Assembly: GCA_030653355.1 (NCBI GenBank)
Contig: JAURZN010000095.1
Location: forward strand, 34,899-98,898
Reading direction: 5' to 3'
From: Gallionella sp.
GTDB taxonomy: Bacteria > Pseudomonadota > Gammaproteobacteria > Burkholderiales > Gallionellaceae
DNA: 64,000 nt
Shown: positions 1 through 64,000 of the stretch, one piece after another
Numbering within the stretch: position 1 is the stretch's first letter
How the letters are laid out: each line of letters opens with the position of its first letter
Made by a program: the position numbers and the translations under genes
Notes under the pieces: generated by a model
What the model was told of the DNA's origin: nothing
Seen by the model: the letters and a program-made list of their open reading frames with translations, nothing else
The model's database searches: none

Positions 1-522
1 TTCCACGAGGTCGGTGTGACCAACAAGGACGCGCAGTTCCTCGAACTACGCAAATTTCAGATCACCGACATCGCCCGGCTGTTCCGTGTACCGCCGCACA
101 TGATCGGCGACCTGGACCGAGCCACCTTCAGCAACATCGAACAGCAAAGCCTCGAATTCGTCATGCACACCATGACCCCGTGGGCCGAGCGCTGGGAAGC
201 CAGCATCGAAGCCGACCTGCTGCTCGATGACGACAAACTGGAAGTGGAATTTGATTTCGCCAACCTGATGCGAGGCGATGCCGCCAGTCGCGCCGGTTAC
301 TACCAGAGCGGCATCCAGAACGGCTGGCTGACCCGCAATGAAGCGCGTATCGCAGAAAACCTAGACCCGATCGACGGGCTGGACGAACCGCTGCGACCAC
401 TCAACATGGTCGAGAACTCCGATGCCGAGGAAGCCGAAGGCGAAACTGAACCAACCAAACAACCCACAGCGCCTCAATCACCCGCTGATTCAGAACAGAA
501 AGACGCCGAAGATGAAACGTGA
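1..522 (+). CDS. Phage portal protein, C-terminal part (5' truncated by window)
   Basis: Frame 1 is open from base 1 (FHEVGVTNKDAQFLELRKFQITDIARLFRVPPHMIGDLDRATFSNIEQQSLEFVMHTMTPWAERWE...), typical of the HK97-type portal C-terminus. Followed by protease and capsid genes. Confidence 0.9.
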   Translation, partial: FHEVGVTNKDAQFLELRKFQITDIARLFRVPPHMIGDLDRATFSNIEQQSLEFVMHTMTPWAERWEASIEADLLLDDDKLEVEFDFANLMRGDAASRAGYYQSGIQNGWLTRNEARIAENLDPIDGLDEPLRPLNMVENSDAEEAEGETEPTKQPTAPQSPADSEQKDAEDET

Positions 523-1435
523 ACTCCTGCTGGCCGAGTTTCTGGCCACACCATGGGCGATGATGCCCGAGCGACTAGCTGCCGTAACCTCGGTCATGAG
601 CCGATGGTCACGCGGTGATGCCGCCACCAAAGCCACACTGGAACAGATCGCCGCAGATCAGTCGGCACGAAACACGCGCCGCCAAGCGCTGGCCAGCTCG
701 GCTGGCAACGGCATCGCAGTATTGCCGCTGTATGGCGTGGTCACCCAGCGCGGCAACATGGTCGACGACGTATCCGGCCCCGGCAGTGTCAGCACACAAC
801 TGTTTGCAGCGGCCTTGCGCGATGCCATTGCCGATCCTGCGGTCGGCAGCATCCTGATCGACATCGACAGTCCCGGCGGCAGTGTCTATGGCGTGGCCGA
901 ACTGGCCGACGAGATCGCTGCGGCCCGTAGCCAGAAACCGGTGGTGGCGATCGCCAACAGTCTCGCCGCTTCCGCTGCCTACTGGATAGGTGCGCAGGCC
1001 TCCGAACTGTATGTCACGCCCGGTGGTGAGGTGGGCAGTATCGGCGTGTGGCAGGCGCACTTTGATTATTCCGAAGCGATGTCTCGTGATGGCGTAAAGC
1101 CCACGCTGATTTCGGCGGGCAAATTCAAGGTCGAAGGCAATCCCTACGCACCACTGGATGACGAGGCCCGTTCGTTCCTGCAATCGCGCACCGACGATTA
1201 CTACGCCGCCTTCACCAAGGCCGTCGCAAAGGGACGTGGTGTCGCCATTTCGCAGGTACGGGAGGGAATGGGACAAGGGCGTGTATTGGGTGCCGATGCC
1301 GCACTGGCCGAGAATATGGTCGATGGCATCAGCACCTTCTCCGATGTCCTCAAAAAAATGCAGCGCGATGCAAAGTCATCGAGACCAAAGACATCCCGCC
1401 TCGCCATCGCCCGTCGCGAACTGGAAATTATGTAG
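512..1435 (+). CDS. Prohead protease, S49/ClpP-like family
   Basis: ILIDIDSPGGSVYGVAELADEI and AASAAYWIGAQASELYVTPGGEVGSIGVW motifs of S49 peptidases. Start placed at MKRELLLAEF. Confidence 0.88.
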   Translation: MKRELLLAEFLATPWAMMPERLAAVTSVMSRWSRGDAATKATLEQIAADQSARNTRRQALASSAGNGIAVLPLYGVVTQRGNMVDDVSGPGSVSTQLFAAALRDAIADPAVGSILIDIDSPGGSVYGVAELADEIAAARSQKPVVAIANSLAASAAYWIGAQASELYVTPGGEVGSIGVWQAHFDYSEAMSRDGVKPTLISAGKFKVEGNPYAPLDDEARSFLQSRTDDYYAAFTKAVAKGRGVAISQVREGMGQGRVLGADAALAENMVDGISTFSDVLKKMQRDAKSSRPKTSRLAIARRELEIM

Positions 1436-1467
1436 CAAACCCCGCGAGTAATCGCACCTCAAATCTG

Positions 1468-1513
1468 ACCGCCCTCGTGGCGGTTTTTTATTGCCCGCCT
1501 CGTGCGGGTTGTT
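1468..1513 (+). terminator. Two tandem stem-loops (accgccctcgtggcggtttttta; cccgcctcgtgcggg) between protease and capsid genes
   Basis: GC-rich hairpin followed by T-run, then a second hairpin just upstream of the capsid RBS. Confidence 0.6.
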
Positions 1514-1531
1514 TATTTGGAGAACCCAAGC

Positions 1532-2824
1532 ATGAGCAAACAACTACGAGCGTTGCAGGCACGCAAGAGTGCGCTGGTCAAAGAGGCCCGCGCACTGACT
1601 GATCTGGCGGCAACCGAATCCCGCGACATGACCGATGCCGAGGTCACCGCCTTCGATGCGCTACGCGGAAAAATCGATGCGGCCTCGGCATCCATCGACC
1701 GCGAAGCCGCACTGATCGCCGAAGAAGCACGGTTGTCGGCAAGCAACGCCCTCGGGGTGGTGGTCACCGACAACCGCGAACTGGACCCCAAGCGCGGCTT
1801 CGCCAGCATCGGCGAATTCATGCAGGCAGTGTATCTGTCGCAGAAACCCGGCAAGTCGATGGATGAACGCCTGTTCATAGGTGCTGCAGCACCGACCAGT
1901 TTTGGTAACGAGAGTGCCGGTCAGGATGGCGGCTTTTTGGTGCCACCCGACTTCTCCAAGGAGATTTTCCGGCTGAGTCTGGGCGAGGATTCGCTGATGC
2001 CGCTGACTGACAACGTCGAGATCACGGCAAACAGCATGGCTTTCCCCAAGGATGAAACCACGCCATGGGGTACCAACGGCATTCGTGCCTACTGGCAAGG
2101 CGAAGCAGCGGCTGCCAATGCCACCAAACCGGTGATGGGTCTGTCCACCTTGCGGCTCAAAAAGCTGATGGCATTGGTACCGACCACTGACGAGTTACTG
2201 GACGATGCCAGTGCCCTGACCAGCTACCTGCCGGACAAGGTCGCCACCTCGATCCGCTGGAAGACCAACGAATCCATCCTGTTCGGTGCAGGCAATGGCA
2301 TTCCGATCGGTTGTATGAACGCCGGTGCCGTGGTGACGGTGGCAAAGGAAACCGCTCAGGCCACACAAACACTGGTGCCGCAGAATCTGGCCAAGATGAT
2401 CGCGCGCCTGCCACCGGGTTCGTTCGGCAACGCGGTGTGGATCATCAACAACGATGTGCTGCCTGCGCTGTTCACGCTGTCGCTTGGCAACTACCCGATC
2501 TACCTGCCCAACGGACTGACGGTCGGCGGTATCCAGGTCTCACCCTACGGCACCTTGCTGGGTCGTCCGGTGATCGTGTCGCAGCACGCCAACACCTTCT
2601 CGTCGCAAGGTGACGTGATGCTGGTGGACCTGTCGTACTACCAGACCATCACAAAGGCCGGTGGCTTGCAAACGGCGACCTCGATGCATCTGTATTTCGA
2701 TGCCGATCTGACCGCATTCCGCACCACCTTCCGCATGGATGGACAGTCGAAGATCGCCAGCGCGATCGATCCTGCCAAGGGCAGCAGCAAGCTGTCGCCG
2801 TTCATCCAGCTGGCTGCACGCTAA
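1532..2824 (+). CDS. Phage major capsid protein, HK97 family
   Basis: N-terminal coiled-coil scaffold-like region, then ...QDGGFLVPPDFSKEIFRLSLGEDSLMPL... typical of HK97 capsid. Position after the protease. Confidence 0.92.
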   Translation: MSKQLRALQARKSALVKEARALTDLAATESRDMTDAEVTAFDALRGKIDAASASIDREAALIAEEARLSASNALGVVVTDNRELDPKRGFASIGEFMQAVYLSQKPGKSMDERLFIGAAAPTSFGNESAGQDGGFLVPPDFSKEIFRLSLGEDSLMPLTDNVEITANSMAFPKDETTPWGTNGIRAYWQGEAAAANATKPVMGLSTLRLKKLMALVPTTDELLDDASALTSYLPDKVATSIRWKTNESILFGAGNGIPIGCMNAGAVVTVAKETAQATQTLVPQNLAKMIARLPPGSFGNAVWIINNDVLPALFTLSLGNYPIYLPNGLTVGGIQVSPYGTLLGRPVIVSQHANTFSSQGDVMLVDLSYYQTITKAGGLQTATSMHLYFDADLTAFRTTFRMDGQSKIASAIDPAKGSSKLSPFIQLAAR

Positions 2825-2884
2825 TCGTTAAACCCCTATCGGGCGGGACAGGCTCCCGCCTGAACTTTTACAGGAGATTCCAAT

Positions 2885-3337
2885 ATGTTTCCCAACGCAA
2901 AAGGCAGCGAACTGCTGTCCATCCTCGCCACAGTCGATCCGGTCAGTCAGGCAGCTGGTACCGTCACCACCGGCTGGATTTCGGTGGCGAATTTCCATGC
3001 CCTCATGGCCATTCTTGAAACCGGTGCGCTGGGCGTAGCAGGTACGGTGGATGCAAAACTGCAGCAGGCACTGGATGCCGCCGGTACCGGGGTGAAGGAC
3101 ATCACCGGTCGTGCCATCGTGCAATTCACCCAGGTGGGCGGTGGCAGTGCCAAGCAGGCTCTCCTCAATCTGAAACCAGAAGATCTGGACATCGCAAACG
3201 GCTACGGCTTCATGCGTCTATCGATCACGGTCGGTGTCGCCGCCAGTGTGGTAGCAGCGCAAATCATCGGCCTCAACCCGCGTTATGCCGATGCGGATGT
3301 CTTCAACCAAGCAGCTGTAACGCAGATCATCTACTGA
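2885..3337 (+). CDS. Phage virion-associated hypothetical protein
   Basis: ORF with RBS (caggag) in head gene cluster; no family recognised. Confidence 0.6.
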   Translation: MFPNAKGSELLSILATVDPVSQAAGTVTTGWISVANFHALMAILETGALGVAGTVDAKLQQALDAAGTGVKDITGRAIVQFTQVGGGSAKQALLNLKPEDLDIANGYGFMRLSITVGVAASVVAAQIIGLNPRYADADVFNQAAVTQIIY

Positions 3338-3352
3338 TAACGGAGACAACAC

Positions 3353-3592
3353 ATGGCACGTCACATTCGCTTCACCGAAAACTTCCACGCCGTCGATGGC
3401 GCGGGCAACAGCAGCATCAAATACCGCGCCGGAGAAACTTATCCGGCGACAGAGGAAACAGAACGTCTGACTGCCAGCGGCATCGCGGTGTTAGTTGAAA
3501 TTGTGGACGAACCGGCAGCCATCATCGACACGATTACTGCTGATTCGGCTCCCGCCGCTGATACCGCATCTGCCGATACCCCCGTGAGCTAA
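3353..3592 (+). CDS. Hypothetical phage protein
   Basis: Short ORF collinear with head genes, RBS-like ggagac upstream. Confidence 0.55.
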   Translation: MARHIRFTENFHAVDGAGNSSIKYRAGETYPATEETERLTASGIAVLVEIVDEPAAIIDTITADSAPAADTASADTPVS

Positions 3593-3595
3593 CCC

Positions 3596-4171
3596 ATGCC
3601 GTTGCAACTCGTCACCCCTCCCGCACTGGAGCCGGTCACCCTCAGTGAAGCGCGCCTCCACCTGCGGGTGGACATGGCGGACGACGATCCACTGATCAGT
3701 GCGCTGATCTCGGCGGCCAGATTGCACGCAGAGATGCTGACTGCGCGGCAGTTTCTGCCTGCACGCTGGCGCTTGGTGATGGACCGATTCACGCCGATGG
3801 TCCTGCTCAACCGTTCGCCGGTCGTGAGCGTGGTCAGTGTGCGATACCTAGACATGGGCGGTCTCTGGCAAATCATGCCCGTGACCGACTATGTCGTGGA
3901 GTCGAGTTCCGAACCGGCGCGCATCACGCCTGCCTTCGGCAAGATCTGGCCGCCCACCTTGCCGCAGATCGGCAGCGTGGAAATTCTGTTCGATGCTGGC
4001 TATGCCGATGCCACCAAGGTACCGGATGGCATCAAACGCTGGATGCTGTTGCGTGTCGGCAGCCTGTACCAGCACCGCGAAGAAATGAGCGTGCTGCCTG
4101 CCGGACGTATCGATCCGCTGCCGTTCGTGGATAGCCTGCTCGACCCGTACCGGGTGGTGACCTTGCTATGA
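3596..4171 (+). CDS. Head-tail connector, gp6 / phiE125 gp8-like
   Basis: LVTPPALEPVTLSEARLHLRVD..DDDPLISALISAARLHAE signature. Confidence 0.88.
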   Translation: MPLQLVTPPALEPVTLSEARLHLRVDMADDDPLISALISAARLHAEMLTARQFLPARWRLVMDRFTPMVLLNRSPVVSVVSVRYLDMGGLWQIMPVTDYVVESSSEPARITPAFGKIWPPTLPQIGSVEILFDAGYADATKVPDGIKRWMLLRVGSLYQHREEMSVLPAGRIDPLPFVDSLLDPYRVVTLL

Positions 4172-4500
4172 GCGTGCGTGTTTCAGCAGGACGTCTGGAT
4201 CGCCGCATCACGCTCCAGCAAAAAACCATCACGCGCGGCAATCTGGGTGGGCATCAGGAAGTGTGGACGGATGTTGCAACCGTGTGGGCGGAAGTGCGCG
4301 AGCTGTCCGGTCGGGAAATCTTCAATGCCAAGGCGGTCGGTAGTTCCGCCACCCGCATGATCACCTTGCGCCACCGAGCTGACGTGCATGCGGATCAGCG
4401 CGTGGTGTTTTCCGATGGGCGCATTGCGCGTATCGAATGGCTGCGCCGCACCGAGCGCCACGAATATCTCGAACTATATTGCCTCGACCTCGATGACTGA
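4168..4500 (+). CDS. Phage head closure protein
   Basis: AGRLDRRITLQQKT...VWAEVRELSGREIFNA signature; 4-nt overlap with upstream gene. Confidence 0.88.
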   Translation: MSVRVSAGRLDRRITLQQKTITRGNLGGHQEVWTDVATVWAEVRELSGREIFNAKAVGSSATRMITLRHRADVHADQRVVFSDGRIARIEWLRRTERHEYLELYCLDLDD

Positions 4501-4996
4501 CCTCAAGATTAACGGACTCGCCGAACTGCAAAAGCTGCTCGACGAATTGCCTGCGCGAATCGAAGCGAATGTCGTGCGCGGTGGTGTACGTGCCGGAGCA
4601 CGGGTGATAGCCGATGAGGCCAAACGTCTGTGCCCGATCGGAGGTGTAGAAAACAGTACCCGCGCAGGCGAACAGCCCGGCGCATTGCGTGATTCGATTC
4701 GGGTATCGGCCAAGTCGCAGCGAGGCCGTGTCACCGCCACCATCAAGGCCGGTGGCAAGAACGGTGTGTTTTATGCAGGCATGGTCGAGTACGGCACAGC
4801 GCGTCACCTGATCAAACCGAAGAATCGCAAAAGTCTGCTCCTTGCCGGTGTCGCACGCGAAGCGGTCCAGCATCCCGGTGCCAAAAAGAAACCCTTCATG
4901 CGTCCGGCACTGGATGGCAAGGCTGCCGACGCGGTGGAAACCATGGCCGATTACGCGCGTACTCGCCTGCCGCTCGAGATCGAGAAGATGAAATGA
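4493..4996 (+). CDS. HK97 gp10-like tail-component protein
   Basis: INGLAELQKLLDELPARIEANVVRGGVRAGARVIADEAKRLCP; start at MTDLKI overlapping head closure gene. Confidence 0.86.
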   Translation: MTDLKINGLAELQKLLDELPARIEANVVRGGVRAGARVIADEAKRLCPIGGVENSTRAGEQPGALRDSIRVSAKSQRGRVTATIKAGGKNGVFYAGMVEYGTARHLIKPKNRKSLLLAGVAREAVQHPGAKKKPFMRPALDGKAADAVETMADYARTRLPLEIEKMK

Positions 4997-5391
4997 AAGC
5001 TGAAACCGTCATCAAATCATTGCTGGATGCGTCAGTTGAACTCACTACACTGGTTAGCACGCGCATCTATCTGGACACCCGCCCCGAAGCGGACTTACTG
5101 CCTGCCGTGGTGTTCGAACTGATCAGTGATCGACCGGACACACCCGCCTTCCCCGGCATGAATTGCGAGATGTGCACGGCACGCATGCAGGTGAACTGTC
5201 TGGCACGAACGGCAGAATCCGCTGTTGCCCTACGCGAGGCTGTCAAAGCTGCCTGCCATCTGCATTACGGTGTGATCAATGGTATCGCGGTCACCGCCTG
5301 TTTGCAGGACCAGTGCGGTGCCGACAGTTACGACGCACTGGTGGACATCTACACCAAGCCGGTCGATTTCATTTTGCGCTACCTGCGCTAA
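4993..5391 (+). CDS. DUF3168-like tail completion protein
   Basis: Position plus sequence (LLDASVELTTLVSTRIYLDTRPEADLLPAVVFELISDRPD). Confidence 0.75.
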   Translation: MKAETVIKSLLDASVELTTLVSTRIYLDTRPEADLLPAVVFELISDRPDTPAFPGMNCEMCTARMQVNCLARTAESAVALREAVKAACHLHYGVINGIAVTACLQDQCGADSYDALVDIYTKPVDFILRYLR

Positions 5392-5409
5392 CTTCAAAAG
5401 GAATACCCC

Positions 5410-5601
5410 ATGGCCAAAACCGACCCTGCCACACCTGTGGCAGCCATCGACGCGTCTGCAGTCATCGAGGTCTGGTTCACCGATCTGCTGGCAAGCCTGC
5501 CTGCACTTCGCGAAACCGACACCTACAACCCGCTACGGGTGGCACTCGACGACCTCAAGGTGCGATTGCAACCCGCAGCACCGGTCCCACCCACCCTTTA
5601 A
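5410..5601 (+). CDS. Hypothetical phage protein
   Basis: Short ORF in tail cluster with RBS-like aaaggaa. Confidence 0.5.
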   Translation: MAKTDPATPVAAIDASAVIEVWFTDLLASLPALRETDTYNPLRVALDDLKVRLQPAAPVPPTL

Positions 5602-5619
5602 TCTCAGGAGACAACCACC

Positions 5620-6345
5620 ATGAGTCTGACCTTTGGTAGCGGATTTCTGTACGGCATCAATGCCGCAGCGAACTCGACGCCGATCAAACTCGGCAAATTG
5701 CAGGATGTGTCGTTCGACTTCTCGTTCACGCTGAAGGAACTGCGCGGACAGAGCCAGTTTCCGCTGGATGTGCGACGCGGTTCCGGCAAACTCACCGGCA
5801 AGGCAAAATTCGCCGAACTGAACGGGCGCGCGCTGAACGACCTGTTCTTTAGCGGTACCTCGGCGACCGGGCTGCTGCTCTCAGCAGTGAACGAAGTCGG
5901 TACGGTCACCACCGCCACGGTGACGGTTGCCAATGCCGCCACTTTCGATACCGATCTGGGCGTAGTGTATGGCGCAACGGGCCTGCCGCTGACCAAGGTG
6001 GCGAGTGCACCGGCTGCCGGTCAGTACAGCGTGTCGGTCACTGGCGTGTATACCTTCAACACCGCCGACAATACCAAGCAGGTGCTGATCGACTATCTGT
6101 ACAACGCGACCACCGGCGGCAGCAAGATCACGCTGGGCAATGCGTTGATGGGCAACACGCCAACCTTCATGGGCGTGTTCAGCGCGCAGGTCGGCGGCAA
6201 GACCAACACCCTGAAACTCAACTCCTGCACTTCGTCGAAACTGGCGCTGGCAACCAAACTGGAAGACTACGCCATCCCCGAATTGGACTTCGAGGCGATG
6301 GCCGATGCAACCGGCTCTCTTGGCATCTTCTCTGTGGCGGACTAA
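5620..6345 (+). CDS. Phage major tail tube protein
   Basis: Position between DUF3168 and tail chaperone; MSLTFGSGFLYGINAAANSTPIKLGKLQDVSFDFSFTLKEL. Confidence 0.8.
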   Translation: MSLTFGSGFLYGINAAANSTPIKLGKLQDVSFDFSFTLKELRGQSQFPLDVRRGSGKLTGKAKFAELNGRALNDLFFSGTSATGLLLSAVNEVGTVTTATVTVANAATFDTDLGVVYGATGLPLTKVASAPAAGQYSVSVTGVYTFNTADNTKQVLIDYLYNATTGGSKITLGNALMGNTPTFMGVFSAQVGGKTNTLKLNSCTSSKLALATKLEDYAIPELDFEAMADATGSLGIFSVAD

Positions 6346-6347
6346 TC

Positions 6348-6668
6348 ATGATCAACGGTAAAACAATCACCCTCTCGGGGCGCGAGTTTGTCGCTCCACC
6401 GGTCAACTGGGCCACCTTCAAGCAGTTCAAGGCGGAATTTGCCGAAATCCAGAAGGGAACGTGGGTGCCGGACTTCGATGTCATGGGCACCATCATCCTG
6501 CAGGCGTTGCAGCGCAACTACCCTGAACTGACCGAAGCGGAACTGGGCTCCTTGCTCGACATCGGCAATATGGGACAGGCGTTCTCGGCGGTCATGAATG
6601 CCAGCGGTTTTGAGGACCGCACGCCGGGGGAGGTTCACGCGGCGAGCTCATCGACTGGGACGAACTGA
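6348..6668 (+). CDS. Tail assembly chaperone (G-like frame)
   Basis: Located between tail tube and tape measure; ends just past the candidate slippery G-run at 6626-6630. Confidence 0.75.
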   Translation: MINGKTITLSGREFVAPPVNWATFKQFKAEFAEIQKGTWVPDFDVMGTIILQALQRNYPELTEAELGSLLDIGNMGQAFSAVMNASGFEDRTPGEVHAASSSTGTN

Positions 6669-6682
6669 CCGCGCACATCGCC

Positions 6683-6919
6683 ATGAGTACCGGTTGGTCG
6701 TGGGACACCATCGACCGGGAAATGGACTTGATGCGGCTTGCCGCGCTGAATCATTACTGGGACAGACATCCGCCGCTACACCTGATGGTGCAAAGCTATC
6801 TTGGCATCAAGCCGGTGTCGCGTAGTTTAGCTGCACGGCAACGGGAAGCGGACAACACGGAGCGGGATGTTCAGGAATTTGCCGAGATGTTTACAGCGGC
6901 AGGCGGACTTAGCGCTTGA
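6683..6919 (+). CDS. Tail assembly chaperone T-like frame; probably expressed as a -1 frameshift extension of the preceding ORF
   Basis: Frame is -1 relative to 6348..6668. Upstream of the ATG the -1 frame is open and reads GGSRGELIDWDELTAHIAMSTGWSWDTIDREMDLMRLAALNHYW. Confidence 0.72.
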   Translation: MSTGWSWDTIDREMDLMRLAALNHYWDRHPPLHLMVQSYLGIKPVSRSLAARQREADNTERDVQEFAEMFTAAGGLSA

Positions 6920-7187
6920 GATCGCGGTAAAAATTCTCGTGAGAACCTATAGCTTCCAGATAAACCAACTGGACACCTTCGTCGAGTGTGTAGCCCAGCA
7001 GATAGAGCTGTCCTTGACTACGAAATTTGTAGACTAACAACTCAGCGAGATCACCTTTTTTACGCTCGCCGATGGAAGGTTTCTCAGCAACCAGTTCGAC
7101 CGCATTATCGACATCTGCCGCGACGTTATCGTGTAGTTTCTTGTACTGACGGGCAAAGCGCCGCGTCTGTTCAACGGTGTAACTCAT
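6909..7187 (-). CDS. RelE/ParE-family toxin
   Basis: SYTVEQTRRFARQYKKL...VAADVDNAVELVAEKPSIGERKKGDLAELLVYKFRSQGQLYLLGYTLDE; RelE/ParE fold signature. Confidence 0.85.
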   Translation of the reverse strand: MSYTVEQTRRFARQYKKLHDNVAADVDNAVELVAEKPSIGERKKGDLAELLVYKFRSQGQLYLLGYTLDEGVQLVYLEAIGSHENFYRDLKR

Positions 7188-7411
7188 GCACAGCGACTGC
7201 GTGGCACGAACGGTGTTGCCTGATCGCGTGGCTCACGCATTGAGGCCAAAGCTTCCGCCACAAAACTAACTGGCAAATCCGGATTGTCGAGTGATGCACG
7301 ACCAATCATGGCCCAATACTCAATCTGTCCTGCGATTGTACGGTGCTCAACCTGTGCTTCGGTGCGCGCCTGCTCGTACAGCGTGTCGTCGATTCTAACT
7401 GGCATACCCAT
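7184..7411 (-). CDS. ParD-like antitoxin
   Basis: MPVRIDDTLYEQARTEAQVEHRTIAGQIEYWAMIGRASLDNPDL; 4-nt overlap with downstream toxin. Confidence 0.82.
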   Translation of the reverse strand: MGMPVRIDDTLYEQARTEAQVEHRTIAGQIEYWAMIGRASLDNPDLPVSFVAEALASMREPRDQATPFVPRSRCA

Positions 7412-7473
7412 TTTGGCTCTCCCAATAACATTTACTACAAAAGTAGCGACATTGTAAACCCGAAGGACTGAAT

Positions 7474-10203
7474 ATGGCAACCACCATCGGCACCCTCGAA
7501 ATCGAGATGGCCGCGAATATCGCGCGCCTGTCTGCCGATCTCGGGGCCGCACGCAATGAAGTCAACCGCACCATGGGTGAGATTCAGCGTTCGGTATCCA
7601 GCATGCAGGATGGCATCCAGTCCGGCATGAACGGTGTCACGGCAGCGTTTGGCAAGGTCAATGTTGCCATCGCAGCCATCACCACGGCACTGGCCGGAGG
7701 TGCTGCCTTCAAGAGTGCTGTGGAAGAAACGGTCAACATGACCAAGGAAGCCAATGCGCTGGGTAAGTCACTCGGTATTTCGGCGACCGAAGCATCCATC
7801 CTCAACATCGCACTGGGCGACATCTACCAGTCCAGCGACACCATGCTGGCCGCAAACAAGGCGATGACGAAACAACTGGTCAGCAACGAGGACGCGTTCA
7901 AGTCCTTGGGCGTTGCCACCCGCGATCAGAACGGTCACTACCGCAACAGCCTGGACATCATGCTGGACGTGAACGGGCGGCTGCTCGCCTTCCGCGAAGG
8001 CACGGATCGCAACATCGAAGGCATGAAGGTCTACGGCAAGGCGTGGGGTGAAGTTCAGGGCATCCTGAAACTCAACACCGAGTTGATGGAAGCCTCGCGC
8101 ACCAAGGCGCGTGAATTGGGGTTGGCCGTCGGCGCAGAAAACGTCGAAGCCACGGCACGCTATCGCGCCGCCATGAATGACGTGGGCGATGTGATCTCGG
8201 CTGTCCGCAAAACCATCGGTGATGCGATGCTGCCGCGCCTGACTGAAACCGCCAACTGGTTCGCCAATATCGGACCTCAGGCGGTCGAAGTCATGCGTGC
8301 CGTGATGGAAACTTTCGTATCCGTTTCCAGCAGCGTGAGTACCGTCGTTTCTGCCGCATGGAATGCAATTGCCGATGTCTTCGCCACGGTGGTCGAGGCA
8401 GTCAAAGCGGCGCTTGGCGATGGCAGTCCCTCGATCTCCGGCATGCAGTTGTTCAAGAACATGTGCGCCGTAGTCGAGATTGCGGTCATCGCCCTGCGCA
8501 CCGGCTTTCAGGAGTCGTTCGCCGCGATTGGTCTGGCTGTTGAGCTGGTCGTGATCGGTCTGAAGGAGTTTAGCCAGATCGCTGCCGCTGCCCTCCGTCT
8601 CGATTGGGCCGGAGTGAAGCAGGCATGGGCCGATGGTTCGGCAGCAGCTGCCGAAGCAGTGGAACGCAATGCCGCGCGTATGTCCAAGGCCGCCGCTCAG
8701 GCGCGTCAGGATATGGGTGCTGCCGTTGATCGTGCCTATGCTGACCCCAAGCAACCTACACCCACTCAGGCTAAAACCGGCGGCCAGCAATCGTCCGGCA
8801 AAACCGACTCAGGCTCAAAACCCAAGTCGCGTATCAAGGATTTTGAGGCTGGACTTGTCGAACTCAAGGCCGCACGCGATCGCGAGAATGATCTCAATCA
8901 CACATTTTTTGAATTCTCCAAGGAACAAGAACGTACCTACTGGCAGAACATTCTGCAGACCCGCAATCTGTCCAAAGAGGAGCGGATTGCCGTAGAGCGC
9001 AAACTGCTCGATGCCTCGCTGGCCGTACACAAGGAAGCAGCACAGGCCCAGCAGGAAGAGATCAAGCGCCAGATCGATGCCACCCGCGCAGGTTCGCTCG
9101 AGCGTGTTCAGCTCACCATGCAGGCCGCCGCCAAGATCGGCGAACAATACGGTCTGGAAAGTCGGGAATATCGCAAGGCGCAGGACGAGGTCCGCCGTGC
9201 CGCAATCGAACGCAGCAAGGAAATCGAAAAGCTCGAACAGATGCAGGTCGATGCCAGACGCAATGCCAGCCTGCACGGCCTTGCCATGGAACGTGACCGA
9301 TTGAGTCAGTCAAAACAACTTGGCGACATTTCCGGCGCGGAAGAACTGGCCGCCCTGCGTGATCTGGAAGAGCGCAAATACCGCATCGAGCTGAAGGCTG
9401 CGGAGGATCGTGCCGCGCTGGTTGCGGCTGACCCGATCGCATACCAGCAGGCGATGGACAAGATATCCCAGATCAAACAGCAGCATGATCTGGAAATGCA
9501 GCGCAACAGTGCGGCGATGGCACTGGAACAACGTCAGGAAGCACTGCAGATGTTCCAGCCCTTCACCAACGCTTTTGAAAAAAGCGTCAACGGCATGATT
9601 CAGGGCACGCTCACTTTCAGTCAGGCGATGCGCAACATGGCGCAATCCATCGTGCTGGAGTTCGTCAACATGGGCGTGAAGATGGTGGCGCAATGGCTGG
9701 CTGCAGAAGCGGCCAAGACACTGGCTTCCCGGACCGGCACTGCGGTGCGCAGCACACTGGAACAATCTGCCGCCGTCGCCAGCAAGTCGATCGCGGTCAC
9801 CAGTGCCAATGTGGAAATCGGTGCCAAGGCAGCCGGTGCCGCAGCGGGTGCGGCGCAATCCCAAGCCTCCATTCCGTTTGCCGGATGGGGACTGGCTGCC
9901 GCCGCGTTTGCCTCTGTCATGGCCTTGGTTCTGGGCGCGAAGAGTGTGGTCGCCTCGGCTGCTGGTGGTTTTGATATTCCGGCGGGCTTGAATCCGATGA
10001 CGCAATTGCATGAGCGCGAGATGGTGCTGCCTGCCGAGCATGCGGACACCATTCGTGGCCTGTCCGGCACGGGCGGACAACAACCCATCAACATCCAGTT
10101 GAGCACGTTCGATACCCAAGGTGTGAAGCGCTTCCTGATGGACAACGGCAACGTGATCGCCGATTCCCTGCGTGCGCAGGCCAGAAACTTCAAAACCGTC
10201 TAA
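7474..10203 (+). CDS. Phage tail tape measure protein
   Basis: 909 aa, long helical/coiled-coil content, C-terminal MTQLHEREMVLPAEHADTIRG typical of tape measure proteins. Confidence 0.9.
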   Translation: MATTIGTLEIEMAANIARLSADLGAARNEVNRTMGEIQRSVSSMQDGIQSGMNGVTAAFGKVNVAIAAITTALAGGAAFKSAVEETVNMTKEANALGKSLGISATEASILNIALGDIYQSSDTMLAANKAMTKQLVSNEDAFKSLGVATRDQNGHYRNSLDIMLDVNGRLLAFREGTDRNIEGMKVYGKAWGEVQGILKLNTELMEASRTKARELGLAVGAENVEATARYRAAMNDVGDVISAVRKTIGDAMLPRLTETANWFANIGPQAVEVMRAVMETFVSVSSSVSTVVSAAWNAIADVFATVVEAVKAALGDGSPSISGMQLFKNMCAVVEIAVIALRTGFQESFAAIGLAVELVVIGLKEFSQIAAAALRLDWAGVKQAWADGSAAAAEAVERNAARMSKAAAQARQDMGAAVDRAYADPKQPTPTQAKTGGQQSSGKTDSGSKPKSRIKDFEAGLVELKAARDRENDLNHTFFEFSKEQERTYWQNILQTRNLSKEERIAVERKLLDASLAVHKEAAQAQQEEIKRQIDATRAGSLERVQLTMQAAAKIGEQYGLESREYRKAQDEVRRAAIERSKEIEKLEQMQVDARRNASLHGLAMERDRLSQSKQLGDISGAEELAALRDLEERKYRIELKAAEDRAALVAADPIAYQQAMDKISQIKQQHDLEMQRNSAAMALEQRQEALQMFQPFTNAFEKSVNGMIQGTLTFSQAMRNMAQSIVLEFVNMGVKMVAQWLAAEAAKTLASRTGTAVRSTLEQSAAVASKSIAVTSANVEIGAKAAGAAAGAAQSQASIPFAGWGLAAAAFASVMALVLGAKSVVASAAGGFDIPAGLNPMTQLHEREMVLPAEHADTIRGLSGTGGQQPINIQLSTFDTQGVKRFLMDNGNVIADSLRAQARNFKTV

Positions 10204-10205
10204 TC

Positions 10206-10811
10206 ATGAGCAATCAGGTTTTTCCAACGCTACCGGGGCTGACCTGGAATGTGGTACGCGCCCCCCAGTGGGCGACCCGCATCCAGAAGGCCGTTTCCGG
10301 CAAGGAGTTCCGCAGCGCATGGATGTCGGCACCGATCTACACTTTTCGGTTGTCCTATGAGGTGCTGCGGGAAGCGGCAAGCTTCCAGGAAATTCAGCAA
10401 CTGGTCGCATTCTTCAACAACGTGCGTGGCTCGTTCGACTCGTTCCTGTATTCAGATCCGAACGACAACAGCATTACCGCGCAAAACTTCGGTACCGGCA
10501 ACGGCGTGCAAACCGCCTTCCAGTTGATGCGCAGCTATGGCGGCAACCTGGAAGCGGTCGGCCAATTGAACGGCACACCTTCGCTCTACCTCAACGGGGT
10601 GTTGCAAGCCGCAGGTTTTGCGATCGGCAGTACCGGACTAGTGACTTTCACCACGGCACCCGTGGCAGGTAGCGCACTGACCTGGAGCGGCAGCTACTAC
10701 TACCGCTGTCGTTTCCTGCAGGACACGCTGGAATTCAACGAATTCATGAACAGCCTGTGGGAAGCCAAAAAGGTCGAGTTCATCGGCTCCCTCACGCCCA
10801 ACCGCATCTGA
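10206..10811 (+). CDS. DUF2460-like phage tail protein
   Basis: FPTLPGLTWNVVRAPQWATRIQKAVSGKEFR signature; minor tail cluster. Confidence 0.88.
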   Translation: MSNQVFPTLPGLTWNVVRAPQWATRIQKAVSGKEFRSAWMSAPIYTFRLSYEVLREAASFQEIQQLVAFFNNVRGSFDSFLYSDPNDNSITAQNFGTGNGVQTAFQLMRSYGGNLEAVGQLNGTPSLYLNGVLQAAGFAIGSTGLVTFTTAPVAGSALTWSGSYYYRCRFLQDTLEFNEFMNSLWEAKKVEFIGSLTPNRI

Positions 10812-10812
10812 T

Positions 10813-11667
10813 ATGAAGACTGCCTCTGCCAATCTGCTCGCCATGCTCAATGGCACGGAAAATGCGCTGGTCATGGCCGATTGCTACACGCTGACGCTGT
10901 TGGGTGGTCAGGTGTTGCGCTATACCGACTTCGATCTGGACCTGATGCTGAGCGGCGCACTATATATAAGTAGCGGCATCAAATTCAAGCGCAGCCGGAT
11001 TCGTTGGATTGCCGGACTGGAAGTCGACACGCTGGACCTGACGCTTTATGCAAATCCGACCGATACGGTGAACGGCGTGCCTTTCCTGCGCCAGGTCAAG
11101 GGCGGCATTCTGGATGGTGCGACCATACGTCTCGATCGTGCTTACATGATTATCGGCAGCACAGCAGCAGAAGGCTTGCAGCTATTTTCTGGGCGAGTCG
11201 CGGAAGTGCAGACCGGCAGGACGGAAGCACGCCTCAAAGTCAAAAGCTGGCTCGAACTACTCAATGTCAAAATGCCGCGCAACCAGTATCAGGCCGGATG
11301 CGGCAATACTCTGTTCGATGGCATGTGCGGTTTGTCCAAGGCAGCACTCGCCGTCGCAGGAACGGTCAGTGGCACATCGACGGCGACATGGTTTCCGTCT
11401 GCCTTGGCGCAAGCGGCAAGCTGGTTCGATCTGGGTACGGTGACCTTCACCAGTGGCGCGAACAGCGGAATCTCCCGCACCGTACGTGCGTTTGCGGGTG
11501 GAGCCTTTGCCTTCAACCTGCCGTGGCCGAATATGCCGCAACTGGGTGATGCCTTCACGGCTTACCCCGGCTGCGACAAACAGCTTGCAACCTGCACCAG
11601 CAAATTTGCCAACGCGCCGAAATTCCGGGGCGAACCGTTTATCCCTATCCCTGAAACCGCGTACTGA
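10813..11667 (+). CDS. DUF2163 / BR0599-like phage protein
   Basis: ADCYTLTLLGGQVLRYTDFD...GCDKQLATCTSKFANAPKFRGEPFIP signature. Confidence 0.88.
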   Translation: MKTASANLLAMLNGTENALVMADCYTLTLLGGQVLRYTDFDLDLMLSGALYISSGIKFKRSRIRWIAGLEVDTLDLTLYANPTDTVNGVPFLRQVKGGILDGATIRLDRAYMIIGSTAAEGLQLFSGRVAEVQTGRTEARLKVKSWLELLNVKMPRNQYQAGCGNTLFDGMCGLSKAALAVAGTVSGTSTATWFPSALAQAASWFDLGTVTFTSGANSGISRTVRAFAGGAFAFNLPWPNMPQLGDAFTAYPGCDKQLATCTSKFANAPKFRGEPFIPIPETAY

Positions 11668-11669
11668 TC

Positions 11670-12104
11670 ATGACCGAAGCTCAACAACGAACTGCGCTGG
11701 TGGAAGCAGCGCGCAGCTGGCTCAACACGCCCTACCACCACAAAGCACGGGTCAAGGGTGCCGGTGTGGATTGCGCGCAACTCCTGATTGGCGTGTACGC
11801 CGAGGCGGGGCTGATAGAAGCCTTCGACACCGGTGACTATCCGCCGGACTGGATGCTGCACCGCGAGGAAGAACGCTTTTTGGCATGGGTCGAGCGCTAT
11901 CTGGTGGAAGTGGAATCACCCAAACCGGGGGATGTAGCGATCTGGCGTTTCGGTCGGTCGTTCTCGCACGGAGCCATCGTCGTGGAGTGGCCGCAGTTCA
12001 TCCACGCCTATCGGGTGGCCGGATGTGTCTGCCTCGGGCAACTCGATCAGGATGTCGACCTGATGCGGCGATCCATCAAGTTTTACAGTTTTTTTCAGGG
12101 ATAA
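11670..12104 (+). CDS. NlpC/P60-family tail peptidase
   Basis: ARSWLNTPYHHKARVKGAGVDCAQLLIGVYAEAGL (catalytic Cys context), FSHGAIVVEWPQFIHAY (His). Confidence 0.87.
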   Translation: MTEAQQRTALVEAARSWLNTPYHHKARVKGAGVDCAQLLIGVYAEAGLIEAFDTGDYPPDWMLHREEERFLAWVERYLVEVESPKPGDVAIWRFGRSFSHGAIVVEWPQFIHAYRVAGCVCLGQLDQDVDLMRRSIKFYSFFQG

Positions 12105-12107
12105 AAA

Positions 12108-15100
12108 ATGGGTGGTTTGTTTGGCGGTGGCGGCAGTGCTCCCAGTGCGCCAGCCCCGCAACGTCTGTCTGGCGTGCGCATGCAAAGCTCGACCTTCGGG
12201 CTGCCCAAGCAGATCGTCTATGGTCGGCATCGCATCACCGGCAACATCCTCTGGTACGGTGATTTCGTGGCCACCGCACAGACCTCGCAAGCGGCCTCCG
12301 GTGGCAAGGGCGGCGGTGGTGGCGGAGGCGGAAGTCCGCAGGTGACCGGCTATCAGTACAGCGCCTCGGTTGCCATCGGCCTGTGTGAAGGTGCCGTCGG
12401 CGGCATCGTCAGCATATGGGAAGGTAAAAAACAGGTCAACGGCATACAGGGTTCACCCACGACCAACAATTTCAAAGGGCTGCTCGCAGGTGGTGGTCAG
12501 GCCAAATTCACCGGCGTGCCGGGACAATCACCTTGGGCATATCTGTCCTCGCGCTATCCGGCACAGGCATTAAATTATCCGGGGCTGGCCTACATTGCCG
12601 CCACCAAGGTTGATCTGGGCACCAACGCGCAACTACCCAACTACTCCTTTGAGATGCAGGGCATGGCGCAATACTCCGCAGCCATCGTCGATGCCAATCC
12701 CCGTGATCTCATTTATGACTTTCTGACCAACGCCAAGCACGGTGCGCTGTTTCCGTCGGTGCAGGTCGGCGATACGGCGCAGTTCTCCAATTACTGTGTG
12801 GCCAACGGCATCTTCATCAGTGCCGTGGTGGATGCGCAGAAATCGGCTGCCGAATGGATATTGCAGTGGCTCAAGTGCTGCAATTCCACCGTGGTCTACT
12901 CGGACGGGCTACTCAAGTTCGTTCCCTATGGCGACGAGGTGGTGACCGGTAATGGCGTGACCTACACACCTGCCATCGCCCCGATTTACGACCTGGACGA
13001 TGATGCATTCATTGCAGATACCGGCAGCGATCCGGTGACCGTGGTGCGCAAGGCGCAATCGGACACGCCCAATTCGATCAAGGTCGAGTTTGCAAACCGG
13101 GGAAATTTTTACAACCCGGAACTCGCAGAAGCGCTCGATCAGTCCAACATCGAAGCCTACGGCTTGCGTCCTGCCTCACCCGAAAAACTATCGGAAATCT
13201 GCAATGCCAGCATCGCGCGGCATGTCGCGCAACTGATTCTGCAGCGCGGCCTGTACATCCGCAACCATTACGAATTCCGCCTGCCGTGGAAATACGCGCT
13301 GCTGGAACCGATGGATGTGGTGACGCTCACCGATAGTGCCTTGGGACTGAACCGTGAACCGGTGCGTATCGTGAGCATCGAGGAAGACGAGTTCGGCTTG
13401 CTGACTGTGAGTGCCGAAGAGTTGCCGGTCGGTGTGGCTGCTGCCGCCCGATACGCGCAACAGGCAGGCAGCGGGTTTGCCGCCAACTACAACGTCGATC
13501 CGGGCAATGTTAATGCGCCAGTGATTTTTGAAGCGCCGGATCTGCTCACCGCAGGCACCGGACTAGAGGTCTGGATTGCCGCATCGGGTGGTGCCAACTG
13601 GGGCGGCTGCGAAGTGTGGGTGTCGCGCGACAACGCCACTTATCAGAAGGTCGGCGAGATTCATGGCGCGTCACGTCACGGCGTACTGACGGCGGCCATA
13701 GCTAGCAGCAATGATCCTGACCGAACCAACATACTGGCCGTGGATATATCGCTATCCGGTGGACAACTGACCGGCGGCACACAGGCGGATGCCGATGCAC
13801 TGAATACGCTGTGCTACGTCGATGGCGAACTGATCGCGTACCAGACGGCTACCCTGACCGGTACTGGCAAATACACGCTTGGTACCTATCTGCGACGCGG
13901 AGCCTATGGCACGACCATCAGGGCACACAACAAGGGTGGGCTGTTCGCACGACTGGATCAGGCGATCTTTGGTTACCCGTTCACCGCCGACATGATCGGG
14001 TTGCCGCTCTATATCAAGCTGCTGTCCTTCAACCAGTTTGGTAGTGCGAGGCAGTCGCTCGACATGGTGCAGCCTGTCACCTACAACGTGACCGGCATCG
14101 CATTGAAGTCCCCGCTGCCGAATGTTGCAGGGCTGTCGAATGCCTACCGGAACGGACAAACCTTGCTGTCATGGCAACCGGTAACGGATTTCCGCAGTGT
14201 CGATTATGAGGTACGACTGGGCGTCAACTGGCAAACCGCAATCGTGCAGGGTCGCACGCCATTGCATGAGTTCGTGGTGGCCCAATCCGGCACCTATTGG
14301 GTGGCGGCACATTTCAGTAATGCCAGTGGTGTGACAGCCTATTCGGCTACAGCGCAATCCATCACCATCGGTGGCGGCGTGTTGCCCGCAAACATTGTGG
14401 CCAGCGTGGACGAAGCGGTAACCGGATGGCGTGGTAGTTGCACCACCCCAGCTTTTCGCGATCCTGTAGAAAATGCCGTAAAACTCGGTGGTTCGGCCCT
14501 GTTCTCTGGCATTCCGCTGATCTCTGCTGCCAACACTGTGGAGTATTACGGCGGCATCGCCACCGGTGGTTACTACCAGATCCCGGTTTCACACGAGATC
14601 GACATCGGTACCGCACAAACCTGCAACGTGTCGGTCAGTGTGCAAGCAGCATCCGATACGCCGTTTGGTTCGGTGGCGGCAATCCCGGTGTTCTCCGCGC
14701 AGGCCAGTGTGGCGGGCAATTTCTCGGGTAAATCGAGTCTGGCTATCGAGATCGATACCGCACCCAACACACTGGTCTGGCAAGGCTGGCGACCGTTCGT
14801 GCCGGGACAGTATGTCGCGCGCCGTTTCCGTTTCAGGGTGAAGCTCGACAGCAACGATCCCTCGGTGTCGACGATTCTGTCTGGCATGAGCTTCACGGTG
14901 GACATGCCGGATCGGGTGGATACCGGCACGGCATTGGCCGTACCGGCAGCAGGTAAGGCGATCGTGTTCGCCACGCCGTTCCAGATCTTACCCAACGTGC
15001 AGATCACCATCCTCAACCCCAGTGCCGGAGACGTCATCGCCTTTCCGGCACAACCCACCACGACCGGCTTTACCGTGCAAATCACCAATGCTGGGGTCGG

Positions 15101-15140
15101 CATGGCACGCAACATCAATTGGCTCGCCAAGGGCTACTAA
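12108..15140 (+). CDS. Phage tail host-specificity protein (gpJ-like / tip attachment)
   Basis: 1010 aa, GlyGly-rich N-term, SGVRMQSSTFGLPKQIVYGRHRITGNILWYGDF; position after NlpC/P60. Confidence 0.88.
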   Translation: MGGLFGGGGSAPSAPAPQRLSGVRMQSSTFGLPKQIVYGRHRITGNILWYGDFVATAQTSQAASGGKGGGGGGGGSPQVTGYQYSASVAIGLCEGAVGGIVSIWEGKKQVNGIQGSPTTNNFKGLLAGGGQAKFTGVPGQSPWAYLSSRYPAQALNYPGLAYIAATKVDLGTNAQLPNYSFEMQGMAQYSAAIVDANPRDLIYDFLTNAKHGALFPSVQVGDTAQFSNYCVANGIFISAVVDAQKSAAEWILQWLKCCNSTVVYSDGLLKFVPYGDEVVTGNGVTYTPAIAPIYDLDDDAFIADTGSDPVTVVRKAQSDTPNSIKVEFANRGNFYNPELAEALDQSNIEAYGLRPASPEKLSEICNASIARHVAQLILQRGLYIRNHYEFRLPWKYALLEPMDVVTLTDSALGLNREPVRIVSIEEDEFGLLTVSAEELPVGVAAAARYAQQAGSGFAANYNVDPGNVNAPVIFEAPDLLTAGTGLEVWIAASGGANWGGCEVWVSRDNATYQKVGEIHGASRHGVLTAAIASSNDPDRTNILAVDISLSGGQLTGGTQADADALNTLCYVDGELIAYQTATLTGTGKYTLGTYLRRGAYGTTIRAHNKGGLFARLDQAIFGYPFTADMIGLPLYIKLLSFNQFGSARQSLDMVQPVTYNVTGIALKSPLPNVAGLSNAYRNGQTLLSWQPVTDFRSVDYEVRLGVNWQTAIVQGRTPLHEFVVAQSGTYWVAAHFSNASGVTAYSATAQSITIGGGVLPANIVASVDEAVTGWRGSCTTPAFRDPVENAVKLGGSALFSGIPLISAANTVEYYGGIATGGYYQIPVSHEIDIGTAQTCNVSVSVQAASDTPFGSVAAIPVFSAQASVAGNFSGKSSLAIEIDTAPNTLVWQGWRPFVPGQYVARRFRFRVKLDSNDPSVSTILSGMSFTVDMPDRVDTGTALAVPAAGKAIVFATPFQILPNVQITILNPSAGDVIAFPAQPTTTGFTVQITNAGVGMARNINWLAKGY

Positions 15141-15154
15141 CTCCAGGAGTTCTC

Positions 15155-16096
15155 ATGTCTCAAAACTCACTCGTCGTGGCCGATGGCACCGGCGCGCAGG
15201 TGCTCGCCGCAATGAACAATGCGCTGGATACACTGCGCACGCAGTTTTCTGGTCCGACGCCACCCGGCACACCCTTGCCGTATCAGGTCTGGGCAGATAC
15301 CACCACCGGTGTGCTGAAGGTCCGTGATGCGGCCAATACCGTCTGGATTCCAGTTCAGCCCCTGAGTGGTCTCGGTTACAACGTCACCAAGACACTGGCG
15401 GGCGGCACCTACACGCTGACCGAGTTTGAGGCACTGGCCTCCAGCTTCGAGTTCAACGGCGCGCTGACCTCAAACCTGGTCATCGTGGTGCCGAACAACA
15501 TGCCGGTGTTCGCCGTGGAAAATCTGACCACCGGTGCCTTAACGGTGACGATCAAGACCGCAGCTGGCACAGGACAAGCCATCGGTCAGGGCGAAATATC
15601 GATGTTGTATTGCAACGGCGTGAACTGCGAGTTCATCTCGGATACGCAGGGAACTGCGCCGCAGCGCCCCATTCTCTCCTTGCTGCGCACAACCGCACTG
15701 GCACTGACGGCCAATGTGTGGAACACCGTCGTGTTTCCGATTCCGTCGGTGCAGGGAGCGAACGGCGGCATGGTGCAGGACGTAACGACCGGTGGCGCGG
15801 TCATCTCGCAAACTGGCTGGTACCGAATCACCGGACAGGCGACCTTTACTGTCAGCCCCGCGCTACATATGGCGGTCGCGATCATGCTCAATCGTGCAAT
15901 CGCATGGTACGGCGGTGCGGCTACCACGACAGCAGGCTGGTACAGCTCGCCGGTCGTGGATTACATCGCGTACATCGCTGCCGGAACCATTGTCGATCTG
16001 GCCGTGATCCCGTGGGGAGCTACTGCCACCCTGCAGGCATGGGGTGCAACCTACGGCCCCGGTGCCTCACAACTCAAAGTCGTTCGCATCGCCTAA
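15155..16096 (+). CDS. Phage tail fibre / distal tail protein
   Basis: MSQNSLVVADGTGAQVLAAMNNALDTL..GPTPPGTPLPYQVWADTTTGVLKVRDAANTVW; position downstream of gpJ-like gene. Confidence 0.7.
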   Translation: MSQNSLVVADGTGAQVLAAMNNALDTLRTQFSGPTPPGTPLPYQVWADTTTGVLKVRDAANTVWIPVQPLSGLGYNVTKTLAGGTYTLTEFEALASSFEFNGALTSNLVIVVPNNMPVFAVENLTTGALTVTIKTAAGTGQAIGQGEISMLYCNGVNCEFISDTQGTAPQRPILSLLRTTALALTANVWNTVVFPIPSVQGANGGMVQDVTTGGAVISQTGWYRITGQATFTVSPALHMAVAIMLNRAIAWYGGAATTTAGWYSSPVVDYIAYIAAGTIVDLAVIPWGATATLQAWGATYGPGASQLKVVRIA

Positions 16097-16106
16097 AGGA
16101 CTCCCC

Positions 16107-16475
16107 ATGAAAAATCTCGATCACAGCGCCGTGCTGCGCATCCATCCGACTGCTGTACCCAACAAGGATTTCTATGTACGCATCGTGGCCGAAGGTGGGC
16201 TGCCAGAACTGGTTTGGCTCTCACCAGACTTGCCAGAACCGTCTTTGACAGAACTGGAAACGGCCATCGCAACCGAACAGGCAGTTATCAAAGCTGCGGC
16301 CTACCTTGGTCAGCGCGCCGCAGAGTATCCGGCATTCACCGATTACATCGATGCACAGGTCAAAAAAGCATCCAGCGATCCGGCCACACAGCAAGCCGGG
16401 CTAGAGCAGGAGGCGGCGTACCTCAACGCCTGCCTGTCCATCAAACAGAAATACCCCAAAGGAGATAAATCATGA
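16107..16475 (+). CDS. Hypothetical phage protein (tail-fibre associated)
   Basis: ORF with RBS (aaagga) between tail fibre and lysis genes. Confidence 0.55.
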   Translation: MKNLDHSAVLRIHPTAVPNKDFYVRIVAEGGLPELVWLSPDLPEPSLTELETAIATEQAVIKAAAYLGQRAAEYPAFTDYIDAQVKKASSDPATQQAGLEQEAAYLNACLSIKQKYPKGDKS

Positions 16476-16777
16476 GTCACGAAATCGATGACGGAAATAT
16501 CAAGCTGCACCATCGGCAGGAAGTGGGACGCGAGCACTGGCATGTCGGCAAGGAAATCCCGCTGGCACTGATCGTGGTGATTATGACCCAGACCGCTGCC
16601 GGTATCTGGTGGCTGTCCGGTGTATCTACCAAGCTGGACAGTCTGTCCAGTCAGGTCAAGGAAATGAAAGACGAGCGCTACACCCGCAACGATGCTATGC
16701 GCGATACGGCGCTGGTCAACCAGATGCTGCACGACATGGATCGGCGCGTCACCACACTGGAGGCGAGGCACAAATGA
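16472..16777 (+). CDS. Single-TM hypothetical protein with C-terminal coiled coil, candidate lysis accessory
   Basis: Hydrophobic segment IPLALIVVIMTQTAAGIWWLSGV; 4-nt overlaps with both neighbours. Confidence 0.6.
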   Translation: MSHEIDDGNIKLHHRQEVGREHWHVGKEIPLALIVVIMTQTAAGIWWLSGVSTKLDSLSSQVKEMKDERYTRNDAMRDTALVNQMLHDMDRRVTTLEARHK

Positions 16778-17223
16778 TCGACAGTCGTGATTTGAATGAG
16801 CTCTCCTCCGCTGCACGCAAACGTGCGCAAGCCTTCTTCGCCGCGTGCGCGGCTGATCCGTATTTGCTTGCCAACGGCATCACTGTGATTGCCACCAGCA
16901 CCTACCGTGATTTCGAAGCACAGGATGCGATCTACGCACGGGGGCGCACCGCACCCGGCAAGGTCGTGACCAAGGCCCGCGCTGGTGACAGCTGGCACAA
17001 CTGGCGCTGTGCGTTCGATGTGTTGCCACTGCGCTGTGGCAAACCGGTGTGGGGTACGACCGGCACGGACGGCGAGGTATGGCACAAGCTTGGTGAAATT
17101 GGCGAAGCCTGTGGACTGGAATGGGCTGGACGCTGGATTGCATTCCGGGAGTTGGCGCATTTCCAGTACACCGGTGGACTGACGCTGGCCGACTTCAAGG
17201 CTGGCAAAACGATGATGGCATGA
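16774..17223 (+). CDS. Endolysin, M15-family (L-alanyl-D-glutamate peptidase-like)
   Basis: TVIATSTYRDFEAQDAIYARGR...GDSWHNWRCAFDVLP...WHKLGEIGEACGLEWAGRW...LAHFQYTGGLTL. Confidence 0.88.
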   Translation: MIDSRDLNELSSAARKRAQAFFAACAADPYLLANGITVIATSTYRDFEAQDAIYARGRTAPGKVVTKARAGDSWHNWRCAFDVLPLRCGKPVWGTTGTDGEVWHKLGEIGEACGLEWAGRWIAFRELAHFQYTGGLTLADFKAGKTMMA

Positions 17224-17227
17224 GGAG

Positions 17228-17761
17228 ATGAGCATGGGAGATTTTGATTGGAAAAAGGCAGTGACTACGATCGCACCGAGTCTGGCAACGGCACTGGCAC
17301 CCGAACTCGGGTTGGCCGGTGTCGCGATACGGGCAATCGGTCAGGCGTTCGGCATGCCCGATGCGACTGAGCAGCAAGTGTCCGAGGCAATCGCCAAAGC
17401 AACACCTGCTGATCTGTTGGCAATGAAAAATGCCGACCAGCAGTTTCAGAAAGACATGGCGAGCATTGGTGTAGATCTGGAAAAAATCGCTGCTGATGAT
17501 CGTGCCAATGCGCGCGACCGAGAGATCAAAACTGGCGATAGCTGGACGCCGCGTATTCTGGCTGCCGTGGTCGTCGTGGGATATTTGTCGGTCCAGTGGT
17601 ACATCCTGTCGCACATCGTGCCAACCGAAATGCGTGAGATCGTGCTGCGCTCAATGGGCACGTTGGATATGGCACTAGGTCTGGTTCTCGGCTACTACTT
17701 CGGCTCCAGTGCGGGGAGCGCACGGAAAGATGTAGTGATTGGGCGGCTGTCGGAGGTGTGA
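17228..17761 (+). CDS. Holin-like protein (3TM-type)
   Basis: Amphipathic N-term, DRANARDREIKTGDSWTPRILAAVVVVGYLSVQWYI and C-terminal hydrophobic segments. Confidence 0.72.
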   Translation: MSMGDFDWKKAVTTIAPSLATALAPELGLAGVAIRAIGQAFGMPDATEQQVSEAIAKATPADLLAMKNADQQFQKDMASIGVDLEKIAADDRANARDREIKTGDSWTPRILAAVVVVGYLSVQWYILSHIVPTEMREIVLRSMGTLDMALGLVLGYYFGSSAGSARKDVVIGRLSEV

Positions 17762-17926
17762 CACGATGATGTTTGGACATCCAACCTCTCATAACTTGGT
17801 GAATACACGCATCCATTCGAATCAAACCCTACTTAATCATGTCAATTCATATTTACAATAGTCTGACACCATGCGAACATTAAGAAACTGCCCTTATTGC
17901 AACTTTATTTTGTGGAAAACGATGTC

Positions 17927-18127
17927 ATGTCGGATCGCTGGCTGTCGGTCGAAGAGATAGCTGCATACCTAGGTGTCAGCAAAGACACCGTTTATGCGTG
18001 GATCAATAAACGGAACATGCCTGCCCAACGCATCGGTCGGTTTTGGAAATTCAAAACGGATGAGGTTGATGAGTGGGTTCGTTCTGGTGGCGCAGCTGAA
18101 GGTAATGACCAAAGCAAGGACTCATAG
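17927..18127 (+). CDS. Excisionase/MerR-type helix-turn-helix DNA-binding protein
   Basis: WLSVEEIAAYLGVSKDTVYAWINKRNMPAQRIGRFWKFKTDEVDEWV. Confidence 0.86.
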   Translation: MSDRWLSVEEIAAYLGVSKDTVYAWINKRNMPAQRIGRFWKFKTDEVDEWVRSGGAAEGNDQSKDS

Positions 18128-18190
18128 ATCTTGCTATGCAGCCCGTTTTGACCCATTCATAGCGGTGTCAAAACTAATATTTGGAGGTAA

Positions 18191-19234
18191 ATGATGTCGA
18201 AAATTTCTTGTGTTGATCTATTCTGTGGCGCGGGGGGCCTGACGCACGGATTCGTACTAGAAGGACTGCCCGTCGTAGCCGGCATCGACATGGATCCGGC
18301 ATGCCGTTTTCCTTATGAGACAAACAACCAAGCTCAATTCATTGAGCGTGACATCAGCACAGTCACCGAATCTGAATTATTAGCCATCTTTGGTGACGCG
18401 GACATAAAAGTCCTCGCTGGCTGTGCGCCATGTCAACCCTTCTCTACCTACGCTCATCGATATTCTCTCGACGGAGATGGCAAATGGGGGCTGCTATATG
18501 AGTTCGCTAGGCTTGCGAAGGGTACCAGACCTGACGTAATCACCATGGAGAATGTCCCAACCGTAGCGAAGCATGCAGTCTTTCACGACTTTGTGGATAC
18601 GCTCGAAAAACTTGGCTATCACGTATGGTATGACGTTGTGAATAGCTCTCGGTATGGTGTACCTCAAGCTCGGCGACGCATGGTATTACTGGCCTCTCTT
18701 TATGGAAAAATCGAAATCATCCCGCCTACACGCGAAAAACCCAAAACGGTTCGGGAGGCTATAGGTCGACTAAATCCGCTGAGTGCAGGCGAGGCAGCTC
18801 CCCGTGACAAGCTACATGCCTCATCAACCTTGACTGACATAAATCTCCAGCGTATCCGAGTCTCAAAACCTGGCGGCACATGGCGAGACTGGCCTGAACA
18901 TCTCGTCGCCGAATGTCATCGTAGCGAAAGTGGGCGTACCTATCCAAGTGTTTATGGCCGTATGGAATGGGACAAGCCAGCCCCGACCATGACGACACAG
19001 TGCTTCGGATTCGGCAATGGACGTTTCGGCCACCCGGAACAAGACCGTGCTATTTCGTTGCGCGAGGCTGCAATCCTTCAGAGCTTTCCGCGCGATTACG
19101 CTTTCATCCCAGAAGGTGTTGAAGTGAGCTTCACCACCTTGGGGCGCCTCATCGGCAATGCCGTTCCTGTAGATCTAGGACGCGCTATTGCAAAGAGTAT
19201 CAACTCACATCTTTCATCGGTAAAAGATCGTTGA
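18191..19234 (+). CDS. DNA (cytosine-5-)-methyltransferase
   Basis: VDLFCGAGGLTHGF (motif I), GCAPCQPFS (motif IV), TMENVP (motif VI), RYGVPQARRR (motif VIII), GNAVPVDLGRAI (motif X). Confidence 0.95.
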   Translation: MMSKISCVDLFCGAGGLTHGFVLEGLPVVAGIDMDPACRFPYETNNQAQFIERDISTVTESELLAIFGDADIKVLAGCAPCQPFSTYAHRYSLDGDGKWGLLYEFARLAKGTRPDVITMENVPTVAKHAVFHDFVDTLEKLGYHVWYDVVNSSRYGVPQARRRMVLLASLYGKIEIIPPTREKPKTVREAIGRLNPLSAGEAAPRDKLHASSTLTDINLQRIRVSKPGGTWRDWPEHLVAECHRSESGRTYPSVYGRMEWDKPAPTMTTQCFGFGNGRFGHPEQDRAISLREAAILQSFPRDYAFIPEGVEVSFTTLGRLIGNAVPVDLGRAIAKSINSHLSSVKDR

Positions 19235-19716
19235 GTCACATGGCGAGGGCTATCTTGATGTCGCGCATAGAACCCTCGTCACCCGAAGCCAGCCGACGTA
19301 TGGCCAAAGTTCGGCAGAAAGGAACAGGGTCTGAGCTAGCTTTTCGACGAGAACTATACCGAAACGGCTTGCGGTATCGAATCAACTTTTGTGTCATGAA
19401 AAAACCACGCAGAGTCGCGGATATTGCATTCCCTCGCCTCAAGATTGCTATATTCATTGATGGATGTTTCTGGCACGGTTGCCCGGAACATGCCACATGG
19501 CCGAAACAGAACGCCGAGTTTTGGCGAAATAAGATCGAAACGAATCGAGCGCGCGACATCGATACCGATGTGAGACTCGATGCGCTTGGCTGGAAGGTAG
19601 TTCGAATGTGGGAGCACGAATCACCAGTGGCTGCTGCAGAATCAATATCGGATCTGGTCGCAAAGACCAAGGTGGAATGCCTCAAATCGTCACCCAACTC
19701 GAATGAAAGAAATTGA
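19231..19716 (+). CDS. vsr: Very short patch repair endonuclease
   Basis: RMAKVRQKGTGSELAFRRELYRNGLRYRIN...VADIAFPRLKIAIFIDGCFWHGCPEHATWPKQN; 4-nt overlap with MTase. Confidence 0.95.
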   Translation: MSHMARAILMSRIEPSSPEASRRMAKVRQKGTGSELAFRRELYRNGLRYRINFCVMKKPRRVADIAFPRLKIAIFIDGCFWHGCPEHATWPKQNAEFWRNKIETNRARDIDTDVRLDALGWKVVRMWEHESPVAAAESISDLVAKTKVECLKSSPNSNERN

Positions 19717-22700
19717 CTGAGGATATGATCGGACGCATGGAAATCTCAAACACTGGAATCTGCGAGTCCTACCGTGCTCGGCCTGAACCTGGTCAGTTGG
19801 TAGAAGTGCGTCGCCGCCAGTGGGTCGTCGCCGACGTAACTTCATCCAAGCTTGAATCGAATGCCGCTCCTCAGCATAATGTTTCATTATCGTCTATCGA
19901 CGAGGATGGCCTCGGCGAGGAGCTGGAGGTCATTTGGGAGATAGAGCCGGGCGCGCAGGTCATCGAGCGTGCAGGTCTGCCTTCGATCACCGGACAGGAT
20001 GACTCAGACACCCTCGAAGCGTTTCTCGATGCAGTGCGCTGGGGCGCTGCAACCAATGCAGATAGGGGTTTCCTCCAAGCGCCATTCCGCAGTGGCGTCA
20101 GCATCGAGGATTTCCAACTCGACCCACTGGTTCGAGCCATCGACATGGCTCGCGTCAATCTGCTCATCGCTGACGACGTTGGCTTGGGCAAGACCATCGA
20201 GGCCGGACTCGTCATCCAAGAGATGTTGTTGCGGCACCGTGCCCGCACCGTCCTGATCGTCTGCCCCGCATCGCTGCAAGAGAAGTGGCGCGTGGAGATG
20301 CTGGAAAAGTTTGGCCTCGATTTCAGGGTTGTCGACACGGGCTACATCAAGCAGTTGCGCCGAGAGCGAGGCATCCACGCCAACCCCTGGACTTCGCATC
20401 CGCGCCTGATCGCATCCATGGACTGGGTCAAAAGCGGTGAAGGCTTGCGCGCCATGCGCGACGTTCTGCCTGCGCACACCAGCTATCCACGCAAATTCGA
20501 CATGCTCGTCGTCGACGAAGCACACAACATCGCCCCCGCTGCCGGTGTGAACTACGCGCTGGAGAGCCAGCGCACGCGCTTCATTCGTTCGATCAGTCCG
20601 CACTTCCAGCATCGGCTATTCCTCACGGCCACACCGCACAACGGCTACACCGAATCCTTTACTTCTCTGCTGGAGTTGCTGGACGACCAGCGTTTCGCCC
20701 GAAACATCCTTCCCGATGAAAAGCAGTTGAGTCAGGTGATGATCCGCCGCCTCAAAAGCGACCTGGTAGATGCCGAAGGCAAGCCGCTCTATGCACAGCG
20801 CAAGTTGCAAGCGCTGCTGGCCTCGTATTCCCCACAAGAGCGCGCCATTCACCAAAAGCTGAACGACTACTGCGCGAGCCGCGAGCAGGATGCCGAAAAG
20901 GTCGGCAATACGTTCGGCACGTCGTTCGTCAACCAGTTGCTCAAGAAGCGGCTCTTTTCTTCTCCCGCCGCTTTCGCATCCACCCTTGAGAAGCACATTG
21001 CCAGTCTGGCCAATGGCAGCCAACGCAAGGACAAGGATGCAATGACCGACCGCATTTTGCGCAAAGCCATCCTGCGGGTAGATGAAGATTACGCCAACGA
21101 GCAGGAGGTCGAAAACGCCCAGTCCGAGGCCGTAGAAGAAGCCTCACGTCGCGCGCAACCGCTGACAGCAGACCAACAACAAATGCTGAACGACCTGCGG
21201 TCGTGGGCTCAGACGGCCAAAAACCAGGTCGACGCCAAAGCCAAGGCGATCCTCGGCTGGCTCACAACCAATCTCAAGACCGACGGTCAGTGGAATGATC
21301 GCCGGGTCATCTTGTTCACCGAATATCGCACCACTCACCAGTGGATGCACGAGATTCTCGCCAGCCACGATTTCGCTGGCGATCGACTGGCCACCCTTCA
21401 TGGCAGCATGCCGCAGGATGAGCGCGAGAAGATCAAAGCAGCCTTCCAGACTTCACCCAAAGATTCAGCAGTCCGCATCCTGCTGGCCACCGATGCCGCA
21501 TCCGAAGGTATCGACTTGCAGAACCACTGTAACTGCCTCATCCATCTGGAGATACCTTACAACCCCAATGTGATGGAGCAGCGCAATGGCCGTATCGACC
21601 GGCACGGTCAGCGCCAGAAGGAAGTGTTGATCTGGCACCCCGTCGATGGCGGCGAACAGGGCAAAGCAACCATTGGCGGCCACGGTGACGACATCATCCG
21701 TGCACTGCGCAAACTCGAATCCATGCGTGCGGACATGGGCAGCGTCAACCCGGTCATCGCGCCACAAATGTCGGGGCTGATCGAAGGCTCACTCAAAGAC
21801 CTCGACACCCGCTTGGCTGAAGCCAAAATCGCCAAGGCCAGACGCTTTGTGCGCGCCGAGCGCGAACTGAAAGATCGAGTCGCCAAGCTGCACGAACGGC
21901 TCCTCACCACGCAGCAAGATTTCCACCTCACACCAGAGCATATCCTCATGGCGGTCAAGACAGGCCTCGCGTTGGCAGGCCGCCCCCCGCTCGAGCCTTT
22001 TACCTTGGCTGATGCTCCGGCGGGGAGCGTATTCAAGATGCCCGCGCTGTCGGGCTCGTGGGCGCGTTGCCTCGAAGGGCTGCGCCACCCCCACACACTG
22101 CAAATTCGGCCCATCACCTTCGATCATGCCGTCGCCACGGGGCGTGACGACGTAGTGCTGGTTCACCTCAACCATCGACTGGTGCAGATGTGTCTGCGCT
22201 TGCTGCGCGCCGAGGTCTGGGCACAAGACGATGTGAAGAAGTTGCATCGCGTCACGGTGCGTTCGGTGCCGGACGCACTGATCGACGGGCCTGCCGTAGT
22301 CGTCATCTCGCGGCTGGTCGTCACTGGCGGAAACCATCATCGCCTCCATGAAGAGCTGACGGTGGCAGGAGGCTATCTGGGGGATAAATCCTTCCGTCGA
22401 GAAGAAGGCGTCACCAAAGTCCAGCAATGGCTGGATCAGGCCAAGCCACTTACTGCCGCAGATTCGCTGTTCGATGCCATCCGTGTACGTTTCGACCGTG
22501 CTCAAAGCGCTATTTTGCAGTCGGTCGACGCCCGTTCAAAAGACAGGCTCAAGTTCCTGACCAACACCCTTCAATCCCGCAAGCAGCAGGAAGTGGCCGA
22601 CATTGGCACCGTACTTGATGAACTTGAAAAAGCCATTCAAGCCGAATTGAGAAAAGATCAGCAACCGGCGCAGCTTTCCCTGTTCTCGGAAGACGAACGA

Positions 22701-22874
22701 ACACAGCTCAGGCGCGACACCGCCGCACTTGAAGCCCGCTTGGCCCGCATTCCGGGTGAGCGCGAACAAGAGGCTCAAGCCATCGAAACCCGCTATGCAC
22801 AACTCAATGATCGCACCTTCCCGGTTGCTGTCATTTTCATCATTCCTGCATCTCTGTCGAGGGTAGTAAAATGA
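19713..22874 (+). CDS. drmD: SNF2-like helicase, DrmD-like (DISARM class 1)
   Basis: LLIADDVGLGKTIEAGL (Walker A), VVDEAHN (DEAH), LFLTATPHNGY, ATDAASEGIDLQNHCNCLIHLEIPYNPNVMEQRNGRIDRHGQ; gene context with drmMI/A/B/C. Confidence 0.88.
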   Translation: MTEDMIGRMEISNTGICESYRARPEPGQLVEVRRRQWVVADVTSSKLESNAAPQHNVSLSSIDEDGLGEELEVIWEIEPGAQVIERAGLPSITGQDDSDTLEAFLDAVRWGAATNADRGFLQAPFRSGVSIEDFQLDPLVRAIDMARVNLLIADDVGLGKTIEAGLVIQEMLLRHRARTVLIVCPASLQEKWRVEMLEKFGLDFRVVDTGYIKQLRRERGIHANPWTSHPRLIASMDWVKSGEGLRAMRDVLPAHTSYPRKFDMLVVDEAHNIAPAAGVNYALESQRTRFIRSISPHFQHRLFLTATPHNGYTESFTSLLELLDDQRFARNILPDEKQLSQVMIRRLKSDLVDAEGKPLYAQRKLQALLASYSPQERAIHQKLNDYCASREQDAEKVGNTFGTSFVNQLLKKRLFSSPAAFASTLEKHIASLANGSQRKDKDAMTDRILRKAILRVDEDYANEQEVENAQSEAVEEASRRAQPLTADQQQMLNDLRSWAQTAKNQVDAKAKAILGWLTTNLKTDGQWNDRRVILFTEYRTTHQWMHEILASHDFAGDRLATLHGSMPQDEREKIKAAFQTSPKDSAVRILLATDAASEGIDLQNHCNCLIHLEIPYNPNVMEQRNGRIDRHGQRQKEVLIWHPVDGGEQGKATIGGHGDDIIRALRKLESMRADMGSVNPVIAPQMSGLIEGSLKDLDTRLAEAKIAKARRFVRAERELKDRVAKLHERLLTTQQDFHLTPEHILMAVKTGLALAGRPPLEPFTLADAPAGSVFKMPALSGSWARCLEGLRHPHTLQIRPITFDHAVATGRDDVVLVHLNHRLVQMCLRLLRAEVWAQDDVKKLHRVTVRSVPDALIDGPAVVVISRLVVTGGNHHRLHEELTVAGGYLGDKSFRREEGVTKVQQWLDQAKPLTAADSLFDAIRVRFDRAQSAILQSVDARSKDRLKFLTNTLQSRKQQEVADIGTVLDELEKAIQAELRKDQQPAQLSLFSEDERTQLRRDTAALEARLARIPGEREQEAQAIETRYAQLNDRTFPVAVIFIIPASLSRVVK

Positions 22875-23503
22875 TGACTTGGCAGGAATACCAAGAAGCC
22901 GTCGCCGTGCTCTATGAGCAAACCGATGGATTCGGAAATGTCAGCAGGAATGTCATGGTGCCGGACAAGATTACCGGTCAGCCACGGCAAATTGACGTGC
23001 TGATCGAAATCAAGGCCAAGGGACACGCCTTAAGGATGATCGTCGATGCCAAGTTCCATGCCGTCCCCATTGATGTGAGGGATGTCGAATCAGTTCTTGC
23101 GCTCGCAGATGCAGTTGGCGCAAATAAAGCCATCGTCGTCGCGGCGAATGGCTGGACTGAGCCTGCCAAGAAAAAAGCAGAACATGTCGGATGCTCTCTC
23201 GAACTGCTCTCAGTCGAAGAGGCCTTGGATCTGATCGTTCCAGACAAATGGAAGATGTGCCCTTCCTGCGGTGTAGATTGCATCGTGCTTGATCAAGAAG
23301 GGGCGGTAACGTTCGAAGGAGGTTCTTGGTTCTGGTGGCTTGCCGGTCAGTGTCGCGGATGTAAAAACGCGCGCATCCACTGCCAAGACTGCGGAGTGAA
23401 GGCGTATATTGATCTCGGTGAATCAATGGTCTGCGGATGCGGGCACCGATGGTCTAGCGCCCACGAAGGTATCAAGATTGCATTTTTCGAGGAGCAATCT
23501 TAA
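22871..23503 (+). CDS. Mrr-like restriction endonuclease with C-terminal Zn-ribbons
   Basis: RQIDVLIEIKAKGHALRMIVDAKFHAVPIDVRDV (PD-(D/E)xK-like core), then CPSCGVDC..CRGCKNARIHCQDCG..CGCGHRW. Confidence 0.78.
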   Translation: MMTWQEYQEAVAVLYEQTDGFGNVSRNVMVPDKITGQPRQIDVLIEIKAKGHALRMIVDAKFHAVPIDVRDVESVLALADAVGANKAIVVAANGWTEPAKKKAEHVGCSLELLSVEEALDLIVPDKWKMCPSCGVDCIVLDQEGAVTFEGGSWFWWLAGQCRGCKNARIHCQDCGVKAYIDLGESMVCGCGHRWSSAHEGIKIAFFEEQS

Positions 23504-26500
23504 TGATGACGCCGATTCAACACCACGATTGGCTGTCGCTGATCGAGATCTCCGGCCCTTTCCTCGCAGTTCCCGTTCTGAAGGAAGCCTTTCCACAAGG
23601 GCTGGAAGAACTTGATGCCACCAAGCGCAAACGTCTGCGCCAAGCCTACGAGGAGTGGCGCGAAGCGCTGGAGCTGGAAGACGCCCAGTTCGCCGAGTTG
23701 CACGTAGCATGGATCGACGAAGTGCTGTCGCGAGGACTTGAACTCGACGAAGACGGCAGAGGCGATGTTCTCAAGCGCGCTGACTGGTGCGCAGCCAACC
23801 TCCAAGCCAGCTTGCCAGAACACGGCGTGACGCTGTCGCCTAGTCTTGCGGTGATTGATGAGCAATGCGCCAACAAGCCACTGCTGCTGATCCAAACCTA
23901 TCCGCAGGATGTCGACCTCGGTACAACCCTGAAGCTAGACGGCTGGGCCGCCACACCCGCCGATCGCATGGTGCAGTTGTGTCGTTCATTGGGTTGTCGC
24001 CTCGGGCTGTTGACCAATGGCGAGCGCTGGATGCTGGTGGATGCCCCGGTGGGTGCCGTTACCACCTTTGCCAGTTGGTATGCCCGCATCTGGAGCCAAG
24101 AGCCCATCACTCTGCAAGCCTTCGTGCACTTGCTCGGCATTCGTCGTTTCTTTGTCGACGAATCCGAACAATTGCCCGCGCTGTTCGATCGCTCACTGAA
24201 ATTTCAGGACGAAGTTACCGATGCCCTTGGCGAGCAGGTACGCCGCGCCGTCGAAGTATTGATCCAGTCGCTCGACAAGGCCGATCAGGACCGCAATCGT
24301 GAGCTCCTGCACGACGTCAAGGAACCTGAGCTCTATGAGGCCGCGCTTACGGTGATGATGCGCTTGGTATTCCTTCTCTCCGCCGAGGAGCGTGGTCTGC
24401 TCCTGATGGGTGACGAGCGCTACGAAGCCAACTACGCGCTCTCGACCTTGCGCATGCAGTTGCGCAAAGAATCAGAGGAGATCCTCGAGCGCCGCTGGGA
24501 TGCTTGGTCGCGTTTGCTGGCGATCTTCCGCGCAGTGTTTGGTGGTATCGAGCATGAGAACTTGCGCCTGCCCGCACTGGGCGGATCGCTATTCGATCCG
24601 GATCGCTTCCCTTTCCTCGAAGGCCGAGCCAAGGGCTCCAACTGGCGCACCGATGCAGCCAAGCCGCTGCCTATCGACAACCGTACCGTGCTGTTGTTGC
24701 TGCAGGCCATTCAGCAATTTCAGGGCCGCACGCTGTCTTACCGCGCACTGGATGTCGAACAGATCGGCTACGTGTATGAAGGCTTGCTCGAACGCACCGT
24801 CAAGCGCACCGATGAGGTCACGCTAGAACTGGATGCCACCAAGAGCGCCAAGACTCCATGGATCAAGCTGGCCGAGCTAGATTCGGCGCGCTTGGATGGT
24901 ACCGCGCGACTGGCCGAGTTGCTGCAAGAGCGCTCCGGCAGCTCTGCCAGCCGAGTGCGCAATGATCTGGCCAAACCCGTCGATGACACCTTGGCCGATC
25001 GCCTACTGACAGCTTGCCAAGGCGACACCAAGCTCCGCGACCGTGTCAAACCATATGCCCATCTGCTGCGCACCGACCCATGGGGCTATCCGCTGGTGTA
25101 TCCCGCCGGAGCCTTCATCGTCACCACCGGATCCGACCGACGCGAAACCGGTACCCACTACACCCCGAAATCGCTGACCGAATCGATCGTCGTCGAGACC
25201 CTCACGCCAGTGGCCTATGTCGGCCCGGCAGAGGGAACGCCGCGCGAGCAATGGGCGCTGAAGTCTCCTTCTGAACTGCTTGACCTCAAAATCTGCGACC
25301 CGGCCATGGGCTCGGGTGCCTTCTTGGTTCAAGCCTGCCGCTGGCTGGCTGATCGCGTCCTCGAGTCATGGTCACAGGTTGAGGTTTTGGGTAAAACCGT
25401 GAGTGTGGATGGCGAGATTCTGGAAGCAGGAGCGGCCAAGGAACCCCTACCCCGCGACAGCGAAGCACGCACGGTAATCGCACGCCGCCTCATCGCCGAA
25501 CGTTGTCTGTACGGAGTCGACTTGAACCCGCTGGCCGTCGAACTCGCCAAGCTGTCCATCTGGCTGGTGACACTGGCAAAGGATCGCCCGTTTGGCTTCC
25601 TCGACCACAACCTGCGCTGCGGTGACAGTTTGTTGGGTATCCATCGACTGGATCAGCTCACTGAATTGAGCATGACGCCCGACGGCAAAGGGCAGCAACG
25701 CTTGTTTGGCAAGAACATCGAAAAAGCCGTTATTGAGGCAATTGAGCTACGCCAGAGTTTGCGCGACATGCCGATTCGCGACATCCATGATGTTGAGGCC
25801 ATGGCGCAATTGGACGCAAATGCGCGACAGAAGCTAGAAATACCTGAACTCATCGCTGACGCGCTGGTTGGAGAGGTGCTTGCGACAGTTGGAAATGACT
25901 ACGCTTTGAAAAATGGACTGTCATCACTTGCTATTCATGCTGGGCAAGCAATCAGCGGCGATGAAGCAGCATTTAGAACAATAGCTCTCCGAGCAAACAC
26001 AACACTTGCTTTTGATTTACCCGTAGGCAAGCCAATACGGAAGCCGTTTCATTGGCCGCTGGAGTTCCCCGAAGTATTGTCAGGCTTCAATTGTGGGTTT
26101 GATGCTTTTATTGGCAATCCGCCATTTGCTTTTGGAAAAAACGTAAGCACAAGTTGCGGCACTTCCTACAACTCGTTCCTGGTTTTAACCAATCCTGCTG
26201 CCACAAAAAACGTCGATCTTTGCGCCCATTTTTTTCATTGTGCTTTTGTTCTCCTTAACAGCGATGGAGCGCAGGGCATGCTTGCGACATCCTCAATCGC
26301 CGAGGGTGAGACCAGACTCGCCGCCCTAGAAAATCTTATTTCTGCCGGAGGGACTATATATTCAGCCACATCAAAGTCAAAGTGGCCTGGCGCTGCGAAT
26401 GTTTTCATATGTCGCGTGTCACTTTCGAAGCGCAAATGGCAGGGGGTATTCACTCTTGACGGGAAATACGTCAAGGGTATCTCATCTTTTCTGACTCCAG

Positions 26501-27600
26501 ACACCAACTGGCAACCAGTGTCCCTGTTTGAAAATCAAGGTATCGCATTTTATGGAGCCATCCCCAATGGTGATGGATTCCTCATTTCACGAGCTGAAGC
26601 TGAGACTTTATTAACCAAACACCCAGATCACCACAAGGTTCTTTATCCATTTCTAACAGGAAAAGATCTCAACTCCAATCCCACTCAATCTGCGAGCCGC
26701 TTTGCGATTAATTTTTGGGACTGGAATGAAAATGTCGCCTCAAAATTCAAAGATGCTTTCCAAATTGTGAGTGACCGGGTAAAGCCATATCGAGAGACTC
26801 TAAAAAACACAAAGCCGAAGCTTGCTACGAAATGGTGGATTTACGAGGCCAATCCAAAAGGATTGCATGATGCTATTGGAAGGGGTGAACACTTTCATGG
26901 TGGAGCAACGAAAACTACGCTAAAGGAGGTTCTGGTTATCGCGAGAGTGAGCAGTACCAATGCATTCACGTTCGTGAACCCGAATCAAGTTTTTGACTGC
27001 GCACTGATCGTTGTCGCGTCTGATGATTATGGAATTTTTGCGGTCCTTCAGAGCAGCATTCATTTTGCATTTGCATGGCAGCACGGAGGGAAAATGAAAT
27101 CCGACCTCCGCTACAGTCCTACGATGTGTCTGGCAACATTTCCTTTCCCGAAGCCTGACAATTATGAGCAGCTACGATTAATTGGGCACTCATTTAATGA
27201 ACGACGGCAAAGCATTCTCACAAAGCGTGAATGGGGTTTAACTCGCCTATCCAATTCACTTCATGATCCAGATTGCAGTGAGTCTGATATTCAGAAGTTA
27301 CGCTCCTGCCTAGCAGATTTGGACATAAATGTATTGGAAGCCTATGGCTGGTTGGACATTAAACTAAATCACGACTTCCACCATGTGGATTATCTTCCTG
27401 CGGGTCGGAATCTTCGTTACACGATATCCGAGCCTGCACGCATTGAAATTCTTCGTCGCCTTGCCGATTTGAACCTCCAGCGGCATAAAGAAGAGGCTAT
27501 TCAAAGCTCTCTTGCAAGAAATTCAGATAAAAGTGCTCCGAAACCAAGGCGTACCTCGTCAGTGCTTATCAGCGACCTATTTGGCGGAGACAACGCATGA
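23503..27600 (+). CDS. drmMI: N6-adenine DNA methyltransferase, DrmMI-like (DISARM class 1)
   Basis: DPAMGSGAFLVQACRWLADRV (SAM motif I) and IGNPPFAFG (NPPF motif IV); 1365 aa with N-terminal extension; syntenic with drmD/drmA. Confidence 0.88.
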   Translation: MMTPIQHHDWLSLIEISGPFLAVPVLKEAFPQGLEELDATKRKRLRQAYEEWREALELEDAQFAELHVAWIDEVLSRGLELDEDGRGDVLKRADWCAANLQASLPEHGVTLSPSLAVIDEQCANKPLLLIQTYPQDVDLGTTLKLDGWAATPADRMVQLCRSLGCRLGLLTNGERWMLVDAPVGAVTTFASWYARIWSQEPITLQAFVHLLGIRRFFVDESEQLPALFDRSLKFQDEVTDALGEQVRRAVEVLIQSLDKADQDRNRELLHDVKEPELYEAALTVMMRLVFLLSAEERGLLLMGDERYEANYALSTLRMQLRKESEEILERRWDAWSRLLAIFRAVFGGIEHENLRLPALGGSLFDPDRFPFLEGRAKGSNWRTDAAKPLPIDNRTVLLLLQAIQQFQGRTLSYRALDVEQIGYVYEGLLERTVKRTDEVTLELDATKSAKTPWIKLAELDSARLDGTARLAELLQERSGSSASRVRNDLAKPVDDTLADRLLTACQGDTKLRDRVKPYAHLLRTDPWGYPLVYPAGAFIVTTGSDRRETGTHYTPKSLTESIVVETLTPVAYVGPAEGTPREQWALKSPSELLDLKICDPAMGSGAFLVQACRWLADRVLESWSQVEVLGKTVSVDGEILEAGAAKEPLPRDSEARTVIARRLIAERCLYGVDLNPLAVELAKLSIWLVTLAKDRPFGFLDHNLRCGDSLLGIHRLDQLTELSMTPDGKGQQRLFGKNIEKAVIEAIELRQSLRDMPIRDIHDVEAMAQLDANARQKLEIPELIADALVGEVLATVGNDYALKNGLSSLAIHAGQAISGDEAAFRTIALRANTTLAFDLPVGKPIRKPFHWPLEFPEVLSGFNCGFDAFIGNPPFAFGKNVSTSCGTSYNSFLVLTNPAATKNVDLCAHFFHCAFVLLNSDGAQGMLATSSIAEGETRLAALENLISAGGTIYSATSKSKWPGAANVFICRVSLSKRKWQGVFTLDGKYVKGISSFLTPDTNWQPVSLFENQGIAFYGAIPNGDGFLISRAEAETLLTKHPDHHKVLYPFLTGKDLNSNPTQSASRFAINFWDWNENVASKFKDAFQIVSDRVKPYRETLKNTKPKLATKWWIYEANPKGLHDAIGRGEHFHGGATKTTLKEVLVIARVSSTNAFTFVNPNQVFDCALIVVASDDYGIFAVLQSSIHFAFAWQHGGKMKSDLRYSPTMCLATFPFPKPDNYEQLRLIGHSFNERRQSILTKREWGLTRLSNSLHDPDCSESDIQKLRSCLADLDINVLEAYGWLDIKLNHDFHHVDYLPAGRNLRYTISEPARIEILRRLADLNLQRHKEEAIQSSLARNSDKSAPKPRRTSSVLISDLFGGDNA

Positions 27601-27713
27601 TCGCACTACAGCAGGCCAGACAGGTGCCAGAGTTCGCACAGGAAGCCGTCTCACAATTCTTGAAAGAGTTTGAAATGATCAAGGCAGGAAGTATCGGAGC
27701 TTTTGATGACTAG
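27597..27713 (+). CDS. 38-aa micro-ORF overlapping the drmMI stop (ATGA)
   Basis: ATG at 27597 overlaps TGA 27598-27600; reads MIALQQARQVPEFAQEAVSQFLKEFEMIKAGSIGAFDD then TAG. Below the size threshold of the ORF track. Confidence 0.4.
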   Translation: MIALQQARQVPEFAQEAVSQFLKEFEMIKAGSIGAFDD

Positions 27714-27722
27714 GAAAACCAC

Positions 27723-29678
27723 ATGACTGACACATACAAAATGACCGTGGATCTGAACGTACTCGATCATCTCGGAATCAACCTCTACAGCAACATCGCA
27801 GCCGTCCTGACCGAGGCCGTGGCGAATGCTTGGGATGCGGATGCAGAAATCGTTGAAATCAAGATTGATCCGGACAATAACTGGATCGAAATCACCGACG
27901 ACGGCATCGGTATGTCGGTTGACGACATGAACGGCAAATATCTTCGAGTCGGTTATAGACGGCGCGACGAAGATGCCCAGAACGGCAGAACGACTGCCAA
28001 GGGGCGCCCCGTCATGGGCCGCAAGGGACTTGGCAAACTCTCCCTATTCTCGATTGCGAACATCATCAATGTGCAGTCGGCGAAAGATGGTCAGGCTCAC
28101 GGACTGAAGATGACCGTCGATGGCATCCACGAATCAGTCCAAAAGAAAGAACCTTTCTACAGCCCAGAATCTCTGCCACCTGCACAGGTAACTGTATCGA
28201 AAGGTACACAGATCGTCCTCTCTGATATCAAGCGTCAGCGCTTGGGACGTGGTGTGCTCGCACTGCGCAAACGTCTGGCCCGGCGCTTTTCAGTCATTGG
28301 AGAAACCCACGGGTTCAAAATCAATATTGACGGGCAACCTGTCACATCAGCAGATCGAGGTGATCTCCCGATGGTTCAGTTTCTTTGGAATTTTGAGGAC
28401 TACGAACCTGATTTGACATCGGCCACTCAACTCTTGGAGCAGGAGTCTCTACCCAATCGTCTTGAAGCTTGGGAGGCTGACTGGAAAGTCAGTGGCTGGA
28501 TCGGCACGGCAAGGTTTCCAAAACAATTGGATAGTGAAGAAGCTGGCAATCTAAACGGCATCGTCGTATTCGCACGCGGACGATTATTCCACGAAAACAT
28601 CCTCGACAAGCTCAACGATGGTAGGCTCTATACGAAATATCTCACTGGACAGATTGAGGCGAATTTCCTCGATGCTGACGATGCACCGGATATTGCGACC
28701 AGCGATCGTCAACGCGTTCAGGAGGATGATCCACGATACGGTCAGCTCATTGCATTTCTGAGATCATGCCTAGTACAAGTCGAGAAACGATGGAGCGAAT
28801 GGCGCAAGAAACACGAAGTCGAGAAAGCCAAGGAAACCTCACCCGCACTGGCCGAGTGGCTCGACTCACTACCCGTCGGTTACAAAAAAAGTGCCGAGAC
28901 GCTTATCTCTAAATTGAGCGCGCTGCCCGTCGATGACGAAGAGGATCGCAAGCTGATGTACCGGCATGGCATCCTCGCATTCGAACGGATGAAGCTCCGT
29001 GGCTCAACCGATGAGTTGGCCACGAGCGTCGAGAGTGTGGAAAAACTACTCACCATCCTTGCCGACCGAGACTCGCTCGAAGCATCACTCTATCGCGACA
29101 TCGTCAAGTCTCGTCTCGAAGCCATCAAAAACTTTCAAGCCATTGTCGACGAAGAAGCACAAGAACGGGTATTGCAGAAATATCTGTTCAATCACCTCTG
29201 GCTGCTGGACCCCGCTTGGGAGCGAGCTACGGACAGTGCGGTCATGGAAACACGGCTTGCCGAGGAAGGTATATTGACAGAGGATATGACTGAGAAGGAG
29301 CGCCTCGGTCGGGTGGATATCGCCTATCGCACGAATGCCGGCAAACATATCATCGTCGAATTGAAGAAGGTCGAGCGCAAGATGAAGTTGCTCGAACTGC
29401 AGGAACAAGGTCAAACCTATGTCGATAAATTAAGAAAGATTTTGCTCAAACAAAACGACGCCACGCCCAATATCGAGGTGGTCTTCATCCTCGGAAAAAT
29501 CGTCGACGAAGAAGCATCGAATCCTGATCGGTTGAAAGCCTCGATGGAAGCAATTTCCCCGGGTAGTCGCATCGTGCATTACGACACGCTCATTCGAGGA
29601 GCCCAAGAGGCCTACTCGCAATATCTTGATAAGAGCAAACAACTCGACAAGCTGGAAAAGATCGTGGACAGGATTTGA
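27723..29678 (+). CDS. GHKL (HSP90/MORC-like) ATPase with C-terminal PD-(D/E)xK-like segment
   Basis: EAVANAWDADAEIVEIKID..WIEITDDGIGMSVDDMNGKYLRVGYRRR...GRKGLGKLSLFSIA (GHKL N, G1 and G2 boxes); C-term GRVDIAYRTNAGKHIIVELKKVERK. Confidence 0.85.
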   Translation: MTDTYKMTVDLNVLDHLGINLYSNIAAVLTEAVANAWDADAEIVEIKIDPDNNWIEITDDGIGMSVDDMNGKYLRVGYRRRDEDAQNGRTTAKGRPVMGRKGLGKLSLFSIANIINVQSAKDGQAHGLKMTVDGIHESVQKKEPFYSPESLPPAQVTVSKGTQIVLSDIKRQRLGRGVLALRKRLARRFSVIGETHGFKINIDGQPVTSADRGDLPMVQFLWNFEDYEPDLTSATQLLEQESLPNRLEAWEADWKVSGWIGTARFPKQLDSEEAGNLNGIVVFARGRLFHENILDKLNDGRLYTKYLTGQIEANFLDADDAPDIATSDRQRVQEDDPRYGQLIAFLRSCLVQVEKRWSEWRKKHEVEKAKETSPALAEWLDSLPVGYKKSAETLISKLSALPVDDEEDRKLMYRHGILAFERMKLRGSTDELATSVESVEKLLTILADRDSLEASLYRDIVKSRLEAIKNFQAIVDEEAQERVLQKYLFNHLWLLDPAWERATDSAVMETRLAEEGILTEDMTEKERLGRVDIAYRTNAGKHIIVELKKVERKMKLLELQEQGQTYVDKLRKILLKQNDATPNIEVVFILGKIVDEEASNPDRLKASMEAISPGSRIVHYDTLIRGAQEAYSQYLDKSKQLDKLEKIVDRI

Positions 29679-29687
29679 GGAACGCAA

Positions 29688-32600
29688 ATGGCCAGAACAA
29701 CTAATGCTTGGATTGCCATCGACAACGGCAGTGATCCCAGACTTGCTCGCTACACATTGACGCTGAATGGTCAGAAATCACTGTATCAGGCGATCGAAGA
29801 TGATGACTGGGTTCTAGTCGTCAATCCTCAAACCGAGATTACACGGGTCGGACGTGTCCTGCGGATTCGCTCCGACCTTGAAACCACTACGATCTACTTT
29901 GACCGCATGTTGTTGGTTGATCCGGCAGTTTCGATTGAACTTACCTCACTCACCCCACCATCCTCCGGCAGCGTTGGTCGCATTCAATGGACGGATTTTC
30001 TTGAGTCGCTCCCCAAGGCATTGCACAAGACCATCGCCGAAATACCGACCATCAAGGATCAGGCCTATATCCGCGAACTGTTGCAACTGGCAGTGATGGA
30101 CGACCTGCTCGGCCCAGCTGGAGGCCCCCATGAGCGCATTGTCGATATGGGTGTGCGCGACCGCTACTTGGTTGGCAAACTAGCCCCGCGTGAAGCCGCA
30201 CAGGGCGGCATTGAAGGGCTGGACGGGCCATTGACCAATGACGATGCCGAAGAGCCAGCCGAGGCCAAGGCTCCCGGACGGCACGAACCCGGTGCAGAGT
30301 TTGGAACGGCCACCGGGCGCGTGGAGCCGGAATCGGATTCATCTGACGAGATTGATGCCGCCAGCAACCAGTCGCTGGTGCCAAGCAGCCTTGGCATGAC
30401 CTTCTGCGTGGATGGTGACGCCGACCGGATTGAGATCGAAGCGCGCTGGGGCCGATATGAGCGCAGTGACGAGCACGAGATATTCCGCACCCGAAAAAAT
30501 AAGGAAACTGGGGCGGAAGTGCAGACCAAGGCCAAAGTCTGGCAGCGTATTCCTTGTGGCGGCAAAATCGTGTTACCACTAACTGAAGGTGTGATTCCGC
30601 ATCAGGCACCTGATAGTGAGTTCCCTGAGGTTCGGGTACAGGGTTCCATTCGTGCCAAGAATGCCAATGGCGATCGGCTGGTCACGTTGTTCCTAGTGAA
30701 TGCACAGGAAGAGCCGGATACCAACCGCGATACGGCGTGGGTGTTCCAGCCCGAGCTGATCGTTCGTTCTGAGCAGGATGCCGCTAAGCGTGCCATCTTC
30801 CGGCGCAGGCCTGTGCTGGATGCGGACGGCATGGACCCCGAACGCGAAGCGCTGGAGATGATCTACCGCAACCGCGTCGAGTTCGCCGTGGGCCATGGCG
30901 TTGCCGTCCATGCCGAAACTGCAGATGACGTGACGCTGGCGACCGAAGTCCACACCACGGTGATGCCGCAGTACGAGGTGCAGGTGACAGAGACGCCCGG
31001 GCTCGATCCCTCCGATCGCCCGGCGATGCGCGAAATGGTCAGCAGCGGCTTGCTCGATATGCAGCGGCTAGCGACTTTGGAAATCGACCCGCTGGTCGAT
31101 GCTTTGAGCATGCTGACCAAGGACTACGCTGCCTGGATCAATGAGCAGCGTGCTCGAGTCGGGGCCGAAGTGACTGGCTACGACACCCAGTCGCAACAAG
31201 CGATGGATCGCTGCCAGGAGATCCACACACGCCTGCAGCAGGGTATCGACACGCTGAAAAGCAATGAGAAAGCGCTGGCTGCGTTCCGGTTCGCCAACCG
31301 AGCGATGGCCACGCAACGCGTGCGCAGCCAATACGCGCTCGCCATGCGCCGGGGCGAGGATGTCACCATCGACAAGTTCGATGTGCTGAAGAACCGCAGC
31401 TGGCGTCCATTCCAGTTGGCGTTTCTGCTGCTCTCGATTCCGTCGCTGGCAGATCCGAGCCACCCGGATCGCGTTGAGCCTGTAGAGGCATACGCCGATC
31501 TGCTGTGGTTTCCCACTGGCGGCGGCAAGACCGAGGCCTACTTGGGTGTAGCAGCCTTCACCATGGCCATTCGACGCATGCAGGGTAATCTTGGCGGATA
31601 CGACAGTTCACGCGGTTTGGCCGTGATCATGCGTTACACACTTCGCTTGCTGACGTTGCAGCAGTTCCAGCGTGCCACAGCGTTGATTTGTGCAATGGAG
31701 GTGTTGCGACGTGAGGCACTCGACAAAGGCGATAAATCCCTCGGCACGGAACCTTTCACCATCGGCCTCTGGGTTGGCAACAAGGTCACACCGGGTACGA
31801 CCGAGGACAGCCACCGCGCCATCGAGGATGTGCGCAACCCCGGTAAATACAACGCAGGGGCGGCGTCGCCCGCACAGCTCACCAGTTGCCCGTGGTGCGG
31901 CTCGGAAGTGGCCCCCGGACGAGACGTGGAGGTCGACAAAGGCTCTGGCCGCACCTTCGTCTACTGTGGTGACAAGAAAGGCCGCTGTGATTTTTCCAAG
32001 GGCAAGTCCAGCAAGCAGCCGCATCCGGGGATTCCAGTGCTGGTCGTGGATGAAGAGATCTACCACCGCCCACCTACGATGATGATCGCCACCGTGGACA
32101 AGTTCGCCATGATGGCGTGGCGCGGACAGGTGCGCACGCTGTTTGGTCGCGTGGGACAGGAATGCGAGCGCCACGGCCTGCTCTGGCAAGGTGCCGATTG
32201 CAACGGCAATCACCAAGCAGGCAAAGGACTGCCGTCTTCCAAGGTGAAAATCGTCAACCCGATTCGCCCGCCGGATCTGATCATTCAGGATGAATTTCAC
32301 CTGATCAGTGGGCCGTTGGGAACCATGGTGGGTTTGTATGAAACCGCCGTCGATGAGTTGTGTGGCTGGACACTAGATGGCAAGACGGTCAAGCCGAAAA
32401 TCATCGCCTCCACGGCGACGGTGCGCAAAGCCAAAGAGCAAGTGAACAACGTCTTCATGCGCCGAGTTTCGGTATTCCCGCCGCATGGCTTGGACGTAGA
32501 GGACAACTTCTTCTCGGTGCAACGGCCAATCGCAGACAAACCGGGACGGCGTTACCTCGGGGTTTGCTCACCCGGCAGTTCACGCCCCGCAATGCTGATT

Positions 32601-33671
32601 CGTGTCTATACGGCCTTCCTGACAGCGGCGCAGGAGTTGTTCGACCACTTTGGTGAGCCTGCTGATCCGTACATGACCATGGTCGGCTACTTCAATTCCC
32701 TGCGTGAATTGGGCGGAATGAAGCGATTGGCCGAGGATGACGTGCAAACGCGTTCCTACCGCGTGCAGATGAGCATGGTCGAGCGGCCCGCACTTGCACA
32801 ACGCAGCATCAGCAACATTCGAGAACTTACATCGCGGGTATCGAGCCAGGATATTCCCAAGTACCTCGACAACCTAGAAGTGAAATTCAAGTCTGAGTTC
32901 GATACCGCAACCGGAAAATATGTGACCCGCTGGCAGGAAGGTGACACGCGCGCCATCGATGTGGTGCTGGCGACCAACATGCTATCCGTGGGCGTCGACG
33001 TGAATCGGCTCGGCCTGATGGCAGTGAACGGCCAACCCAAGGGGACAGCTGAATATATTCAAGCCACTAGTCGCGTTGGGCGTTCCTTCCCAGGTTTGGT
33101 CTGCACGGTACTGACATGGGCCAGACCGCGCGATCTGTCGCATTACGAAACCTTCGAACATTACCACGCCACGTTCTACAAACACGTAGAGGCGCAATCA
33201 GTAACGCCATTCTCTCCACGAGCAATGGATCGTGGGTTGACGGGCGCAATGCTGAGTTTGATGCGGCTTGAAAACGATGCCTTCAGTCCGAACGAAGGTG
33301 CTGGGCAACTGAGCACATCCAACCAAGCCGAAATCATGGATGCCATCAAGGTATTGGCGACTCGCGCGGGCAATGTCGCTGAAGACAACTCGCGCAAACA
33401 GTTGGCTGAGACTGAATTGAAAGAACGTGCCGACGAATGGGCGAAAGAAGTCAGCAAAGGCGGACGGATATTGGCGTATGAGAAACGCGGCCCCGAAAAA
33501 GACAAGACCGTCGCATTGATCAAGTCGCCGGGGCTTCAAGCTTGGGACAACTGGACCGTTCCGATGTCGATGCGGGAAGTCGAGCCTGGAGTGCGCCTGA
33601 TTATGAATACGAGCCATATCACGGACGATCACGATTGGAAGCCTCGCCCCGAAACGAAGGATGAGGATTGA
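29688..33671 (+). CDS. drmA: DrmA-like helicase (DISARM)
   Basis: ADLLWFPTGGGKTEAYLG (Walker A), LIIQDEFHLISGPLGT (DExH-like), ATNMLSVGVDVNRLGLMAVNGQPKGTAEYIQATSRVGRS (motifs V/VI). Confidence 0.9.
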   Translation: MARTTNAWIAIDNGSDPRLARYTLTLNGQKSLYQAIEDDDWVLVVNPQTEITRVGRVLRIRSDLETTTIYFDRMLLVDPAVSIELTSLTPPSSGSVGRIQWTDFLESLPKALHKTIAEIPTIKDQAYIRELLQLAVMDDLLGPAGGPHERIVDMGVRDRYLVGKLAPREAAQGGIEGLDGPLTNDDAEEPAEAKAPGRHEPGAEFGTATGRVEPESDSSDEIDAASNQSLVPSSLGMTFCVDGDADRIEIEARWGRYERSDEHEIFRTRKNKETGAEVQTKAKVWQRIPCGGKIVLPLTEGVIPHQAPDSEFPEVRVQGSIRAKNANGDRLVTLFLVNAQEEPDTNRDTAWVFQPELIVRSEQDAAKRAIFRRRPVLDADGMDPEREALEMIYRNRVEFAVGHGVAVHAETADDVTLATEVHTTVMPQYEVQVTETPGLDPSDRPAMREMVSSGLLDMQRLATLEIDPLVDALSMLTKDYAAWINEQRARVGAEVTGYDTQSQQAMDRCQEIHTRLQQGIDTLKSNEKALAAFRFANRAMATQRVRSQYALAMRRGEDVTIDKFDVLKNRSWRPFQLAFLLLSIPSLADPSHPDRVEPVEAYADLLWFPTGGGKTEAYLGVAAFTMAIRRMQGNLGGYDSSRGLAVIMRYTLRLLTLQQFQRATALICAMEVLRREALDKGDKSLGTEPFTIGLWVGNKVTPGTTEDSHRAIEDVRNPGKYNAGAASPAQLTSCPWCGSEVAPGRDVEVDKGSGRTFVYCGDKKGRCDFSKGKSSKQPHPGIPVLVVDEEIYHRPPTMMIATVDKFAMMAWRGQVRTLFGRVGQECERHGLLWQGADCNGNHQAGKGLPSSKVKIVNPIRPPDLIIQDEFHLISGPLGTMVGLYETAVDELCGWTLDGKTVKPKIIASTATVRKAKEQVNNVFMRRVSVFPPHGLDVEDNFFSVQRPIADKPGRRYLGVCSPGSSRPAMLIRVYTAFLTAAQELFDHFGEPADPYMTMVGYFNSLRELGGMKRLAEDDVQTRSYRVQMSMVERPALAQRSISNIRELTSRVSSQDIPKYLDNLEVKFKSEFDTATGKYVTRWQEGDTRAIDVVLATNMLSVGVDVNRLGLMAVNGQPKGTAEYIQATSRVGRSFPGLVCTVLTWARPRDLSHYETFEHYHATFYKHVEAQSVTPFSPRAMDRGLTGAMLSLMRLENDAFSPNEGAGQLSTSNQAEIMDAIKVLATRAGNVAEDNSRKQLAETELKERADEWAKEVSKGGRILAYEKRGPEKDKTVALIKSPGLQAWDNWTVPMSMREVEPGVRLIMNTSHITDDHDWKPRPETKDED

Positions 33672-35533
33672 ACATGATCATAAATAATAAGACTCCAGTC
33701 GGAGAAGTACGCCCAAGCCAATTGCTCTGGACTTATGGTCCGGGCGCTTTAATTGATCTGCCAAGCCTATCCGTGGTGACGCTCGGCATCGACAGGTGGG
33801 AAAAAGACCGCTGCCAGCCGCTTCAAGAGGCGCGGCTGCTGGCTGCCGTCAGAAAGGTTTTGGGGGCGCAGGTCGAAAACCTGCGGATGCCGCCATTCCA
33901 GAAGAGTGAGCTCGTCGACGTCTGGTCAGCAGAGGCCAATATCGGTGTGCCCGTACGACCGTTTCCGCGCTGGATGCGCTGCGTGAAATGCGGCCTCCTG
34001 TCGCCCTTTGATGCTGGTCTGTTCGAAATCAAGGAGAACCGTTTCAGGCCGGAGAGAACCCGCTTTGTTCACAAAGGCTGCCGTGGCTCCAAAGGGGACC
34101 AGCCAGCCAAGGACGCAGATGCCGTCCCCGCACGTTTCCTGCTGGCCTGTCGCGATGGTCACCTCGACGATTTTCCCTGGCACTACTTCGTTCACGGCGG
34201 CAACAGTTCGTGCAAGGGAACGTTGCGTTTCTTCGAGAGCGGCGCGTCACTGCAAACAGAAAACCTGTGGGTAAAGTGTGATGCCTGTGGGGCGTCGAGA
34301 AGCATGGCCCATGCGTTTGGCAAGGCAGGCAAAGAAAATCTACCGGCTTGCCGGGGGCGCCACCCGCATCTGGATCACTTCGATAACGAATGTGACGAGG
34401 AAGCTCGTGCAGTTTTGCTGGGCGCCACGAATAGCTGGTTCCCAATCACGCTCTCGGCGCTCGCGATTCCTCAGGCCAATGACCCACTCAGTCAACTGAT
34501 TCAGGATGGCTGGGAGTTCTTCGAAGAACTCGAATCCGAAGCCGAAGTATCGGTAACAGTAAAGACCTTGAAGAAGACTGGCGCACTGCCGGGAATCGAC
34601 AAATACCCTTCGCCTGCGATCTGGGCTGCCATCGAAGCACGCCGAACCGGTGGCGGACAAGATGTCGTAGGAGAAGCAGATATCAAGGGACCCGAATGGG
34701 ATGTGCTGACCGAGGCCAACCCGCCCACTGATTACCCCCATTTCATGAGCAAGAAGGTCGGCACGCCACCGGGGTTCGGCGGCCATATCAGTCGAGTCCT
34801 TCTCCTCGAGCGATTGCGTGAGGTGAATGCTCTGCTGGGCTTCACCCGGGTCGAAGCACCCGAAGAATCAGGCAATCCCGATGAGCGACCACAAATGGCC
34901 AATCTCTCTCGTAGTAAACCAGATTGGGTGCCAGCAAATCAGGTTCATGGCGAAGGGATCTTCGTCCAGTTTGATGAGGCGGCGCTCATCAAGTGGGAGG
35001 CCTTGGATGGTGTCAAGAAGGTCGATCAGATTCTCCGTGGTGGTCACAGGGGATGGCGCAATTCGCGTCATCTCGACCCGAATGAGGGCTACCCCGGAAT
35101 TCGGTATGCAATGTTGCACACGCTTTCTCATCTACTGATTCGCGAGCTGGCGCTGGAATGCGGATACAACGCTGCAAGCATTCGTGAGCGTATCTATGCC
35201 GACACATCGGGCGATACCCCACAGGCTGGCATCCTCATCTACACCGCAGCAGCAGATTCTGATGGCACGTTGGGAGGTCTCGTCGATCTTGGCAAGCCAG
35301 AGAATCTCGGTCGATTGCTAGAACAGGCACTGAACCGTTCGAAGATTTGCTCCTCGGACCCACTCTGCTCAGAGCATGATCCAGAAAAGGATCGCTCATT
35401 ACATGGGGCTGCTTGCCATGCATGCTCCCTAGTGGCGGAGACTTCGTGCGAGCGCGGCAATCGCTATCTGGATCGATCGCTGCTCGTACCAACACTCGAA
35501 CGCGCCGACGCAGCATTCTTCAGGGGCTTCTGA
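33668..35533 (+). CDS. drmB: DrmB-like DUF1998 protein (DISARM)
   Basis: LHTLSHLLIRELALECGYNAASIRERIY..., CHACSLVAETSCERGNRYLDRSLL; 4-nt overlap with drmA. Confidence 0.9.
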   Translation: MNMIINNKTPVGEVRPSQLLWTYGPGALIDLPSLSVVTLGIDRWEKDRCQPLQEARLLAAVRKVLGAQVENLRMPPFQKSELVDVWSAEANIGVPVRPFPRWMRCVKCGLLSPFDAGLFEIKENRFRPERTRFVHKGCRGSKGDQPAKDADAVPARFLLACRDGHLDDFPWHYFVHGGNSSCKGTLRFFESGASLQTENLWVKCDACGASRSMAHAFGKAGKENLPACRGRHPHLDHFDNECDEEARAVLLGATNSWFPITLSALAIPQANDPLSQLIQDGWEFFEELESEAEVSVTVKTLKKTGALPGIDKYPSPAIWAAIEARRTGGGQDVVGEADIKGPEWDVLTEANPPTDYPHFMSKKVGTPPGFGGHISRVLLLERLREVNALLGFTRVEAPEESGNPDERPQMANLSRSKPDWVPANQVHGEGIFVQFDEAALIKWEALDGVKKVDQILRGGHRGWRNSRHLDPNEGYPGIRYAMLHTLSHLLIRELALECGYNAASIRERIYADTSGDTPQAGILIYTAAADSDGTLGGLVDLGKPENLGRLLEQALNRSKICSSDPLCSEHDPEKDRSLHGAACHACSLVAETSCERGNRYLDRSLLVPTLERADAAFFRGF

Positions 35534-35534
35534 C

Positions 35535-36296
35535 ATGGACAAGCTCTTGGATGCTGTTGCAGCCGTGGTCTGTCTGGTATCGCCTGAAAAGGTCCGAGCC
35601 ATCGCTGCCCGCGTTCGTCGAACCGAAGCCAACAAGGCGGCCAACGCACTGACGAACATGGTTGGGACGCCCATTGCCTCAGCGGTAGTCGAACAGCTCA
35701 TCGACGCATGGCGCAACACAACAGTCAGCTCAGATGAGGTTGCATCAATGCTTCTCGCGGCCAGTCATGTCTTCATAAAGGCATCCACCGAACAATCTAC
35801 CGAACTCGTATGGACAGGACCGACGACTCCGTCCGTCTCTGCTCGTCGAACCGAGCAGGCACTATTACAAGTAATCAATACGGCGAAATCGACCCTATTC
35901 ATCACAAGTTTCGTCGCCTACGACGTGTCGGGCATCGTAAAAGCTCTCAATGAGGCCAGCAACCGAGGTGTGAGCATCTCTATGCTCCTTGAGTCCTCAA
36001 TGGATCACGGCGGAAGTATCAACATCGATGTGATCGGAAAAATGAAGACACTGGTTCCACCAGCTAAACTCTTTGCCTGGCAAGATAAGACCGAACCATT
36101 TATTGATGGTCGGGTGCATGCAAAGGTCGCTGTTGCTGATGGCGCGGTGTGTTTCATCACGAGCGCGAATCTGACAGGCCACGCAATGGAGAAAAATATG
36201 GAAGCCGGAGTGCTCATCACCGGAGGGCACATCCCCAGATTGCTCGACCAGCATCTGTGTTCCTTGATAGACACGAAAGTGATCTCGCCAGTCTGA
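35535..36296 (+). CDS. drmC: DrmC-like phospholipase D-family protein (DISARM)
   Basis: HxKx4D motif in VHAKVAVADGAVCFITSANLTGHAMEKNMEAGVLI; immediately after drmB. Confidence 0.9.
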   Translation: MDKLLDAVAAVVCLVSPEKVRAIAARVRRTEANKAANALTNMVGTPIASAVVEQLIDAWRNTTVSSDEVASMLLAASHVFIKASTEQSTELVWTGPTTPSVSARRTEQALLQVINTAKSTLFITSFVAYDVSGIVKALNEASNRGVSISMLLESSMDHGGSINIDVIGKMKTLVPPAKLFAWQDKTEPFIDGRVHAKVAVADGAVCFITSANLTGHAMEKNMEAGVLITGGHIPRLLDQHLCSLIDTKVISPV

Positions 36297-36300
36297 ATTA

Positions 36301-37182
36301 TCACTGATCCAACGATGTCGTCTCGACGATAAGCTCGAACTGTTCCAACACTTCCGGCCGACGCAGTTTGATGAATCTGGCGACCGGCTTGTTGTCCAGC
36401 AACTTGGCCAGGTAACCTCTTGCCAAGACTAGGTTAAGTACATCCTCCGCATAGGTTTGCTCGACCAATTTGTATTGCCCCTGCAGATTTGACATTTCTC
36501 GCTCCATCCGCGCCATCTGCTCTTGCGTTACACCGGTCAGTTTCTGCGTCTTCTTGCCATCCACCAACATCTCGGCCGGTGTCGCCACGAGTAATGCTTC
36601 GGCATACATCACCGTGATGTTATTTGCCGAAACCATGAGCTCGACACACTCCACTTGACGAGTAGGTTTCATTTTTCGGATCACGCGCGATATTTCTGCA
36701 GAAAACTGCCGGTCCTTCAACAGTTCTGCCGCTTCAGGACAGATGCCTTCCAGCAAGTTCATTTTTTTGACGATATGACTGACGTCAACATTGAGTGCTT
36801 TGGCCAGACGCTCCATCGACAGCCCACGCTCAATGGCTCGGCGGATCATGAAATGTTCCTGAATGGTCGAGAGTCGGTTGATGCGGCTGTTGTAGGTATA
36901 GGCTTCATCATCGGTGGCAACCAGACACGGAGCTTCTTCGTAGCCCAATTCCTTGAGAACGATCATCCGCACATGGCCATCAAGCAGCAAATGTTGGCCG
37001 GAGGTTTTATTCGCCGCAGTGATAGATAAAGGCTCAATCAACCCGACATCCGCGATGGAGGCACGGATCTGCTTGAACTTAGTTGAGCCGATAAGGCCTG
37101 TGGGGGTTTTGCGCGACGGCAAAATCAACTCCATAGATACAGAAATCGTTTCCGGCACGAAGCCGAGCGATACCTTACTCAT
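36301..37182 (-). CDS. ParB/RepB-like partition protein (RepB C-terminal-type)
   Basis: ParB N-terminal-like SIADVGLIEPLSITAANKTSGQHLLLDGHVRMIVLKELG, HTH region LAKALNVDVSHIVKKMNLL; 4-nt overlap with next gene. Confidence 0.8.
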   Translation of the reverse strand: MSKVSLGFVPETISVSMELILPSRKTPTGLIGSTKFKQIRASIADVGLIEPLSITAANKTSGQHLLLDGHVRMIVLKELGYEEAPCLVATDDEAYTYNSRINRLSTIQEHFMIRRAIERGLSMERLAKALNVDVSHIVKKMNLLEGICPEAAELLKDRQFSAEISRVIRKMKPTRQVECVELMVSANNITVMYAEALLVATPAEMLVDGKKTQKLTGVTQEQMARMEREMSNLQGQYKLVEQTYAEDVLNLVLARGYLAKLLDNKPVARFIKLRRPEVLEQFELIVETTSLDQ

Positions 37183-38081
37183 TGCGTACTCCCGCCAGAT
37201 CGGACACGCTCGTCAAGATATTCGGGTAGGGTATCCAGTCCCTCGGCGCGAAGCAGATTAATAAAATTCTCATCCGCAAAAAACTGGCGTAGTGCGCTAA
37301 CGACGAATAACAAACGCTGCTGGGCAAACTCTGCTTTCTTGACGGTCATTTTTTGCCGTTCGACTTCTCGCTGATAAGTTCGAACAAGACTGGAGGTGGA
37401 AACATCCGGTGCTTTGCGTGATGTAGATCGTCCGAGCGACCGACCCAAGTTTTGCCGCCGCTCAATAACCTTACGTGCCTCCATTAACTGCCGTCCGCGC
37501 AACTTTCCGGATTCATAGGCTTCCTGTAGTGCCGCCTGCACGGCCTTGTCATCGTCACCGGCACCGACGATACTCAGCGCGGCATTGAGCGGAACGCGCC
37601 CCTTCTCGACAGCAATCAGCAAACGTTCTTCACCATGCTGGAGCAAGGTAAGAATTCCGACGACATACTGGTTGGTAAGTCCTGTCTTTGTGGCGATGTC
37701 CTTGGGACTGTAACCACGGTCACGAAGTTGCTTGATGCTGGCCAAAATTTCAAGTGGACGACATTGTCGACGAGCAATGTTTTCAGACAAGCTCATAATA
37801 AAGGCATCTTCGTCGCTGACATCAACCACTAATGCCGGAATGGTAACTTGGTTCAGCGAACGAAAAGCATTGAGACGCCCCTCGCCGCAAACCAGAATAT
37901 AGCGTTCCATTTTATCGTCTCCGGTGCGCGGAGTTACAGTGATGGGCTTCTTCAAACCGATGGCTTGGATGTTGCCAACGATTTCGTCAAAAACCCGCTT
38001 ATTGCGTTCACGTGGATTCAGCACGTCGATCAAACCGACGGGGATCATTCTGACCTCACTGGTGCGATGTTTGGCTGTCAT
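37179..38081 (-). CDS. ParB/Spo0J-like N-terminal domain protein
   Basis: IPVGLIDVLNPRERNKRVFDEIVGNIQAIGLKKPITVTPR...YILVCGEGRLNAFRSL...SENIARR..., HTH ATKTGLTNQYVVGILTLL. Confidence 0.86.
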   Translation of the reverse strand: MTAKHRTSEVRMIPVGLIDVLNPRERNKRVFDEIVGNIQAIGLKKPITVTPRTGDDKMERYILVCGEGRLNAFRSLNQVTIPALVVDVSDEDAFIMSLSENIARRQCRPLEILASIKQLRDRGYSPKDIATKTGLTNQYVVGILTLLQHGEERLLIAVEKGRVPLNAALSIVGAGDDDKAVQAALQEAYESGKLRGRQLMEARKVIERRQNLGRSLGRSTSRKAPDVSTSSLVRTYQREVERQKMTVKKAEFAQQRLLFVVSALRQFFADENFINLLRAEGLDTLPEYLDERVRSGGSTQ

Positions 38082-39688
38082 GCGGCCCTCCTGAGTCGTG
38101 CTCGTGCGGTCATACCGTACAGATAATCCAGCGTCTCAAATCGAAAGCAATCAAACTCTATAGCGTTCTGGTCGGCTAGGCTGATGCGTGGTTGTCCGAA
38201 ATCCAGTCGTGGTAGCAGGTAGTAGTCCAACACTGATTTATTGGCATGATCGAGACGCACGGCAACAGTGATGTCGGGGCACAAGCTGGTGTCGAATCTG
38301 ATCTTCCAACGATGACTACCACTGTCGTAGCTCTGGCAGCGGGCAAGTACCAGCGATACGCTGAATTCCTGATTGACGCGCAATAAATCCGTAGCCGGAT
38401 CACGCACAACCGAACCGCCTATTGCTGCAATTTGCGCCTCTGTTTGCGCAACAATCTCGGGATGCAATTGACGCAGGAAACGATTGACCTCCAGATAACG
38501 ATAGTCATGGTCTGGAGTAAAACCCACCATCTGATAGGCGCGGATTAGACTGCCGAAGCGATTGACATAGATGGAAGTGGAAGGCATGCCTTCCGTTTCA
38601 TTGATGATCAATCCGGATAGGAGCCCCCTGTTCTGAAAGAGATTGCGCAGGTGCTCTATCAACTCCTCATCTGTGTAGCGCCGAGTACGAGCCCGAATGA
38701 TGCCCTGCGCGATGTAGAACAGTTCAGGATGGACAATGGGATCAAACGCACCCTCCTTCTTGACCCACATGTCGGGTGTGTTTTCCACGCGCAGTTTTTT
38801 GAGCTTGAATGAGGTCCGGTTGTAAATGTTGTTGCCGATATATTTTTCATTGGTCAGCACCTCATGCACGGTAGCGCGTGTCCATTCGCGGTCAAGGTCG
38901 GTTCTCACTCTCATGTCGTTGAGTCTAGCAGCGATGGCCGACTCCACCAGCCCCTCATCAATGAACCAACGATAGATCGAATTGACGGTTTTCACTTCGT
39001 CATCTGGGCCTGGCATCAGAATGACCCGATCGGTCTGCAAACTCTTGTGCTCGCCCCGCGTCAGTTGCGCCTTGATTGAGCCATTCTGATCAAGAAGGAC
39101 ACGGCGCAGCCCATAGCCAGCCGGACCGCCTTGCCGGAAACCCAATTCGATCAGTCGGCATTGTCCGGCGAACACCTTGGCGGACAATTCACGACTGTAC
39201 TCACCGGCCATGGCACGTTTGACACCCTTGACGATGGTGGATACCGGCGAGCCGTCATTCTCGAACTGCTCGGCGCAGTAGGCGACCTGAATACCGGCTC
39301 GTCGGCAGCGGTACTCGTAATATGCGCTTTCATCGGCATCTTGAAATCTGCCCCAGCGGCTGACGTCGTAGACAAGAATGATCGTGAAGTCTACCGATCC
39401 GCTTTCGACATCCTTGAGCAACTGCTGGAGCGATGCGCGCCCCTCCATCCGCAGACCGCTTTTACCGGCATCGGCGTAGGTACGGACAATCTCGATGCCG
39501 CGTCGGGCAGCATACTCACGAATTTTGTCAGCCTGATTTTCAGTGGAATACTGCTGATGCTCGGTCGACATCCGAACATATTCCACCGCCCGTCTCAAGG
39601 TAGGTGCCTCTACCCCGTCATCACTTGGTTCGCCTTGTTGCATAGTATCGATCGCCCCAGTTGGTTTGCAAAATCGGCTCTCGATCAC
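38078..39688 (-). CDS. Large serine recombinase
   Basis: AVEYVRMSTEHQQYSTENQADKIREYAARRGIEIVRTYADAGKSG (catalytic Ser context), VYDVSRWGRFQDADESAYYEYRCRRAGI, recombinase domain TRATVHEVLTNEKYIGNNIYNR. Confidence 0.93.
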   Translation of the reverse strand: MIESRFCKPTGAIDTMQQGEPSDDGVEAPTLRRAVEYVRMSTEHQQYSTENQADKIREYAARRGIEIVRTYADAGKSGLRMEGRASLQQLLKDVESGSVDFTIILVYDVSRWGRFQDADESAYYEYRCRRAGIQVAYCAEQFENDGSPVSTIVKGVKRAMAGEYSRELSAKVFAGQCRLIELGFRQGGPAGYGLRRVLLDQNGSIKAQLTRGEHKSLQTDRVILMPGPDDEVKTVNSIYRWFIDEGLVESAIAARLNDMRVRTDLDREWTRATVHEVLTNEKYIGNNIYNRTSFKLKKLRVENTPDMWVKKEGAFDPIVHPELFYIAQGIIRARTRRYTDEELIEHLRNLFQNRGLLSGLIINETEGMPSTSIYVNRFGSLIRAYQMVGFTPDHDYRYLEVNRFLRQLHPEIVAQTEAQIAAIGGSVVRDPATDLLRVNQEFSVSLVLARCQSYDSGSHRWKIRFDTSLCPDITVAVRLDHANKSVLDYYLLPRLDFGQPRISLADQNAIEFDCFRFETLDYLYGMTARARLRRAA

Positions 39689-39804
39689 TCGTCGTTGCTG
39701 CCATCAAGGCAAGCAGGAAGGTGGAAATTTGAATTCCATGCAGGAGGTGCAGAGAGCGCGCATGGGCAATATGGTATGCGGCTCTGTCCCGCTTTCCGAA
39801 CACG

Positions 39805-40260
39805 TCATCTCTTTGCAATATCGACATCTGGCTTGCACTCGCTGGAATGCACCGTAATCTCTACAGTCCATACGTCCATCTTTGCAATTCCGTCTTCCGT
39901 GACCAAACGGAGGTGATAAATCCCCGATGGCAACGGAATCACTGGGGTTGACGCGTCCATCTTTGCAATTGGGGCAACCATGGCCTTGGCATTGCGCTCC
40001 TGTTGCAAGGCGCGATTGCGTTCGACATACTTTGGGTGAGACGCGCGGTATTCGCGCCAATAGTCCGGGTTACGCTGACTCCATGCCTGCTGCGCCCGCG
40101 CTTGATTGTCTTGATAATCCGGATCGCTTTTCAGCCTATCATGTTGCCATTGTCGTTTTCGTTCGCGCTGACAACTTGGTGCTGAACAATAGGTTTGCTG
40201 CGGGGATTGTGGACGCAGCGTGAACGACCGGCCACAGGCTAGACACTGCTTGTACTGCAT
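39805..40260 (-). CDS. Hypothetical protein with N-terminal Zn-finger-like motif
   Basis: CLACGRSF..QQTYCSAPSCQRERKRQWQ; co-oriented upstream of the recombinase. Confidence 0.6.
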   Translation of the reverse strand: MQYKQCLACGRSFTLRPQSPQQTYCSAPSCQRERKRQWQHDRLKSDPDYQDNQARAQQAWSQRNPDYWREYRASHPKYVERNRALQQERNAKAMVAPIAKMDASTPVIPLPSGIYHLRLVTEDGIAKMDVWTVEITVHSSECKPDVDIAKR

Positions 40261-40418
40261 AGGCTACTCCATACAAAATATGGAGCCTGCACGATGATTC
40301 TATGCGCCTGATAAGTTATGGGAAAATATAACCTCGGCTTTATGCCAGAAAACAGAAACAACAAGCAGTTCCGCAATTTCGCTCATCACGAAATTAGCTC
40401 TGACTGTAGAATAGAAAA

Positions 40419-40438
40419 AGCCCACTCGAAAGTGGGCT
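40419..40438. terminator. Stem-loop agcccact-cgaa-agtgggct with T-run on the minus strand
   Basis: Perfect 8-bp stem; minus-strand readout GGGCTTTTTCTATTC resembles a Rho-independent terminator. Confidence 0.5.
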
Positions 40439-40517
40439 TCTCTAAAACTGTCGTCCGTCCTCGGGGGGAGGCTTGCGCCAACAACTCCCGTGGCTAGTGC
40501 GGCAACTATAAGGCTTA

Positions 40518-41192
40518 ATGACGATGACGTCAACAAGAATACAAGAAATCAAGAATGCCCTGTCGCATGCACGGATGGGCACCTATGAGAACGCGACCGA
40601 TAGTGCTGGCAATCGCATTAGCACTGAACAGGCATTGAGTTTATACGCGTGGAATGCCCAAGTTTCAGCCGCACTCCTTGCTCCGTTACACATATGCGAG
40701 GTTGTAATTAGAAATGCTGTTTCTGCCGCCCTTGAGGCTCAATATGGTAGCAGATGGCCATGGTCACCCGGTTTTGAACAAAGCCTCCCAAGCCCTCATC
40801 AAGGCTACAACCCACGCCGAGATTTACAGGATGCTCGACGCTCGGCCAACACCACCGGAAAGGTTATCCCAGAACTAAAATTCGCTTTCTGGCAAAGCAT
40901 GTTTACAAGTCGACATGATAGTCGCTTGTGGAACAATTACCTCACTCAAGTATTTCCCAATTTGCCGACGGGGCAGACAGTCCAACAGTCCCGATTAGAC
41001 ATTTATCACGAGCTTGAGAACCTTCGAAAACTTAGGAACAGAATCGCTCACCACGAGCCAATATTCGGCAGAAATTTGCCAGAGGACTTTAATAAGATCA
41101 ATGATCTGATCACGATCAGATGTGCAATTACAGCTGCATGGATGCAACAAAACCAACAGGCTTCAAGTTTTATTAGTTCGCGCCCGCTTTAG
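40518..41192 (+). CDS. Abi-like protein with HEPN-type motif
   Basis: HICEVVIRNAVSAALEAQYGSRWPW...LENLRKLRNRIAHHEPIFGRNL; RNRIAHH fits the HEPN R-x(4-6)-H consensus. Confidence 0.82.
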   Translation: MTMTSTRIQEIKNALSHARMGTYENATDSAGNRISTEQALSLYAWNAQVSAALLAPLHICEVVIRNAVSAALEAQYGSRWPWSPGFEQSLPSPHQGYNPRRDLQDARRSANTTGKVIPELKFAFWQSMFTSRHDSRLWNNYLTQVFPNLPTGQTVQQSRLDIYHELENLRKLRNRIAHHEPIFGRNLPEDFNKINDLITIRCAITAAWMQQNQQASSFISSRPL

Positions 41193-41198
41193 CCTCCC

Positions 41199-41235
41199 GG
41201 TTCAATTCCCAAACGCGCAATTGAACCCGCGTCCG
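41199..41235 (-). other. tmRNA-3'-end-like / att-like remnant (degenerate)
   Basis: Contains aattgaacccgcgtccg (41219-41235), identical to the T-arm-derived segment at 41536-41552, plus inverted ggttcaattccc at 41199-41210. Confidence 0.35.
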
Positions 41236-41387
41236 CTGCCACTCTACCGGCAACGAAATAACCGGCGGAATTCCTGATAAGATGCTTGCCGAATAAGGGA
41301 TTTTGGTAGATTTTCGCAGCTGCCCGCAATGGCTCGCAGGCGTTGGGATAACTTAAATTGACTCGGGGTGCGCCCCCACCACCAATA

Positions 41388-41425
41388 CGATAAAAAAGCC
41401 ACTGAATCTAGTGGCTTTTTTATCG
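41388..41425. terminator. Bidirectional stem-loop terminator
   Basis: 16-bp perfect inverted repeat cgataaaaaagccact-gaatct-agtggcttttttatcg. Confidence 0.8.
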
Positions 41426-41525
41426 ACTTACCAAAATACAGCGTCATTGAATCCGCAACATAAACTGACGCAGACAGAAAAACAGCGGAAAACTCAAGCA
41501 ACGCATGCGAACTTCAGTTCGATTG

Positions 41526-41580
41526 AGACGGCGGGAATTGAACCCGCGTCCGTCACCGCGCTACGGTAGACGCAGGTAGC
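41526..41580 (-). ncRNA. Partial tmRNA 3'-end-like sequence (T-arm plus flank, no CCA)
   Basis: Minus strand reads ...GGACGCGGGTTCAATTCCCGCCGTCTC: perfect GCGGG-TTCAATT-CCCGC T-arm typical of tmRNA, then AATCG instead of CACCA. Confidence 0.4.
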
Positions 41581-41686
41581 CAGCTATATTTGCATCTCAA
41601 GGACAGTGATGTCTGGAGTCTGCTCCTGATATATTTTCCACCCAATAGCTTCTTCAACCCAAATAATCCATTAGAATTTTTGACTC

Positions 41687-42560
41687 TCATTCATGGCCGA
41701 AACGATGCAAGCCAGGGTCGATTGCTACTTGAGCCCAAAGGCCATCAAACCACTGCCATCGTCGCCGCGCGACGGCTAATCTCAGCACATTTATTTCGTT
41801 GCCGCCATCCCAGAATGCACCGACCGCAAATACTTTGTGATGTAGTGTCGCCAGCGTGTGATGTACGCCTGATTTCATCACCGCCTGACGGAACAAACTC
41901 ATTAAATTATAGGCCAGCATCGCCATGCCGAGCGCAGCCTCAGTTGCCCAGAATTCCGTCATATTGAAGCAATCCAAACCGAAGTCTGCCTTGAGTTACT
42001 TGATCCGATTCTCACAATCTGCACGTCCTCGATACAAGCGCCATATCTGCAAGGCAGGCAACTCCAATGAGGTCACTATCGCCCCGTAACGCCAACCCTG
42101 AATATCCGGATCATCGGCAAATAAGCGCAAGGTTTTTCCGGGTGCCTGTGCGCGAACCTTGATGCTTTGGCGCACTACCACGATCCGTCGTGCTTCTTTC
42201 CAGCCATGCGCCTGATAGCTGATTTCGCCCATTTTCAGGCCAGAATCAACGTTCCAGAACGTGCACTGACTGACCATTGCTTGCTGCAATGCCTGGGTTA
42301 ATCGCGCACTGATGATGTAGGCAATACCTTTGTCATGCAGAAAATTCATAATGGATTCATCGAATAAGCCACTGTCTGCGCGTAACAGGCCGACTGTCTT
42401 GTTGCCCAAATGACGTAACGTTGCTTCAAGAAAAGCCCGGATGTTGTTCGCGCTATGCGTATTGCCCGGACGCAGCCAGAAATTGGCCACCATGCGTGAT
42501 TCGGCAATGAAGGCCAACAAAGGGTGATGCGAATTTTGTCCGACGACCTGGTTTTGGTTT
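41687..42560 (-). pseudogene. IS1380-type transposase remnant (N-terminal truncation, probable frameshift and in-frame stop)
   Basis: ...SHHPLLAFIAESRMVANFWLRPGNTHSANNIRAFLEATLRHLGNKTVGLLRADSGLFDESIMNFL...YRGRADCENRIK*LKADFGLDCFNMTEFWATEAALGMAMLAYNLMSLFRQAV in one frame, broken by TAA at 41996-41998. Confidence 0.75.
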
Positions 42561-42725
42561 TTTTACACCAGCACGAAGATTATCAACGTAGGATGCCAAA
42601 TCTTGAATGTGGATTTGACGCCGCGATCCGCTTAATACAGTTGGGATGGGAAATTTTTACGGAAAATTCTGGGATAAGAAGGGATACCACGGCATACCGC
42701 AGAATCCTAACTCATTGATTACACT

Positions 42726-42810
42726 TGGTGCGAAAGGAGAGACTCGAACTCTCACGCCGCGAGGCGCTGGAACCTAAATCCAGTGCGTCTACCAATTCCG
42801 CCACTTTCGC
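42726..42810 (-). tRNA. tRNA-Leu (anticodon UAG)
   Basis: GCGAAAGTGGCGGAATTGGTAGACGCACTGGATTTAGGTTCCAGCGCCTCGCGGCGTGAGAGTTCGAGTCTCTCCTTTCGCACCA; 7-bp acceptor stem, long variable arm, CCA encoded. Confidence 0.97.
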
Positions 42811-42966
42811 GCTGAATACTCCAGCTACAGGCGGAGAGTATAGCATCACTCTTGCGCGCTTCGTGCAATTCTCACGATTGCCGGATACATTATTGAGTCG
42901 GCAACTAAATAGTTGTCATTCCCGCGCATAAGTAGTGACTTTGCAATCGTTTTATTGATTACTTAG

Positions 42967-45900
42967 TCAATTTTCAGTCTTTTCAGACTTGAGCTGCCGT
43001 GATAGCTTCAATCTGCCCAGGCTGACCGAGGGTTCATCAGTCTGCGCCTCTTGCAATACGGGTAGCTGCTTTACCGAATCCACTGGTTTCGGCAGCTGCG
43101 CGCTCACTGCGCTATTGCGCGCATTAAAAAACGACCAGGAATAACCGAACAATGCCGCGACCGAGATCAACCCGGCCATTTTTGCTGCCTTAACCCACTG
43201 CCGGTTTCTGCGCAGCCGCGCTTGCAGTTGGTAAGGCGCCAATTCAACACGCGTTTGTTCAACATGCACGCGCAGCCGATCATTTTCCTGCTCATCCTGC
43301 TCAGACAGCTGTTGTGCGAGCAGAGTGGCCTGCCTAGCCAGCTTCGCCTTTTCCTGCGCTTCCACGGCAGCTATCCGTTCGGCAGAAATATGCCTTGCGA
43401 CGGCCGCATTTTCTTCAGCTTCCGCAGCGAGTCGTTGTTCTGTTTCGTCCAGCAACTGCTGCTCAGTCAGCAATCTGGCCTGTTGCTGTTCCAGCCATTT
43501 TTGCTGCTCCTGCTGCTGTTGTGCCGCGAGCTTTTCACTTTGTTCGGCGATAGCGGTCAGTTCAGCCGCCGCCTGAAGCTCAAGCTGTTCGGCTTGCAGC
43601 TTCGCCTGTTCTGCCAGCAGGATGCGTTGCTGTTGATCCATGCGTTGCGCACTGACTTCGGCGCTATCAAGTGCTATCGCTTCTATTTGTCGCTGAATCT
43701 CGTTCCACTTAGCATCGGCCTGCTGCTGCGCTGCCTGCTCCGCCGCAATTTTTTCCTGCTCTGCATCAATTAAGCGTTGCTCTGCTTCAATTCTATCCTG
43801 TCTGGATTTCGCAGAATTTTCCGCTATCGTCAGCTTGAAGGACAAGGCCTCTTGCAGGGCGCATTCCCGCTCATGCAGTTGCCTGGCCTCTCCGGCCAAC
43901 TGATTTTCCATGCGCTCGCGTTCCACGAGCGCCAGCCTGGCGGCCTCGGCGATTTGCAGTCGCTGCTCCGTTGCGGCGACTGCCAACTCCTCAAGACGGA
44001 TTTGTTCGCACTCAGCTTCCGCTGCACGGCGTTGCAGCGCCTCATGCTCAGCGGCCAATTGTCTGGCTTGCTCGATTACCGCCAGTTTTTCCTGCTCTGC
44101 TTCGTATGCCTGCTGTTCCGCTGTGAGTCGTGCCTGCAGAACGACATCGGTTTGCGCTTCAAGTGCCGCGCGTTGCTCAAGCTGCACGCATATATCGCGT
44201 TCATGCTCCAGAGATTGTCGCTCCTGCTCCAGCAACTGCAACGCCAACTGTTCTCGCTCTACGGCCACCCGCCCGGCGGCCTCGGCGATTTGCACGCGCT
44301 GCTGCGTTGCGGCCACGGTCGCTTCGTTGCTGCGAATATTCGCCTGTTCGGTTTCAACAAGCGTGCGTTGCGCCTCTGCATGCTCACTGGCCATCCGCTG
44401 CAGCTGTTGCTCTGCGGCTATTTTTTCCAGTTCAGCCTCGCAGCTCTGTTGCTCGGCTTCGATGCGCGCCTGAGTCGCCAGTCCGGCTTCTGCTGCGAGC
44501 GATTGTTTACAGGCTATCTTTTCCTGTAATTCGCGTTCCAGCTCGAACTGTCTGGCTGCTTGTCCGGCCAGTTCACTTTCCATCTCAGCACGCGCCAGCA
44601 CAGCCTCTCTGGCCACTTCAGTCATGTGCACACGTTGTTGCAGAGCAATAATCGCCGATTCATCACGGCGTATATTTTCCCGCTCGGCTTCAGCAAGCTG
44701 GCGTTGTGCTTCTTCATACTCCTGAGCCAGACCCAGCGCCTGTTGCTCCGCCGCCATTTTCTCCTGCTCGGCCTCGCATGCCTGCTGTTCCTCTGCGAGT
44801 CGCGCCTGCACGGCAGCTTTCGTTTCTGCCTCGAGTGCGCAACGTTGATCCTGCTGTACCTTCAATTCATACTCAACTGCCAGCCGCTGTTGCTCCTGCT
44901 CCACCTGATACAATGCCATCTGCTGGCGTTCCCCGGCAACCAGCCTGGCGGCCTCGGCAATCTGTTCACGCTGCCGTGTTGCCGCGATGGCCAATTCCTC
45001 CAGACGAGTTCGTTCCTGTTCCACGGCAATCGCCTGCTGCTGCGCCTCGGCATGTTCCTGAGCCAGGCGCAGCGCTTGTTGCTCAGCGGCTATTTTCTCC
45101 TGTTCGAGCGCACAAGCCTGTTGTTCCGCCGCGATGCGTGCCTGCACGGCGGCCACCGCCTCCGCTTCGAGTACGGCGCGTTGTTCTAGCTGCGCCTGAA
45201 ACTCACGCTCGTGCGCCAGACGTTGCTGCTCTAGCGCAGTCAGCCGCTGCGCCTCTTGTTCGCGCTCCAATGCGGCCTGCCTGGCTTCATGAGCAACACG
45301 TTCGAGCTGGCCTGCTTCAGCGATAGCCGCTTCATCACTGCGCATCCTGGCCTGCGCGGCTTCCGCGAGCTGACGTTGCGCGGCCTCATGCGCAACTGCC
45401 ATTTGCATGGCCTGTTGTTCTGCTGCAATTTTCTCCTGTTCAGCCTCGCTCGCCTGTTGTTCCGCCGCGATGCGTGCCTGCAACGCGGCTGCCGCCTCAG
45501 CTTCGAGTACGGCGCGTTGTTCTAGCTGCGCCTGCAACTCGCGCTCATGCGCCAGACGTTGCTGCTCTTGCGCGGTCAGCCGCAAAGCCATTTTCTCGCG
45601 TTCCACGGCAGTTTGTCTGGCTTCTTCAGCCACTTGTTCAAGCTGATTGATTGCAGCAATGGCCGATTCACCCCGGCGGATTCGAGCCTGTTCGACATCC
45701 ATAAACTGGTGCTGCGCTTTTTCCAGTTCCTCAGCCAACTGCTGCGCCCGTTGTTCGGCGGCAATTTTTTCCTGCGCTGCCAGCTGCGCCTGCTGTTCGG
45801 CGGCAATACGCAATTGAAGTACTGCATCTACCTCTGCTTCAGTGGCGCTGCGTTGCAGCAATTGGTCCTGCAATTCACGCTCATGCGCCAGACGTTGATG

Positions 45901-48549
45901 AGCTAGTCCGGCCAGCTGGTCTTCCATACGCTTGCGTTCTTCAGCTGCCTGTCTGGCCAGCTCGGCAGCCTGCACGCGCTGCTGCTTCGCGGCTATCGCC
46001 GACTCGGTACTGCGAATTTTTTCCTGCTCAGCCTCAATGACCTGGCGCTGCGCTTCCTCAAGTTCAAACGCAGCACGCAAAGCCTGCTGCTCTACCGCGA
46101 GTCGCGCCTGCACGGCAACCGCCGCCTCAGCTTCACGCGCCAGGCGTTGCGCCAGTTGTTGCTGCAATTCTCGCTCTTGCTCCAGCCCCAGCTGCTCCTG
46201 CTGCGCCAATTGCAAAGCCATCTGCTCGCGTTCCACGGCCGCCTGACTGAGCGCTGCACTCGCCTCCGCCTGTTTACGCGCCGCAACGACGGCCATTGCC
46301 TCGCTGCGGGTGCGCATCTGCTCCGTCTCGGCCGCCTTGCGCGCTTCGGCAACCCGCTGCATAGCCATATTTTCAGCACGTTGCAAAGCCTGCTCGTGTT
46401 CCAGTCTGGCCTCGTTCATTTGCTTTTGCAAAACGGCAGTCGCGAGTGCCTCGGCGCGCAGGTATTGCTCTTGCTGTTTGAGCAACTGACTTTCCGCATC
46501 GGCATGGTGTTTGGCGATATTCAAAGCGCGCAACGCCACTTGTTCCTTCTCCTGCGCGTCCCGAATCGCCTGCTGATTGTGCTGCAAGGCTGTTTCAGCA
46601 ATCGCTTTCGCACGGGATTCCGTTTCGATGCGCTGATTGTCCGATTCGATGGCCAGCAATTCTGCCGCCATTCTGGCTTCTATTTCTGCGATGGCGCGCG
46701 CTTCTGCGGCCAACTGTTCCCGGGCTGCCTGCTGCGCTGCGCCTGCAAGCTCCGCCCGCCGCAACGCTTGCTGGTTAACCTGCTGCAAAGCCGATGTATT
46801 TTGCTGTGCGGCATCTATCAGCGCCTGTTCAGCCTGCAAGTTGGCTGCAATCAACGACTGCTCTTGCGCCAGTGCTTCAGCACGCAATTGGGCTGATTGC
46901 AATGCCGCGTTCTGCAGGCGGAATTTTTCCTGCAAAGCCTGCTCTGCCAGCTGTTCCGCCTGTTCGCGCTGCTGCTCGATTTTCAGCAACTGCTGTTCAA
47001 GCAGGATATTTTCCTCTGCCGCCGCCTGCGCCAGTTTGGCTGCGGCTATACGTTCATTTGCAACGGTGAGCGCCTGCACTTCGGCCTGCAATTGCAACTC
47101 CAGCTCTTGCGCCGACTGCATTTCCGCCTCGGCGCGTTGTTGCGCATACATCCGCTGATCCCGCCCGGTTGCCAGCTTTTGCGCTGCGGCCTGTACAGCC
47201 AGATTCTCGCTGGCCAGCCGTTCATCCGCATCTTGTGTCGCCTGCATCAACAACGCATGCGCTTGCTCATGCTGCTCGGCTGCGCTTTGGTCAGCCTCGG
47301 CTTTAGCCCGCAATAACGCGCTTACTTCCTGCTCGATTCTGGTTTTACGTTCTGCCTCGGCGCTGGCAGCGGCCTCGGCTTCAGCGCGCTGTTTCGCCGC
47401 CTGATAAGCCTGTTGCTCATGCTGTGTGCGTTTTTCAGCATCGGCGCGCGCCTGCTCGTCAGCCAAACGGCGCTGATTGGCCGTTTTGAGCGCGGATTGC
47501 TCCGCTGCGGCTCTCTCTTCAGCAGCCTGTTCGGCTTCGCGATCCGCTTGCAGCCTGGCTTCAATTTCCGCAAGCGCCTGCGATTCGGCACGCGCTCTGG
47601 CCATGACTGCTTCTGCTGCAAGCTGCTCGGCATCCAGCTTTGCTTTAAGCTGCTCGACCGTTTCCTGCTCCTGCCGGACTTTTTCCTGCACTACGCGTGC
47701 AATAGCCTGATCCGTAGAAATTTTTTGCTGCGCAAGCCGGGTGGCCTGTTGCTCCAGTCTGGCGCGATTTTCCGCTGCCTGAACCGCGTTGCGCTCAGCC
47801 TTGATACGCTGTTTGCTTTGCTCTGCCTCATGCGCTTCTTTGTCGGCTTTTTCTCCGGCAAGACGTAATTCCTCCGCCTCGTTTTCAACACGCAAACATG
47901 CCGCTTCACGCAATTGCACTTCGATTTGCAACTTTTCTTCAGTCTGGGTATGCAGCAATTGCTCTGCGGCCATGCGTTCAGCAACGGCTTGATCCGCCTG
48001 CGCCTGAAACTGATCTATTTCGAGCCGAATAGCGCGCATTTCAGCCTCAGCGCGTTGTTGTGCCGCCTGTTCCGCCTGACTTTGCTGTGCAATCAATAGC
48101 TGTAGCTCGCGCTCAGCCTTGACCTTGTCATCCGCCGCCGCACGGGCGGTTTGTTCGGCTTGCAAACGCAGCGTCAGCTCTTCCTGCGCCATGCGTTCGG
48201 CCCGCAGCTTCGCTTTACTTTCTTCCTCCAGCCGCATGGCGATCAACAATTTCGCCCGCAATTCCTGCGTCAGTTGTTTCTCGACCTCCAGCTTGGTTTG
48301 GGCGACTTCAGAGAGCCGCATTTCATCCTGACACTTGGCCTCAAGCTGAGCAATCAGTTCCATTTCAGTGCGCGCACGCGCCTGAGCTATGGCACGACCA
48401 TGCGCTTCGGCACGGGCCCGCGCCTGCGCGGAAAACCCGGCTTCCATCTCGGCTTCCAGATGCGCGCGCGCTTCCTGTATAGCCTGAGATTCAGCGATAA
48501 TTTCTTCGCTATCGTTACCAACCAAACGAATTTTGGGGGGAGTCGCCAT
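42967..48549 (-). CDS. Giant (1860 aa) Ala/Glu/Gln-rich coiled-coil protein with C-terminal TM segment
   Basis: Uninterrupted ORF of heptad-like A/E/Q sequence; C-term basic RRNRQWVKAAK then MAGLISVAALFGYSWSFF hydrophobic helix and ~60-aa tail. Confidence 0.85.
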   Translation of the reverse strand: MATPPKIRLVGNDSEEIIAESQAIQEARAHLEAEMEAGFSAQARARAEAHGRAIAQARARTEMELIAQLEAKCQDEMRLSEVAQTKLEVEKQLTQELRAKLLIAMRLEEESKAKLRAERMAQEELTLRLQAEQTARAAADDKVKAERELQLLIAQQSQAEQAAQQRAEAEMRAIRLEIDQFQAQADQAVAERMAAEQLLHTQTEEKLQIEVQLREAACLRVENEAEELRLAGEKADKEAHEAEQSKQRIKAERNAVQAAENRARLEQQATRLAQQKISTDQAIARVVQEKVRQEQETVEQLKAKLDAEQLAAEAVMARARAESQALAEIEARLQADREAEQAAEERAAAEQSALKTANQRRLADEQARADAEKRTQHEQQAYQAAKQRAEAEAAASAEAERKTRIEQEVSALLRAKAEADQSAAEQHEQAHALLMQATQDADERLASENLAVQAAAQKLATGRDQRMYAQQRAEAEMQSAQELELQLQAEVQALTVANERIAAAKLAQAAAEENILLEQQLLKIEQQREQAEQLAEQALQEKFRLQNAALQSAQLRAEALAQEQSLIAANLQAEQALIDAAQQNTSALQQVNQQALRRAELAGAAQQAAREQLAAEARAIAEIEARMAAELLAIESDNQRIETESRAKAIAETALQHNQQAIRDAQEKEQVALRALNIAKHHADAESQLLKQQEQYLRAEALATAVLQKQMNEARLEHEQALQRAENMAMQRVAEARKAAETEQMRTRSEAMAVVAARKQAEASAALSQAAVEREQMALQLAQQEQLGLEQERELQQQLAQRLAREAEAAVAVQARLAVEQQALRAAFELEEAQRQVIEAEQEKIRSTESAIAAKQQRVQAAELARQAAEERKRMEDQLAGLAHQRLAHERELQDQLLQRSATEAEVDAVLQLRIAAEQQAQLAAQEKIAAEQRAQQLAEELEKAQHQFMDVEQARIRRGESAIAAINQLEQVAEEARQTAVEREKMALRLTAQEQQRLAHERELQAQLEQRAVLEAEAAAALQARIAAEQQASEAEQEKIAAEQQAMQMAVAHEAAQRQLAEAAQARMRSDEAAIAEAGQLERVAHEARQAALEREQEAQRLTALEQQRLAHEREFQAQLEQRAVLEAEAVAAVQARIAAEQQACALEQEKIAAEQQALRLAQEHAEAQQQAIAVEQERTRLEELAIAATRQREQIAEAARLVAGERQQMALYQVEQEQQRLAVEYELKVQQDQRCALEAETKAAVQARLAEEQQACEAEQEKMAAEQQALGLAQEYEEAQRQLAEAERENIRRDESAIIALQQRVHMTEVAREAVLARAEMESELAGQAARQFELERELQEKIACKQSLAAEAGLATQARIEAEQQSCEAELEKIAAEQQLQRMASEHAEAQRTLVETEQANIRSNEATVAATQQRVQIAEAAGRVAVEREQLALQLLEQERQSLEHERDICVQLEQRAALEAQTDVVLQARLTAEQQAYEAEQEKLAVIEQARQLAAEHEALQRRAAEAECEQIRLEELAVAATEQRLQIAEAARLALVERERMENQLAGEARQLHERECALQEALSFKLTIAENSAKSRQDRIEAEQRLIDAEQEKIAAEQAAQQQADAKWNEIQRQIEAIALDSAEVSAQRMDQQQRILLAEQAKLQAEQLELQAAAELTAIAEQSEKLAAQQQQEQQKWLEQQQARLLTEQQLLDETEQRLAAEAEENAAVARHISAERIAAVEAQEKAKLARQATLLAQQLSEQDEQENDRLRVHVEQTRVELAPYQLQARLRRNRQWVKAAKMAGLISVAALFGYSWSFFNARNSAVSAQLPKPVDSVKQLPVLQEAQTDEPSVSLGRLKLSRQLKSEKTEN
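43876..46185 (-). repeat. In-gene tandem array: 1 x 98-aa plus 6 x 112-aa units
   Basis: Units start at 46185 (98 aa), 45891, 45555, 45219, 44883, 44547 and 44211 (minus strand), each beginning L-x-x-E-[RY]-[ED] or similar, with a conserved AEQQ..EQEKIAAEQQ core. Confidence 0.85.
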
Positions 48550-48723
48550 GGTGTTACCCTGTAACGCGCATTACTACGCGCCACGCCTGTTCTGTAAGTC
48601 TGCGACAATAGCAAGAGAGCGGGCATACTGACAAGCAAAGCGCTCAATAAAACAACAAACCAGACTATTTCCGGCTGTGTCAGCGCGGTTAGGGAATTCA
48701 TATGAATCCGGGGGTAAGCGATC

Positions 48724-49758
48724 ATGGAGTACCGACAACTAGGCAGCAGTGATTTACGGGTATCCGCCTTATGCCTGGGCACGATGACCTATGGCGAACA
48801 GAACAGCGAGCAGGACGCACATGAGCAACTCGACTATGCGGTGGCGCACGGGGTGAACTTCATTGATACGGCGGAAATGTATCCGGTCGCACCGCGTGCG
48901 CAAACCCAAGGTCGCACCGAGCGTTATATCGGCTCCTGGCTCAAGCACCAGCCACGCGACCGGCTCATTATCGCCAGCAAGATCGCCGGGCCTGCGCGCG
49001 GCTTTGGCTGGATACGCAACGGCCCGCGCATCAATCGCGAACAGATTAACGCCGCCATTGATTCCAGCCTGCTGCGCCTGCAGACCGACTATTTGGATTT
49101 ATACCAGATACACTGGCCTGATCGTTACGTGCCGATGTTCGGCGCGAGCAGCTACGATGCGGCGCAGGAGCATGACAGCGTGCCCATAGCCGAGCAACTG
49201 CTGGCACTTTCCGAACTGGTCAAGGCGGGGAAAATCAGGCATATCGGTCTGTCCAACGAGACACCCTGGGGCGTGAGCGAATTCATACGCTGCGCCGAAG
49301 CGCTGGGCCTGCCCAGAATAGTCTCGATACAAAATGCCTACCACCTGATGAACCGTACTTTTGAGTGCGGACTGGCAGAAACCTGCCATCACGCCGAAAT
49401 CGGACTGTTAGCCTACAGCCCGCTCGCATTCGGCCATCTCACCGGCAAATATCTGGACAACCCGCACGCTCAGGGACGCATCACCCTGTTTCCCGGATTT
49501 GGTCAGCGTTACCAAAAAATAAATGTGCCCGCCGCCAGTGCTGCCTATGTACAAATCGCGCGACAGGCCGGGCTCAGCCCCGCCCAGATGGCACTGGCCT
49601 ACGCCCGCACTCGCTGGTTTACCGGCAGCGTCATACTGGGTGCAACCACCTTGGCGCAACTCAAGGAAAATCTGAATAGCCACGCTGTGACACTCTCGGC
49701 AGAGGTGCTGGAGCAAATCGAGGCCGTGCATAAACAGTACCCCGACCCGACCCCCTGA
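48724..49758 (+). CDS. Aldo/keto reductase (Tas-like)
   Basis: MEYRQLGSSDLRVSALCLGTMTYGEQNSEQDAHEQLDYAVAHGVNFIDTAEMYPV. Confidence 0.94.
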   Translation: MEYRQLGSSDLRVSALCLGTMTYGEQNSEQDAHEQLDYAVAHGVNFIDTAEMYPVAPRAQTQGRTERYIGSWLKHQPRDRLIIASKIAGPARGFGWIRNGPRINREQINAAIDSSLLRLQTDYLDLYQIHWPDRYVPMFGASSYDAAQEHDSVPIAEQLLALSELVKAGKIRHIGLSNETPWGVSEFIRCAEALGLPRIVSIQNAYHLMNRTFECGLAETCHHAEIGLLAYSPLAFGHLTGKYLDNPHAQGRITLFPGFGQRYQKINVPAASAAYVQIARQAGLSPAQMALAYARTRWFTGSVILGATTLAQLKENLNSHAVTLSAEVLEQIEAVHKQYPDPTP

Positions 49759-49861
49759 GATCAGCCCCGACACGCTGTTCACGGCGGCTAGCGCCCCACC
49801 CGTCCGGCGTAACTGGTTATAATCACGACCTCACTCATCTCGCGTATCCGGAGCTTTTGCC

Positions 49862-52561
49862 ATGTCGCACAATTTGTTCAACACCCGTTCAACCTTCAAA
49901 CTCGCCAGCGGCAATCAGGGCGCGCTGTATTCATTGCCCGCTCTGGAAGCGGCCGGAATCGGCAAGATTTCACGTCTGCCGGTGTCTATCCGCATCGTGC
50001 TGGAATCGGTGTTGCGCAATTACGACGATAAGAAGGTGACCGAGACGCATATCCGCCAACTGGCCAACTGGCAGCCGAACGCAGCACGCATTGATGAGAT
50101 CCCCTTCGTCGTCGCGCGTATCGTATTGCAGGATTTCACCGGCGTGCCGCTGCTGGCCGATCTGGCCGCGATGCGCGATGCCGCCGCCGCGCAAGGCTGC
50201 GACCCTAAGCTTATCGAACCGCTGGTGCCGGTCAATCTGGTGGTGGATCACTCTGTACAAATTGACTACTACAACCGCCCCGACGCGCTCAAGCTCAATA
50301 TGGAAATGGAATTCGAGCGCAACAACGAACGTTACAAGTTCATGAAGTGGGGCATGCAAGCCTTTGAATCATTTAAAGTGGTGCCGCCCGGCGTGGGCAT
50401 CGTCCATCAAGTCAACCTGGAATATCTGGCACGCGGTGTGCAGCAAAAAGACGGCGTGTATTACCCTGACACGCTGGTCGGCACCGATAGCCACACCACT
50501 ATGATCAACGGCATCGGCGTGGTTGGCTGGGGCGTGGGCGGCATTGAAGCTGAAGCTGGCATGCTGGGCCAGCCGGTCTATTTCCTGACGCCTGATGTGG
50601 TCGGTGTACATCTCAAAGGCAAGCTGCGTGAGGGCCTGACCGCCACCGACGTGGTGCTGACTGTGACCGAACTGTTGCGTAAACACAAAGTTGTCGGCAA
50701 ATTCGTGGAGTTCTTCGGCGAGGGCACGCAAGCACTCGCCCTGCCCGACCGCGCGACCATCGCCAACATGGCACCGGAATACGGTGCGACCATGGGCTTC
50801 TTCCCAGTGGACGAGACCACCGTCAATTTCATGCGCAATACCGGACGCACAGACGAAGAAGTGGATGCGTTCGAATCCTACTTCAAGGCACAAGGTTTGT
50901 TCGGCATCCCGCAAGACGGGCAGATAGACTACAGCAGCGTGGTAGAACTGGATCTGGCCAGCATCGAACCTTCACTGTCCGGCCCTAAACGTCCGCAAGA
51001 CCGCATCGCCATGTCCGCAATGCGTGAAACCTTCAACACCCTGTTTTCCAAACCCATCGCCGAAAACGGCTTCAACCAGCCTGCCGAAAAACTGGCGGTG
51101 CGTTATCCGACCGGCAAGGGCGATCTTGCAATCGGCAACGGCGATGTGCTGATCGCGGCGATCACGTCCTGCACAAACACCTCCAACCCCAGCGTCATGC
51201 TGGCGGCGGGTCTGCTGGCCAAGAAGGCGGTCGAGAAAGGCCTGAGCGTCCAGCCGCACATCAAGACCACGCTGGCACCCGGCTCGCGCGTCGTCACCGG
51301 CTATCTGACTGATGCCGGCTTGCTCGAACCCCTCGCACAACTGGGTTTTGGCGTTGCCGCCTACGGCTGCACCACCTGTATCGGCAATTCCGGCCCGCTG
51401 GATCCGCAGATCGAGGCGACCATCGTCGCCAACCAGCTCATCGCGACGGCGGTACTGTCCGGCAACCGCAATTTCGAAGCGCGTATCCATTCCAATATCA
51501 AGGGCAATTTTCTTGCTTCCCCGCCGCTGGTGGTGGCCTACGCCATTGCGGGCAAGATGAACATCAACCTCGACACGGAAGCACTGGGCGTGGGCCGTGA
51601 CGGCCAACCGGTATTTTTGCGCGACATCTGGCCTTCCAGCGCGGAAGTCCAGGCTGTCAGCCAATATGCGACCAACCCGGCGCTGTATCGCTCGCTTTAT
51701 GCCGACCTGACCCGCGACCTGCCGTTGTGGAACAACATCGAAGCGCCGAGTGGCGACCAGTACCGCTGGGATGATTCGACCTACATTGCCTGCCCGCCAT
51801 TCTTCGATGCGTTCAGCATGACAACAGGCGAGATTAGCGGCGTAAAACACGCACGCGCACTGGCGATATTCGGCGACTCCGTCACCACCGACCACATCAG
51901 CCCGGCCGGCAGCTTCAGCCCGTCCAGCCCGGCGGGTCAGTATCTGCAAGACAGGGGCGTGGCCGTCAGGGATTTCAACAGCTACGGCTCACGTCGCGGC
52001 AATCACGACGTGATGATGCGCGGCACGTTTGCCAATGTGCGCATCAAGAACCTGATGCTGCCAGCTGATGCGGGCGGCAATCGCACCGAGGGGGGCTACA
52101 CGTTATACAACGGCGAACAGACCGACATTTACACGGCCGCCATGAACTATATCGCTGCAGGTACGCCGACAGTTATTTTTGCCGGTGAAGAATATGGCAC
52201 GGGTTCCAGCCGCGACTGGGCGGCAAAAGGCACGCAACTGCTCGGTGTCAAGGCGGTGATCGCCAAATCCTACGAGCGCATCCACCGCAGCAACCTGATC
52301 GGCATGGGCGTGCTGCCCCTGCAATTCAAGGGCGACACCAGTGCAGCCAATTTAAAACTGACAGGTGATGAAATATTCGATCTGAGCGGCATCGACAACA
52401 ACCTGAAGCCGCAACAGGACGTGACCCTCACCATCACGCGCCGCGACGGCAGTACGCAGCAAGTGCCGCTGCTGCTGCGCATCGATACGCCGATCGAAGT
52501 GGACTACTATCGTCACGGCGGCATCCTGCCGTATGTGCTGCACGAACTGGTATCACAGTAA
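49862..52561 (+). CDS. acnA: Aconitate hydratase A
   Basis: [118 protein letters not shown]. Confidence 0.98.
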
Positions 52562-52591
52562 GGAGCAACGCTTAGCCTCACGCAGCGGCAA

Positions 52592-52620
52592 ACGGGCAGC
52601 CTCTAGGGCTGCCCGTTTTG
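52592..52620 (+). terminator. Rho-independent terminator downstream of acnA
   Basis: acgggcagcc-tcta-gggctgcccgttttg hairpin plus T-run. Confidence 0.8.
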
Positions 52621-52641
52621 TTTGATGCGGATACAGAAAAA

Positions 52642-53070
52642 TCAGGCCGCGATTTTTTTGCACTCTTTATAGCAGGCCGCGCAACTTGCGCCACAGGCTT
52701 TGCAGGAGTCATGCTTGTCGGCGTGTTTCTTGCATTCGTCTTCGCATTGCTTGCACACATCCATGGCGATACTCGCCAGTCGTGCAGTCTGTTTGGATTT
52801 CTGATTGGCAAGTTGTTGCAGTGCGCCGCAAACCGCCAGCATCTGATTCACGGTTTGCGCACACGCGGCCATGTCTTTGTCGCCTTGCCCCAGCAACTCA
52901 AGGCAATGGCTCAGGCAGACTTCGCCCTTCTGTATGCAATCACTGGCAGAATCAGCCAGTGCGGACGGTGCGGCGTGGTGCATATGATCGTGTTCGGCAG
53001 CTTGCGCGCGCCCTACCACTGCGGCTCCCGCCAACGCCATACCGCCCAGCAATACGTCTCTTCTGTTCAT
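52642..53070 (-). CDS. Four-helix-bundle copper-binding (Csp1-like) protein, Tat signal
   Basis: MNRRDVLLGGMALAGAAVVGRAQA signal; 13 Cys in the mature part, several in CxxxC/CxxC spacing (VCLSHC, CKQCEDEC, CKACGASCAACYKEC). Confidence 0.88.
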   Translation of the reverse strand: MNRRDVLLGGMALAGAAVVGRAQAAEHDHMHHAAPSALADSASDCIQKGEVCLSHCLELLGQGDKDMAACAQTVNQMLAVCGALQQLANQKSKQTARLASIAMDVCKQCEDECKKHADKHDSCKACGASCAACYKECKKIAA

Positions 53071-53087
53071 CGCTTTCTCCTGAAAAA

Positions 53088-53621
53088 TTAATCGTCCTGT
53101 AATTCCTGACCGGGAAACAGTTCCTGCGTATAGCCAAACCGGCTCATGTCCTGCATCCGCATCGGATACAGTATTCCGTCCAGATGATCGCACTCGTGCT
53201 GCACCACGCGTGCGTGAAATCCGCTGACGGTGCGATCAATTAACGCACCGTATTCGTCGAAGCCCTGATAACGAATGTTGCAGGGGCGCGTAACCACGCC
53301 TCGCAAGCCGGGCACGCTCAAGCACCCTTCCCAGCCTGCTTCGGTGTTGTCATCCAGTACGCTGATGACGGGATTGATGAGCACGGTTTCCGGCACCGTT
53401 TCGGCATCCGGATAACGCGAATTCAACTGCACCCCGAAGATCACCACACGCAGTCCGATGCCGATTTGCGGCGCGGCCAGTCCAGCACCGTTCAGTGCCT
53501 GCATGGTGTCGCGCATATCATCCAGCAGACTGTGCAATTCGGCGCTGTCGTAGCGGCTAACCGGTTCCGCGACCTGGAGCAGGCGCGCATCACCCATGCG
53601 TAATACAGTCTTAATCGTCAT
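53088..53621 (-). CDS. def: Peptide deformylase
   Basis: [49 protein letters not shown] motifs. Confidence 0.97.
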
Positions 53622-54357
53622 GGCAATTGACCACGCATTCGAGAATGTTGCGCACCCGCTCCATCGCATTCCGTGCGGTGGCAGCAACATTTTCCATATT
53701 GATGTTCTCCTGACTATCACCCCGCCCCGCCGTGTAATTCACCACCACAGCGATGCTGGCATAGTTCATCTCCAGCTCCCTTGCCAACGCAGTTTCCGGC
53801 ATGCCGGTCATTCCCACCATATCCGCGCCATCGCGTTCATAACGATTAATCTCGGCGATGCTGTCCAGACGCGGCCCCTGTGTTGCCGCATAAACACCGC
53901 CATCCAGGCAGGGCTGACGGACTTGTTCCGCGCCGCGCAAAATACGACTGCGCAAAACCGGTGAATAAGGCAGGGTAAAGTCTATGTTGCGGTAACTGGT
54001 ATTGCGCGTATTGAAAAAAGTGGCATCACGCCCGTGCGTGTAATCAATAATCTGATCGGGCACGATCAGCGTGCCCGGCGTCAAATCCGCACGTATTCCG
54101 CCGACGGTTGCGACAGAGACGACATCCGTCACTCCCTGCTCGCGCAATGCCCATAAATTGGCGCGGTAATTCACCAGATGAGGCGGTATGGTGTAGCCAT
54201 AACCATGTCGCGCCAGAAAGATGATTTCATGCTGATTGAGCATGCCAAACAGGAACGCGCCGGCAGGCTCGCCATAAGGCGTGCGCATCACTTGCCTGTG
54301 CGTGACATTGAGATTCGCCAGTTCCGTCAGGCCGCGGCCCCCTATGATTGCCAACAT
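53611..54357 (-). CDS. S-methyl-5'-thioadenosine/thioinosine phosphorylase
   Basis: [87 protein letters not shown]. Confidence 0.9.
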
Positions 54358-54377
54358 TTCAACTCCCAACATAAGTA

Positions 54378-54424
54378 TCGGGCGTAGCCCGACCTACAAA
54401 CAACTAACGACTAACGACTAACGA
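54378..54424. repeat. Small palindrome tcgggcgtagcccga followed by 3 x 7-bp tandem ctaacga
   Basis: Direct reading of 54378-54392 and 54404-54424. Confidence 0.7.
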
Positions 54425-54428
54425 CTAG

Positions 54429-54983
54429 CTACTGCTTTACAGCATAAATCGCGGGCAGATTGCGCCACGCACCCTCAATATCCATGCCATAACCGAACAC
54501 GAAACGATCCGGTAATTCCAGCCCCACGAAATCTGCCTGCACAGGCTTAGGGCGGCCATGCCGCTTATCGGAAAACACGGCGCTATAGCAGTGTTGCGCC
54601 CCCAACTCCAGCACCCGTTCACGTAAGGCGGCCAGGGTATGACCCTCGTCCAGAATATCGTCTATCAGCAACACCACGCGACCACGCACCGATTCATGCG
54701 GCGCCACCTTCCAGTGCATCGTACCACCGGCCCGTGCATCGCCATAGCGCGTCAGATGCACATAATCAAAATCAAGCGGAAAGTTGAGCAGCGGCAACAA
54801 CTGCCCGGAAAAAACCACTGCGCCGCCCATCACCGACAGCACCAGCGGGTGCGCGTCACTCAAGCTTGCATTGATTTCCCGCGCGACCTTGTGCAGTGCG
54901 GCTTGCACCTGCTCTTCCGTGCACAGCAATTCAGCCTGTTGCAACAGCTCATGCGCGCGCCGGGCAGAAATCGTCATGCGCAA
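54429..54983 (-). CDS. hpt: Hypoxanthine-guanine phosphoribosyltransferase
   Basis: VLSVMGGAVVFSGQLL, VVLLIDDILDEGHTLAAL (PRPP-binding motif), FVFGYGMDIEGAWRNLPAIYAV. Confidence 0.92.
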   Translation of the reverse strand: MRMTISARRAHELLQQAELLCTEEQVQAALHKVAREINASLSDAHPLVLSVMGGAVVFSGQLLPLLNFPLDFDYVHLTRYGDARAGGTMHWKVAPHESVRGRVVLLIDDILDEGHTLAALRERVLELGAQHCYSAVFSDKRHGRPKPVQADFVGLELPDRFVFGYGMDIEGAWRNLPAIYAVKQ

Positions 54984-55868
54984 TTACAACTGCAGGCTCT
55001 TCAAATAGGCGGCGAATTCCTCCTTGACTTCCGGATGCACCAACCCCATCGCCACGCCCGCCTTCAGGAAACCAATTTTTGAACCGCAATCATAACGCAT
55101 GCCTTTGTAGCGATAGGCCAGTATCCGTTCTTCCGCGATCAGGGCGGCAATCGCATCGGTCAGCTGCAATTCACCGCCTGCACCTGTGTGCAAATTGTGC
55201 AGATGGTGGAAAATACGCGGCGTCAGAATGTAACGTCCCGCCACGGCCAGCGTGGAAGGCGCATCTTCAGGGTCCGGCTTTTCGACTATGCCTGTCACCT
55301 GTTCCAGATCTGCGTTCACTTTGGCACTCTCGACGATACCGTATTGCCGGGTCAGTTCGCGCGGCACATCCTGCACGCCCAGCACAGAACTGTGGTGACG
55401 ATCATAGATCTCCACCATCTGCCGGGTGATCGAAACCTCACCCACCATCAGGTCATCCGCCAGAATGACGGCGAAAGGCTCATTTTTGATGACAGGCTGG
55501 GCGCAAAGCACGGCGTGCCCCAAGCCCAGCGGCTCGGATTGACGGATGTAGATGCAATTAATTCCTTCCGGGATCACTTCCTGCGTCAAACGCAGCAGTT
55601 CCAGCTTGCCCTTTTTCTCCAGTTCGACTTCCAGCTCGTAGGCTTTGTCAAAATGATCCTCGATGGAACGCTTGCTGCGCCCAGTCACGAAAATCATGTC
55701 CGTAATCCCCGCAGCCACCGCTTCTTCCACCGCATACTGAATCAGCGGCTTGTCCACGACAGCCATCATTTCCTTGGGGCTGGCCTTGGTGGCCGGCAGA
55801 AAGCGACTTCCCATGCCTGCGACTGGAAACACCGCTTTACGGATTACCCGCAATGGTCTTTTACTCAT
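54984..55868 (-). CDS. galU: UTP--glucose-1-phosphate uridylyltransferase
   Basis: [46 protein letters not shown]. Confidence 0.97.
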
Positions 55869-55870
55869 TA

Positions 55871-59046
<3,176 letters not shown>

Positions 59047-59088
59047 AAAAACGTCAGCGCGGATTATCTCAAGTTGAGTAGTAAAAAT

Positions 59089-60138
59089 CTATGCCAATGG
59101 CAATTCAGGCGAACTGACGCCAATACCCGCCACCTCTTGTAATGCTTTCAAAAACTGCGACTGTTCATGCAATTTATGCGCCGCAACCGGGTGTAGCAGG
59201 CCGCGCATATGTGCGATACGCGCACGACTCATCACCGACATCTCCCAATGCAGGCCACGCAGCAATTCATCCGCCGATTCCGGCTTGTTGCACACCAGCA
59301 CCATATCGCAACCCGCATTCAGCGCGGCAGAAGCCCGTTGCACAATATTTCCTGCAACCGTGGCGCCTTCCATGCTCAAGTCATCGCTGAAGATACAACC
59401 GTCGAAACCCAGCTTGCCGCGCAGAATCTCTTTCAGCCAGACCGGCGAAAAGCCTGCCGGGCGGCTGTCCACCTTAGGATAAATGACATGCGCTGGCATT
59501 ACCGCCGTCAAACCGAAGCTGATCATTTGCCGGAAGGGAATCAGATCACAGAGCTCGATATCGACAAACTCGCGTTCGTCCACCGGGATCGCCAGATGCG
59601 AATCAGCCGCGACATAGCCGTGCCCCGGAAAATGCTTACCTACGGTATGCATGCCCCCCTGTTTCATCCCCAGCAGCAGACTGTGCGCCAGTTCGGCGAT
59701 CGCCTGCGGATCGCTGTGAAAAGCACGGTCACCGATTACGCCACTGTGCTCATAATCCACATCCAGCACCGGCGTGAAACTGAAATCCACACCGCAGCCG
59801 CGCAATTCCGCCGCCAGCACATAGCCGGCCTGCTGCGCCAGATGACGCGCCCGATGCGGGGCGATGTCCCAGATTTTCCCCAGTTCGCGCATAGGCGGAA
59901 TCCTGGTGAACCCCTCGCGAAAACGCTGCACCCTTCCGCCCTCGTGATCGACTGCAACCAGCAATGGCGTGGGACGCAGCGCGTGTATCGCGGCAGTCAG
60001 TTCAGTCAATTGAGCAGGTGATTCGTAATTGCGCTTGAACAGGATCACCCCGCCGACCAGAGGATGACGCAACCGCGCCACATCCTCGTCCGTCAGTCGC
60101 GTACCCAGCACATCCAGCATGACCGGCCCTAACCCCAT
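59089..60138 (-). CDS. nagZ: Beta-N-acetylhexosaminidase
   Basis: [59 protein letters not shown]. Confidence 0.97.
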
Positions 60139-60476
60139 GAATCCTCCCTAATCAGAACAGACAAATTTTAAATCGCATACACACCCGGCGGCATTCTCTC
60201 ACCTGTCCGGCGGGCTGACCACACCCTGAATGCCTTTTATTTTCAGCCCGGCGGCAACATGCTCACGCGCTCCTGGAAACTCTTTCCTTTGTCATGAAAT
60301 CAAATAAAGCGTTTAATCCACTCCACGTAAGTTTTCACAGCTCACAATCTGTCACGTAAGGGTGGTTACTCAGTTGACCGGGTACCCACTGGCGTACCAA
60401 GTGCTTCAGCCGCACACGATCCGCCCCTTACTCAAACAGTCTGGTACATTACATCAAGCATCTTAAGGAGCGCGCA

Positions 60477-60875
60477 ATGGAACCACGCATTAGTCTTATC
60501 ACACTCGGGGTGTCTGATCTTGAAAGTGCGACCCGGTTCTACGAGGAGTGTCTTGGTCTCCCTCGGCTTGAGACGCCACCCTCCATTACGTTCTTTGAGC
60601 TTGGGAAAACATGGCTTGCGCTTTGGTCGCGTGCGAGTCTGGCTGCTGATGCGGGCCTTTCGTCAGAAGGTTCCGGCTTTCGTGGCTTCGCACTTGCGCA
60701 TAACGTGCACTCTCCGGCAGAGGTAGATACTTTGCTTGAGCGGGTTGCGGCATTCGGCGCCAAGGTCACAAAGAGGGGGCAACCCACAGACTGGGGCGGC
60801 TACTCTGGGTACTTCACTGACCTTGACGGTTTTCTCTGGGAGGTCGCTCACAATCCGAGCTTTCCTCATGTGTGA
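60477..60875 (+). CDS. VOC (glyoxalase/bleomycin-resistance-like) family protein
   Basis: RISLITLGVSDLESATRFYEECLGLPRLE...YSGYFTDLDGFLWEVAHNPSF. Confidence 0.92.
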   Translation: MEPRISLITLGVSDLESATRFYEECLGLPRLETPPSITFFELGKTWLALWSRASLAADAGLSSEGSGFRGFALAHNVHSPAEVDTLLERVAAFGAKVTKRGQPTDWGGYSGYFTDLDGFLWEVAHNPSFPHV

Positions 60876-61014
60876 TCCGATGCCCAACCCATCATGCCAT
60901 TCCAGGAGTGAGATTCCGTTGTAGAAACCTGCCATTCGATTTCTCGGAAGCGATCGTTCAATATTAGGCTTGTCAGCTTGGTCCGAAACATCGGCACATT
61001 ATTCTCACTGCCAC

Positions 61015-61671
61015 TCAACGGGCGTGACTATCAGCCAGGGCTTGATCGACCAGCTCCTTTAGTTGCTTAAAGCCAAAGCTTGGCAACGGCTGTCCGTTGA
61101 CGAAAAATTCAGGAGTCATGGTGACATTCAGCGTCTTCGCATCGGCAAGATCCTGCGCGATCACAGTGGCAATCTCGGGGGAAGTGATATCAAAGGCCAT
61201 CTGTTCCATGTTCAGACCGATTCCATCGAAATATTTCCATGCCGCACCCGCGTTGGCTGTGTGATGCTCTGTCCAGCTGGCTTGATTGGCCAGCAGTGCT
61301 TCGAGTGCCTCCCAGAACTTGCCTTGTCGGCGTGCGGCCTCGAGCATCGCTACCACTTTGTCCGAACCGGAGTGAAAAGGGGCGTAGCGCAGCACGATGC
61401 GAATCTTATCTGGATTGTCAGCCATCAGCTGTTTCACCATCGGATAAAAATTCCGGCAAGTTTCGCAGGCAGGATCAATAAATTCGACGATGACGACCGG
61501 CGCATTTGCTTGACCTATGGTAGGCGAGTGCATACGAATTAATGCAGCACGATTGGATTCGGCAAGCTGATTGGCCACCGTTTCTTTTTGGCCGGTATAA
61601 AACAGCATGCCTGCAACGAAGACAAGCAGCAGGACGATTGCGGAAACGACGAAGACTGTTTTTTGTTTCAT
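61015..61671 (-). CDS. DsbA-family thioredoxin-domain disulfide oxidoreductase
   Basis: VVIVEFIDPACETCRNFYPMVKQLM (CxxC), VTMTPEFFVNGQPL (cis-Pro region); start placed at MKQKTVFVVS. Confidence 0.9.
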   Translation of the reverse strand: MKQKTVFVVSAIVLLLVFVAGMLFYTGQKETVANQLAESNRAALIRMHSPTIGQANAPVVIVEFIDPACETCRNFYPMVKQLMADNPDKIRIVLRYAPFHSGSDKVVAMLEAARRQGKFWEALEALLANQASWTEHHTANAGAAWKYFDGIGLNMEQMAFDITSPEIATVIAQDLADAKTLNVTMTPEFFVNGQPLPSFGFKQLKELVDQALADSHAR

Positions 61672-62096
61672 TTGTAGCCTTTCAGATAGGTGATCATGAG
61701 CAATCCAGTAATGGATGAGAACGAAAATACCGACAAGAGCGGAATCGTCACAAAACCGAACCAGACTACCGGTATATTGGAACACGGCACGCCCTGCTGG
61801 CATGGCTTGAGAGTCTCGGGTATCCACCCCGCGGTGAGGGCAAGATGGAACAGTGCCAACCCTAGGCCTGCAAGCGCCAGCGGCAAGGCATAGCGCACCA
61901 CCCGCGTATCGAAGGGAAACAACCCGGCGGCAAGCACCAGAACCAGCGGAAACATGGCGATCCGTTGATACCAACAGAGTATACAAGGTGTAAAACCCAT
62001 CACTTCGCCGAGGAACAGCGCACCTAGCGTAGACACAGTGGAGATCAACCATGCAGCGAAAATCAGCGTCCATCCAATGGGGGTAGTGTTAGTCAT
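61668..62096 (-). CDS. DsbB-like disulfide bond formation protein
   Basis: TPCILCWYQRIAMFPLVLVLAAGL, second Cys pair CQQGVPC; four TM segments; 4-nt overlap with the DsbA-like gene. Confidence 0.9.
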   Translation of the reverse strand: MTNTTPIGWTLIFAAWLISTVSTLGALFLGEVMGFTPCILCWYQRIAMFPLVLVLAAGLFPFDTRVVRYALPLALAGLGLALFHLALTAGWIPETLKPCQQGVPCSNIPVVWFGFVTIPLLSVFSFSSITGLLMITYLKGYK

Positions 62097-62142
62097 GGCA
62101 TCCAGACATCCGTATTCATTCATTAACCCAGCATAGGAAATC

Positions 62143-62779
62143 CCCCGGCTATGCCGGGGTGGCAGTAGAAGTTTGACATTTACGGGAGTCCATCTGCGAC
62201 ACTCTGAATCGTGAGCCGCCAAGCAAACGAAGAAGGGAGAATCGAGATGGACGACAGCGAAAGCCTAAGCCATAGTAAATGGGAATGCAAATATCACGTG
62301 ATATTCATTACGAAATGCAGACGTAAAACGTTGTACGATCAGTTGAGGCCGCATCTTGGAGAGGTATTCAAGAAGTTGGCGCAGTACAAAGAGAGCCGGA
62401 TAGAGGAAGGGCACTTGAGGCCCGATCATGTACCCATGTTGATATCGATCCCTCCGAAGTATTCGGTATCGCAGGTTATCGGATACATCAAAGGGAAAAG
62501 TGCAATTCATCTGGCGCGCGTGTACGGAGAACGAAAGCGTAATTTTGTTGGGCAGCACTTTTGGGCGAGAGGCTACTTTGTATCGACGGTAGGCCGGGAT
62601 GAAGAGTCGATCCGGCAGTACATTCGTCACCAAGAGGAAGAGGATAAGCGCTTGGAGCAGATGAACCTGTGGCGCTGACCGGTCACCGAAAGGTGACCAC
62701 AAGAGTAGGGGCCGCGTAAGCGTCCCCGTTAAGCCGCTTTGAGCGGCTCACAAATTAAAGCCCCCGGCTTTGCCGGGGG
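62143..62779 (+). mobile_element. IS200/IS605-type insertion element
   Basis: Bounded by subterminal palindromes ccccggctatgccgggg (62143-62159) and cccccggctttgccggggg (62761-62779), containing a TnpA-like ORF. Exact ends not determined. Confidence 0.75.
62247..62678 (+). CDS. tnpA: IS200/IS605-family transposase TnpA (HUH motif altered to HVP)
   Basis: KWECKYHVIFITKCRRKTLYDQLRPHLGEVF...GHLRPDHVPMLISIPPKYSVSQVIGYIKGKSAIHLAR...FWARGYFVSTVGRDEESIRQYIRHQEEEDKR. Confidence 0.92.
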   Translation: MDDSESLSHSKWECKYHVIFITKCRRKTLYDQLRPHLGEVFKKLAQYKESRIEEGHLRPDHVPMLISIPPKYSVSQVIGYIKGKSAIHLARVYGERKRNFVGQHFWARGYFVSTVGRDEESIRQYIRHQEEEDKRLEQMNLWR

Positions 62780-63133
62780 ATACTTACTCGGCAATATCAG
62801 TCTTGCGCTGCGCAACTCCGGTTGACCATAGACAGATACAACGCCCTCAGCCACCATCGCCTTGCCTGCACCGCCACTGTCGCATACGCCGACCATTTTG
62901 AGCAGTTGGTTGAGCTCGCGCAATGGGTAGACCGAAAAAAGGTGGCTTGGGTACGCGACCAGGCGGTTGCAGAACAGCAGCGCATTGAGGCAGAACAATT
63001 TGCAAAGCAAAAAAGCAATGAAGCGGCGGCAAAGTTGGCAGCCGAACATGCTGAAGCAGCCAAGCTGCTTGAGTTTGCATTTAATTCCAAAGGCCATGTT
63101 CGTCGCTAATACGATGAACGGGTGATATTGCCT

Positions 63134-63472
63134 ATGACAACCCTGCGCACACTCACATTGGATCAGGCGGCAGAGTTTCTGCATGTGCATCCTGTGACGT
63201 TATTGCGTATGGCAAAGTCTGGAAAAATTCCCGCCGCGAAACCTGGTAAGTGCTGGGTGTTCATCGACCTTGACCTAGCCGATTGGCTGCGCGCACAATA
63301 CTCGGCGCGGGCATCGGAAGCTATACGCAATGAAAGGAAACACCAATGCCACTCTTCCGACGCAAAAATTCCACGATTTGGTGGGTTGATATCACCATCG
63401 ACGGAAAACGCATACAGCGAACTTCTGGCACAGAAAACAAGCAGCAAGCTGAAGAGTTCCACGACAGGTTAA
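63134..63472 (+). CDS. Excisionase-type helix-turn-helix protein
   Basis: LTLDQAAEFLHVHPVTLLRMAKSGKIPAAKPGKCWVFIDLDLADWLRAQY. Confidence 0.82.
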   Translation: MTTLRTLTLDQAAEFLHVHPVTLLRMAKSGKIPAAKPGKCWVFIDLDLADWLRAQYSARASEAIRNERKHQCHSSDAKIPRFGGLISPSTENAYSELLAQKTSSKLKSSTTG

Positions 63473-63870
63473 AAACCGAGTTGTGGGAACACAAACGACT
63501 GGGAACGAAACCTCGACGGACATGGCAGGAAGCAGCAGTCCGCTATGCCGAAGAGAAAGCGGAAAAAACCACGCTTAATACCGACCTGTCGCACTTTCGC
63601 TGGCTGGATGCGCATCTGTCCGATAAGTACCTTGATGAGATCAATAAGGATTTAATTGCTGAAATCACCAAGATTAGAAAGTTGCCGTACAGCATTCCTC
63701 GGGCAAAAGGACCTGATCGTCAGATCAATCCGAAACCTGCCACGGTCAACAGAACACTGGAAATCATTCGTTGTGTTCTGCGACTGGCGAGGGATGAGTG
63801 GGAATGGGTCGACCATATCCCGACTGTGAAATTGCTGAAAGAAGCGACTCAGCGCATTTCGAGGGTGTAA
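63346..63870 (+). pseudogene. Tyrosine recombinase/phage integrase, N-terminal part, apparently interrupted
   Basis: Arm/core-binding region MPLFRRKNSTIWWVDITIDGKRIQRTSGTENKQQAEEFHDRLK..., ends abruptly after PTVKLLKEATQRI where IS256-like sequence begins; no catalytic domain. Confidence 0.75.
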
Positions 63871-64000
63871 GAAATTTTGTGTAAACGGTCATTTGGCAGG
63901 AAACTGCCGCCACTTTGAAAGGAGTCGCAATGACCGTAACAAAAGCACTACCGAAAGACCTGATCGACAGCCTGCTTGCCGGGTATAAAAAACCTGAAGA
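63861..64000 (+). mobile_element. IS256-family element, left end and 5' part of transposase (from 63930)
   Basis: gagggtgtaagaaattttgtgtaaacgg IR-like end, RBS aaaggag, then ATG 63930: MTVTKALPKDLIDSLLAGYKKPE..., typical IS256 N-terminus; truncated by window end. Confidence 0.72.

Follow-up and report, generated by a model that had tools for sequence, protein, structure and literature searches.

Based on the analysis reported here, we suggest that the GHKL ATPase-nuclease gene lying between DrmMI and DrmA in the window (the whole 64,000-nucleotide stretch of DNA analysed) encodes the restriction endonuclease, here called R, of a type II restriction-modification (R-M) system of the HgiDII/BbrUII kind, with GTCGAC as its most likely target. 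In this reading, to which we assign a probability of roughly 0.87, the cognate methyltransferase (M) and a Vsr endonuclease head the operon, while genes of class 1 DISARM separate M from R and continue after R. Because the cognate M and Vsr are found upstream in the same operon, the locus is best described as a type II R-M system split by class 1 DISARM genes. R itself is an ordinary protein of a known kind, and its conserved interleaving with DISARM is a modest new arrangement.

Domain architecture of R

The R reading frame starts with ATG and contains no internal stop codon. The predicted protein comprises a GHKL ATPase with an S5-like middle domain (residues ~1-345), a helical linker (~345-470) and a PD-(D/E)xK nuclease (~470-651). 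The three GHKL boxes that the sequence-only reading of this gene had pointed out in the N-terminus are intact, i.e. EAVANAWDAD (N35, D38), DDGIGM (D59, G61, G63) and GRKGLGKLS (G99-K105), and this region matches Pfam HATPase_c_3 (E 3.7e-16). In an AlphaFold model of full-length R (pLDDT 78.5), the N-terminal and middle domains match Hsp90/TRAP1; a direct phmmer search of R against the PDB gave weak GHKL matches only.

The same reading had placed a PD-(D/E)xK-like module with a D...ExK arrangement at the C-terminus and had likened it to Shedu nucleases, and both residue conservation and predicted fold bear this out. D532, E546 and K548, which come from the GRVDIAYRTNAGKHIIVELKK stretch (D...ExK), are invariant across the 37-row alignment used for folding, as are E481 and E509. 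In an alignment of 73 relatives they are nearly so: D532 is Asp in all 69 relatives having that column, position 546 holds Glu in 68 of 70 relatives and position 548 Lys in 69 of 70, and the departures at positions 546 and 548 are accounted for by Halobaculum (Asp at 546) and by one protein that has an unrelated C-terminus in place of the nuclease (Val at 546). An AlphaFold model of residues 441-651, based on 37 sequences (pLDDT 80, pTM 0.76), has D532 in one strand and the ExK motif ending the next, followed by a helix and a strand, which is the topology of the PD-(D/E)xK core. PD-(D/E)xK nucleases lead the PDB matches of this model, with E. coli SduA (8ps5, E 1.2e-4) at the top and EndoMS (5gke), B. 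cereus Shedu (8ti9), R.BspD6I and EcoO109I among the further matches.

Family identity and selection

By its sequence, R is an intact, full-length member of the BbrUII/HgiDII family of type II restriction enzymes. It matches the NCBIfam model NF050001, "BbrUII/HgiDII family restriction enzyme", with 864.7 bits over R residues 5-651 and profile positions 1-659, far above the curated cut-off of 550 bits, and is the sole match above this cut-off in the genome. The PADLOC model for type II restriction enzymes, REase_II, is matched with an E value of 6.5e-114. The fusion of a GHKL ATPase to a nuclease is not new, because the same build was described in 2008 by Iyer, Abhiman and Aravind as paraMORC3, with GHKL and S5 domains and a C-terminal restriction endonuclease-fold domain carrying E-D-ExK, encoded near genes for cytosine methylases, Vsr and superfamily II helicases (PMC2292703), and because a homologue in Escherichia phage PhiR44_1, 38% identical to R and located beside a Dcm gene, is already annotated ParaMORC3. 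R shares each of these features: the HATPase_c_3 match and the Hsp90/TRAP1-like fold correspond to the GHKL and S5-like domains, the invariant E481, D532, E546 and K548 in the predicted fold correspond to E-D-ExK, the neighbourhoods are alike, and we see no defining difference between R and paraMORC3. HgiDII/BbrUII systems likewise combine the same GHKL plus PD-(D/E)xK build with the same type of C5 methylase, often together with Vsr.

Shedu (SduA, DUF4263) provides the nearest solved fold to the nuclease domain of R. However, Shedu is a single-gene system without a methylase, whereas R carries a GHKL domain at its N-terminus and is partnered by a cognate methylase, both in its operon and across its family. 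The SduA profile matches R weakly (E 7e-4) and over residues 562-630 only, and a Pfam search of R for DUF4263 gave no match. Thus, we retain the likeness to Shedu as a resemblance of fold only. A GHKL protein akin to the N-terminus of R in a further genome (loci L010 and L054, genome G046) has no nuclease but a C-terminus that looks TIR-like by eye, and it adjoins an M.HgiDII-like methylase.

The pattern of substitutions indicates that R is under strong purifying selection and is kept as a working enzyme. In the comparison of R from Acidovorax facilis (locus L005) with R from an IMG/VR contig (L056), for which synonymous sites are unsaturated, dN/dS is ~0.04 for the whole protein and 0.07 for the nuclease part, and in the same contrast it is 0.04 for M. 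Over the unsaturated comparisons, dN/dS of R is ~0.02-0.07; in most comparisons that involve the window R, synonymous sites are saturated and dN is ~0.1.

Partner methyltransferase and predicted target

M and Vsr are found at the head of the operon, 8.5 kb upstream of R. By contrast, R and M are adjacent in stand-alone HgiDII/BbrUII systems. In a scan of IMG/VR with R, we identified 55 near-full-length relatives (L056-L110), many of which are near-identical to one another; a homologue of M with 48-58% identity to the window M lies beside R in 54 of them, and the sole exception, L056, is a DISARM-embedded copy with its M ~10 kb upstream. Stand-alone M-R pairs with no DISARM nearby are also found on Rhizobium, Halobaculum and Burkholderia plasmids. 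Thus, a cognate methylase of the M.HgiDII type is encoded together with R, as is the rule in its family.

The target recognition domain (TRD) of M supports the pairing. Its core is 63-83% identical to that of the M partners of stand-alone R proteins from the close family, and 57% identical for a more distant pair from Deinococcus, whereas the catalytic part of M is only 43-56% identical to the same partner methylases; a TRD core that is more alike than the catalytic part is what a shared target predicts. The C5 methylase of another DISARM locus (G539) shares 31% identity with the window M in the TRD core. M.HgiDII has been reported to methylate GTCGAC, and M.BbrUII to be a related 5mC enzyme (PMC5867850). 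From the family naming and the TRD conservation, and with the sequences of M.HgiDII and M.BbrUII themselves outside the comparison, GTCGAC is the likely target of this R-M system. In 345 kb of its own genome, GTCGAC occurs 40 times against 82 expected (0.49). This under-representation ranks 12th of 64 palindromes, which is not distinctive, and site avoidance was therefore dropped as a test of specificity.

The operon and its counterparts in other loci

The operon reads M-Vsr-DrmD-Mrr-DrmMI-R-DrmA-DrmB-DrmC (Table 1). The earlier placement of R inside a DISARM operon was correct: all five core genes of class 1 DISARM (DrmD-DrmMI-DrmA-DrmB-DrmC) are present in the same order and flank R. The window differs from class 1 DISARM by the C5 methylase and Vsr added in front, by Mrr after DrmD and by R between DrmMI and DrmA. 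Scans for promoters and terminators gave no more than shuffled sequences did.

Table 1. Genes of the composite operon and a downstream tRNA gene in the window
Feature	Position	Strand	Remarks
M, C5-cytosine methyltransferase, M.HgiDII type, predicted cognate of R	18191..19234	+	
Vsr mismatch-nicking endonuclease (repairs T:G from deaminated 5mC)	19231..19716	+	TIGR00632, 106 bits
DrmD, class 1 DISARM SNF2-like helicase	19713..22874	+	NF038317, 1416 bits
Mrr_cat restriction endonuclease domain protein	22871..23503	+	
DrmMI-like MmeI/Eco57I-type adenine methylase	23503..27600	+	orthologues annotated MmeI in DISARM loci
38-aa KAP/PifA-like P-loop NTPase remnant	27597..27713	+	C-terminal tail, 57% to KAP of Denitrificimonas caeni (L007)
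R, BbrUII/HgiDII-family (paraMORC3) restriction enzyme	27723..29678	+	651 aa
DrmA helicase	29688..33671	+	85-96% to Acidovorax, Nitrincola and Denitrificimonas; homologues annotated drmA
DrmB (DUF1998)	33668..35533	+	NF038324, 771 bits
DrmC, PLD-like nuclease	35535..36296	+	NF038319, 250 bits
tRNA-Leu	42726-42810		after the serine integrase

The order M, (Vsr), DrmD, (Mrr), DrmMI, KAP NTPase, R, DrmA recurs in Acidovorax facilis (L005), Nitrincola (L006), Denitrificimonas caeni (L007) and the IMG/VR contig L056, and ends with DrmB and DrmC where the record extends so far. The window R is 84-85% identical to R of these four loci. The Mrr_cat gene has a counterpart in the Acidovorax locus alone (89%) and is absent from those of Nitrincola and Denitrificimonas. 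An intact KAP gene, PifA-like by PADLOC, precedes R in all four; in the window, the 123 bp that separate DrmMI from R still encode the last KAP residues (a 38-aa ORF with 57% identity), and the KAP gene has therefore been deleted there. The best-related non-embedded R that we found is 64% identical to the window R and is not followed by DISARM (L008).

R is not a core gene of class 1 DISARM. Five related DISARM loci (L147, Microvirga, G107, G539 and G483) have no R in the slot between DrmMI and DrmA, and R is therefore an accessory of DISARM. In L147 the slot is empty. On Microvirga terrae pR24_2, it holds a different GHKL ATPase and a Methyltransf_35 protein (L140:9489-11903), neither of which has a PADLOC match; the front of that DISARM operon retains Vsr and an M whose TRD core is similar. 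DrmB has a single match in IMG/VR, in a locus with an empty DrmMI-DrmA gap, and no match among the sequenced phages searched; a search of E. coli genomes at the DNA level found no relative. Plasmid p96k of Deinococcus sp. AJ005 resembles the window in that an HgiDII-type R, M and Vsr accompany class 1 DISARM; there, however, the R-M genes and Vsr stand beside DISARM, while in the window the two sets are interleaved. From this distribution of genes, the simplest history would be that R entered, once, a DISARM lineage headed by M and Vsr, and that the combined operon then spread. The suggestion that the gene is an additional effector or sensor outside canonical DISARM stands in part: R does not belong to canonical DISARM, but it belongs to a known restriction enzyme family and has its cognate methylase in the same operon, and the idea of a new DISARM effector or sensor is not supported.

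Proposed function and alternative readings

As a working R-M system, M would methylate the sites of the host and thereby confer self-protection, Vsr would correct C-to-T mutations arising from this methylation, and R would cut unmethylated incoming DNA at the predicted GTCGAC site. R would act as a dimeric, Hsp90/MutL-like ATP clamp that ends in a Shedu-like PD-(D/E)xK nuclease and, by analogy with MutL, Hsp90 and MORC proteins, the GHKL clamp would govern DNA engagement or dimerisation of the nuclease. DISARM would then form a parallel second layer. We infer the ATP-driven clamp, the dimer, the GTCGAC specificity and the independence from DISARM.

The conserved interleaving in five loci could reflect a real coupling of R-M to DISARM. 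If so, R may have been recruited as a part of DISARM such that the nine genes form one machine, in which cuts by R provide DNA ends for DrmAB to load on, or the mark set by M is the self signal of DISARM; we consider this unlikely, although it is the likeliest of the alternatives. It would fit the M-DrmD-DrmMI-R-DrmA-DrmB-DrmC order, which is conserved in different genera, the purifying selection on R and the different GHKL ATPase that occupies the slot in Microvirga. However, R and M stand on their own in many loci with no DISARM nearby, the five DISARM loci described above manage without R in the slot, and the five embedded copies of R look like a single clade that one insertion event explains. 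The ends made by R also bear on this question. A cut of the SalI type leaves an overhang of 4 nt. According to published work, 5' overhangs activate DrmAB, but DrmAB binds only minimally to those shorter than 7 nt, and a mix-and-match use of nucleases has been proposed for DISARM (PMC9142583). Because of this mismatch in length, the idea that ends made by R are fed directly to DrmAB is attractive but weak. A bolder version, which we regard as speculative and improbable, sees the GTCGAC-type R-M system merged with class 1 DISARM into one co-regulated, prophage-borne machine, with R making the first cut, DrmAB loading processed ends, M, Vsr and DrmMI together marking self, and the DrmMI-DrmA slot being exchangeable for GHKL or KAP ATPase modules.

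Two further readings dispense with a functional R-M pair. R might be a stand-alone effector of the Shedu type, in which a GHKL sensor replaces the usual N-terminus and no methylase is needed. SduA/Shedu is indeed the best fold match of the nuclease, and the SduA profile is weakly matched; by contrast, the Pfam DUF4263 match is absent, a C5 methylase is present at nearly every locus of the family and the family is named for type II restriction enzymes, all of which makes this reading very improbable. The reduction of the neighbouring KAP gene to a 38-aa remnant in the same slot would suit a decayed passenger, i.e. a functionless R-M remnant stranded in a DISARM operon. However, the R reading frame is intact with all catalytic residues kept, M is intact as well and the low dN/dS of R points to a maintained enzyme, and we give decay hardly any credence. 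Thus, a functional HgiDII/BbrUII-type R-M system interleaved with DISARM is the reading that we prefer. Because one R-M/DISARM order is shared by five loci in different genera, cooperation between the two systems is directly testable.

Prophage setting and neighbouring genes

The composite operon appears, from its gene neighbourhood, to be prophage cargo. Genes for a head protease, major head protein, adaptor, tape measure, tail proteins and endolysin are found just upstream (window 1-17223), with terminase and primase genes further left on the contig, and downstream (36301-42810) two RepB/ParB-like genes are followed by a large serine integrase gene (38078-39688, minus strand) and tRNA-Leu. 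One phage thus appears to carry ~18 kb of layered defence. DISARM has been reported in archaeal proviruses (PMC11705971). Among the ten flanking proteins sampled around the three isolate loci, no phage structural genes were found. The L056 contig (L169, L144, L056; IMGVR_UViG_3300043178_000066) represents a second prophage, in which the composite operon is located right behind the tail genes and the structural genes (head, tape measure) differ from those of the window.

Two other genes in this part of the window were recorded. An Abi_2-like (HEPN) abortive infection gene is located at 40518-41192, between the integrase and tRNA-Leu genes, and a 1860-aa ORF at 42967-48549 on the minus strand contains 336-nt direct repeats that are 61-86% alike, corresponding to a period of 112 residues in the protein.

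Follow-up and report, generated by a model that had tools for sequence, protein, structure and literature searches.

In Caulobacter, TipN is a membrane-anchored coiled coil tied to polarity and to the placement of the flagellum, and its membrane anchor is N-terminal. To our knowledge, the bacterial coiled-coil-rich proteins crescentin, FilP, Scy and AglZ generally lack a C-terminal membrane anchor. TipN has been named as a polar landmark, and HubP has been described as holding cytoplasmic partners at a fixed place of the envelope; HubP has a LysM domain in the periplasm, acidic D/E repeats and, at its C-terminus, a TPR region (PMC8789113). HubP and FimV proteins of Vibrio, Shewanella and Pseudomonas are single-pass inner-membrane proteins whose cytoplasmic part is very large and rich in repeats, and HubP has ties with polar flagella and with chemotaxis (PMC8789113). 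Outside this group, the arms of SMC and Rad50 proteins change length while preserving register and have lengths near multiples of ~100 residues (PMC5344682), and giantin and other golgins combine a long coil with a C-terminal membrane helix, a short non-coil N-terminal end and a use as tethers (PMC5082667).

Our study concerns a gene in a stretch of 64,000 nucleotides from Gallionella sp. (assembly GCA_030653355.1, contig JAURZN010000095.1), hereafter the window, whose 1860-aa product appears to share with HubP and FimV the single inner-membrane pass and the very large, repeat-rich cytoplasmic part. However, the predicted topology is reversed, with the cytoplasmic coil at the N-terminal side, the membrane helix close to the C-terminus and only a short tail after it. 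No LysM, FimV or TPR match was found in the window protein with Pfam and NCBIfam, and its C-terminus consists of the membrane helix and a 51-aa tail. It also differs from TipN, with which it has no sequence match, since its membrane helix is found not at the N-terminus but 51 aa short of the C-terminus. The register-preserving length changes recall SMC and Rad50 arms, but the protein has neither an ATPase head nor a hinge (no Pfam or NCBIfam match) and gives no sign of an antiparallel fold-back. The likeness to giantin and golgins, which are eukaryotic, is one of architecture only, with no homology shown; crescentin, FilP, Scy and AglZ are likewise large cytoplasmic coiled coils, and none of their families matches the window protein.

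The coil protein founds a family that had not been described before, in which iron-oxidising Gallionellaceae encode very long helical rods anchored in the membrane. The absence of any evident known family, which the earlier note on this DNA had remarked from the sequence alone, was borne out by profile searches against Pfam (E up to 10), NCBIfam (0.001) and PDB sequence families, none of which matched. With a profile of the N-terminal region, we identified relatives in 90 of 159 Gallionellaceae genomes, covering 10 of 15 genera; among 299 genomes sampled from the order, the profile gave 8 matches, every one of them inside Gallionellaceae and none among the ~290 genomes outside it, and 13 near-complete genomes lacking the coil gene gave no match even at E=1. 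It is a new and taxonomically narrow family of a known sort: long membrane-anchored coiled coils, with an unusual evolution of length. Family members measure ~600 to ~2,180 aa; a single-contig genome of 3,162,471 bp encodes a 2182-aa form and a single-contig genome of 3,003,656 bp an 864-aa form.

Across the 10 genera the architecture is constant and consists of a short N-terminal motif, a predicted helix of ~600-2,100 residues, one membrane helix and an outer tail of ~55 residues. The N-terminal motif is present in 89 of 91 homologues, and the tail motif (L/F)(K/Q)(L/M)(S/A)x(E/D/Q)L in 66 of 69 readable homologue tails, against a mean of 0.4 in shuffled tails. The protein had been described as tail-anchored-like with one transmembrane helix. 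The single C-proximal helix stands, being detected by hydropathy in 70 of 91 homologues, but the tail-anchored label, in its strict sense, does not, given the conserved tail of ~51 aa behind the helix: 51 residues follow it in the window protein and a median of 57 in the family, where a tail-anchored protein would have at most ~30. The mean net charge of the family is +3.8 before the membrane helix and 0 after it, so by the positive-inside rule the N-terminus would lie inside and the C-terminus outside, which suggests a cytoplasmic coil and a periplasmic tail. A membrane helix could not be recognised in about 20 homologues, of which some are cut by contig ends and some are short; the anchor may therefore be dispensable in some species. 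One genome (G021, L053:6697-11961) carries two coil-family genes in tandem, one full and one a 679-aa copy without membrane helix, which score equally over the N-terminal 200 aa. In another locus (L079), a run of the pentapeptide NEQSM stands at the C-terminal end of the coil and at the contig end, and possibly reflects slippage or assembly trouble.

Table 1. Features of the coil gene, in window coordinates.
Feature	Position	Strand	Evidence
Whole coding sequence, 1860 aa	42967..48549	(-)	ATG start; omega 0.04-0.21 vs two orthologues
aa 1-65: ~12-aa disordered start with conserved (K/I)RLVxNDxEE motif, then conserved coil start (AESQAIQEARA...SAQARARAEAHARA)	48355..48549	(-)	Invariant columns in 13 diverse homologues; omega 0.04 (aa 1-120); AlphaFold pLDDT ~47 (aa 1-10)
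aa 66-788: conserved N-terminal coil, common to short homologues	46186..48354	(-)	
aa 221-234: predicted helix break (putative hinge)	47848..47889	(-)	AlphaFold pLDDT ~44, no helix
Array unit 1, 98 aa (aa 789-886)	45892..46185	(-)	
Array unit 2, 112 aa (starts aa 887)	45556..45891	(-)	
Array unit 3, 112 aa (starts aa 999); duplicated once more in sister species L015	45220..45555	(-)	
Array unit 4, 112 aa (starts aa 1111)	44884..45219	(-)	
Array unit 5, 112 aa (starts aa 1223)	44548..44883	(-)	
Array unit 6, 112 aa (starts aa 1335)	44212..44547	(-)	
Array unit 7, 112 aa (starts aa 1447; array ends aa 1558)	43876..44211	(-)	
Post-array coil, aa 1559-1780; predicted break ~aa 1626-1631 (43657-43674)	43210..43875	(-)	AlphaFold
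Membrane helix, ~aa 1791-1809, with basic stretch (RLRRNRQWVKAAK) before it	43123..43179	(-)	Hydropathy
C-terminal tail, 51 aa, predicted periplasmic, disordered	42970..43122	(-)	
Tail motif LKLSRQL	42991..43011	(-)	Family form (L/F)(K/Q)(L/M)(S/A)x(E/D/Q)L

The reported composition of the array, one unit of 98 aa followed by six of 112 aa within a single open reading frame, was reproduced, and the seven unit starts (the upper coordinates of units 1 to 7 in Table 1) proved exact to the base and all in frame. The protein is rich in A (22.6%), E (15.9%), Q (15.4%), L (10.4%) and R (8.9%). In a lag analysis, its self-identity peaks at lags of 112, 224, 336 and 448, identity at lag 112 within the array being 0.48 against ~0.2 at unrelated multiples of 7, and TRF reports a period of 336 bp in the gene. 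Compared with one another, the units share 42-64% identity at the protein level and 55-68% at the DNA level, which makes the repeat an old one, neither recent nor made by the assembly. An assembly artefact was ruled out: arrays are also present in a single-contig genome (G043, L063), and the units differ by 32-45% in DNA. The assembly G000 has 224 contigs.

The coil ORF is a real gene under purifying selection, with full-length orthologues. Against two of these, omega is 0.20 and 0.15 over aa 1-886, 0.21 in the array, 0.12-0.18 in the post-array coil and 0.04 in the first 120 residues. Each array unit is 0.78-0.94 identical to the unit of the same number in the next species, whereas non-matching units reach 0.38-0.67 between species, a recent extra copy aside; the units are thus individually conserved, without homogenisation. 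The extra copy belongs to the sister species (L015), whose protein of 1972 aa is exactly 112 aa longer than the window protein and has unit 3 in duplicate, the extra copy being 0.93 identical.

Single-chain AlphaFold models of the two ends are mostly helical. In the first 400 residues, helix is predicted at aa 13-220 and 235-399 (~93%); the last 414 residues are modelled as two helices (model residues 2-179 and 186-352, ~84% helical), the second of which enters the membrane helix, and only the tail beyond the membrane and a short break are non-helical. The helices have pLDDT mostly of 80-95, with low-confidence breaks at ~aa 221-234 and ~aa 1626-1631 and a disordered tail. Disorder in place of coil had been named beforehand as the outcome that would speak against the coil; AlphaFold gave helix. 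Over 724 windows of the family the hydrophobic period is 3.52 (power 2.2 against 1.0 in shuffled sequence; a period of 3.60 gives 1.1), near the 3.5 of a left-handed, heptad coiled coil. Along the coil, most groups show high similarity when the lag is a multiple of 14 but values around or below zero when it is an odd multiple of 7, whereas genus g31 is without this contrast; the true unit of sequence is therefore the double heptad, of 14 residues and not 7. Consequently, the description of the protein as almost entirely heptad coil holds for the mostly helical prediction but not for the basic period.

The earlier note had proposed a continuous coil of ~1600 residues, which is too strong a term, since distant stretches of the coil are mutually out of register and two breaks are predicted; going by these models, the coil is probably discontinuous. 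With 0.148 nm for each residue, the greatest length of the window protein would be ~260 nm, and the predicted breaks make a single straight rod unlikely.

The claim that duplications preserve the phase of the coil was sustained by a survey of homologues. In nine long homologues, all spacings of the array are multiples of 7, mostly 112 and also 98, 91 and 84. Of the distinct indel classes in the whole family, 19 of 33 within the coil have lengths divisible by 7, the corresponding figure for the tails being 4 of 56 (p=3e-7). Copy number ranges from one unit-like match (L059, L064) to 10 units (L063, L080), and the 10-unit version occurs in a closed 3.16-Mb Gallionella genome. Exact duplications of 112 aa are also present in G109/G123, G113 and G138, and a 98/112 pair in G096, at different places of the coil; relatives without the insert align with a clean gap, of 112 in three lineages and of 98 in G096. 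The three 112-aa events are counted as independent because no two of them share a position in the coil and none lies where the Gallionella array does. If such events were free to take any multiple of 14 between 28 and 210, we estimate the chance that four of five fall on 112 at ~0.002, and at ~0.08 when all ten large events are counted. The 112 rule is not absolute, since shorter homologues contain duplications of 134, 137, 47 and 29 aa; the expectation that lengths in homologues are heptad multiples thus held for the arrays and failed for these. A strict quantisation of total length was ruled out, as lengths and indels include 14, 28, 29, 33, 47, 61, 134 and 137, and an ancient 112-aa repeat over the whole coil is unsupported: in homologues without duplications, lag 112 stands barely above other multiples of 14 (z 0.8-1.2). 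In one protein of genus g31 (L122, ~aa 576-680) there are several tandem copies of a 29-residue unit, and 29 is not a multiple of 7.

A clue to function is the distribution of the gene with respect to flagella. We scored FliG in the same 159 genomes, and FlhF and NifH within the genus; FliG is read here as a marker of motile life as a whole, chemotaxis and polarity included, and not of the motor alone. With flagella defined as FliG or FlhF, 43 of the 76 genomes of the genus have both coil gene and flagella, 25 have neither, 2 have the coil gene only and 6 flagella only (Fisher p=2.6e-12). The corresponding counts for genomes at least 95% complete are 20, 13, 1 and 3 (p=1.9e-6), and the control trait nifH showed no association with the coil gene in the genus (p=0.75). 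When coil gene and flagella were followed on a tree of glnD from 73 genomes, they changed jointly in ~6.2 of 9 independent pairs and in opposite directions in 0.3, with a marginal sign test (median p 0.03); coil and flagellum were lost together ~6-7 independent times. A single deletion is unlikely to explain this co-loss, because the coil gene lies outside the flagellar cluster, ~870 kb from fliG in the 3,003,656-bp genome. Nor is genome reduction the cause, since the genomes without the gene include large complete ones of 3.2-3.3 Mb (G023, G077, G079, G088). In G007 and G076 the usual upstream neighbour lies ~34 and ~12 bp from glnD, the coil gene having been cleanly removed with its neighbours intact. 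A FliG-negative genome (G067, L168:158-646) contains a decayed remnant of the coil gene, of ~164 aa at 45% identity.

The co-loss with the flagellum suggests that the protein serves swimming cells in a structural capacity. FliG occurs without the coil protein in two entire genera (g25, g29) and in six species of the genus, so the flagellum does not need it, and the two genera in particular indicate an accessory of the flagellated state instead of a flagellar component. One exception in the other direction, a 99% complete genome (G087), encodes a 2160-aa form with no FliG and no FlhF above the cut-off. Both S. lithotrophicus ES-1 and G. capsiferriformans ES-2 have been described as sometimes motile and as having flagellar genes (PMC3770913). 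The earlier note had suggested a spacer, cytoskeletal or polar-organising role, and we infer from the flagellar co-loss that a motility-linked scaffold is the best supported among these ideas.

Our preferred reading, to which we give a probability of roughly 0.45, is that the protein is a cytoplasmic scaffold or tether, anchored in the inner membrane and serving the flagellated cell, analogous to HubP and TipN but unrelated to them. On this view, Gallionellaceae would possess a family of their own with a single pass through the inner membrane, of which the window protein is the long form found in Gallionella. The very long A/E/Q/R-rich coiled-coil rod of such a protein would reach into the cytoplasm while its short, motif-bearing tail would lie in the periplasm. 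The rod presumably oligomerises and would act in flagellated cells as a scaffold or tether anchored to the envelope: the periplasmic motif and the membrane helix would fix it at an envelope site, and the conserved N-terminal end, extending 100-300 nm into the cell, would hold a cytoplasmic partner. Oligomerisation, topology, localisation, partner and a direct link to flagellum or chemotaxis are all putative elements of this proposal. The array may serve as a length-setting module that grows or shrinks by whole coil steps, so that both ends of the rod would keep their register.

A more specific version of this scaffold is doubtful: that the length of a motility-linked, membrane-anchored rod is selected in steps of nearly one superhelical turn. 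Exact 112-aa gains would have arisen at least four independent times (others being of 98) at different places, because only whole-turn insertions would leave the two ends, or lateral binding sites that recur along the rod, in the same azimuthal relation. Coiled coils have a superhelical period of ~99 residues, and SMC arms vary in steps of ~100 aa (PMC5344682); that this period is the reason for the steps of 112 and 98 is speculation.

The same recurrent steps of 112 and 98 aa, together with the length of the coil and its 14-residue sequence period, could be read as those of a cytoskeletal or shape element, in which rods lying side by side form a membrane-bound filament, like crescentin or FilP, that sets curvature. 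The steps would then be an axial stagger comparable to the charge repeats of myosin, and it counts for such a filament that changes of 14 residues alter the packing of myosin rods (discussed in PMC5344682). Yet a strict stagger could not tolerate the 3-fold variation in length and the indels of 14, 28, 47, 61, 134 and 137, the co-loss with the flagellum is left unexplained, and the PDB gave no solved coiled coil that matched in sequence; we therefore consider the filament unlikely. If instead the rod resembled an SMC arm in controlling length for mechanical or signalling purposes, insertions would be accepted only when they amount to about one superhelical turn and keep the relative rotation of the ends. 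Both 98 and 112 are near the ~99-residue period and the ~100-aa steps of SMC arms (PMC5344682), and exact 112-aa insertions occurred independently at several sites, but other indel lengths are present and the protein has no head domain whose orientation would matter, which makes this reading improbable.

The gene neighbourhood bears on a further alternative, a tether from the membrane to the nucleoid or to a ParA/MinD protein for segregation or positioning. A ParA/BcsQ-like ATPase lies directly downstream of the coil gene in some loci, including L016, L017 and L081, and in one genus the locus stands downstream of an smc-like gene and guaB-guaA. However, the ParA-like neighbour is limited to ~4 loci, and no constant operon partner was found among coil loci: the common neighbours, which are uninformative on segregation, are guaA, a CBS/PAS/GGDEF/EAL protein (the commonest upstream), glnD (convergent, downstream) and map. 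Segregation is moreover essential, yet the gene is missing from many complete genomes, and we judge such a tether improbable. A low-information A/E/Q-rich repeat of little specific function, whose length drifts by slippage with only helical register kept, would fit the high turnover, the taxonomic restriction and the several losses but is very improbable and largely refuted by omega (0.12-0.21, strong purifying selection along the whole length), as well as opposed by unit-by-unit orthology, conserved end motifs and the non-random flagellar co-loss. A function in the twisted stalk was ruled out by distribution, sfz being limited to nine Gallionella and Ferriphaselus (PMC10734462) and the coil family being present in 10 genera.

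These results bring to light an undescribed family in iron oxidisers of fresh water. Its link with the flagellated way of life can be tested, and among its members is a bacterial protein of 2182 aa with a very long predicted coil. The family's recurrent, independent 112-residue steps constitute a natural experiment on what governs the length of a coiled-coil rod (register, the 14-residue motif and perhaps the superhelical turn), a question otherwise approached through engineered SMC arms.

The window holds other features of note besides the coil gene. A DISARM-type defence island occupies 18191-36296 and comprises a DrmMII-like methylase, a DrmD helicase, a DrmMI/type IIG enzyme, a type II restriction enzyme, DrmA, DrmB and DrmC, so that methylases of the MI and MII types occur together in one cluster. 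Beside it, at 36301-42810, are two RepB/ParB-like proteins, a large serine recombinase and an Abi_2/HEPN-like gene with a weak PD-T4-5 match; this stretch ends near the tRNA-Leu that flanks the coil gene and looks like an integrated island. On the other side of the coil gene, a short intergenic tandem repeat of four copies of AACGACT lies at 54399-54427.
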